Shown: piece after piece, positions 1 to 27,164 of the stretch
How positions within the stretch are numbered: position 1 is the stretch's first letter
How the letters are laid out: the number at the start of each line of letters is the position of its first letter
Source: a virus
Strand: one strand, 5' to 3'
Length of the DNA: 27,164 bases
Virus record (IMG/VR): IMGVR_UViG_3300044825_001233
Span: 1 to 27,164 of that record
Notes under the pieces: generated by a model
The model's database searches: none
The model's input: the letters and a program-made list of their open reading frames with translations, nothing else
Told to the model about the DNA's origin: nothing
Program-made: the position numbers and the translations under genes

Positions 1-42
1 ACCATCGTTGCCAGCAATGGCGGGAATATCAGGAGAGTAAGA

Positions 43-258
43 GTGACAGCAAATGAGGAGCAGGTAGGAGGCCGGCATTACATAGAAAAGGCCATCCAGC
101 CCTGGGATTACATCGTGGCCAATAACCTTGGCTACCTGGAGGGCTGCATCGTCAAGTATGTAACCCGGTACAAAGACAAGGGCGGGATTGAGGATCTAGT
201 GAAAGCCGCCCATTACTTAGAAAAACTAATCGAGGTGACCAATGAGCGAAACAAGTGA
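43..258 (+). CDS. DUF3310 family small phage protein
   Basis: A 71-residue protein. The order HY-x-IQPWDYI-x-ANNLGYLEG-x-VKYVTRYK-x-K-x-G-x-EDL-x-KA-x-HYLEKLIE is the signature of DUF3310, a small alpha-helical family common in phages and sometimes labelled nucleotide kinase. No catalytic kinase motif is visible, so the function is open. The start is GTG at 43, chosen because AGGAGAG lies at 31-37. The 3' end overlaps the ERF gene by 17 bases, so the two are probably translationally coupled and belong to the early recombination operon. Confidence 0.85.
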   Translation: MTANEEQVGGRHYIEKAIQPWDYIVANNLGYLEGCIVKYVTRYKDKGGIEDLVKAAHYLEKLIEVTNERNK

Positions 259-931
259 AATGAATGTTGTCAAGAAGCTGCAACTGGCCAGGGTTTTGTT
301 GCAGAACACCAAGCTGTCCAAGTCCGGGAAGAACAAGTTTGCCGGGTATGAGTACTTTGAGCTCTCAGACTTCCTCCCAGCCATCCAGAACATTTGCGAG
401 GATGTGGGCCTGTGCGGGGTGTTTAAGTGCGACCAAAGCATGGCCTATCTAATCATCAACAACACCGAGAAGGATGAATCCATAGTCTTCTCAGCCCCCA
501 TGTCTACGGCCTCCCTGAAGGGCTGCCATGAGGTCCAGAACCTAGGGGCGGTCATCTCCTACCTGCGCCGGTATCTGTGGGTCAACGCCTTTGAGATTGT
601 TGAGCACGATGCCCTGGATGCCACGACTGGGGCCATTGAACCGGTCAAGAAAGTAACACCTGTTACACCCCCTCCAGCGCCCAAGACCACGGGAGACTGG
701 GCTATCAACCTCACCATGAACCCGGACGCCAACGAGAACGATTGGCTTGAGCTGCTGTGGAACGGGGCCACGACCGCCCTCAAGATGGCCGGATCAGACT
801 CCGATGTCATGGCGATCTTTAAGAAGAACAAGACCCTTTTCGATGAGGCCAAGGCCCGTGATCCCGACTGGTTCAAGACCCTCATGGAAGAGTTCACCAA
901 GACCAAAAACAAGTTTAAGGAGGCCGCATGA
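242..931 (+). CDS. erf: ERF-family single-strand DNA annealing protein
   Basis: A 229-residue protein resembling the ERF superfamily of recombinases, which anneal complementary single strands during phage recombination or genome circularisation. The family core is seen at about residues 95-130: an LGAVISYLRRYLWVNAF stretch followed by an EHDALDA segment, plus the N-terminal helix and FAGYEYFELSDFLP region at 34-47. A Pro/Thr-rich linker (about residues 135-150, VTPVTPPPAP) separates a C-terminal helical domain, as in P22 Erf. The gene sits just before an SSB-like protein, a natural partner. The linker codons contain one copy of a dispersed palindrome (653-666). Confidence 0.87.
   Translation: MSETSEMNVVKKLQLARVLLQNTKLSKSGKNKFAGYEYFELSDFLPAIQNICEDVGLCGVFKCDQSMAYLIINNTEKDESIVFSAPMSTASLKGCHEVQNLGAVISYLRRYLWVNAFEIVEHDALDATTGAIEPVKKVTPVTPPPAPKTTGDWAINLTMNPDANENDWLELLWNGATTALKMAGSDSDVMAIFKKNKTLFDEAKARDPDWFKTLMEEFTKTKNKFKEAA
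653..666. repeat. Dispersed palindrome copy 1, GTAACA-CC-TGTTAC
   Basis: Perfect 6-base inverted arms around CC, inside the ERF linker (read as V-T-P-V-T). The same 14-base sequence recurs exactly at 12835 and with one centre change at 8321. A related version lies at 18378. This is a possible operator or parS-like site; the binding protein is unknown. Confidence 0.6.
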
Positions 932-1212
932 GCGACTACAAACCGTACCCGAATACCGGGAGTCTGACCAAGAACCAACGCAAGACTGAGGATAAGCACC
1001 CGGATCTGCGGGGAGACATCCATGTTACCCGGGACCTGCTCCAGGTGCTGATGAAAGAAGAGGGGGAGCTGGTTCAGATCTCTATCTCAGCCTGGACCAA
1101 GATGTCCAAAGCCGGCAATAAGTACTTATCGCTTCAGGCCTCGGCCCCCTACAAGAAAGAGGCCCCCAAGCCTCAGGCCCTTGACGATGACGATGATGAC
1201 GCCCCCTTTTAA
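928..1212 (+). CDS. SSB-like protein (DUF736-like core, acidic -DDAPF tail)
   Basis: A 94-residue protein. Residues 8-30 (NTGSLTKNQRKTEDKHPDLRG) resemble the DUF736-type beta-barrel, and the following ISISAWTKMSKAGNKYLSLQ segment continues it. The last residues are a run of Asp ending in Ala-Pro-Phe, very like the C-terminal tip of bacterial SSB (acidic, ending in IPF), which docks helicases, nucleases and recombination proteins. With an ERF gene overlapping directly upstream (928-931) and AAGGAGG at 918-924, a single-strand DNA-binding partner role is likely. It is an inference: no canonical SSB OB-fold motif is clear. Confidence 0.6.
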   Translation: MSDYKPYPNTGSLTKNQRKTEDKHPDLRGDIHVTRDLLQVLMKEEGELVQISISAWTKMSKAGNKYLSLQASAPYKKEAPKPQALDDDDDDAPF

Positions 1213-1215
1213 TCC

Positions 1216-1635
1216 ATGAAAACTCTAAATTTTGAGGCCCTCAAGGTCTCGCTGCGGCAGAACAAGGATGGCTACATCCTTACCCTGAACATCCACCCGG
1301 ATGACATCCCGGAGGATCTGCTGCGGGATTTTGTCGGGGCCCATTACCAGGTGGTGATGGTCAGGCTTAACGGGGATAACCAGCCCTTGGATCGGCAGCA
1401 GGAGTACTCGGGGGATCGGTCTATCCGTATTGCTGGGCTTATTTGCCGAGACTCAACCTTTTGGAAATACCTGGTCGAGCATGGAGAGATCTTGGATGAG
1501 GATGAAGACCAAGCTACGGAGTGGCTGCGCAACGAGCTGGGGATCAAGTCTCGCTCAGAGCTTAAGACCAACCCAGACGCCAGGGCCAAGTTAGAAACGA
1601 TACATACGGGGTTTGCACAATGGAAAAAAGGTTAG
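1216..1635 (+). CDS. Hypothetical phage protein, 139 residues
   Basis: I recognise no functional domain. The N-terminal half reads as alternating beta strands (KVSLRQNKDGYILTLNIHP, then YQVVMVRL) and the rest is helical and acidic. No signal peptide or membrane segment is seen. It follows the SSB-like gene by three bases and overlaps the next gene by 16 bases, so it is in the same operon. By position it may help recombination or replication, but nothing in the sequence shows this directly. Confidence 0.75.
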   Translation: MKTLNFEALKVSLRQNKDGYILTLNIHPDDIPEDLLRDFVGAHYQVVMVRLNGDNQPLDRQQEYSGDRSIRIAGLICRDSTFWKYLVEHGEILDEDEDQATEWLRNELGIKSRSELKTNPDARAKLETIHTGFAQWKKG

Positions 1636-1895
1636 TCCCTTACTCGGTCTACATACCGAAGGAATTACATACCAAGCTCAAGAGGGTGGCCAAAGCAAGG
1701 AAGGCCTCCTCGATGGTTCGGGATGCGATCCGAATGATCATCGATGGGAATGATGCTTACCAGGCCGGCTACCGCAAGGGCCTCGAGGATGCCTCTAAGG
1801 TGGTGTTTGAGTGTCCAGAGGCTCAGATGGTAGCTGTCAGAGGTAAGGATATTGGTGCGTATCTATGCGAACAGATAAAGAGCTTGGAGGCATAG
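1620..1895 (+). CDS. Ribbon-helix-helix (CopG/Arc-like) DNA-binding protein
   Basis: A 91-residue protein. Residues 5-45 fit a ribbon-helix-helix: a short strand VPYSVYIPKELHTKLKRVAK, a turn, then a second helix SSMVRDAIRMIIDG. Such proteins bind DNA as dimers through the strand and usually act as repressors. The C-terminal part (YQAGYRKGLEDASK onward) is helical and of unknown role. It is embedded in the early operon, overlapping the genes on both sides, so it is a candidate early transcription regulator and a possible binder of one of the palindromes in this window. Confidence 0.65.
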   Translation: MEKRLVPYSVYIPKELHTKLKRVAKARKASSMVRDAIRMIIDGNDAYQAGYRKGLEDASKVVFECPEAQMVAVRGKDIGAYLCEQIKSLEA

Positions 1896-2047
1896 AGCGC
1901 TTTTGCACCTCATGCCAGAACTACAGAAACGAATCCAAAGGTAAGTGGGTAAAGACAGCCAACGGGATGCGCCGGTTTAAGTGCGAAACCTGTATGGCCA
2001 AACAAAGTGAACGCAGATACCAAAGGAGTAAAGATGGACATATCTGA
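1865..2047 (+). CDS. Small zinc-ribbon-like protein
   Basis: A 60-residue basic protein with two Cys pairs: CTSC (residues 14-17) and CETC (about 40-43), separated by a basic loop. This spacing suits a zinc ribbon. It begins inside the end of the ribbon-helix-helix gene (31-base overlap), and its ribosome-binding site is weak, so the exact start is uncertain. The tail is rich in Arg, Lys, Ser and Gln (SERRYQRSKDGH), consistent with nucleic-acid contact. The role is unknown. Confidence 0.5.
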   Translation: MRTDKELGGIERFCTSCQNYRNESKGKWVKTANGMRRFKCETCMAKQSERRYQRSKDGHI

Positions 2048-2240
2048 CCTGATATTTGATCTTCAAAATCCAAGCACCGAAGCCCATGAGAATCACGACA
2101 TCATGCTCCATGCGGCTAACCTGATTAAGCTCATGCAAGATCGGATCGCCCATTTGTCTGATACCAACCTTGCCCTTCAGGACAAGGTGGACCGCCTGTC
2201 TTTGGACCTTGGGCTAAAAGACATGGGATTAGGTAAATGA
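2034..2240 (+). CDS. Small coiled-coil protein
   Basis: A 68-residue protein starting MDISDLIFDLQN. I chose ATG 2034 rather than the in-frame ATG at 2007 because AAAGGAG lies just upstream (2022-2028). The middle and end form an amphipathic helix (ANLIKLMQDRIAHLSDTN then LALQDKVDRLSLDLGL) with heptad-like Leu spacing, so it probably dimerises. The stop overlaps the next start (ATGA). No function is recognised. Confidence 0.6.
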   Translation: MDISDLIFDLQNPSTEAHENHDIMLHAANLIKLMQDRIAHLSDTNLALQDKVDRLSLDLGLKDMGLGK

Positions 2241-2872
2241 GCTTTTTGGTAGGTAATGTTCCGCCAGTTAAGTGTTTCGTTAAGGCTGAATATCTCTATA
2301 ACCATACCAAGCGGCACGGGGAGCTCGAGCCCTGTGTGTGGTTAACGGCCAAGTGCATCAAGGGCCAGGCTTTGAGGATTGAATCCCTGCTTATCAATTA
2401 CGGGGCTTTGTTCGATAAGCTGCCGATCTCTGCCTATGTATGGAAGACCCCAGAGGCCGAGCTGCCCCTGGACTATCTTCAAATATGGGACTGCCTGTCT
2501 TACGACTTTACGGTAATTGAGAAGTCAAACCTGCGGGGGCTGAAGGTTAAATTCTTTGGCAAGGACAGGAAGTTTCACTTTGGGAACTACCTGTTCACCA
2601 TCGACTTCTGCGCTGCCGACCACAACCGCCTCGATGTGAGCTTCTCCGAAGGCACTCAGGAGCACAAGTCTTTCAACATCCTCAAGCTCGATAACGGCCA
2701 GTTTGCCGCCCAGCCCAATAACCGGTGTCTTTGGTATGACGTAAGCCTAGTCCCTAACGAGACCAAGCATCCTGATTTCCTAATTCCCGAGGAAACCTGG
2801 ACGGTAGAGAACCAAGCCAAATGGACCAGCGGTAATGAATGGTTTTATGACTTAGTTGAGGTAAACAAATGA
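2237..2872 (+). CDS. Hypothetical phage protein, 211 residues
   Basis: A soluble mixed alpha/beta protein with many aromatic residues and no motif I recognise. It lacks a signal peptide and membrane segments. Notable segments are PISAYVWKTPEAELPLDYLQ and an FGKDRKFHFGNYLFTIDFC strand pair. It overlaps the genes on both sides by four bases, so it is co-translated within the rightward early operon. The length and clean coupling make it a real gene, but its job is unknown. Confidence 0.8.
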   Translation: MSFLVGNVPPVKCFVKAEYLYNHTKRHGELEPCVWLTAKCIKGQALRIESLLINYGALFDKLPISAYVWKTPEAELPLDYLQIWDCLSYDFTVIEKSNLRGLKVKFFGKDRKFHFGNYLFTIDFCAADHNRLDVSFSEGTQEHKSFNILKLDNGQFAAQPNNRCLWYDVSLVPNETKHPDFLIPEETWTVENQAKWTSGNEWFYDLVEVNK

Positions 2873-3072
2873 AAGACTTGATTGACCTTAAGAAGCTGTG
2901 GGCATGGTGCGTTGAGCGTTGGCGCACTTCCTTTGGATGTGTAGTGCTTGCAATTGTGGCGTTTTCGTTGGGTGTCGCATGGGAATCTAAATCTATAACC
3001 GAGGACTGCCGCTTCATGGGTTCATTCCGTGATGGGGCACAAGCCTATAACTGCCAGCCGAGGGTGCGATGA
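2869..3072 (+). CDS. Small single-pass membrane protein
   Basis: A 67-residue protein with one hydrophobic segment (about residues 21-38, TSFGCVVLAIVAFSLGVAW) preceded by positive charges and followed by a short tail containing two Cys (DCRFMGSFRDGAQAYNCQPR). This suggests an inner-membrane anchor with a periplasmic tail that could form a disulfide. It overlaps its neighbours by four bases. It is one of several very small membrane proteins in this operon, as is typical of phage functions that act on the host envelope. The function is unknown. Confidence 0.7.
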   Translation: MKDLIDLKKLWAWCVERWRTSFGCVVLAIVAFSLGVAWESKSITEDCRFMGSFRDGAQAYNCQPRVR

Positions 3073-3626
3073 AAAAAGACGATGACATAGAGCGCATCAA
3101 AGCCTACATGGAAGCCAAGATGAAGCACATCAAGATGTATAACGAGTGCATGAATCTTGCGGATGGTCTTGATGTGGCAAAGTTTGCTGAGTTGGTTCGG
3201 GCGGATGAGCGTGAGGCGTGTGCGAAGGTGTGTGAAAACCTGTGGGTTCCTGAAGACGGCAATTACCATTGGATTCCTGACGGCAGGGGAGCACTACAAA
3301 GTGCGACAGAAGCAATCCGAGCAAGAGGTGATGTACACGCTATCGACATATCGCAAGAACGTGTCGATGAAACAGCAAAACATAAACATGAGGAGAAACA
3401 CATGACACCACTAGATGAATTGGGAATTGCAATAACTGATGCGGGATACACATGGACACCTGAAATGCGGAAAGCGTATGAGAAAGGTGTGCGGCAAGAA
3501 AAGCGTGAATGGGTTGGGTTTACGGAAGAAGAAGCATGGGAAATGCTAAGACAAATGAGCCTTGGAGCGAGTGTTGAAGATGTTAGGTTTATTGAAGCCA
3601 AACTAAAGGAGAAGAACTGTGGCTAA
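3069..3626 (+). CDS. Hypothetical phage protein with ADEREACAKVCE motif
   Basis: A 185-residue helical, charged protein. The central FAELVRADEREACAKVCENL segment followed by an LQSATEAIRARG segment is a recurrent module of accessory phage proteins that I know only as hypothetical. The C-terminal half (from about residue 110, MTPLDELGIAITDAGY onward) looks like a second domain, perhaps a fusion of two small phage genes: an in-frame ATG preceded by a GAGGAGAAAC purine stretch at about 3402 could start it on its own. Codon use is more AT-rich than in the genes before 2869. Confidence 0.7.
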   Translation: MKKDDDIERIKAYMEAKMKHIKMYNECMNLADGLDVAKFAELVRADEREACAKVCENLWVPEDGNYHWIPDGRGALQSATEAIRARGDVHAIDISQERVDETAKHKHEEKHMTPLDELGIAITDAGYTWTPEMRKAYEKGVRQEKREWVGFTEEEAWEMLRQMSLGASVEDVRFIEAKLKEKNCG

Positions 3627-3852
3627 AGGACTATGGGACGATATACCGCTTAAAAACATTGACCGTGACAAAGCATGGGAAGCGTTCATCAAGCGCAAGG
3701 ATGTGAAGGGTTTGTTTGAAATGCACCATGACCCTGAGTTTAAGTTTCCTCTTGGTGGCGGCTATTACGATCTTTGGTGTCTTTGCTGGCAGAGGGCTTG
3801 GACCAAAGGGTATGAGGCTGGAGCCAAATGTAATCTTGGAGAAGAAGAATGA
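3619..3852 (+). CDS. Hypothetical protein, 77 residues
   Basis: A small, Trp-rich protein (seven-residue spacing of aromatics in the middle, GGGYYDLWCLCWQRAWTKGY) with no recognised domain. GTG at 3619 is used as start because AAGGAGAAG lies at 3606-3614. It overlaps both neighbours (8 bases upstream, 4 downstream). The YDLWCLCWQRAWTKGYEAG pattern is common in small phage proteins of unknown role. Confidence 0.65.
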   Translation: MAKGLWDDIPLKNIDRDKAWEAFIKRKDVKGLFEMHHDPEFKFPLGGGYYDLWCLCWQRAWTKGYEAGAKCNLGEEE

Positions 3853-4187
3853 AAAAGTGGCTGGCTTGTCTGTTGTTTGTCCCGGCTATGGCACGGGCTG
3901 AGTTTTGGACAGGGAATAATCTCTACGACAGGATGACAAGTTCTGAAGTATCCGAGCGAATACAGGCGCTGGGGTATGTCATGGGAGTATTTGATGTCTA
4001 TGTGAACATCACCTTCTGCCCCGGCAGCCAGAGCGGGATCACGGCTGGACAGATCCGAGACATGGCTACGGCATGGCTGGCTGCTAACCCTACGCAAAGA
4101 AACCGTAACGCAGAAGCGTTGCTCAATGAGATCTTTAAGAAAGCATGGCCCTGCCAAAACCGTAACAACGGGGGGACACGACTATGA
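3849..4187 (+). CDS. Secreted Rap1a/Tai-like immunity-family protein
   Basis: A 112-residue protein with a clear signal peptide (MKKWLACLLFVPAMARA, probable cleavage after residue 17). The mature part follows the Rap1a/Tai pattern: GNNLY near the N-terminus, a GYVMGVFDVY segment, then a Cys-Pro, an ITAGQIRDM helix, a WLAANPTQRNRNAEALLNEI segment and a closing AWPC. In Serratia and Pseudomonas such proteins neutralise type VI secretion amidase toxins in the periplasm. Here the first family cysteine (usually after the GN-x-L turn) is replaced by Arg-Met, so the usual disulfide may be lost. The phage role could be envelope protection, but that is inference. Confidence 0.6.
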   Translation: MKKWLACLLFVPAMARAEFWTGNNLYDRMTSSEVSERIQALGYVMGVFDVYVNITFCPGSQSGITAGQIRDMATAWLAANPTQRNRNAEALLNEIFKKAWPCQNRNNGGTRL

Positions 4188-4387
4188 AGATTGTCTTTTG
4201 GGCTTCTCTCATTGCTTTAGGTTTCCTATACATGGACCACAAGGTCGATAAGGCCCATGCCGAGGGATTCTCTGTGGGTATGCGATATGCCTTGAAATCT
4301 AACCCCCCGTCCGAGGAGCTCGAGCTGGTGTGTGCGGGTCTGTGGGTTGGGGAGCAGAGTCGTAAGCACCAGGAGAAAAAGAAATGA
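4184..4387 (+). CDS. Small membrane-anchored or exported protein
   Basis: A 67-residue protein with an N-terminal hydrophobic stretch (residues 2-16, KIVFWASLIALGFLY) that acts as a signal anchor or uncleaved signal, followed by a charged segment with HAEGFSVGMRYALKS and one Cys. It overlaps the secreted Rap1a/Tai-like gene upstream and a zinc-knuckle gene downstream by four bases each. It is probably an envelope protein co-produced with its neighbour. The function is unknown. Confidence 0.65.
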   Translation: MKIVFWASLIALGFLYMDHKVDKAHAEGFSVGMRYALKSNPPSEELELVCAGLWVGEQSRKHQEKKK

Positions 4388-4563
4388 GCGATGGATTTTG
4401 CAGCGAATGCAAGAAGCCTTGCCGGGAGGTCAAGAGAGACTTCGGTATCGGGGCTTATGAATACTGGGGGGCCACGGGTTCGTACCATAAGTGGCACTGG
4501 GTATCAGAGTGCTGCGATGGAGATGTTTTGCAGTCAATCGAGGAGATAGAAGATGAGGCTTGA
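4384..4563 (+). CDS. 59-residue Cys-rich (zinc-binding-like) protein
   Basis: The reading frame begins ATGAGCGATGGATTTTGC, overlapping the previous stop by ATGA, and gives MSDGFCSECKKPC at the N-terminus, a Trp/Tyr-rich middle, then ECCDGD. The CxxC-x3-C and CC groups could bind one zinc. It overlaps the methyltransferase start by 11 bases. The tight coupling on both sides argues that it is translated although very short. The role is unknown. Confidence 0.6.
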   Translation: MSDGFCSECKKPCREVKRDFGIGAYEYWGATGSYHKWHWVSECCDGDVLQSIEEIEDEA

Positions 4564-5164
4564 GACGGATAACGCCGACTACCATGTTTTGAAGAATGCG
4601 GTTTCGGCTATCAAAGGTGTGCCTGGGATGCTCTGTGAGATCGGGACCAGGCGTGGTGGTTCGCTGGCCCACATCATCAACACCCTTGGGGAGATGGAAG
4701 ACTTTGGCCGGAATATAGTCTTCATCGATCCATACGGGAACATTGAGTACGCCCAAAAGGATGGGGTGGTTCGGCAGCGCACCGATTACACCAACCTGAT
4801 GAGGAACGAAACCTTGTCGGCCCTTTATTACCACGTTGGGAAGCACCCAGTGAACCCTGTTCCCATGATCATGGAAGATACGGAATTTTTTAAGCGGTTT
4901 GCTGATGGCGTTCCGTTTTACCACGAGCACAAGGTTATTGAGACCCAATACGCCCTGGTGTTCTTTGATGGGCCGCACGATGTTACCTCTGTAATGAAGG
5001 AGATTGACTTCTTCCACTCCCGCAGCGCACCTGGGGCAATGTGGGTTTTCGATGATGTCGTTGGCTACTACGACCATGATTTCATAGAGAAAATGATTGA
5101 GAAGCTGGGCTGGAAGCTCGTTGAGAAGACAGACCGGAAGGCAAGCTACAAGCTAGGAGGCTGA
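4553..5164 (+). CDS. Class I SAM-dependent methyltransferase-like protein
   Basis: A 203-residue protein. Residues 25-40 carry a motif I-like LCEIGTRRGGSLAH loop for S-adenosylmethionine binding. Residues 56-60 (VFIDP) fit the acidic motif II, and ALVFFDGPHD then WVFDDV fit the later strands of the Methyltransf_24/TylF-type fold, whose members often modify small molecules or sugars. No DNA-methylase DPPY or NPPF motif is present, so a small-molecule, sugar or virion target is more likely than DNA methylation. GAGGAG at 4540-4545 supports the start. The substrate is unknown. Confidence 0.7.
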   Translation: MRLETDNADYHVLKNAVSAIKGVPGMLCEIGTRRGGSLAHIINTLGEMEDFGRNIVFIDPYGNIEYAQKDGVVRQRTDYTNLMRNETLSALYYHVGKHPVNPVPMIMEDTEFFKRFADGVPFYHEHKVIETQYALVFFDGPHDVTSVMKEIDFFHSRSAPGAMWVFDDVVGYYDHDFIEKMIEKLGWKLVEKTDRKASYKLGG

Positions 5165-5165
5165 C

Positions 5166-5246
5166 ATGGACCACCCTTGGATGTTTGTATCAATGATGCT
5201 GTTTGTTATGACCACGGTACTGTGGTGGGATGCCCGGCATGAATGA
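5166..5246 (+). CDS. 26-residue membrane peptide
   Basis: A very short frame (MDHPWMFVSMMLFVMTTVLW then WDARHE) that is almost all one membrane helix. AGGAGG lies at 5155-5160, seven bases before ATG, the best ribosome-binding site in this part of the window. It sits between the methyltransferase stop and the next gene, which it overlaps by eight bases. Single-helix phage peptides can be holin accessories, inhibitors or envelope modulators. None is indicated specifically. Confidence 0.5.
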   Translation: MDHPWMFVSMMLFVMTTVLWWDARHE

Positions 5247-5493
5247 GGCAGCCAGACTTGCGGCTTGGCTAGACGCTAATGCCAAGCACATGAAGTACGA
5301 AGACGAGCAGATCCAGATGAGGAAGGCGGCCAGAGAGCTGCGGTCCTTGGATCGTGAGATCGAGTCAAACCTAGATGCGTTGCAGTCAGCCCATGAGATG
5401 CTGGCTGAGATGAGAAAGATGCTTGAAGATGTATCGAAACAAGAAGCTCTTAGAGGTGGTCCGAGAATCCCCATGCCAGGCCTGTGGCGCTAA
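5239..5493 (+). CDS. Small coiled-coil protein
   Basis: An 84-residue charged helical protein: ARLAAWLDANAKHMKYEDEQ, then a heptad region rich in Arg, Glu and Leu (RELRSLDREIESNLDALQSA and HEMLAEMRKMLEDV). The start is ATG 5239; an in-frame ATG at 5230 is also possible. The 3' end overlaps the next gene by 65 bases in another frame, which is unusual, so the last 20 residues may carry less constraint. The function is unknown. Confidence 0.6.
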   Translation: MNEAARLAAWLDANAKHMKYEDEQIQMRKAARELRSLDREIESNLDALQSAHEMLAEMRKMLEDVSKQEALRGGPRIPMPGLWR

Positions 5494-5716
5494 GAATGGG
5501 ACTGTGGTGGCAGCGCACTCGAACCAGCTCCGGGACGGGAAGGGTCGGGGGATCAAGGCTCACGACTACCGGATCGCAGCCCTGTGTTACGAATGCCATT
5601 CAGACCTGGACCAGGGGGCCGGCATGACCAGGGAGGCCCGGGTCAATATGTGGGAGGAGGCCCATAGGAAGACCATTGGCTGGCTGTTTGAGAACGACCG
5701 CCTGTCTGTGAAATGA
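5429..5716 (+). CDS. YbcO/DUF1364-like Cys-His nuclease
   Basis: A 95-residue protein starting MYRNKKLLEVV. The sequence CQACG (residue 16 onward), then an AAHSN, a GKGRGIKAHDYRIAALC and a CHSDLDQG matches the layout of the DUF1364/YbcO family, small His-Me finger-type putative nucleases found in lambdoid ninR-like regions. The CxxC and CxxCH groups would bind zinc and the AH is the likely catalytic His. It is followed by a second possible nuclease that overlaps by four bases, so the pair probably acts on DNA recombination intermediates. Confidence 0.6.
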   Translation: MYRNKKLLEVVRESPCQACGAKNGTVVAAHSNQLRDGKGRGIKAHDYRIAALCYECHSDLDQGAGMTREARVNMWEEAHRKTIGWLFENDRLSVK

Positions 5717-6138
5717 AGCCCTTTGACCAGCAGCTCTTTGATGAGAACGACCGGATAGCCAAGGAGGCGGTCCGGGATTTCATCAAATACCAGTGGAACC
5801 TGGAGGCCATCGAGGGTGAGAAGTTTGGGGTGGATCTGGTAGTCAAGGATGGGGAGAAGGTAATCGGGTACGCCGAGGTCGAGCGCCGGCATAATTGGGT
5901 GGGCAAGTTCACCTTCCCCACGGTCCATGTACCGTACAGGAAGAGGAAATTTTTTGAGCAAGCCCCGGAAACAGCCCTGTTTGCGGTATCCCAAGACATG
6001 AGCCAGGCCATGTGGGCCCGGGGGGAAGACATCCTGGCCAGCCCGATAGTCAAGGTGGATAACCGATTTATGGCCGATGAGCCCTTTTATGACGTACCCG
6101 TGGATAAGTGGAAGACGGTCGAGCTCTTGCCCTTTTAG
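5713..6138 (+). CDS. Possible PD-(D/E)XK-type nuclease
   Basis: A 141-residue protein. The segment FGVDLVVKDGEKVIGYAEVE (about residues 38-57) has the Asp, then beta-hairpin, then E-x-E layout of the PD-(D/E)XK core (usual D...ExK, here with Glu in the Lys place). Strands around HVPYRKRKFFEQAP and TALFAVSQD could complete the fold. The call rests on this motif only. Its gene ends in TAG right against the promoter at 6139, marking the end of the first rightward operon. Confidence 0.4.
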   Translation: MKPFDQQLFDENDRIAKEAVRDFIKYQWNLEAIEGEKFGVDLVVKDGEKVIGYAEVERRHNWVGKFTFPTVHVPYRKRKFFEQAPETALFAVSQDMSQAMWARGEDILASPIVKVDNRFMADEPFYDVPVDKWKTVELLPF

Positions 6139-6167
6139 TTGACAATAATGCTCTGTAACCTTATATT
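6139..6167 (+). promoter_or_regulatory. Near-consensus sigma-70 promoter
   Basis: TTGACA at 6139-6144, a spacer of exactly 17 bases and TATATT at 6162-6167. The -35 is perfect and the -10 has one mismatch. It starts right after the stop codon at 6138. Expected transcription start is about 6174. This is the strongest promoter visible in the window. Confidence 0.85.
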
Positions 6168-6173
6168 CAGCTT

Positions 6174-6291
6174 AGCCAGCCCACCTGGCGACCCTACCTT
6201 CTTCTCTCCTAGCAGGGCGCTTAAGGTAGAACCTCCTCGGTGTCGATGCACCACAAACCCCTTGGCCTCTCGGTCAGGGGGTTTTTCTTTT
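6174..6291 (+). ncRNA. Candidate phage small RNA with an anti-Shine-Dalgarno loop
   Basis: The predicted transcript runs about 117 bases from the promoter to the terminator. A 7-base-pair stem (CTACCTT 6194-6200 with AAGGTAG 6223-6229) presents a 22-base loop holding TCTCCTAGCAGGGC (6205-6218). This loop is the exact reverse complement of the ribosome-binding site GCCCTGCTAGGAGA before the ParB-like gene (7731-7744). It also complements the sites before four leftward genes (12-15 bases). It ends with an intrinsic terminator and U-rich tail, as Hfq-dependent small RNAs do. An alternative is an early-terminated leader for the downstream operon. No start codon with a good ribosome-binding site is seen. 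Confidence 0.6.
6255..6291 (+). terminator. Intrinsic terminator
   Basis: AAACCCC (6255-6261) pairs with GGGGTTT (6278-6284). The stem extends inward to about 13 pairs, with two G-T pairs and a four-base loop. It is followed by TTTTTCTTTT (6282-6291). It ends the small transcript begun at 6139 and would also stop read-through from the first operon. Confidence 0.85.
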
Positions 6292-6412
6292 GTGGGCCAG
6301 GGAGTACATTGGTTTCGGGGCGGGGAACAAGAATTCCCGGCAACGTGGATTCGGTTGTTCGTACACACCCGCCCCCCTTGCACATTTCATCTCAAGCGAT
6401 TAACCTGTAGGT

Positions 6413-6480
6413 CTGCTAGGAGTGAAGAAGGTGCGTTACCACGTCCCGTGTGGTTTCGTCACCCCTTCACTCCTATGCAG
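6413..6480 (+). other. Long hairpin holding a CTGCTAGGAG Shine-Dalgarno
   Basis: CTGCTAGGAGTGAAG (6413-6427) pairs with CTTCACTCCTA-T-GCAG (6465-6480) with one bulged T. Inside, ACCAC pairs with GTGGT. The Shine-Dalgarno motif is therefore buried in the stem, and the small frame from GTG 6431 would be hidden until the hairpin opens. Confidence 0.65.
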
Positions 6481-6589
6481 CGAACTCCTCTCGAGAGCAG
6501 AGCGCTTGAATCGGCGGCCAGGAAGAAAAGACACCCAGCATATACACCCCGTGTTTGGGTTCCAGCCTGTCAGCGAGGGACTGGAGTAG
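6431..6589 (+). CDS. Possible 52-residue protein (uncertain)
   Basis: From GTG 6431 the frame reads MRYHVPCGFVTPSLLCSELL and continues basic (RAERLNRRPGRK) to TAG 6587. TAGGAG at 6417-6422 is eight bases upstream, a correct distance, and belongs to the repeated CTGCTAGGAG module. The whole start region is folded in the hairpin at 6413-6480. No family is recognised and the codon pattern is not convincing, so it may not be translated. Confidence 0.3.
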   Translation: MRYHVPCGFVTPSLLCSELLSRAERLNRRPGRKDTQHIHPVFGFQPVSEGLE

Positions 6590-6604
6590 TCGTGGAGGGA
6601 AGTG

Positions 6605-6721
6605 GTGGGACAAGACTCCATGATGAATGAATCGCTGCCTCCGGGGGACTGGGGCTACCTGTTAGCCTGGGTCGTGAGGGTGGGCTACCACCCCCTTGGG
6701 GAACCTATGGCCAGAGACTAG
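6605..6721 (+). CDS. Possible 38-residue protein
   Basis: From GTG 6605 (GGAGGG at 6594-6599, five bases before) the frame reads MGQDSMMNESLPPGDWGYLL and ends in a short Arg/Pro tail (GEPMARD) at TAG 6719. ATG 6620 or 6623 could also start it. The PPGDWGYLLAWVVRVGY stretch has the look of a genuine small phage protein, and the stop lies just before the ribosome-binding site of the next gene. No function is known. Confidence 0.4.
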   Translation: MGQDSMMNESLPPGDWGYLLAWVVRVGYHPLGEPMARD

Positions 6722-6729
6722 AGGAGACC

Positions 6730-7560
6730 ATGCAAGACCCCTTCAAGATAACCGAGCCGACCCTGATCTCATTCAGTGGGGGCCGCACCTCAGCCTATAT
6801 GCTATGGCGGGTGCTCCAGTCCAACGGCGGGATACCAAGCGATGCGGTGGTCTGTTTTGCTAACACCGGCAAGGAAGATCCAGCTACCTACCAATTCATC
6901 AAGGACTGCCAGGACCACTGGGGAGTCCACATCAACTGGGTCGAATACATCCCCGAGAAGCCTGGATTCAAGGTCGTAAACTTCGAGACGGCAGCCCGTA
7001 ACGGGGAGCCATTCGAGGCCGTGATCCGACACTACGCCAAGCTCCCCAACCCAGCTCAGCGGTGGTGCACCGGGATTCTCAAGATCCGCACCATGCACAA
7101 GTTTGTCCGAAGCCTGGGCTGGGAGCATGACGAGGCCGATAACAACGACTTTGTGGGGATCAGGTATGACGAGCCACGCCGGGCAGCCAAGGCCCCTATG
7201 GCCAAGATGCCCCTGGTGGCAGCCAAGGTCACCAAGGCCGATGTCTTAGACTTCTGGGCCAAGCAGCCATTCGATCTTCAGCTCAAGGTAATCAACGGGG
7301 AGACGGCTGCCGGGAACTGTGATCTCTGTTACCTCAAGTCCCTGCCCAAGATTGTGGCCCTCATCAGGGATAAACCTGAGAGAGCTCAATGGTGGATTAA
7401 GATGGAAAAGCTCATCCCGGACATTACAGAAGTCAAAAAGCCAGGGAACGGAAACACATTCCGGTCCGACCGGCCGAGCTACGAATCACTGTTACACAAC
7501 TACGAAAATCAAGGAGAACTATTCGATGACGGAGACATCTCGTGTTTCTGTGGAGACTGA
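6730..7560 (+). CDS. PAPS-reductase/PP-loop ATP pyrophosphatase-like protein
   Basis: A 276-residue protein of the adenine nucleotide alpha-hydrolase fold. The PP-loop is SFSGGRTSA (residues 14-22), then FANTGKED (43-50) and a CTGILK segment (113 on) typical of phosphoadenylyl-sulfate reductase relatives. Two further Cys groups, CDLC (197-200) and CFC at the C-terminus, could hold an iron-sulfur cluster or zinc. Phage homologues are known but their reaction is unsettled: sulfur transfer, DNA phosphorothioation (DndC-like) and tRNA thiolation are all possible. GAGGAGACC precedes the start. No dnd partners are in this window, so DNA phosphorothioation is not supported. Confidence 0.8.
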   Translation: MQDPFKITEPTLISFSGGRTSAYMLWRVLQSNGGIPSDAVVCFANTGKEDPATYQFIKDCQDHWGVHINWVEYIPEKPGFKVVNFETAARNGEPFEAVIRHYAKLPNPAQRWCTGILKIRTMHKFVRSLGWEHDEADNNDFVGIRYDEPRRAAKAPMAKMPLVAAKVTKADVLDFWAKQPFDLQLKVINGETAAGNCDLCYLKSLPKIVALIRDKPERAQWWIKMEKLIPDITEVKKPGNGNTFRSDRPSYESLLHNYENQGELFDDGDISCFCGD

Positions 7561-7723
7561 GCCATCGGACGATGAGCTGTTTGATATGGCGTTTGAAGCT
7601 CTGATTCCCCTGGCCAATCAAGACATCACCACCAAGGAAGTAACACTTGCAGACATCAGAAGGGCTAGAGAAGTCCTGAGATTTTTATCACCACGGGTTG
7701 CCAAGAGGAACAAATCCAAATAA
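7526..7723 (+). CDS. Small acidic-then-basic helical protein
   Basis: A 65-residue protein (MTETSRVSVETEPSDDELFD at the start). ATG 7526 is chosen because AAGGAGAA lies at 7511-7518. It overlaps the end of the PAPS-reductase-like gene by 35 bases in another frame. The C-terminal half (ADIRRAREVLRFLSPRVAKR) is a basic helix that could contact nucleic acid. Its codon GTA-ACA-CTT-G at about 7640 is a half copy of the dispersed palindrome. No function is recognised. Confidence 0.6.
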   Translation: MTETSRVSVETEPSDDELFDMAFEALIPLANQDITTKEVTLADIRRAREVLRFLSPRVAKRNKSK

Positions 7724-7733
7724 ACTGGTTGCC

Positions 7734-7743
7734 CTGCTAGGAG
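7734..7743 (+). promoter_or_regulatory. CTGCTAGGAG extended Shine-Dalgarno before the ParB-like gene
   Basis: The ten-base module with flanks GCC and A (7731-7744), seven bases before ATG 7751. All 14 bases are exactly complementary to the loop of the candidate small RNA (6205-6218), making this a likely target on the rightward mRNAs. Confidence 0.7.
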
Positions 7744-7750
7744 AAGAATA

Positions 7751-8578
7751 ATGACACGCTTACCGCTTACTGCCATCCGTCTCGATGGTGGCACACAGGC
7801 CCGTATTCGCATTGACGAGAAGGTCTTTGAAGAATACGCCATGAAGATGAAGGAGGGATCGGTATTCCCTCCGATCGTAGTATTCAAAGATCCCGATGGC
7901 GAGATATGGCTAGGTGATGGTTTCCACAGATACCACGCCAATAAACTCAATGGCGCAGAAGACATTGAATGCGAAGTAAGAGATGGAACGCAGCGGGACG
8001 CCAAGCTCTACTCATGGAGTGCCAACAAGAACCGTGGCCTCCAGATGACCTGGGAAGACAATCGCAAGGTCATACTCGAGATGCTCGAAGATCCAGAGTG
8101 CGCCAAGTGGAGCGATGCCGAGATAGCCCGTCATGTTGGCGTATCCAAGATGACAGTCGGCCGGATCAGAAAGAAAGCCAAGGGCGAGACTCCGCAGCCG
8201 AAAAAGCGGAAGTTCATCGACTCCAAGGGCCAAGAGAAAGAGATGAATACCGAGAAGATCGGTATCAAGGCCCCAGTAGAACAACCCGCCCCGGTCGCAG
8301 ACGACCGCATCGATGAGCTGGTAACACTTGTTACTTCTCTCTCGGAAGAGAACGAGAACCTCAAAGACAAGATCGCCATCGGCCAATGGGACGCCACCGA
8401 CATCGAGAAGATCGACATCCAGGAGACCGTAACAGAGTTACGCAACCAGGTGAAGGCCCTCGAGATCGAGAACAAGACGCTCAGGGAGAGCCGGGATATG
8501 TATCAGAACCGGAACGCAGAGCTCATGCGAACCGTGAAATCATTGCAGACGAAACTCAAGAAGCTGGAGGGGAAATGA
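7751..8578 (+). CDS. ParB/Srx-like domain protein with helix-turn-helix and coiled coil
   Basis: A 275-residue protein. Residues 1-95 match a ParB/sulfiredoxin-like domain: an N-terminal LPLTAIRLDG strand, FPPIVVFKDPDGEIWLGDGF then HR (55-60, the conserved G-D-G-x-H-R box that binds nucleotide in ParB), and later the ANKNRGLQMT segment. Residues 121-141 (SDAEIARHVGVSKMTVGRIR) form a helix-turn-helix. The last 85 residues are a coiled coil. Such phage proteins often act as nucleases, transcription switches or partition-like clamps. A GTAACA-CT-TGTTAC palindrome lies in its own gene. No ParA is in the window. Confidence 0.8.
   Translation: MTRLPLTAIRLDGGTQARIRIDEKVFEEYAMKMKEGSVFPPIVVFKDPDGEIWLGDGFHRYHANKLNGAEDIECEVRDGTQRDAKLYSWSANKNRGLQMTWEDNRKVILEMLEDPECAKWSDAEIARHVGVSKMTVGRIRKKAKGETPQPKKRKFIDSKGQEKEMNTEKIGIKAPVEQPAPVADDRIDELVTLVTSLSEENENLKDKIAIGQWDATDIEKIDIQETVTELRNQVKALEIENKTLRESRDMYQNRNAELMRTVKSLQTKLKKLEGK
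8321..8334. repeat. Dispersed palindrome copy 2, GTAACA-CT-TGTTAC
   Basis: Six-base inverted arms inside the ParB-like gene, read as V-T-L-V-T in the same phase as the other copies. A second, shorter palindrome GTAAC-AGA-GTTAC lies at 8429-8441 in the same gene. Confidence 0.6.
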
Positions 8579-8730
8579 TAGACATATCAGCAATTGTCAT
8601 TGAAATGCAGAAGTTACTCAGAGAGACATACGAGCAATTCAATGAGAAACAATACGATGATGCACTAGCCAATGCGGTCATTCTTAAAGCAGCAGCATCA
8701 GAGTTAGTAAAGGAAATGAAACACAAGTAA
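8575..8730 (+). CDS. 51-residue hypothetical protein
   Basis: The frame starts ATG 8575, overlapping the ParB-like stop by ATGA, with GGAGGGG before it. It reads MIDISAIVIEMQKLLRETYE and continues as one amphipathic helix ending in KEMKHK. Codon use is clearly more AT-rich than in the ParB-like and helicase genes on each side, suggesting a separate origin. The function is unknown. Confidence 0.6.
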   Translation: MIDISAIVIEMQKLLRETYEQFNEKQYDDALANAVILKAAASELVKEMKHK

Positions 8731-8778
8731 GAGGGCGCAAGCCTAGCCGACACCAGGCGGAACCTGGCAGGAGAAAAC

Positions 8779-10263
8779 ATGGAATTAGATTTACGGCCCC
8801 ATCAGGCCGAAGTTATCGAGGCATTACGAGAGGGATTTAAGCAAGGACATCGGGCGCAGCTCCTCTATGCACCCACGGGTTTCGGTAAGACCGAGGTGGC
8901 CATACACCTAATGAAGGCAACCCGAGACAACTACAAACGAGCAGCCATCGTTCTTGATCGAAATGTGTTGGTCGATCAGACAAGTCTGCGGTTATCCAAA
9001 TACAAGCTGCCCCACGGCGTCACCCAGGCCCAGCATTGGAAGTTTGACCCAGCAGAGCGGCTGCAAGTCTGTTCAGCTCAGACACTTGAGCGCCGATCAA
9101 AGCCACTACAGACAGATCTCCTCATTGTCGATGAGTGTCATATCACCCGTAAGCAGACGACCGACTACATCAAGGCCAATCCGAGCGTAAAGGTTATCGG
9201 ACTTACGGCCACCCCATTTACCAAAGGTCTCGGAGACATCTATACCAATGTGGTCTGCGGCTCCACGACCGGCAGCCTGGTTGAGGAGAAGTGGCTAACG
9301 CCATTGAAGGTCTATATCGCCAAAGAGATCGACATGACCGGGGCCAAGAAGGTGGCAGGCGAGTGGGCCCAGGATGTGGTAACCGAGCGGGGCATGAAGA
9401 TTACCGGGGATATTGTGGATGAGTGGGTGAAGATGACCCATCAGATATTCGGCCGGCCAAGGAAGACCATCGTGTTCTGTGCTGGCGTAGCCCACGGGGC
9501 AGACCTGGTGCAGCAGTTTGCTCAGAAGGGATACAACTTCGTCTCGATCTCATACAAAGACAATGACGACTTCAAGAAGGCGGCCATCGAGGACTTCGCC
9601 AAGCCCGACACCGAGATCCACGGCCTAATTGCTACTGACATTCTTACCCGAGGATTCGATGTCCCGGATGTAATGATCGGAGTATCGGCCAGACCATTCA
9701 GCAAGTCATTGTCCAGCCATATCCAGCAGATGGGCCGGGTAATGCGGCCATTCGAGGGCAAGGAGTTTGCTCTGTGGCTAGACCATTCAGGGAATTTCCT
9801 GCGGTTCAGGGAGGACTGGGATGAGGTCTATGAGGATGGGGTCAAGAGCCTAGACGGAAGGGTAGAGAAGGCTAAGCGGGAGCCAACCGAGAAGCAGAAG
9901 AAGGAATCCAAGTGCCCGAAGTGTGATCACCTGTGGCCCAAAAATTCAGATACCTGCCCGTCTTGCGGCCATGTAAAACAGAAGCGTAACCAGGTCGAGG
10001 CGGTAGCAGGAGAGATGTTCGAGCTCCAAGGCCAGGGTAAGCGGATGAAGGATGAGAAGCAGGGCTTTTACTCCGAGCTCATCTACTACGCCCGGGAGCG
10101 GAACTACAACCAGCACTGGGCAAGCCACAAGTATCGGGAGAAGTTTGGCGTCTGGCCTCGAGGTCTGGCAGACATCCCAATACCACCATCAATGAAGACA
10201 CTTAACTGGATCAAGCATAAGAATATCGCCTGGGCCAAGAGAATACAGAGGGACCGGGCATGA
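8779..10263 (+). CDS. Superfamily 2 DEAD/DEAH-box helicase with a zinc ribbon
   Basis: A 494-residue helicase of the SF2 type (UvsW/RecQ-like order). Visible motifs: Q-like LRPHQAEVI (5-13), Walker A APTGFGKT (31-38), motif II DECH (118-121), motif III TATPF (143-147), motif V ATDILTRGFDVPDV (285-298) and motif VI QQMGRVMRP (316-324). A zinc ribbon of two CPxC pairs (379-382 and 393-396) follows, then a helical C-terminal domain. It probably unwinds or reanneals replication forks or recombination intermediates. A small hairpin (CCAGG, CCTGG at about 8752-8766) and a CTGGCAGGAG ribosome site resembling the CTGCTAGGAG module lie before the start. Confidence 0.9.
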   Translation: MELDLRPHQAEVIEALREGFKQGHRAQLLYAPTGFGKTEVAIHLMKATRDNYKRAAIVLDRNVLVDQTSLRLSKYKLPHGVTQAQHWKFDPAERLQVCSAQTLERRSKPLQTDLLIVDECHITRKQTTDYIKANPSVKVIGLTATPFTKGLGDIYTNVVCGSTTGSLVEEKWLTPLKVYIAKEIDMTGAKKVAGEWAQDVVTERGMKITGDIVDEWVKMTHQIFGRPRKTIVFCAGVAHGADLVQQFAQKGYNFVSISYKDNDDFKKAAIEDFAKPDTEIHGLIATDILTRGFDVPDVMIGVSARPFSKSLSSHIQQMGRVMRPFEGKEFALWLDHSGNFLRFREDWDEVYEDGVKSLDGRVEKAKREPTEKQKKESKCPKCDHLWPKNSDTCPSCGHVKQKRNQVEAVAGEMFELQGQGKRMKDEKQGFYSELIYYARERNYNQHWASHKYREKFGVWPRGLADIPIPPSMKTLNWIKHKNIAWAKRIQRDRA

Positions 10264-11036
10264 ATTTCACAGTAGCTGACTTTGCCAGAGTTGCGCCATT
10301 CAGTCCTGTCAAATATATCTGGTTTGACCTATCTGACATCGAGGCTTTGCGCAAAGCGTATCGTAACTTTGCTGATGGTAGGAAGTTCACAGACGCCACC
10401 ACAAACGATTTGATTGAAGATATTCCAATGCCTTTCGATAACATGGCATTGATATTGTCGGTCAGCGATGAACGCAGAGACAAAGATGTGCGTATCGTAA
10501 TGAGTATTGAAAAGCAGGATGGTGTTTTGGTAATCAACGAATGGAGCACCAAACACAAACAGCCAGTCGCATGGCTGAAAATCCATGAGCGGCTGCACAA
10601 CAAACCAGAGCCAGGGTTCAATCCAGACTATCTCCAAGAAATGATGGGTAAGGGAGTTCCCTCGAGTGCGGTTGCCAGTCAGCTGCAAAAGCTCATGCAC
10701 TTTGTTTTGCCAATCTTTACTTGCCTTTGTTATTCAAAGCCGGAGAACGGGCATGAGATTGTTGGGTATCGATGCACCGATGACAACCCATCGAATGCTA
10801 AGCGGATCAGGAAGGGAAAGCGCCCATTATTTGAGTGGAATACGGTAAAGATCAGACAGCCAGAGCCGTCCGTATCGCTTGGCGGAACACACGCCAGCCC
10901 GAAGCCTCACGACCGCCGTGGGCATCAGCGTAGATACAAGAGCGGTAAGGTGGTTTACATCAGATCAATGACTATCAATAAGCACAAGATCCCCCAGGAG
11001 GGGTTTATCCATCACGACTATAAGGTGACAGCATGA
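10260..11036 (+). CDS. Conserved phage protein of unknown function
   Basis: A 258-residue protein. The C-terminal third contains a GGTHASPKPHDRRGHQRR segment followed by SGKVVYIRSMTINKHK and a final HHDYKV. This is a basic, His-rich pattern I have seen in phage proteins of undefined role and would read as a nucleic-acid-contact region. The N-terminal two-thirds is mixed alpha/beta with no signature. Codons are notably more AT-rich than in the helicase it overlaps by four bases, so this block (10260 to about 11600) may have a different origin. Confidence 0.65.
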   Translation: MNFTVADFARVAPFSPVKYIWFDLSDIEALRKAYRNFADGRKFTDATTNDLIEDIPMPFDNMALILSVSDERRDKDVRIVMSIEKQDGVLVINEWSTKHKQPVAWLKIHERLHNKPEPGFNPDYLQEMMGKGVPSSAVASQLQKLMHFVLPIFTCLCYSKPENGHEIVGYRCTDDNPSNAKRIRKGKRPLFEWNTVKIRQPEPSVSLGGTHASPKPHDRRGHQRRYKSGKVVYIRSMTINKHKIPQEGFIHHDYKVTA

Positions 11037-11194
11037 GCGACAGACCGATTGCATGGGTAATTTATCTCAACGATGAGACCGGGACGCCATTGTTTTTCGA
11101 AGACGATGGGATAACGAAACCTTGGGAGACGCTGGAGAAGTATCTCGGCAAGGCGATCCCGCTTTACGCAAGGAGGGAGTGTGAAGTCTCTTAG
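11033..11194 (+). CDS. 53-residue hypothetical protein
   Basis: The frame starts ATG 11033 (ATGA overlap with the previous stop) and reads MSDRPIAWVIYLNDETGTPL, then an acidic EDDGITKPWETLEKYLGKAI and a LYARRE end. The overlap, the coherent beta-hairpin/helix composition and the coupling to the next start support a real gene. No family is known to me. Confidence 0.6.
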   Translation: MSDRPIAWVIYLNDETGTPLFFEDDGITKPWETLEKYLGKAIPLYARRECEVS

Positions 11195-11369
11195 TAAACC
11201 CCAGGTCCAGAAGATCATCAACGAGATGGATTACCCGATTTCGTTATACAAGTTTGCCAAAGCCATCCAACAAAAACACAAGGAGATCAACCATGAGTGG
11301 AGTGGAGTTCGTAATAGTGGTAGGAATCGTGCAGCTGATAATCAAATTCTTATAACGGAGAAGAAATGA
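11181..11369 (+). CDS. 62-residue hypothetical protein
   Basis: Begins at GTG 11181 with AGGAGGGA at 11171-11178 just before it. The first 35 residues (KSLSKPQVQKIINEMDYPIS and an AKAIQQKHKEIN helix) look like a genuine protein. The last 25 residues (WSGVRNSGRNRAADNQILI) cover a second frame encoding a membrane peptide (11293-11355) and look less natural. It overlaps the next gene by four bases. Confidence 0.55.
   Translation: MKSLSKPQVQKIINEMDYPISLYKFAKAIQQKHKEINHEWSGVRNSGRNRAADNQILITEKK
11293..11355 (+). CDS. Possible 20-residue membrane peptide nested in another gene
   Basis: In a different frame from the surrounding gene, ATG 11293 follows AGGAG (11281-11285) by seven bases and reads MSGVEFVIVVGIVQLIIKFL to TAA at 11353. 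It is an almost pure transmembrane helix. The good ribosome site and helix-like composition make it a candidate for an overlapping mini-gene, but chance cannot be excluded. Confidence 0.4.
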   Translation: MSGVEFVIVVGIVQLIIKFL

Positions 11370-11611
11370 AACCCAAGACACCAAAACAACCAAGAGCCCT
11401 GCAACTGGCTGATGCAATCCTTGAAAAGGAATGCACCAAGACTACAAAGTTCCACGCTGCCAACGAGCTTCGCAGACTGTATGAATTAAGCAAAATGCTC
11501 TATGACGAAATGAACAAATCTTACTCCGCTCAATCAAGGGCCAAATCGGAAATAGTCGGATCACAAAACATCCTTGGAGCAGCAGTAATGAAAGCGAGGG
11601 AGCAGCTGTGA
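11366..11611 (+). CDS. 81-residue helical hypothetical protein
   Basis: Basic N-terminus (MKPKTPKQPRALQLADAILE) then a long amphipathic helix with AANELRRLYELSKMLYDEMN. No known domain. GGAGAAGAA at about 11357 gives a ribosome site, and the stop overlaps the next gene's GTG start. The composition is AT-rich like its upstream neighbours. Confidence 0.65.
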   Translation: MKPKTPKQPRALQLADAILEKECTKTTKFHAANELRRLYELSKMLYDEMNKSYSAQSRAKSEIVGSQNILGAAVMKAREQL

Positions 11612-12390
11612 ACCAACAACAACTAGACGAGCTGTATCGATCGATTAGGGCAGACAATGAGAAGCGGCCGGTCGGGATAATGATCGCCACCCCGATGTAT
11701 GGGGGGATGTGCCACGGGGATTACTGCATCGGAGCGGTCAAAGCTGTTGGGCTGCTGCGGTCCCTGGGGTTCATCGTAAGCTACCAAGCTATGTTTAACG
11801 AGAGTCTGATTACCCGGGCGAGGAATAACCTAGCCGTTACTTTCCTGAACGATCCGAACATGGATTACCTGATGTTCATCGACTCAGACATTGGATTCGG
11901 GGAGCAAGACATCCTGCGCCTAGTCTTGGCAGACAAGCCCATCTCGGCTGCGGCCTATCCCCGTAAGCGGATCAACTGGTCGATGTATAACAAGGCGATC
12001 AAGGCTGGGAAAGACAACCCACGGGACTGGACGGGAGACTTTATCTTTAACACCGTAGGGATCAATCCGACCGAAGATGACTGGGGAATGATCGAGGTAA
12101 CCCATGCACCCACGGGATTCATGCTCATCCATCGGAAGGTATTCGAGACCCTCCAGAATGTGGTCCAGGAATACGAGGATGTAATCGATGGCAAGACCGT
12201 CAAGGGCTGGGATTTCTTCAAGGTAGGCGTAGGCAAGAACGGCCGCTACACCAGCGAGGATTACTGGTTTTGCAACGAGTGGCGGGAGACCGGGGGGAAG
12301 ATCTACATGAACCCCTATATCCACCTTACTCACACCGGGAGCTATACCTTTGCCGGCAACCTGGCCCGGATGGGGACCGAGGCGTTATGA
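11608..12390 (+). CDS. Phage glycosyltransferase-like protein (GT-A type)
   Basis: A 260-residue protein. An N-terminal IMIATPMYGGMCHGDYCIGA strand-loop and a LMFIDSDIGF segment carrying a D-x-D-like motif are as expected for nucleotide-sugar- and metal-binding GT-A enzymes. Later motifs are AAYPRKRINW and ending SEDYWFCNEWRETGGKIYMN, a typical C-terminal acceptor region. It starts at GTG 11608 (GAGGG upstream), overlapping the previous stop. Such phage enzymes modify nucleotides, DNA bases or virion surfaces; the acceptor is unknown. Confidence 0.72.
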   Translation: MNQQQLDELYRSIRADNEKRPVGIMIATPMYGGMCHGDYCIGAVKAVGLLRSLGFIVSYQAMFNESLITRARNNLAVTFLNDPNMDYLMFIDSDIGFGEQDILRLVLADKPISAAAYPRKRINWSMYNKAIKAGKDNPRDWTGDFIFNTVGINPTEDDWGMIEVTHAPTGFMLIHRKVFETLQNVVQEYEDVIDGKTVKGWDFFKVGVGKNGRYTSEDYWFCNEWRETGGKIYMNPYIHLTHTGSYTFAGNLARMGTEAL

Positions 12391-12662
12391 CCGAGATTGG
12401 CGAGATCTACTGGCAGCTCGAGCAGCACAAGCAGCTCCGGGGAGGATGCTCCTGCGGGGATTCCACGATCCTGGGGGTGATCCACTCAGACACCAAGCCA
12501 TGCTCCCTGCCAATCGCCCACCTGCCTTTGACCGAGCACCAGATCCAAGACATCGGGGTGAACTACGCAGACCTGGGTGGCGACATCGGGTGCAAGAACT
12601 GGGAACCATTTGTAAGGGCCATAGAGAAGGCGCATGGGATCGGGGGGATCAATGAGGTTTGA
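12387..12662 (+). CDS. 91-residue hypothetical protein
   Basis: Starts ATG 12387 (ATGA overlap with the glycosyltransferase) and reads MTEIGEIYWQLEQHKQLRGG, then a CSCGD pair, later a lone Cys before SLPIAHLPL, and a final NWEPFVRAIEKAHGI helix. The Cys group could bind metal. No family is recognised. The 3' end overlaps the primase start by 11 bases. Confidence 0.65.
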   Translation: MTEIGEIYWQLEQHKQLRGGCSCGDSTILGVIHSDTKPCSLPIAHLPLTEHQIQDIGVNYADLGGDIGCKNWEPFVRAIEKAHGIGGINEV

Positions 12663-13473
12663 GGATTTTGCAAGGGCCCACGGGCTGATTATTAACTCCC
12701 TGGTCCCGAACAAATGGGTGGCCACGCCCACCGAGGATCACCCCAGGAAGCGGAACGGCCGGTATAAATTCATGGGGGACATTGGCTGGGTTCAGAACTG
12801 GGCCACCATGACCAAGCCCGAAATGTGGCGGAGCGTAACACCTGTTACACCCCAAATCCGCCAGGCCATCCGAAGGGCAGACGATGAGCGCCGGGACGCA
12901 GCCGAGAGGGCGGCAGCCAAGGCCGGCTGGATCCTGCACCAGACGGAGCTCCTGCACCACCCATACCTAGAGAAAAAGGGATTCCCAGACGAGACCGCCA
13001 ATGTCTGGGTGAAAGACGGGCAGAAGATCCTAGTGATCCCGATGCGGATCAATAACCGTATCGTGGGGGCCCAGCTCATCGATGAACAGGGGCAGAAGAA
13101 ATTCCTCTATGGTCAAACGACCAAGGGGGCAGCCTTTACCATAGACGCAAAGGGCCTCCCTATTTTTTGCGAGGGATATGCCACAGGGCTCAGCGTCCGG
13201 GCCGTTATGAAGGCGGTAAAAATGCGCTACACCATCTACATCTGTTTCTCGGCATCGAACCTCGAGCACATAGCGAGGGGCATCAATGGAGGGATCGTCA
13301 TCGCAGACAACGATCCGAATCAGGTGGGGGAAAAAGCGGCTAAAGCTGCACTCAAACCATATTGGATCTCCCCCGCAGTCGGGGAGGACTTCAACGATTT
13401 TCACAATCGGGTCGGTCTGTTTCAAGCCAGCCAGTCCCTTAAAAAGATTCTTATCCATGCTGCTCACGCATAA
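12652..13473 (+). CDS. Toprim-domain primase-like protein
   Basis: A 273-residue protein starting MRFEDFARAHGL (the in-frame ATG at 12634 is less likely, as GGGGGGAT lies just before 12652). The N-terminal part resembles phage primase leaders. The C-terminal Toprim domain shows the conserved Glu in LPIFCEGYATGLSV and an acidic GIVIADNDPN loop, the metal-binding elements of DnaG-type primases. The Walker helicase motif is absent, so the helicase partner is probably the SF2 enzyme encoded upstream or a gene outside this window. It overlaps the leftward sigma-like gene tail to tail by 23 bases. Confidence 0.78.
   Translation: MRFEDFARAHGLIINSLVPNKWVATPTEDHPRKRNGRYKFMGDIGWVQNWATMTKPEMWRSVTPVTPQIRQAIRRADDERRDAAERAAAKAGWILHQTELLHHPYLEKKGFPDETANVWVKDGQKILVIPMRINNRIVGAQLIDEQGQKKFLYGQTTKGAAFTIDAKGLPIFCEGYATGLSVRAVMKAVKMRYTIYICFSASNLEHIARGINGGIVIADNDPNQVGEKAAKAALKPYWISPAVGEDFNDFHNRVGLFQASQSLKKILIHAAHA
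12835..12848. repeat. Dispersed palindrome copy 3, GTAACA-CC-TGTTAC
   Basis: Identical to copy 1 (653-666), inside the primase gene, again read as V-T-P-V-T. It lies between the N-terminal region and the linker to the Toprim domain. Confidence 0.6.
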
Positions 13474-13720
13474 GCCGCAGAAACTTGGCCTCGATCTGAC
13501 GCACCCTCTCTTTAGTAATCCCAAAGGGTTTCCCGGCCTCGTTGAGCATAGCACCCGCAGCCCGGGCCTTGAGTATCTCGTAGTATTTATCCCTCGAGGC
13601 TTGGCCCAGGTTGGTGTAGAGGGCATCAAAATCGCCTCTACTGGGGAATGGAACGAGCTTGTATGGGTGGGCTCCGCCCGTATAGATGGGCACTTTGCCC
13701 TCGCCTTGTCTTAGGTTCAA
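13451..13720 (-). CDS. Sigma-70 region 4-like helix-turn-helix protein
   Basis: An 89-residue protein. Residues 55-85 (AGAMLNEAGKPFGITKERVR then QIEAKFLRLM) match the -35-binding helix-turn-helix of sigma-70 region 4, including the hallmark G-I-T-K-E-R-V-R-Q-I-E-A run. No other sigma region is present, so it may be a small sigma-like or anti-sigma-type regulator that redirects host polymerase. TTG 13720 is used as start: it overlaps the upstream stop as TTGA and AAGGAG lies six bases before. It is the last gene of the leftward operon. Confidence 0.75.
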   Translation of the reverse strand: MNLRQGEGKVPIYTGGAHPYKLVPFPSRGDFDALYTNLGQASRDKYYEILKARAAGAMLNEAGKPFGITKERVRQIEAKFLRLMREQHG

Positions 13721-13926
13721 TTCATGCTCCTTCTCTCAAGTTCATCAAATGCGGCATCGATCCGCTCCACCACAAAAGTAATAAAACCCCGTTTATCTTT
13801 CCCGGAAAAAGCCCCGGCCTGGGCTAAAAATAGCGTCAGAGCCGGGACCACTACATCGAGCTTCTCGCCTTCCAGGGACCGAGTAACCCTCTGAATCAGG
13901 CGGCTGTATTCATGCTCAATGCTCAC
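13717..13926 (-). CDS. 69-residue hypothetical protein
   Basis: A helical protein starting at GTG 13926 with GAGGAGG at 13939-13933. It reads MSIEHEYSRLIQRVTRSLEG, a hydrophobic VVVPALTLFLAQAGAFSG stretch, then an RGFITFVVERIDAAF helix. The hydrophobic part is short for a stable membrane anchor. It is coupled by overlap to both neighbours in the leftward operon. No family is recognised. Confidence 0.65.
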   Translation of the reverse strand: MSIEHEYSRLIQRVTRSLEGEKLDVVVPALTLFLAQAGAFSGKDKRGFITFVVERIDAAFDELERRSMN

Positions 13927-14090
13927 GCTGCCTCCTCGATCTCAGAGAATCGATATTCGAGTCGGTTCTCGGGCCAGGGAAATTCTGAATCGTCATCCTC
14001 GATAACGACCCGATCCCCCCATACCTCAACCACGACCCCGGTAATGTGCTGATCGGTTACTCGCACCTTATCCCCGATTTGATAGCTCAT
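13923..14090 (-). CDS. KOW/SH3-like small beta protein
   Basis: A 55-residue protein, MSYQIGDKVRVTDQHITGVV, then WGDRVVIEDDDSEFPWPENR. The alternation of short strands and glycines looks like a KOW or SH3-type barrel, a fold that binds nucleic acid or protein partners. ATG 14090 is chosen over upstream starts because AGGGAGGC lies before it. It overlaps the next leftward gene by 23 bases. Confidence 0.6.
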   Translation of the reverse strand: MSYQIGDKVRVTDQHITGVVVEVWGDRVVIEDDDSEFPWPENRLEYRFSEIEEAA

Positions 14091-14598
14091 CGTATGCCTC
14101 CCTGGTCTCTGTAATCCCGAACATTTCATCGATATTCCTAGGCGCATCTTTGAGTTTGAATGTCTCATCGATACCCTCCACAAAACGGCCGCAGAAATCC
14201 ATTCCTGGCTCGTAGTAGTAAGCCTGAATACCAAAGCCCATTTCGGTCAGTCTCTCGTATGCACCAGTCGGCGGCGACCATGCCGAATCGAATGAGACGG
14301 TAAAACAATTTCCCTCCAGCACCGCATCGTTTTCTTGCTCGTCTCGGCGGCCAATATCCCACTTGGTCCCCCAGTTGGCTAAGCACCAGTCATACCAGTC
14401 TCGGAACCCGTATTTATCCAGGTTCCGGGCCTGTTCCGGGGTGGGCTCACCGCACATGGATTGCGTCTGCCGTAGTTCAATCGGGCAGGGGATCAAGGTT
14501 TGCAGGAATTCGCCCGTATTCCACGCCTCGGCAGCCCCCTGAATCATGGCTAGATCGGGGTGGGTGATGGTCAGTTTGTTGTTACACCAGTTTGGCAT
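14068..14598 (-). CDS. Api92/YubB-like (DUF1281) protein
   Basis: A 176-residue protein. The N-terminal MPNWCNNKLTITHPD, a central NWGTKWDIGRRD and a FDSAWSPPTGAYERL segment fit the DUF1281 (Api92/YubB) family found on phages and conjugative plasmids, where the function is not settled. The final part (GFGIQAYYYEPGMDFCGRFV) fits its ferredoxin-like core. The CTGCTAGGAG module is the ribosome site, eight bases before ATG. Confidence 0.75.
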   Translation of the reverse strand: MPNWCNNKLTITHPDLAMIQGAAEAWNTGEFLQTLIPCPIELRQTQSMCGEPTPEQARNLDKYGFRDWYDWCLANWGTKWDIGRRDEQENDAVLEGNCFTVSFDSAWSPPTGAYERLTEMGFGIQAYYYEPGMDFCGRFVEGIDETFKLKDAPRNIDEMFGITETREAYDELSNRG

Positions 14599-14605
14599 TT
14601 CAATT

Positions 14606-14615
14606 CTCCTAGCAG
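14606..14615 (-). promoter_or_regulatory. CTGCTAGGAG extended Shine-Dalgarno before the Api92-like gene
   Basis: On the leftward strand, CCTGCTAGGAGA reads just before ATG 14598. The 12 bases 14605-14616 are complementary to the loop of the candidate small RNA at 6174-6291. Confidence 0.65.
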
Positions 14616-14637
14616 GTTGTGATTGCCGAATGACAAT

Positions 14638-14665
14638 CCGATAACCCTCGAGGGAGGGCTATCGG
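14638..14665. other. Hairpin between leftward genes
   Basis: CCGATA (14638-14643) pairs with TATCGG (14660-14665) and CCCTC (14645-14649) with GAGGG (14654-14658), one mismatch, loop GAGG. No T-run follows on the leftward strand, so it is not a standard terminator. It could be an RNA-processing or stability element between the genes at 14675 and 14598. Confidence 0.55.
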
Positions 14666-14674
14666 GTGGCACTC

Positions 14675-15052
14675 TTACCAAGCGGCCAATTCCTTGAACG
14701 CCTTCTGATACTCCCGGTGGCTGGCAAATGATCCGACCTCGAGGCAGTAATCCAGGAAATCATCGGCCATGAAATGACCCTGGGCAGCCTCATCGTATGA
14801 TCGGCCAAGTTCCTTGTAAGACTCCCCGGCATACTTGGATTTCAAGACGAATTTCAGCTTGGTCCATAGCTGGTGGTCATATCCCCCCGGGCAGAGATCT
14901 ACCCCATCAACACGCCCATACCCGTCATAAGATCCTTCGATCTTCTTCCCGTCCGGGTAGAGCACGACCACCTCGTTTAACTCAGGATACCCCCGGCCAT
15001 CGTGAACGACCGGAAGCTGCGACTTGGCACAACACTTTGAAAAAAATCCCAT
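14675..15052 (-). CDS. Hypothetical phage protein, 125 residues
   Basis: Starts MGFFSKCCAKSQLPVVHDGR, followed by a NEVVVLYPDGKKIEGSYDGY beta region and a charged helical end. The double Cys at the N-terminus (CC) is unusual for a cytoplasmic protein; there is no signal peptide. The stop lies ten bases from the intergenic hairpin. No function is recognised. GAGGTGAATC precedes ATG, a modest ribosome site. Confidence 0.75.
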   Translation of the reverse strand: MGFFSKCCAKSQLPVVHDGRGYPELNEVVVLYPDGKKIEGSYDGYGRVDGVDLCPGGYDHQLWTKLKFVLKSKYAGESYKELGRSYDEAAQGHFMADDFLDYCLEVGSFASHREYQKAFKELAAW

Positions 15053-15055
15053 GAT

Positions 15056-15307
15056 TCACCTCATAACGGGTAAGACGGGTTGATATTCGCTAGTGGTGTT
15101 TAGGACCCCAGCATCGTTTCCCTCATCATCGGCTGCTGGCCATACAAGGTGGCCGTTATCGAGTTCAAGAACGACTGGCCGATGGGTCCAGCCCATATTC
15201 TTGCGCTCGGTCTCGGTCATGTATCGAACCGCCTTGATCCGGCGGCCGACTAGCTGATCGTGTGCAATCCGGGTCCAGCGGGTCTCGTTATCGAGTAGTT
15301 CGTTCAT
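15056..15307 (-). CDS. 83-residue hypothetical protein
   Basis: ATG 15307 reads MNELLDNETRWTRIAHDQLV, then a basic GRRIKAVRYMTETER segment, a RPVVLELDNGHLVWPAADDE region and a proline-rich end. A GTG at 15319 is an alternative start, but GGTGGGGG lies just before 15307. It overlaps the next leftward gene by four bases. Function unknown; the strand-rich composition resembles the small barrel proteins nearby. Confidence 0.6.
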   Translation of the reverse strand: MNELLDNETRWTRIAHDQLVGRRIKAVRYMTETERKNMGWTHRPVVLELDNGHLVWPAADDEGNDAGVLNTTSEYQPVLPVMR

Positions 15308-15558
15308 CGCTGCCCCCACCGCAAGTAACCCCGAATCGGGGTGTTTTCTTGGTAAACCGTGGTGTATTCGACAGTCTCCCCGGTCGCCTTCTTGGCATTG
15401 ATAAAGATCGAAGCATCGCAGTCCTCCTCGAGGTAAACCTTAGACCCTCGAATGTATGAATAGCTGCTTACCTGGGGGCCAATCCCGAGGGCCTCAACTT
15501 CCGCCCGATCTACCTCGAGCCAGCCGTGGCCCGGATCCTCAATAAAACGATATTTCAT
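15304..15558 (-). CDS. 84-residue hypothetical protein
   Basis: ATG 15558 reads MKYRFIEDPGHGWLEVDRAE, then strand-rich SYSYIRGSKVYLEED and VEYTTVYQENTPIRGYLRWG. ATG 15564 is an alternative, but it is directly against the Shine-Dalgarno AGGAGA (15571-15566), so 15558 is better placed. The module before it is the repeated CTGCTAGGAG with a hairpin. The function is unknown. Confidence 0.65.
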   Translation of the reverse strand: MKYRFIEDPGHGWLEVDRAEVEALGIGPQVSSYSYIRGSKVYLEEDCDASIFINAKKATGETVEYTTVYQENTPIRGYLRWGQR

Positions 15559-15565
15559 GGTCATT

Positions 15566-15607
15566 CTCCTAGCAGGTTGAACCGGGAAACCGTCCCGGCA
15601 GCGGTCA
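15566..15607 (-). repeat. Intergenic hairpin plus CTGCTAGGAG module, copy at 15.6 kb
   Basis: Leftward order: TGA stop (15607-15605), hairpin CCGGGA/TCCCGG (15582-15598), then CTGCTAGGAG (15575-15566) and the start codon of the next gene. The leftward sequence GCCGGGACGG-N-TTCCCGG recurs at 17158-17176 before the same ten bases. Confidence 0.7.
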
Positions 15608-15781
15608 AGCATTCTTCGCAATCCGACTAAACGCCCGGAAATACTCAAGGGCTCGGCGGTAGTCATCGCAGCGCACTTTGTCGTGCAGTTCCGTCCCGAC
15701 ATAAACCTGAACGAGATACATTCCCGAGGGAAAAAGCCGCTCGAGTGTCGCTGATCCATTCTCAAAAATTTTCGTTTTCAT
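15605..15781 (-). CDS. 58-residue hypothetical protein
   Basis: ATG 15781 reads MKTKIFENGSATLERLFPSG, a MYLVQVYVGTELHDKVRC beta section and an ALEYFRAFSRIAKN helix. GGGGGGAA lies just before it. The stop TGA is part of the repeated hairpin module. The compact beta-beta-helix composition is consistent with a small phage regulator or inhibitor, but no family is recognised. Confidence 0.55.
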   Translation of the reverse strand: MKTKIFENGSATLERLFPSGMYLVQVYVGTELHDKVRCDDYRRALEYFRAFSRIAKNA

Positions 15782-15789
15782 GGTTCCCC

Positions 15790-15927
15790 CTATAAAAACG
15801 CCCACACCACGCAGAGGAACGCCCACAGAATCCCGGCGGCGGCCACCATCAGGGGGCTGTCCTGGTTGTCGGCGGCAGCCCTGGCGGCCAATCGATCACG
15901 CATCCGCTCAAGGTCTCCCCGGTTCAT
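15790..15927 (-). CDS. 45-residue small membrane protein
   Basis: ATG 15927 (overlap with the upstream stop as ATGA) reads MNRGDLERMRDRLAARAAAD, then a C-terminal membrane segment GILWAFLCVVWAFL ending at the stop. A basic, soluble head with a tail anchor is a typical small phage envelope protein. The coupling overlap supports translation. No function is known. Confidence 0.55.
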   Translation of the reverse strand: MNRGDLERMRDRLAARAAADNQDSPLMVAAAGILWAFLCVVWAFL

Positions 15928-16097
15928 CGGAGCACCTCGAGAGAGGCGAAAAGCACAACGCCCTGGGGCTCCCCGGTCGTGTCTTTCACCTGGACGGTGT
16001 GGCCCCGGCGGGTTCCGGGTATCACCCGAAGGCGGCAGCCGTAAGGCAGCCGGCCGGCCTGGGGGTCGTTGGGTTGTGGCTTGTATTGGTAGAGCAT
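15924..16097 (-). CDS. 57-residue KOW-like hypothetical protein
   Basis: ATG 16097 has a strong site AAGGAGG at 16111-16105. The product reads MLYQYKPQPNDPQAGRLPYG, then RLRVIPGTRRGHTVQVKDTT and VVLFASLEVLR. The glycine-basic-strand pattern looks KOW/SH3-like. Upstream (16112-16198) lies an untranslated stretch with an inverted repeat ACTCCCCC (16128-16135) and GGGGGAGT (16174-16181 area), without a clear T-run. Confidence 0.55.
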   Translation of the reverse strand: MLYQYKPQPNDPQAGRLPYGCRLRVIPGTRRGHTVQVKDTTGEPQGVVLFASLEVLR

Positions 16098-16198
16098 CGG
16101 AAAACCTCCTTAGTGTTCAGATCAAGACTCCCCCGTCTGCGGTCTCGGGCCTTGCGGCCGTTTGCGGTCTCGGGGGGAGTTTCGCCCTGCTGGGCTCA

Positions 16199-16669
16199 TC
16201 AGTTGATCGGTTGGGCTTCTGCGGTCTCGAAGATCTCCCGCATGGCTGCGGCTTGCTGGCTCAGTCTGTCGGCTCTTGCCTCGAGTGCGTCCCGGTAATA
16301 GGCCACAGGGTCGAAGGTTTGCAGCCATTTCGTAAAGTCTCGCTCGGCTGGGTCTCGGGTCTTGCGGCATTCCTCAAGGCTCGGCCGATAGACGGTCTGC
16401 CCGAATAGATCGAAAAGCACAACCCGAAACCCTCGGGCGGTGTTTTCGTAATCAAGGGCGCACGATTCTGTGATGCGGTAAAAAAGGCCCTCAACCTCGG
16501 GACGGGCTGAAAGAATCCGGGCATGATGAAATCGCAGCGTGTCCGGGTCGGCGTAGTGAGTGCGGCCGCTAAGCTGGTCCTGGGCGCAGTCGGCGGGGTT
16601 TGAGAATCCTCGAAAGGCGTAGAGGTGCTGGGTGCGGCTGAGTTTTTGGGCTAGTTCTTGGGCGTTCAT
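16199..16669 (-). CDS. 156-residue hypothetical protein
   Basis: Starts MNAQELAQKLSRTQHLYAFR. A helical, charged protein with a hydrophobic VVLFDLFGQTVYRPSLEEC strand-helix region at about residues 82-100 and an amphipathic C-terminus (RADRLSQQAAAMREIFETAE). No signal peptide and no recognised domain. AAAGGTGATC precedes the start. It overlaps the upstream leftward gene by four bases. Confidence 0.7.
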   Translation of the reverse strand: MNAQELAQKLSRTQHLYAFRGFSNPADCAQDQLSGRTHYADPDTLRFHHARILSARPEVEGLFYRITESCALDYENTARGFRVVLFDLFGQTVYRPSLEECRKTRDPAERDFTKWLQTFDPVAYYRDALEARADRLSQQAAAMREIFETAEAQPIN

Positions 16670-16869
16670 TTGATCACCTTTAGGGTTGGGGGTAGGTCAA
16701 GGGCTCGGGCGAATACATCGGGGAAAGCTGCGGCGAGTTTCTCCCGGTTGGTCGGGTCGGCGTAGATATAGGCCTCGCCAAGGGCCCCGGCAAAGGATCC
16801 CAGGCGGCCGGATTCCATGACAACGGCAGCCCGGAGAAATTCGTCACCGATCGAGGGGAGGCGTCTCAT
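16666..16869 (-). CDS. 67-residue hypothetical protein
   Basis: Reads MRRLPSIGDEFLRAAVVMES, then GRLGSFAGALGEAYIYADPT and a closing basic VIK. A small helical protein with no recognised domain, overlapped by four bases at each end, so translation is coupled to its neighbours. Function unknown. Confidence 0.6.
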   Translation of the reverse strand: MRRLPSIGDEFLRAAVVMESGRLGSFAGALGEAYIYADPTNREKLAAAFPDVFARALDLPPTLKVIK

Positions 16870-17132
16870 TCTTTCCCCCTGGCTTTATCAATAGCTGATT
16901 GAATGAGTCCGGCGGTCTCGGCTGAGAGGTCGGTGTTCAGGTCGGCCAAAATAAACTCGAGGCAGCGCACAAGGTCCGGGGCGGCAGCGTTCCAGCGGTC
17001 GGCAGCCTGGGCCATGCGGAATAGTTCGCCTCGGGCATGGATCCGGGCGTCTGTGGTCTTGCCTTCATAGGCAAGGGAAAGCAGCGGGGCCATGAGATCG
17101 GCCCAGCGTGGGGTGATGTCGATTGTTTGCAT
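16866..17132 (-). CDS. 88-residue hypothetical protein
   Basis: Reads MQTIDITPRWADLMAPLLSL, a helical MAQAADRWNAAAPDLVRCLE region and an acidic-then-basic tail. No known family. The CTGCTAGGAG module (17150-17141) lies nine bases before ATG 17132, and a terminator-like hairpin precedes that, so its expression may be controlled separately from the upstream gene. Confidence 0.65.
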   Translation of the reverse strand: MQTIDITPRWADLMAPLLSLAYEGKTTDARIHARGELFRMAQAADRWNAAAPDLVRCLEFILADLNTDLSAETAGLIQSAIDKARGKE

Positions 17133-17140
17133 TTTCTAAA

Positions 17141-17184
17141 CTCCTAGCAGGGAAAAAGCCGGGAACCCGTCCCGGCGGCGGTCA
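17141..17184 (-). terminator. Hairpin with T-run plus CTGCTAGGAG module, copy at 17.2 kb
   Basis: On the leftward strand: stop TGA (17184-17182), hairpin GCCGGGA/TCCCGGC (17176-17158, loop of five), then TTTTT (17157-17153) and CTGCTAGGAG (17150-17141). The hairpin and T-run form an intrinsic terminator, which would limit read-through into the genes below unless they have antitermination or their own promoter. Confidence 0.6.
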
Positions 17185-17385
17185 GTCGATGTAATTCTCG
17201 GCGGGGCTCATGTATCCATCGGCAGTCCAGGCCAGCGTATAAGGCCAGCCCTTTTCGCTTTGTATGTATATCTCCAGGCGGTCGATGTTCGCTTTGTAGT
17301 CGTGGATTTCTCCACGCCTTAAGGCTTGCCGAGTATCCTCGAGGCATTCCTCGAATAGTGCATCGAGGTCGATGTGTTTGGTCAT
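17182..17385 (-). CDS. 67-residue hypothetical protein, first gene of the leftward block
   Basis: ATG 17385 reads MTKHIDLDALFEECLEDTRQ, a basic KANIDRLEIYIQSEKGWPYT middle and a short end. CTGCTAGGAG (17404-17395) is ten bases before ATG. Being promoter-proximal it should be made first and most. Acidic helical head and small size fit a host-interaction or inhibitor protein, but nothing specific is visible. Confidence 0.65.
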   Translation of the reverse strand: MTKHIDLDALFEECLEDTRQALRRGEIHDYKANIDRLEIYIQSEKGWPYTLAWTADGYMSPAENYID

Positions 17386-17393
17386 TGTTTCAA

Positions 17394-17408
17394 TCTCCTA
17401 GCAGGGCG
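17394..17408 (-). promoter_or_regulatory. CTGCTAGGAG module before the first leftward gene
   Basis: The leftward sequence CGCCCTGCTAGGAGA (15 bases) is fully complementary to the small RNA loop (6205-6219), the longest match in the window. Upstream, GGAA-CCTT/AAGG-TTCC (about 17408-17434) can fold as a hairpin. Confidence 0.65.
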
Positions 17409-17447
17409 GAAACCTTTGCGGCGTAAGGCTTCCAGGGTTTTAGTCGA

Positions 17448-17508
17448 TACACGAGACGAGGCCGCTCTCATGTATAACGGCGATCATACTCCAGGAGTTG
17501 ACAGTCAA
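17448..17508. promoter_or_regulatory. Operator-like palindromes in the divergent region
   Basis: TTGACAGTCAA (17498-17508) is a perfect 5+1+5 palindrome lying over the leftward promoter. TACACGAGA (17448-17456) and TCTCATGTA (17466-17474) form an 8-of-9 inverted repeat around the expected leftward start. Either may bind a regulator such as the ribbon-helix-helix, LexA-like or sigma-like protein. Confidence 0.4.
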
Positions 17509-17512
17509 GCAA
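17483..17512 (-). promoter_or_regulatory. Probable leftward promoter
   Basis: Leftward TATGAT (17488-17483) is a good -10. TTGCTT at 18-base spacing (17512-17507) is a partial -35. A better-looking TTGACT (17508-17503) is only 14 bases away, too short for a standard promoter. It would transcribe the block ending at 13451. Confidence 0.45.
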
Positions 17513-17587
17513 GCGGGAAAGTTCAAATTATTTTTATGGGCTCAGCTGCTGGGGTTCCAGGCGGTCGGCTGCGGGTGTGAGCATCAG

Positions 17588-17613
17588 CGGCAGCGGCCAG
17601 GAACGGCAGCGGC
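17588..17613. repeat. Direct repeats CGGCAGCGGC before the small terminase gene
   Basis: CGGCAGCGGC at 17588-17597 and 17604-17613 (16-base period), with a third copy inside the gene at 18014-18023. Small terminase proteins often bind such repeats at pac or cos sites next to their own gene; this is only a suggestion. Confidence 0.35.
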
Positions 17614-17618
17614 GGGGA

Positions 17619-17646
17619 TTGCAATCAATGCGGGGGGCTTTATACT
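17619..17646 (+). promoter_or_regulatory. Probable rightward late promoter
   Basis: TTGCAA (17619-17624), 16-base spacer, TATACT (17641-17646). Predicted start about 17653, giving a 27-base leader to the small terminase gene at 17680. The ribosome-binding site before that gene is weak. Confidence 0.5.
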
Positions 17647-17679
17647 CGGCGGCGTGTTCTCAATTTATACCCGGCAAAC

Positions 17680-18582
17680 ATGGCGAAAAGACTCACCCGA
17701 AAACAGATAGCTGAAGGCCTCGAGGCGGTCCCGTTGGATGTCGTGTTACTAGGTGCAGCGGGAGCGACAGAACAGCGTCTGACACCGAAGCAAAGGGAGT
17801 TCGCAAGACATATCGCCCTGGGTGAGAGTAAAGCGGGAGCGTATAGAGCGGCCTATAAGAGCAAAGGGAAGCCCAGAAGCCAGAGCCAGGAAGGGCAGAG
17901 GCTGGCAGCCCGCCCATCGATCGCCCGTCAAATCGATGCGTTCAAGGTGGCGATTGAGGCGCAGAAGTATGCAACCCCCGCCCATTTGAGGGCTCTTGTC
18001 ATCGAGCGGCTAACGGCAGCGGCCATTGATGAGAGCATCGCCCCGGCGCAGCGGCTGCGGGCCCTCGAGCTTCTCGGCAAAGTCACCGAAGTCGCAGCTT
18101 TTACCGAGCGCCGGGAGGTCGTCCATGTGCAAGATGCCGGACAGATTCGGGAGCGGCTCATCAATTCCCTGCGGCTGGCCCTGGCTGCTAGTGGTGCGAT
18201 CGATGCGACCCCGGTCCCGGCTGCGGAGGCTGGCCAGGGAGACCCACCCCCCGCCCACCCCCTGGATTCGGCGGCTGCGCAGACTCCCCCCTTGCTTAGT
18301 ATTCCGCACACTCAATCCAACAAAAATTACGCCCTAACCGCTTCTACCACGGATATTGATATGGACCCTGTTACGAGCACTATAACACCTGTTATAGTGG
18401 AAAACTCCAATGAAATCAATGACTTAGACCCTAAGTCTGCGCTCACTTCACCTGAAGAAGTAACAACGAATGCTTCGTTTGTCGTAGGGGGGGTGGGTGC
18501 AAAAGTTTCTGGAGGCTTTGAAAACTCCAGTCCTGCAAACCCCCCCGTCAATGATTTGGTTCCATCTGGAAATTGGAAATGA
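17680..18582 (+). CDS. terS: Terminase small subunit-like protein with a long tail
   Basis: A 300-residue protein preceding a clear large terminase. Residues 30-75 (LTPKQREFARHIALGESKAG then AYRAAYKSKGKPRSQSQEGQ) carry the DNA-binding helix-turn-helix of Terminase_2-type small subunits, followed by an assembly helix (about 85-175). The last 110 residues are Pro/Ser/Thr/Asn-rich and disordered, longer than usual for the family, and their codons are much more AT-rich. That tail holds palindrome copy 4 and a G7/C7 hairpin, so it may be under DNA or RNA rather than protein constraint. It ends overlapping the next start as ATGA. Confidence 0.75.
   Translation: MAKRLTRKQIAEGLEAVPLDVVLLGAAGATEQRLTPKQREFARHIALGESKAGAYRAAYKSKGKPRSQSQEGQRLAARPSIARQIDAFKVAIEAQKYATPAHLRALVIERLTAAAIDESIAPAQRLRALELLGKVTEVAAFTERREVVHVQDAGQIRERLINSLRLALAASGAIDATPVPAAEAGQGDPPPAHPLDSAAAQTPPLLSIPHTQSNKNYALTASTTDIDMDPVTSTITPVIVENSNEINDLDPKSALTSPEEVTTNASFVVGGVGAKVSGGFENSSPANPPVNDLVPSGNWK
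18378..18399. repeat. Dispersed palindrome copy 4, longer arms
   Basis: CACTATAACA-CC-TGTTATAGTG, ten-base arms around the same CC centre, inside the small terminase tail (read as T-I-T-P-V-I, same phase as the other copies). A half-site TGTTAC lies at 18369-18374. Confidence 0.6.
18487..18546. other. G7/C7 hairpin at the 3' end of the small terminase gene
   Basis: GGGGGGGT (18487-18494) pairs with ACCCCCCC (18539-18546), and CTGGAG (18509-18514) with CTCCAG (18525-18530) inside it. It lies just before the LexA-like gene start, so it could affect its translation or mRNA stability. The homopolymers could also slip. Confidence 0.5.
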
Positions 18583-18803
18583 CACCTGCTCAAAAAGAGA
18601 TCTACTTGGTAATTGATGAGTGGTGGAAGAAATTCGGTTTCGGTCCTTCTGTAGATGATGTAATGAGGATGACTGGGGAAAAGGGTAGGGGGAATGTATC
18701 TAGGAAGATGAGGGCGTTGATTAAATTGGGTGTCTGTAAGGGAGTACCCAGGCGGGCAAGATCCATACGGCCGTCTTATTTGAGGGTTAGAGAGATTGAA
18801 TGA
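18579..18803 (+). CDS. LexA-type winged-helix DNA-binding protein
   Basis: A 74-residue protein: MTPAQKEIYLVIDEWWKKFG, then a recognition segment with PSVDDVMRMTGEKGRGNVSR and KMRALIKLGVCKGVPRRARS. This is the LexA N-terminal wHTH layout with no protease domain, so it cannot self-cleave. Its place between the two terminase subunits suggests a late-gene or packaging switch. ATG 18579 overlaps the previous stop. It overlaps the large terminase by eight bases. Confidence 0.7.
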   Translation: MTPAQKEIYLVIDEWWKKFGFGPSVDDVMRMTGEKGRGNVSRKMRALIKLGVCKGVPRRARSIRPSYLRVREIE

Positions 18804-20334
18804 CGAACAAGTCTTTCAGACTCTAAGCAGTCTGACGGAGGAGCAGTTTGATGCGGTAATTAAGATGATCCCTGAAGGGGAGCGGGAAAGTCTTGTCTTA
18901 ATGGCCACCGAGTATCAAAAGGCTGTCCAGAGGGAGAAGGGCCAGAAAGACTTTATGGAGTTTGTTCGGGCGATGTGGCCGGGCTTTGTCCACGGGAAAC
19001 ATCATGCCATTATGGCTAAGAAGTTTGAGGAGATCGCCTCTGGGAAGTTAAAGAGGTTGATTATCAATATGCCTCCCCGTCATACAAAGTCTGAGTTTGC
19101 CTCCTACCTTTTGCCGGCTTGGTATTTGGGGAGGTTTCCGAATAAGAAAATTATCCAGACTTCTAATACAGCTGAGCTGGCCGTAGGGTTTGGACGGAAA
19201 GTTCGTAACCTGGTAGACGGGGAGTCTTATGCCCGGATATTTCCTAATGTGGCCCTAAGGCACGACTCTAAAGCGGCCGGCCGGTGGTCTACGAATAAAG
19301 ACGGGGAGTATTTCGCTATCGGGGTAGGGGGTACGGTTACCGGTAAGGGTGCTGATCTACTAATCATTGACGATCCCCATTCGGAACAAGAAGCCGCCTT
19401 AGCAGCTAATGACCCCGGGATTTACGACAAGGTTTATGAGTGGTACTCCTCTGGACCGAGACAGCGACTTCAGCCGGGCGGGCAGATTGTTATTGTGATG
19501 ACCCGGTGGGGTAAGAGAGACTTAACTGGGCAAGTAATTAAGGCCGAAGGCCAAAGGGGCGGGGAGGAATGGGAGGTAATTGAGTTCCCAGCCATCCTAC
19601 CTTCTGGCCAGCCTTTGTGGCCCGAGTTCTGGCCATTAGAGGAATTAGAAGCTCTACGGGCTGAGCTTCCTAACCAAAAGTGGCAGGCCCAATACCAACA
19701 AGCCCCGACATCTGAGTCTTCAGCCATTGTGAAAAGGGAGTGGTGGAGAACCTGGGATTCAGACTCCCCGCCTCATTGTGACTTTATCCTCATGGCATGG
19801 GATACCGCTTTTGAGAAATCCAACCGGGCCGACTACTCGGCCTGTACGATCTGGGGGGTGTTCTACCACCCAGACGATACTGGGAAAGATCAGGCCAATA
19901 TCATTCTTTTAAACGCCGTCAGAGACCGGGTGGAGTTCCCAGAGTTAAAGAAAATGGTCTTAGAACAGGCTAAAGAGTGGGAGCCAGACTCAATCATTAT
20001 TGAGAAAAAAGCCTCTGGAGCTCCTTTGATCTATGAGTTAAGAGCTATGGGCGTCCCGGTTCAAGAGTTTACGCCGGTAAGGGGCAACGATAAGATAACC
20101 AGACTTAATGCGGTTTCTGACTTGTTTGCCTCTGGGAGAGTCTGGGCCCCGAATACCAATTGGGCCGAAGAGGTGATTGACGAGGTGGCCTCATTCCCAT
20201 CTGGAGATCACGATGACTATGTGGATACGGTGTCTTTGGCCCTAATGAGATTTAGAAAAGGCGGATACATAAAGACGCAGCTAGACGAAGATGAAGACTT
20301 ACCGTCTTTCAGAAGAAAGATGGTCTATTACTAA
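18796..20334 (+). CDS. terL: Terminase large subunit
   Basis: A 512-residue DNA packaging ATPase and nuclease. ATPase: Walker A MPPRHTKS (92-99), Walker B LLIIDDP (188-194), coupling motif MTRWG (235-239). Nuclease (RNase H fold): AWDTAF with D336, IIEKKASG with E403, and DHDDYVD with D474/D477. All catalytic positions are present. The start is probably TTG 18796 (M at residue 24 would be ATG 18865); no in-frame ATG is close to a good ribosome site, so the first residues are uncertain. Confidence 0.93.
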   Translation: MNDEQVFQTLSSLTEEQFDAVIKMIPEGERESLVLMATEYQKAVQREKGQKDFMEFVRAMWPGFVHGKHHAIMAKKFEEIASGKLKRLIINMPPRHTKSEFASYLLPAWYLGRFPNKKIIQTSNTAELAVGFGRKVRNLVDGESYARIFPNVALRHDSKAAGRWSTNKDGEYFAIGVGGTVTGKGADLLIIDDPHSEQEAALAANDPGIYDKVYEWYSSGPRQRLQPGGQIVIVMTRWGKRDLTGQVIKAEGQRGGEEWEVIEFPAILPSGQPLWPEFWPLEELEALRAELPNQKWQAQYQQAPTSESSAIVKREWWRTWDSDSPPHCDFILMAWDTAFEKSNRADYSACTIWGVFYHPDDTGKDQANIILLNAVRDRVEFPELKKMVLEQAKEWEPDSIIIEKKASGAPLIYELRAMGVPVQEFTPVRGNDKITRLNAVSDLFASGRVWAPNTNWAEEVIDEVASFPSGDHDDYVDTVSLALMRFRKGGYIKTQLDEDEDLPSFRRKMVYY

Positions 20335-20343
20335 GGATGAATT

Positions 20344-22824
20344 ATGGCCATTGATAAAGCCTTGTACGAAGCCCCGGTTGGAATTGAAGAACTAGCCGCC
20401 CAGGAAGCTCCAGAAATTGAGATTGAAATCGAAGATCCAGAAGCCGTCCGGGTCGGAATCGATGGCCAGACAATTATTGAGCTAGAAAAAGAAGACATTC
20501 AAGGCGACTTTAACGCCAATCTGGCTGAGATCTTAGATGAAGGTGTTCTAACAACTTTAGCCGATGAGCTATTGGGAGACTTTCAATCTGATCTGGACGC
20601 TAGAAAAGATTGGATGCAGACCTATGTTGATGGGTTAGAGCTCTTGGGGATGAAGATCGAAGACCGCACAGAACCCTGGCCTGGGGCTTGCGGTGTCTAT
20701 CACCCTCTTTTATCAGAAGCCCTGGTGAAGTTTCAGTCCGAAACCATCATGGAAACATTCCCCGCCCAGGGTCCGGTAAAGACTCAGATTATTGGGAAGG
20801 AAACCCCGGAGAAGCGGGAAGCAGCAATGCGGGTCCAGCAGGACATGAACTACCAGCTTACGGAAAAAATGCCCGAGTACCGGCCCGAGCACGAAAGAAT
20901 GCTCTGGGGTTTGGGTCTGGCAGGTAACGCATTTAAAAAGGTTTACTACGATCCAAGCCTTGAGCGGCAGGTCGCCATCTTTGTCCCGGCCGAAGACATC
21001 GTGGTCCCTTACGGGGCATCAAGTCTTCTTACCTCAGAGCGTGTTACCCATGTAATGAGGAAGACAGAGAACGAGTTAAAGAAACTTCAAGTGGCAGGTT
21101 TTTACCGGGATGTTGAATTAGACGATCCGGTCGATACCTTTGATGAAGTAGAAAAGAAAATTGCCGAGAAGATGGGTTTCAGGGCAACGACAGATAATCG
21201 ATTCAAGATCCTGGAGATGCACATCAACCTAGATCTTGAGGGATTTGAAGATGTTGACGAAGACGGAGAGCCAACCGGCATCGCCCTGCCGTATGTAGTA
21301 ACGATTGAAAAGGGCACTCAGACCATATTATCTATAAGAAGAAACTGGAACCCAGAAGATGACCTTAAAGCCAAACGCAATCATTTCGTTCACTACGGAT
21401 ACGTTCCGGGTTTTGGTTTCTATTGCTTTGGGCTTATCCATCTTATTGGCGCTTTTGCTAAGTCTGGCACTAGCCTTATTCGGCAACTTGTTGACGCAGG
21501 TACTCTGTCTAATCTGCCCGGCGGATTTAAAACCAAAGGCCTCCGCATTAAAGGTGACGATACCCCGATTGCGCCAGCCGAGTTCCGAGATGTCGATGTC
21601 TCATCTGGATCGATCAAAGACAACATTATGACCTTGCCATACAAGGAGCCAAGCCAAGTCTTGGCCGCCTTGATGGATAAGATTATTGACGAAGGCCGCC
21701 GCTTTGCCTCGGCAGCAGATCTCAAGATCTCGGATATGTCAGCCCAATCCCCCGTGGGAACAACGCTGGCAATCCTAGAGCGCACACTAAAGATTATGTC
21801 GGCCGTCCAGGCCCGTATTCATTACGCAATGCGGCAGGAGTTCAAGCTCCTAAAAGACATTATTCGGGACTACACCCCGCCTGATTATTCTTATGAGCCA
21901 GAAGACGGAACACGCCGGGCCAAGCAATCAGACTATGACCAGGTAGACGTTATTCCGGTCTCCGATCCTAATGCGGCAACCATGTCGCAAAAGGTGGTGC
22001 AGTACCAGGCCGTGTTACAGCTGGCTCAAAGTGCCCCGCAGCTCTATGACCTGGCCCAGTTACATCGACAAATGCTCGATGTCTTAGGAATTAAAAACGC
22101 CTCCAAGCTAGTAAAGCTGGAAGACGACAACAAGCCCAAAGATCCTGTATCCGAGAACATGGATGTGGTTCGGATGAAACCTTTGAAAGCATTCGCCTAC
22201 CAGGATCACCAGGCACATATCACTACTCACATGGCATTTATGCAAGACCCAATGACCGCCCAGATGATTGGCCAGAATCCGTTGGCACAACAGATGATGG
22301 CTGCCCTCCAGGCGCACATAGCAGAGCACTACGCATTCCAATACCGGAACATGATCGAGCAGCAAGTTGGCGCACCCCTACCCTCGCCAGACTCTGAAGA
22401 TCAGTTACCTGAGGAATTTGAAACTGCGCTGTCCCGGATGGTCTCTCAGGCCGCCCAACAGCTCTTACAACAAAACCAGGTTAACGCTGCACAACAGCAA
22501 GCCGCACAACAAGCCCAAGATCCGATCTTACAAATGCAGATGCAAGAGCTTCAGATCAAACAAGCTGAAGTCCAACGCAAGATGCAAAAAGATCAGATTG
22601 ATTCCCAGCTCAAGCTGCAACAACAGCAGATTGAAACCCAGCGCATTGCTTCACAAGAGCGCATTGCTATGGAAGGAATCCAATCCAAAGAAGAGATTGA
22701 GGGTATGAAACTTGGCCTCGGGGTTGCAAAAGACCAAGAGGAAAGGGCCTCGAAAGAGGAAATCGAAGGGATGCGAATGGGCATCCAGATAGCACAATCA
22801 CAACAAAAGAAAGGAAATGAATGA
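20344..22824 (+). CDS. Portal protein
   Basis: An 826-residue protein following the large terminase, as portals do. The N-terminal part includes the RTEPWPGACGVYHPLLSEAL segment and QTYVDGLELLG region typical of large podovirus/P22-type portals; the middle contains TLAILERTLKIMSAVQARIH, a stem-type helix. Residues about 690-826 are Gln-rich coiled coil (QQNQVNAAQQQAAQQAQ and later IEGMKLGLGVAKDQEERASK), a likely barrel extension. Its size supports a short-tailed virion, though tail genes are not in this window. It overlaps the next gene by four bases. Confidence 0.9.
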   Translation: MAIDKALYEAPVGIEELAAQEAPEIEIEIEDPEAVRVGIDGQTIIELEKEDIQGDFNANLAEILDEGVLTTLADELLGDFQSDLDARKDWMQTYVDGLELLGMKIEDRTEPWPGACGVYHPLLSEALVKFQSETIMETFPAQGPVKTQIIGKETPEKREAAMRVQQDMNYQLTEKMPEYRPEHERMLWGLGLAGNAFKKVYYDPSLERQVAIFVPAEDIVVPYGASSLLTSERVTHVMRKTENELKKLQVAGFYRDVELDDPVDTFDEVEKKIAEKMGFRATTDNRFKILEMHINLDLEGFEDVDEDGEPTGIALPYVVTIEKGTQTILSIRRNWNPEDDLKAKRNHFVHYGYVPGFGFYCFGLIHLIGAFAKSGTSLIRQLVDAGTLSNLPGGFKTKGLRIKGDDTPIAPAEFRDVDVSSGSIKDNIMTLPYKEPSQVLAALMDKIIDEGRRFASAADLKISDMSAQSPVGTTLAILERTLKIMSAVQARIHYAMRQEFKLLKDIIRDYTPPDYSYEPEDGTRRAKQSDYDQVDVIPVSDPNAATMSQKVVQYQAVLQLAQSAPQLYDLAQLHRQMLDVLGIKNASKLVKLEDDNKPKDPVSENMDVVRMKPLKAFAYQDHQAHITTHMAFMQDPMTAQMIGQNPLAQQMMAALQAHIAEHYAFQYRNMIEQQVGAPLPSPDSEDQLPEEFETALSRMVSQAAQQLLQQNQVNAAQQQAAQQAQDPILQMQMQELQIKQAEVQRKMQKDQIDSQLKLQQQQIETQRIASQERIAMEGIQSKEEIEGMKLGLGVAKDQEERASKEEIEGMRMGIQIAQSQQKKGNE

Positions 22825-23015
22825 GCAAAGACCTACTCGTCTATCTCTCAAAAAAGTTAGCCGAGGAAATGCAGGTGATTGAAAAAGACATGGCAATGGG
22901 GACCGCCAAGGATTATCCCGACTACCGCTATGCGGCAGGGATTTACCGGGGCTTACTTGTAGCCAACAACATACTCATAGAGACATCAGAAAGGATGGAA
23001 AAAGACGATGAGTGA
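22821..23015 (+). CDS. 64-residue protein between portal and GroES-like genes
   Basis: Helical, charged: MSKDLLVYLSKKLAEEMQVI, then DYPDYRYAAGIYRGLLVANN and an acidic MEKDDE end. Start overlaps the portal stop by ATGA and end overlaps the next gene by eight bases. This small gene sits next to the portal in related phages as I recall, without a known role. A head-assembly or portal-related helper is likely by position only. Confidence 0.7.
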   Translation: MSKDLLVYLSKKLAEEMQVIEKDMAMGTAKDYPDYRYAAGIYRGLLVANNILIETSERMEKDDE

Positions 23016-23409
23016 ACTCGCCATCGCTACAGAAGACGGAGAAGTAAGTACCCTTCCCGACACAGCTGAGCGCAAAGCCAAGCAGTTACCAGACCCGTCC
23101 GGGTATCGGATTCTCTGCGCAATACCAGAGATTGAAGAGACCTACGACAGCGGGATTCTCAAATCAGATATGACTTTGCAACATGAGGAGCTACTAACCA
23201 CGGTGCTGTTTGTCGTGAAAATAGGCCCGGATTGTTACAAAGACCCAGCACGTTTTCCAAGTGGCCCTTGGTGTAAAGAGGGAGATTTCATCTTGGTGCG
23301 TCCACACGCCGGAACCAGGCTCAAGATTCATGGCCGAGAGTTTCGGATCATCAACGATGATTCTGTCGAGGGTGTAGTTGAAGACCCCCGTGGAATCAGC
23401 CGCAAATAG
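23008..23409 (+). CDS. GroES-like (Cpn10-type) co-chaperonin
   Basis: A 133-residue protein. After a polar leader, the sequence GYRILCAIPEIEETYDSGIL, a TTVLFVVKIGPDCYK stretch and CKEGDFILVRPHAGTRLKIH then an EGVV end follows the GroES strand order, including the conserved KxGD-x-V turn and the mobile-loop position near DSGILKSD. T4 gp31 is the classic phage analogue that lets host GroEL fold the capsid protein. A capsid gene lies 2 kb downstream, fitting this job. Confidence 0.7.
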   Translation: MSELAIATEDGEVSTLPDTAERKAKQLPDPSGYRILCAIPEIEETYDSGILKSDMTLQHEELLTTVLFVVKIGPDCYKDPARFPSGPWCKEGDFILVRPHAGTRLKIHGREFRIINDDSVEGVVEDPRGISRK

Positions 23410-23418
23410 GGAGTGATC

Positions 23419-24366
23419 ATGCCGTTACCAAAAGAAGCAGAAGTTATGAACGACAAATTGGAAATTGAGATCGAAGGCGCTGAACAGGTCAAGATCGAGG
23501 TCCAAGACGACACCCCCGAAGAAGATCGTGGACGAGAGCCATTACCCGAAGATATTGTCAAAGAGCTCGAGGCTGATGAGCTTGAGGACTACTCGGAAAA
23601 GGTAAAAACCCGCCTAAAGCAGATGAAAAAGGTCTGGCACGATGAGCGCCGGGCAAAAGAAGCTGCCTTACGGGAGCAACAGGAAGCACTCCGACTGGCC
23701 CAACAGGCCATAGAGGAGAACAAAAAACTCAAAGCCAAGGTCTCTTATTCCGAGACAGCCCTGGTCTCCTCCTACAAAGAGGCAGCCCAGCGCCAGCTCG
23801 ATGAGGCCAAGCGAGAGTACAAAGAAGCCTATGACTCCGGGGATTCTGACCGGGTAGTGGAGGCCCAGGAGAAGCTCACCGCAGCCAAGATGCGGTCCGA
23901 GCAAGCCCAGAGGTTTAAGCCTACCCCTTTACAGGCCAAGGAAACTGATGTAAATATCGACCAGCAGGCACAAGTACAAAAACCTGACGGCAAGGCGATT
24001 GCGTGGCAAGAGCGCAATCAATGGTTCGGACCGAATCGCTTGATGACAGGGATGGCCTTGGCCTTGCATGAAGAATTGGTTGAAAAGCATGGGCAAGCCT
24101 ATGCAACCACCGATGAATACTACGAGCGCATCGACAAAACCATGCGCCAGAGATTCCCGGAGGAATTTCCCAATGAAACGCAGACCGGGGGCGGCAAGCC
24201 CAGTCAGCGCACAGAAAACAAACCTGCCACCGTAGTCGCTCCGGCGTCACGCAGCACCGCCCCCAAAAAAGTGGTGTTGAAACAGTCGCAGATTGCCCTG
24301 GCAAAAAAGCTGGGTTTAACACCTGAGCAATATGCTCGGGAATATGCAAAGACAATGGAGAACTAA
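23419..24366 (+). CDS. Scaffolding protein
   Basis: A 315-residue protein between the GroES-like and head genes, where scaffolds sit. It begins acidic (MPLPKEAEVMNDKLEIEIEG), has a long charged coiled coil (about residues 75-165, EKVKTRLKQMKKVWHDERRA and onward) and a basic C-terminus (ALAKKLGLTPEQYAREYAKT), the usual scaffold layout with a capsid-binding basic end. ATG 23419 is preferred over GTG 23413 because AGGGAG lies at 23408. No protease is nearby. Confidence 0.75.
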   Translation: MPLPKEAEVMNDKLEIEIEGAEQVKIEVQDDTPEEDRGREPLPEDIVKELEADELEDYSEKVKTRLKQMKKVWHDERRAKEAALREQQEALRLAQQAIEENKKLKAKVSYSETALVSSYKEAAQRQLDEAKREYKEAYDSGDSDRVVEAQEKLTAAKMRSEQAQRFKPTPLQAKETDVNIDQQAQVQKPDGKAIAWQERNQWFGPNRLMTGMALALHEELVEKHGQAYATTDEYYERIDKTMRQRFPEEFPNETQTGGGKPSQRTENKPATVVAPASRSTAPKKVVLKQSQIALAKKLGLTPEQYAREYAKTMEN

Positions 24367-24367
24367 C

Positions 24368-24817
24368 ATGGCTGAAAATAGACTTGCTCGCACAATTGAG
24401 ACCCGTGAACAACAGGAACGCCCCAAAGCATGGCAGCGTCCCGAAACATTGCCGCAGCCCGATAAGCAGCCGGGTTACGCATATCGCTGGGTCAGGGTTT
24501 CTATGCTTAATCAGGCTGACGCCAAGAACATCTCGGCCAAATTCCGGGAGGGCTGGGAGCCAGTCAGGATTGAGGAGCAGCCCCAATTTAAGATGCTAGT
24601 TGACCCCAACAGTCGATTCAAAGACAACATTGAGGTCGCAGGTTTGTTGCTCTGCAAAATGCCTGAGGAGTTTGTGAAACAGCGTAGTGCTTTCTACGCC
24701 AAGGCCACAAAAGACAATATGGATGCTGTGGACAACAATTTTTTAAGAGAGAACGATCCGAGGATGCCGCTGTTCTCAGAACGCAAGTCTTCGACATCGT
24801 TTGGTAAAGGACGATAA
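24368..24817 (+). CDS. Head-associated structural protein, role uncertain
   Basis: A 149-residue protein starting MAENRLARTIETREQQERPK, with a Pro-rich KAWQRPETLPQPDKQPGYAY segment and a WVRVSMLNQADAKNISAKFR domain. No known fold is clear. It is placed between the scaffold and capsid genes and ends just before the ribosome site of the next. By location it is likely to be in the virion or its assembly, for example head closure or stabilisation. Confidence 0.6.
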   Translation: MAENRLARTIETREQQERPKAWQRPETLPQPDKQPGYAYRWVRVSMLNQADAKNISAKFREGWEPVRIEEQPQFKMLVDPNSRFKDNIEVAGLLLCKMPEEFVKQRSAFYAKATKDNMDAVDNNFLRENDPRMPLFSERKSSTSFGKGR

Positions 24818-24835
24818 CTTTTTTAGAGGTTAAAA

Positions 24836-25432
24836 ATGGCATATCCCACCGTATCAGCCCCTTACGGGCTAATCCCGATCAATTTGGTCGGCGGTCAGGT
24901 ATTTGCCGGTGCTACTCGCCAGATTCCTATTGCTTCTGGTTCCGCAACCGCCATTTTCTTTGGTGATGTTGTTGAGCTGAACAATAACGGCACTCTGTCG
25001 AAAGAAACCGGCACTGCCGTGGCCACACCTGTTGGCGTATTCCTTGGTTGCACCTATACGGATCCGACCTATGGAACTACGTTCCGTCAGTACTACCCTG
25101 GCAATGTAAGCGTGGATGACATCTATGCTTATGTTCAGGACAACCCCACCACTCTGTTTAAGGTAGCCGTTTGTACCGCTGGCAGCGCCACGATTAACGC
25201 AGTTTCTCGTGCAGCTGTTGGTGAGAACACAGCCCTTGTCCAGAATGCTGGAAACACCACTACTGGTAACTCGAAAGTAGCCGTTTCGGTTACGACCGCC
25301 ACTGACTCGACCCTCCCGGTCCGTGTCATTGATGTTGTGTCCGAGACTGCAAACTCCCTGGGTTCTTACACGGAAGTAATCGTGAAATGGAACGCCGGTA
25401 TGCACCAGTATGACAACCCGACTGGCGTATAA
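24836..25432 (+). CDS. Probable capsid-associated decoration protein
   Basis: A 198-residue beta-rich protein: MAYPTVSAPYGLIPINLVGG, a GATRQIPIASGSATAIFFGD segment and a C-terminal VIVKWNAGMHQY. Low Lys/Arg, high Thr/Val/Asn/Gly, and a position directly before the major capsid gene suit a head-decoration or minor capsid protein; similar genes stand here in related phages, mostly without function. There is no catalytic motif. Confidence 0.65.
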   Translation: MAYPTVSAPYGLIPINLVGGQVFAGATRQIPIASGSATAIFFGDVVELNNNGTLSKETGTAVATPVGVFLGCTYTDPTYGTTFRQYYPGNVSVDDIYAYVQDNPTTLFKVAVCTAGSATINAVSRAAVGENTALVQNAGNTTTGNSKVAVSVTTATDSTLPVRVIDVVSETANSLGSYTEVIVKWNAGMHQYDNPTGV

Positions 25433-25444
25433 GGAGATTGACAA

Positions 25445-26356
25445 ATGGCTATTTCTCGTGCCCAACTACTGAAAGAGCTGCTCCCCGGCCTGAACGCCCT
25501 GTTCGGCATGGAGTACGCACGTTACGGCGAAGAACACAAGGAAGTTTTCGAGACCGAGAGCTCCGAGCGTTCATTCGAGGAAGAAACAAAACTGTCTGGT
25601 TTCTCAGCCGCACCGGTCAAAAACGAGGGCTCTGCCATCGCTTATGACAACGGCCAGGAAGCCTGGACGGCTCGCTATACGCACGAAACCATTGCCCTGG
25701 GTTTCTCGCTGACGGAAGAGGCAATTGAGGACAACCTCTATGACTCCCTGTCCAGCCGGTACACCAAGGCCCTGGCCCGTGCTATGGCTTATACCAAACA
25801 GGTCAAGGCAGCATCGATCCTGAACAACGGCTTCGACTCCGATTATACCGGCGGCGATGGCGTTGAGCTCTTCTCGACTGCTCACCCCCTGATCTCTGGT
25901 GGCGTTAACTCCAACACTCCGTCTACGGCAGCTGACCTGAATGAGACCTCCCTTGAGGCGGCCGTTATTCAGATCGCTGGCTGGACGGATGAGCGTGGCC
26001 TGCTGATCGCAGCCAAGCCCCGCAAGCTGGTTGTTCCGCCTGCCCTGATGTTCGTGGCCACCCGTATCCTGGAGACTGAACTCCGGGTCGCTACGGCTGA
26101 CAACGACATTAACGCCCTGAAGAGCAACGGTTCGATCCCGGAAGGTTACACAGTTAACCACTTCCTGACCGACACCGATGCTTGGTTCCTGACGACTGAC
26201 GTACCCAACGGTCTGAAGCACTTTGTTCGTACCCCGATGGCAACATCGATGGACGGCGACTTCGACACCGGTAACGTCCGTTACAAGGCCCGTGAGCGTT
26301 ATAGCTTTGGCTGGTCGGACCCCCTCGGGGTGTTTGGCTCTCCCGGAGCTGCCTAA
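25445..26356 (+). CDS. Major capsid protein (Mu gpT-like, HK97 fold)
   Basis: A 303-residue protein: the FETESSERSFEEETKLSGF and YTHETIALGFSLTEEAIEDN runs, then RAMAYTKQVKAASILNNGFD and LFSTAHPLISGGVNSN, are close to Mu gpT head subunits. The C-terminal ERYSFGWSDPLGVFGSPG is the usual family end. Strong AAGGAG precedes ATG. It is followed by a strong terminator, so this gene is the end of the main late transcript or a high-level unit. Confidence 0.87.
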   Translation: MAISRAQLLKELLPGLNALFGMEYARYGEEHKEVFETESSERSFEEETKLSGFSAAPVKNEGSAIAYDNGQEAWTARYTHETIALGFSLTEEAIEDNLYDSLSSRYTKALARAMAYTKQVKAASILNNGFDSDYTGGDGVELFSTAHPLISGGVNSNTPSTAADLNETSLEAAVIQIAGWTDERGLLIAAKPRKLVVPPALMFVATRILETELRVATADNDINALKSNGSIPEGYTVNHFLTDTDAWFLTTDVPNGLKHFVRTPMATSMDGDFDTGNVRYKARERYSFGWSDPLGVFGSPGAA

Positions 26357-26366
26357 ACGGCTAAGG

Positions 26367-26397
26367 AAAGGGAAGGGAGAAATCTCTTCCCTTTTTT
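26367..26397 (+). terminator. Intrinsic terminator after the major capsid gene
   Basis: AAAGGGAAG (26367-26375) pairs with CTTCCCTTT (26386-26394), with a T-run at 26392-26397. It separates the capsid gene from the next structural gene. Confidence 0.85.
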
Positions 26398-26460
26398 CTT
26401 GGTTGGTTTATGATTGATCAAGCCTAGGATTTATTACCTGTATCGACTGGCCTAGCAGAC

Positions 26461-26492
26461 GTAGTAGAGACGATACGGGGATGTGCTACTAC
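26461..26492 (+). other. Leader hairpin before the 26510 gene
   Basis: GTAGTAG (26461-26467) pairs with CTACTAC (26486-26492), 18-base loop. It is in the 112-base stretch between the terminator and ATG 26510. No clear promoter is visible there. It may stabilise the 5' end of the next mRNA. Confidence 0.45.
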
Positions 26493-26509
26493 ACGAAAGG
26501 AAGCCAAAA

Positions 26510-27106
26510 ATGGCTCAAACGACCTTTTCCGGTCCAGTCAAATCGGACAACGGATTCATCGGCGGTACTTCTTCTGATCCCATTTCAGTAACGACTGCCC
26601 AGAACATTTCCAGCTTTTATGCAACCTCCTCGGCTACGACTGGCGATACCCGCCTGAACTACAGCCGCCTGGACATTACTTCGACTGGATCTGGCGAGAC
26701 TCTTCGGGCATTTACCCGTGTTTCTGGTGCTAATGCAGCTACCGGCGGCACTGTAAACGGCGCTCATATTTCTCTGTCGGTTAACTCTGGCGGAACAATC
26801 TCCGGTGCAGCTAACGCCCTGCGTGTCACCCTCGGTGCTGCGGCTGGTGTTTCTACCGGCGGTACGGTTGCAGCTTTGCAAGTGGACTCAGACCTGAACA
26901 ATACGGCTACCGTCCCGGCATCTGCTTCGTTCATCCGTGTGACTAATACCAATACGACCAAACTGTCTAACCTGTTTAACCTCCCCGCTCCTGCGGTAGG
27001 TGGCGTGTTGGCAGCGGTTGTTGGTACTCCGACTCAGACGCACACCATTAAGTGCGTTGGTAGCAACGGGACCAACTACTACATCATGGTCAGCACCACG
27101 GCTTAA
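26510..27106 (+). CDS. Virion structural (decoration/fibre-like) protein
   Basis: A 198-residue, Thr/Ser/Ala/Gly-rich protein, MAQTTFSGPVKSDNGFIGGT at the start, long runs of short strands (TRVSGANAATGGTVNGAHIS and TLGAAAGVSTGGTVAALQVD) and an FNLPAPAVGGVLAAVVGTPT end. The repeated beta pattern fits a surface or fibre-like protein on the head. ATG 26510 is chosen with AAAGGAAG upstream (26496-26503); an in-frame ATG at 26483 is unlikely. The following gene starts one base after its stop. Confidence 0.65.
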   Translation: MAQTTFSGPVKSDNGFIGGTSSDPISVTTAQNISSFYATSSATTGDTRLNYSRLDITSTGSGETLRAFTRVSGANAATGGTVNGAHISLSVNSGGTISGAANALRVTLGAAAGVSTGGTVAALQVDSDLNNTATVPASASFIRVTNTNTTKLSNLFNLPAPAVGGVLAAVVGTPTQTHTIKCVGSNGTNYYIMVSTTA

Positions 27107-27164
27107 ATGGAGATCACTAAAGAGTATTTGCTCTCAGAGATCAAAAACATGGAAAAGCAACGAG
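27107..27164 (+). CDS. Gene cut by the window end (small coiled-coil protein)
   Basis: ATG 27107 directly follows the previous stop and reads MEITKEYLLSEIKNMEKQR before the window ends. The helical, charged start resembles the small coiled-coil proteins that often follow virion genes. Too little is seen to name it. Confidence 0.6.
   Translation, partial: MEITKEYLLSEIKNMEKQR

Follow-up and report, generated by a model that had tools for sequence, protein, structure and literature searches.

The question raised by this locus is whether a phage makes a small RNA that controls a set of its own genes. The window, by which we mean the whole stretch of DNA analyzed, is a 27,164-base IMG/VR virus fragment carrying PAPS-reductase, ParB-like, helicase, primase, terminase, and portal genes, and its terminase is 52-57% identical to those of marine and freshwater phages such as 023Pt_psg01, Pelagibacter phage HTVC027P, and DSL-LC04. 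Approximately 590 bases without an obvious gene separate gene 5713-6138 from the PAPS reductase gene at 6730. An earlier note on the sequence had proposed that this gap encodes a trans-acting RNA with a hairpin loop antisense to the ribosome-binding sites of several phage genes. Sequence comparison points to such an RNA, here called RNA1, which quite likely represses a scattered set of phage genes at the level of translation and in turn pairs with an RNA partner of its own, here called RNA2.

A predicted small RNA unit in the noncoding gap

Inspection of the sequence and folding bore out the promoter, the hairpin, and the terminator that the earlier note had read in the gap. The features assigned to the unit are as follows.

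6139..6167, + strand: RNA1 promoter, sigma70-type, TTGACA-17-TATATT (from sequence; promoter type also found in relatives)
6174..6292, + strand: RNA1, predicted sRNA of ~118-120 nt with three stem-loops and a terminator (from the fold and >35 distinct homologues)
6175..6189, + strand: SL1 of RNA1, with the C-rich loop CCCAC (fold; homologues)
6194..6229, + strand: SL2 of RNA1, stem CTACCTT/AAGGTAG, presenting the anti-SD loop (fold; homologues)
6204..6217, + strand: TCTCCTAGCAGGGC, antisense to a repeated start sequence (exact complementarity; covariation)
6239-6252, + strand: SL3 of RNA1 (fold)
6255..6292, + strand: RNA1 intrinsic terminator, hairpin 6255-6284 plus T-run (fold; stem conservation)

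The promoter is the only 11/12 promoter match within 4000-20000 (16 kb), and in relatives TTGAC..-17/18-TATAnT or TACATT precedes the loop. RNA1 has an MFE of -45.1 (z = -3.1 versus dinucleotide shuffles), and of the features that bear on Hfq binding only a U-tail is visible. Among 25 homologues, 8 of the 10 pairs of the terminator stem show two-sided changes that keep the pairing; RNAalifold on a plain MAFFT alignment recovered the terminator alone, because loop lengths vary. The short 5′ hairpin SL1 beats shuffled sequence over 16 lineages (combined P of 8e-10, independence assumed), and its loop reads CCCAC, UCCCC, UCUCC, or ACCCC in relatives. SL2 exceeded shuffled sequence by only a modest margin (combined P of 0.018, independence assumed); a first test of its stem, based on unconstrained duplex energy, was insensitive and was replaced by the second, which gave this value. 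The antisense core, CTCCTAGCAG at 6206-6215, sits at the tip of SL2. The antisense loop does lie in a hairpin, as first described, but a few of its bases are paired in the MFE structure, and the apical hexaloop is CUAGCA. Rfam searches of the window gave nothing at the gathering threshold and chance-level hits only at E<=5. We conclude that RNA1, judged by its sequence alone, has the makings of an sRNA: its own promoter, an intrinsic terminator, and no conserved ORF.

The start sites complementary to the loop

The motif CTGCTAGGAG was found at five start sites, on both strands and dispersed over 10 kb, each 7 to 10 nt upstream of an ATG.

7734..7743, + strand: target SD of the ParB-like gene 7751-8578 (exact loop complement)
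17395..17404, - strand: target SD of gene 17182-17385, 67 aa (exact complement; the orthologue in L184/L247 has the covarying CCGCTAGGAG)
17141..17150, - strand: target SD of gene 16866-17132, 88 aa (exact loop complement)
15566..15575, - strand: target SD of gene 15304-15558, 84 aa (exact loop complement)
14606..14615, - strand: target SD of gene 14068-14598, 176 aa, with weak Api92-like/DUF1281_C similarity (exact complement)

All five loop complements listed in the earlier note were exact in position and length (14, 15, 12, 12, and 12 nt), but the list had missed the best complement, a sense copy of CTGCTAGGAG at 6413-6422 in a second noncoding region, which belongs to RNA2. In all, CTGCTAGGAG occurs exactly seven times; 1.76 occurrences are expected with one mismatch allowed, and no shuffle reached seven. 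Predicted pairing of the SD sites with SL2 ranges from -25 to -33 kcal/mol, compared with -7 to -9 kcal/mol for the 16S anti-SD at the same sites.

Two near-identical, terminator-like GC hairpins (15582-15607 and 17159-17184) lie directly upstream of two of the target SDs and recall the extended form of the start-associated sequence (SAS) known from cluster K phages. Separately, palindromic GTAACACCTGTTAC repeats occur at 653-671, 8321-8339, and 12835-12853, two of them identical over 19 bases, and are possible protein-binding sites.

RNA1 homologues in related phages

Relatives were collected from IMG/VR contigs in several ways. The ParB-like protein gave 13 relatives as a query and 80 loci as a profile. 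A pattern of promoter plus loop gave 36 stretches, ~23 of which were real units with a terminator and the remainder chance matches in coding sequence, and a scan requiring the terminator gave 37 distinct RNA1 sequences. Further RNA1 versions beyond that scan were found in L184, L247, L243, L181/L182/L187/L240, L186, L248, and others. Two kinds of match were rejected: CTCCTAGCAG upstream of ParB in L196, L199, L202, and L206 is the reverse strand of a target gene's SD rather than RNA1, and the simple pattern CCTGCTAGGAG-n-ATG, sought across viral contigs, was dropped since, among the matches listed, it gave single matches, as chance predicts. With the ParB profile, bacterial genomes yielded no relative, and thus neither a prophage nor a host was identified. 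The RNA1 pattern had six matches in bacterial genomes, and at none of them was there a similar unit together with a group of motif genes. Three of the six were a single recurring Bacillus/Neobacillus locus, where the pattern had matched the arm of a terminator. Searches of named phages with the RNA1/RNA2 region gave no match, and the motif was absent from the 30 kb checked of 023Pt_psg01, the nearest phage by terminase.

The >35 distinct RNA1 versions in IMG/VR contigs lie mostly 0.3-1.9 kb upstream of the ParB-like gene and share one anatomy, in which the promoter is followed by a short hairpin whose loop is C-rich, then by the anti-SD hairpin and a terminator. Sequence outside the core is not constant, and the flanks have diverged. 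SL2 stems differ entirely between lineages and include GCAC/GTGC, GTCC/GGAC, CTACCTT/AAGGTAG, GCCGTC/GACGGC, TGCCATCA/TGATGGCA, and TACCGTCA/TGACGGTA. The RNA1 copy of the motif is always antisense, at a hairpin tip, and within a terminated unit.

Covariation of loop and targets

Covariation of the loop with its targets, which the earlier note had suggested looking for in relatives, was found. Genomes with a CUAGCA loop carry TGCTAGGAG at 70 of 74 distinct targets, and the three genomes with a CUAGCG loop carry CGCTAGGAG at 14 of 16. Counted over nonidentical genes, the loop-target combinations are A-T 70, A-C 4, G-C 14, and G-T 2; both G-T cells are wobble pairs, and the four mismatched A-C cells include L183, which has an AGCAG loop and CGCTAGGAG at ParB. 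The loop CUCCUAGCGG is shared by L184 and L247, whose targets have the versions CCGCTAGGAG/ACGCTAGGAG: all seven start sites are CGCTAGGAG in L247, as are six of the seven in L184, where the seventh is TGCTAGGAG and would form a G-U wobble. L203 has the loop CUCCUAGCGGC and CGCTAGGAG at three of four sites, and here the change to G occurred in a different RNA1 background, the sister L151/L183 having CUAGCA. L185, a sequence without the RNA1 region, has CGCTAGGAG at its sites, as in L184/L247. The change is also seen within orthologues: the 67-aa gene MTKHI... has CCTGCTAGGAG in the window, whereas its L184/L247 orthologue has ACCGCTAGGAG; orthologues of the ParB-like gene likewise change with the loop. 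In L186 and L248 the loop has shifted to UUAGCAGUUG, and the start sites are CAACTGCTA.

The motif also tends to occur where RNA1 does. Sufficient flanking DNA was available for 46 ParB loci, and two or more motif genes were present in 23 of the 27 with RNA1 versus 5 of the 19 without (Fisher P of 1.4e-4; Mann-Whitney P of 9e-7; related contigs treated as independent), and genomes without RNA1 are mostly without the motif. RNA1 was looked for in the exceptions with motif genes, L202, L206, L208, L140, and L246, and was not found in the DNA examined. The earlier note had counted relatives that keep the motif and lose the loop as evidence against its reading. A few contigs are of this kind, namely, L202, L206, and L208, which have two to three motif genes each, and the association is therefore strong rather than absolute. 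We conclude that, at the level of sequence, the unit, its conservation, and the covariation of loop and targets are established. RNA1 shows predicted base pairing, backed by covariation, with mRNAs encoded elsewhere, as a trans-acting antisense sRNA would. The covariation and the conservation of the promoter-hairpin-terminator unit support the pairing with SD sites of several genes first proposed for this locus.

RNA2, a probable neighboring partner RNA

Downstream of the RNA1 terminator lies a second putative transcription unit, which we define as RNA2.

6378..6406, + strand: RNA2 promoter-like site, TTGCAC-17-TAACCT (read from sequence; TTGCAA-17-TAATCT in relatives)
6413..6480, + strand: RNA2 5′ hairpin, the 5′ arm of which (6413-6432) is complementary to RNA1 6196-6215 at 19/20 positions (complementarity; own-versus-swapped test)
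6500..6640, + strand: conserved noncoding body of RNA2 downstream of the hairpin (similar to L183/L203; not in Rfam)

Many relatives show the same order: the RNA1 terminator, TTGCAA-17-TAATCT, a sense motif within ~10 bases in the 5′ arm of a hairpin, and a noncoding body. The sense copy is absent from the GC-rich relatives L142, L151, L164, L178, and L203. Within the RNA2 body, RF02932 was detected above the gathering threshold in L129, L132, L142, L163, and L221; in window RNA2 it was neither detected at gathering nor credible at E<=5.

RNA2 is the strongest predicted partner of SL2, at -41.3 kcal/mol versus the -25 to -33 kcal/mol of the SD sites, and pairing better with the sRNA seed than the mRNAs do is what a sponge would require. 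Pairing of its 5′ arm with RNA1 continues past the core, for instance through GGAAAAAATGTG in L132, GCGTCACGG in L172, and ATCAAAAGCGAG in L186, and this additional pairing differs in each lineage. With the core masked, own RNA1-RNA2 pairs from 21 lineages averaged -15.5 kcal/mol versus -7.1 kcal/mol for swapped pairs, and no mean as low as that of the own pairs arose in 50,000 permutations, nor in the 20,000 permutations of an earlier test on 17 lineages. The alternative offered at the outset, that the loop is an inverted copy of an intergenic element, is thus right insofar as a sense copy lies downstream, but that copy belongs to an RNA that coevolves with RNA1. We conclude from these sequence comparisons that RNA1 and RNA2 coevolve across 21 lineages and that RNA2 is a functional partner, not debris.

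In L136 the repeated start motif is now AAGGGGCAA (seven genes) and the old motif is gone, yet the RNA1-RNA2 match is retained at 15 of 16 positions, which indicates that the pair outlasts a particular regulon.

Several other elements were noted in relatives. The AAGGGGCAA start motif occurs in both L134 (five genes) and L136 (seven), around ParB and 7-9.5 kb downstream, and in L136 its AAGGGG may pair, as read by eye, with the SL1 loop UCCCCUUG of an RNA1-like RNA. A second repeated start motif, ACGAGGCCA, marks up to seven genes of a minus-strand cluster in L239, L234, and L228, and no RNA antisense to it was found in these three. Downstream of RNA1, L151, L164, L178, and L142 have a further terminated noncoding RNA with the elements GTCGG..TTGACAC..CCGGC and CAAGCCCAAGT..CACTAA.GGGTTTTTT.

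Alternative explanations

One way to account for the tight RNA1-RNA2 match is that RNA1 mainly controls RNA2, in the manner of RNAI/RNAII and perhaps in connection with replication or the RF02932 RNA, and that the SD sites are secondary or decoys. The strength of the RNA2 pairing, its persistence in L136, and the position of RNA2 just upstream of replication genes are consistent with this possibility. We consider it unlikely, if worth serious attention: unrelated genes keep the SD motif upstream of them, the motif changes along with the loop, and it is mostly missing without RNA1, so the genes are indicated to be real partners in most genomes.

A second explanation is that a phage regulator, e.g., the ParB-like protein, binds CTGCTAGGAG as DNA and that the copy at 6206 is just another site. 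Covariation alone is insufficient to decide the matter, as altered protein specificity would shift all sites together, and the ParB-like gene is itself the commonest carrier of the motif (upstream in 27 loci). However, the sites hold an SD at a fixed 7 to 10 nt from the start codon, the RNA1 copy keeps its antisense orientation and hairpin-tip position in a terminated unit, and a common operator would not explain lineage-specific RNA1-RNA2 pairing well beyond the motif. A DNA site is thus very improbable.

Two further readings are scarcely tenable. That RNA1 is a terminated leader (attenuator) with incidental complementarity, as the earlier note had also considered, would fit its place upstream of the PAPS reductase and ParB genes on the same strand, but seven exact copies stand against none expected, loop and targets covary, RNA2 has a separate promoter-like site conserved in many relatives, and the self-contained unit is followed by different sequences in different lineages, which makes a leader unlikely. 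Equally hard to credit is a merely favorable SD spread by gene duplication or recombination: the motif does include AGGAG, but its carriers are unrelated proteins (69 blastp groups), and the CTGCT upstream of the SD is conserved without adding 16S pairing and changes with the loop.

A model for the circuit

We therefore return to RNA1 as a trans-acting regulator. RNA1 would be a stand-alone small RNA made by the phage, and its SL2 loop would pair over 10-15 bp with the SD regions of scattered phage genes, at least five in number, that share CTGCTAGGAG and lie on both strands. Such pairing would most likely block 30S binding at the tagged genes as a group; in the simplest reading, RNA1 out-competes the ribosome at all of them, and we infer both that the two RNAs are transcribed and that the effect is repression rather than activation. 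RNA2 would open with a copy of the start sequence and bind SL2 along its entire 5′ side, in a duplex stronger than that formed by any mRNA. It would thereby out-compete the mRNAs for RNA1, most likely titrating RNA1 or triggering joint cleavage, a sponge role that we infer from the pairing. The 5′ arm of RNA2 is internally paired within its own hairpin, and thus RNA1 must invade it or bind cotranscriptionally. The timing of the regulon would follow, its translation being set by the ratio of RNA1 to RNA2.

Comparison with known systems

Antisense sRNAs with a sponge are a known kind of system; what appears to be new here, on the sequence evidence, is a predicted phage sRNA that is conserved, has a tagged regulon, and comes with a coevolving partner RNA. 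Most antisense RNAs known from phages act on a single transcript. Host anti-SD sRNAs with C-rich loops, such as the alphaproteobacterial "cuckoo" type and RNAIII/Rsa of S. aureus, pair with the SDs of many mRNAs. These host RNAs address generic SDs, whereas the specificity of RNA1 would come from the longer, phage-specific extension CTGCT. The sponges AgvB and SprY mimic mRNA targets to bind an sRNA, as RNA2 would, and SroC is an RNA sponge of the same type. Sponges of this type act on host sRNAs, whereas RNA1 and RNA2 are encoded in tandem in one phage. Rfam family RF02932, Betaproteobacteria-1 RNA, forms part of RNA2 in five relatives, and RNA1 lies outside it; the function of RF02932 thereby becomes testable.

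Closest in action is the C4 antisense RNA of P1/P7, likewise an RBS-directed phage RNA, which stops translation of a phage gene by pairing of its loops around the ribosome-binding site (PMC12197685). C4 lies upstream of and acts on one downstream transcript, that of the ant operon, whereas RNA1 would address at least five genes dispersed over 10 kb on both strands and has a coevolving partner RNA. No match to the C4 family was found in Rfam searches of the window.

Closest in layout is the SAS of cluster K mycobacteriophages, a short repeat with AGGAG directly upstream of 11-19 genes, with one antisense copy that is not at a gene start (PMC3203893). Its role was given as unknown in 2011 and in 2024 (PMC3203893, PMC11373665). 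Sequence and host are unrelated to those of the window, the SAS being GGGATAGGAGCCC and the window motif CTGCTAGGAG, and the likeness is one of analogy only. In the K1 phages Adephagia, Anaya, LastHope, Enkosi, and Validus, the antisense SAS copy is the exact loop, CCUCCUAUCC, of a long hairpin (loop at 58682-58694 in Adephagia, JF704105, and at 59870-59882 in Anaya, JF704106). In Adephagia the hairpin falls between genes 92 and 93, the gap in which the onset of late transcription has been reported (PMC11373665). The exact loop was not found at the SAS antisense locus of Pixie, Hurricane, MacnCheese, Shadow1, or Ekdilam, and it is not conserved in K3, Unicornvirus, and Amginevirus. Pixie, Shadow1, and Ekdilam, when checked, kept the SAS though the loop had diverged, and for this reason the K1 hairpin is a lead to an RNA answer to the SAS riddle, not a demonstration.

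If the model is correct, environmental phages would encode, conserved across many of them, an sRNA with a tagged multigene regulon and a built-in RNA partner. More tentatively, and as a reading somewhat less likely than not, these systems may represent an undescribed, widespread, RNA-only phage circuit, made up of an anti-SD sRNA, a regulon with a start-associated tag, and a coevolving adjacent decoy, that arose separately in K1 mycobacteriophages and would explain the SAS. The role of the cluster K SAS thus becomes testable, in a system workable in M. smegmatis.
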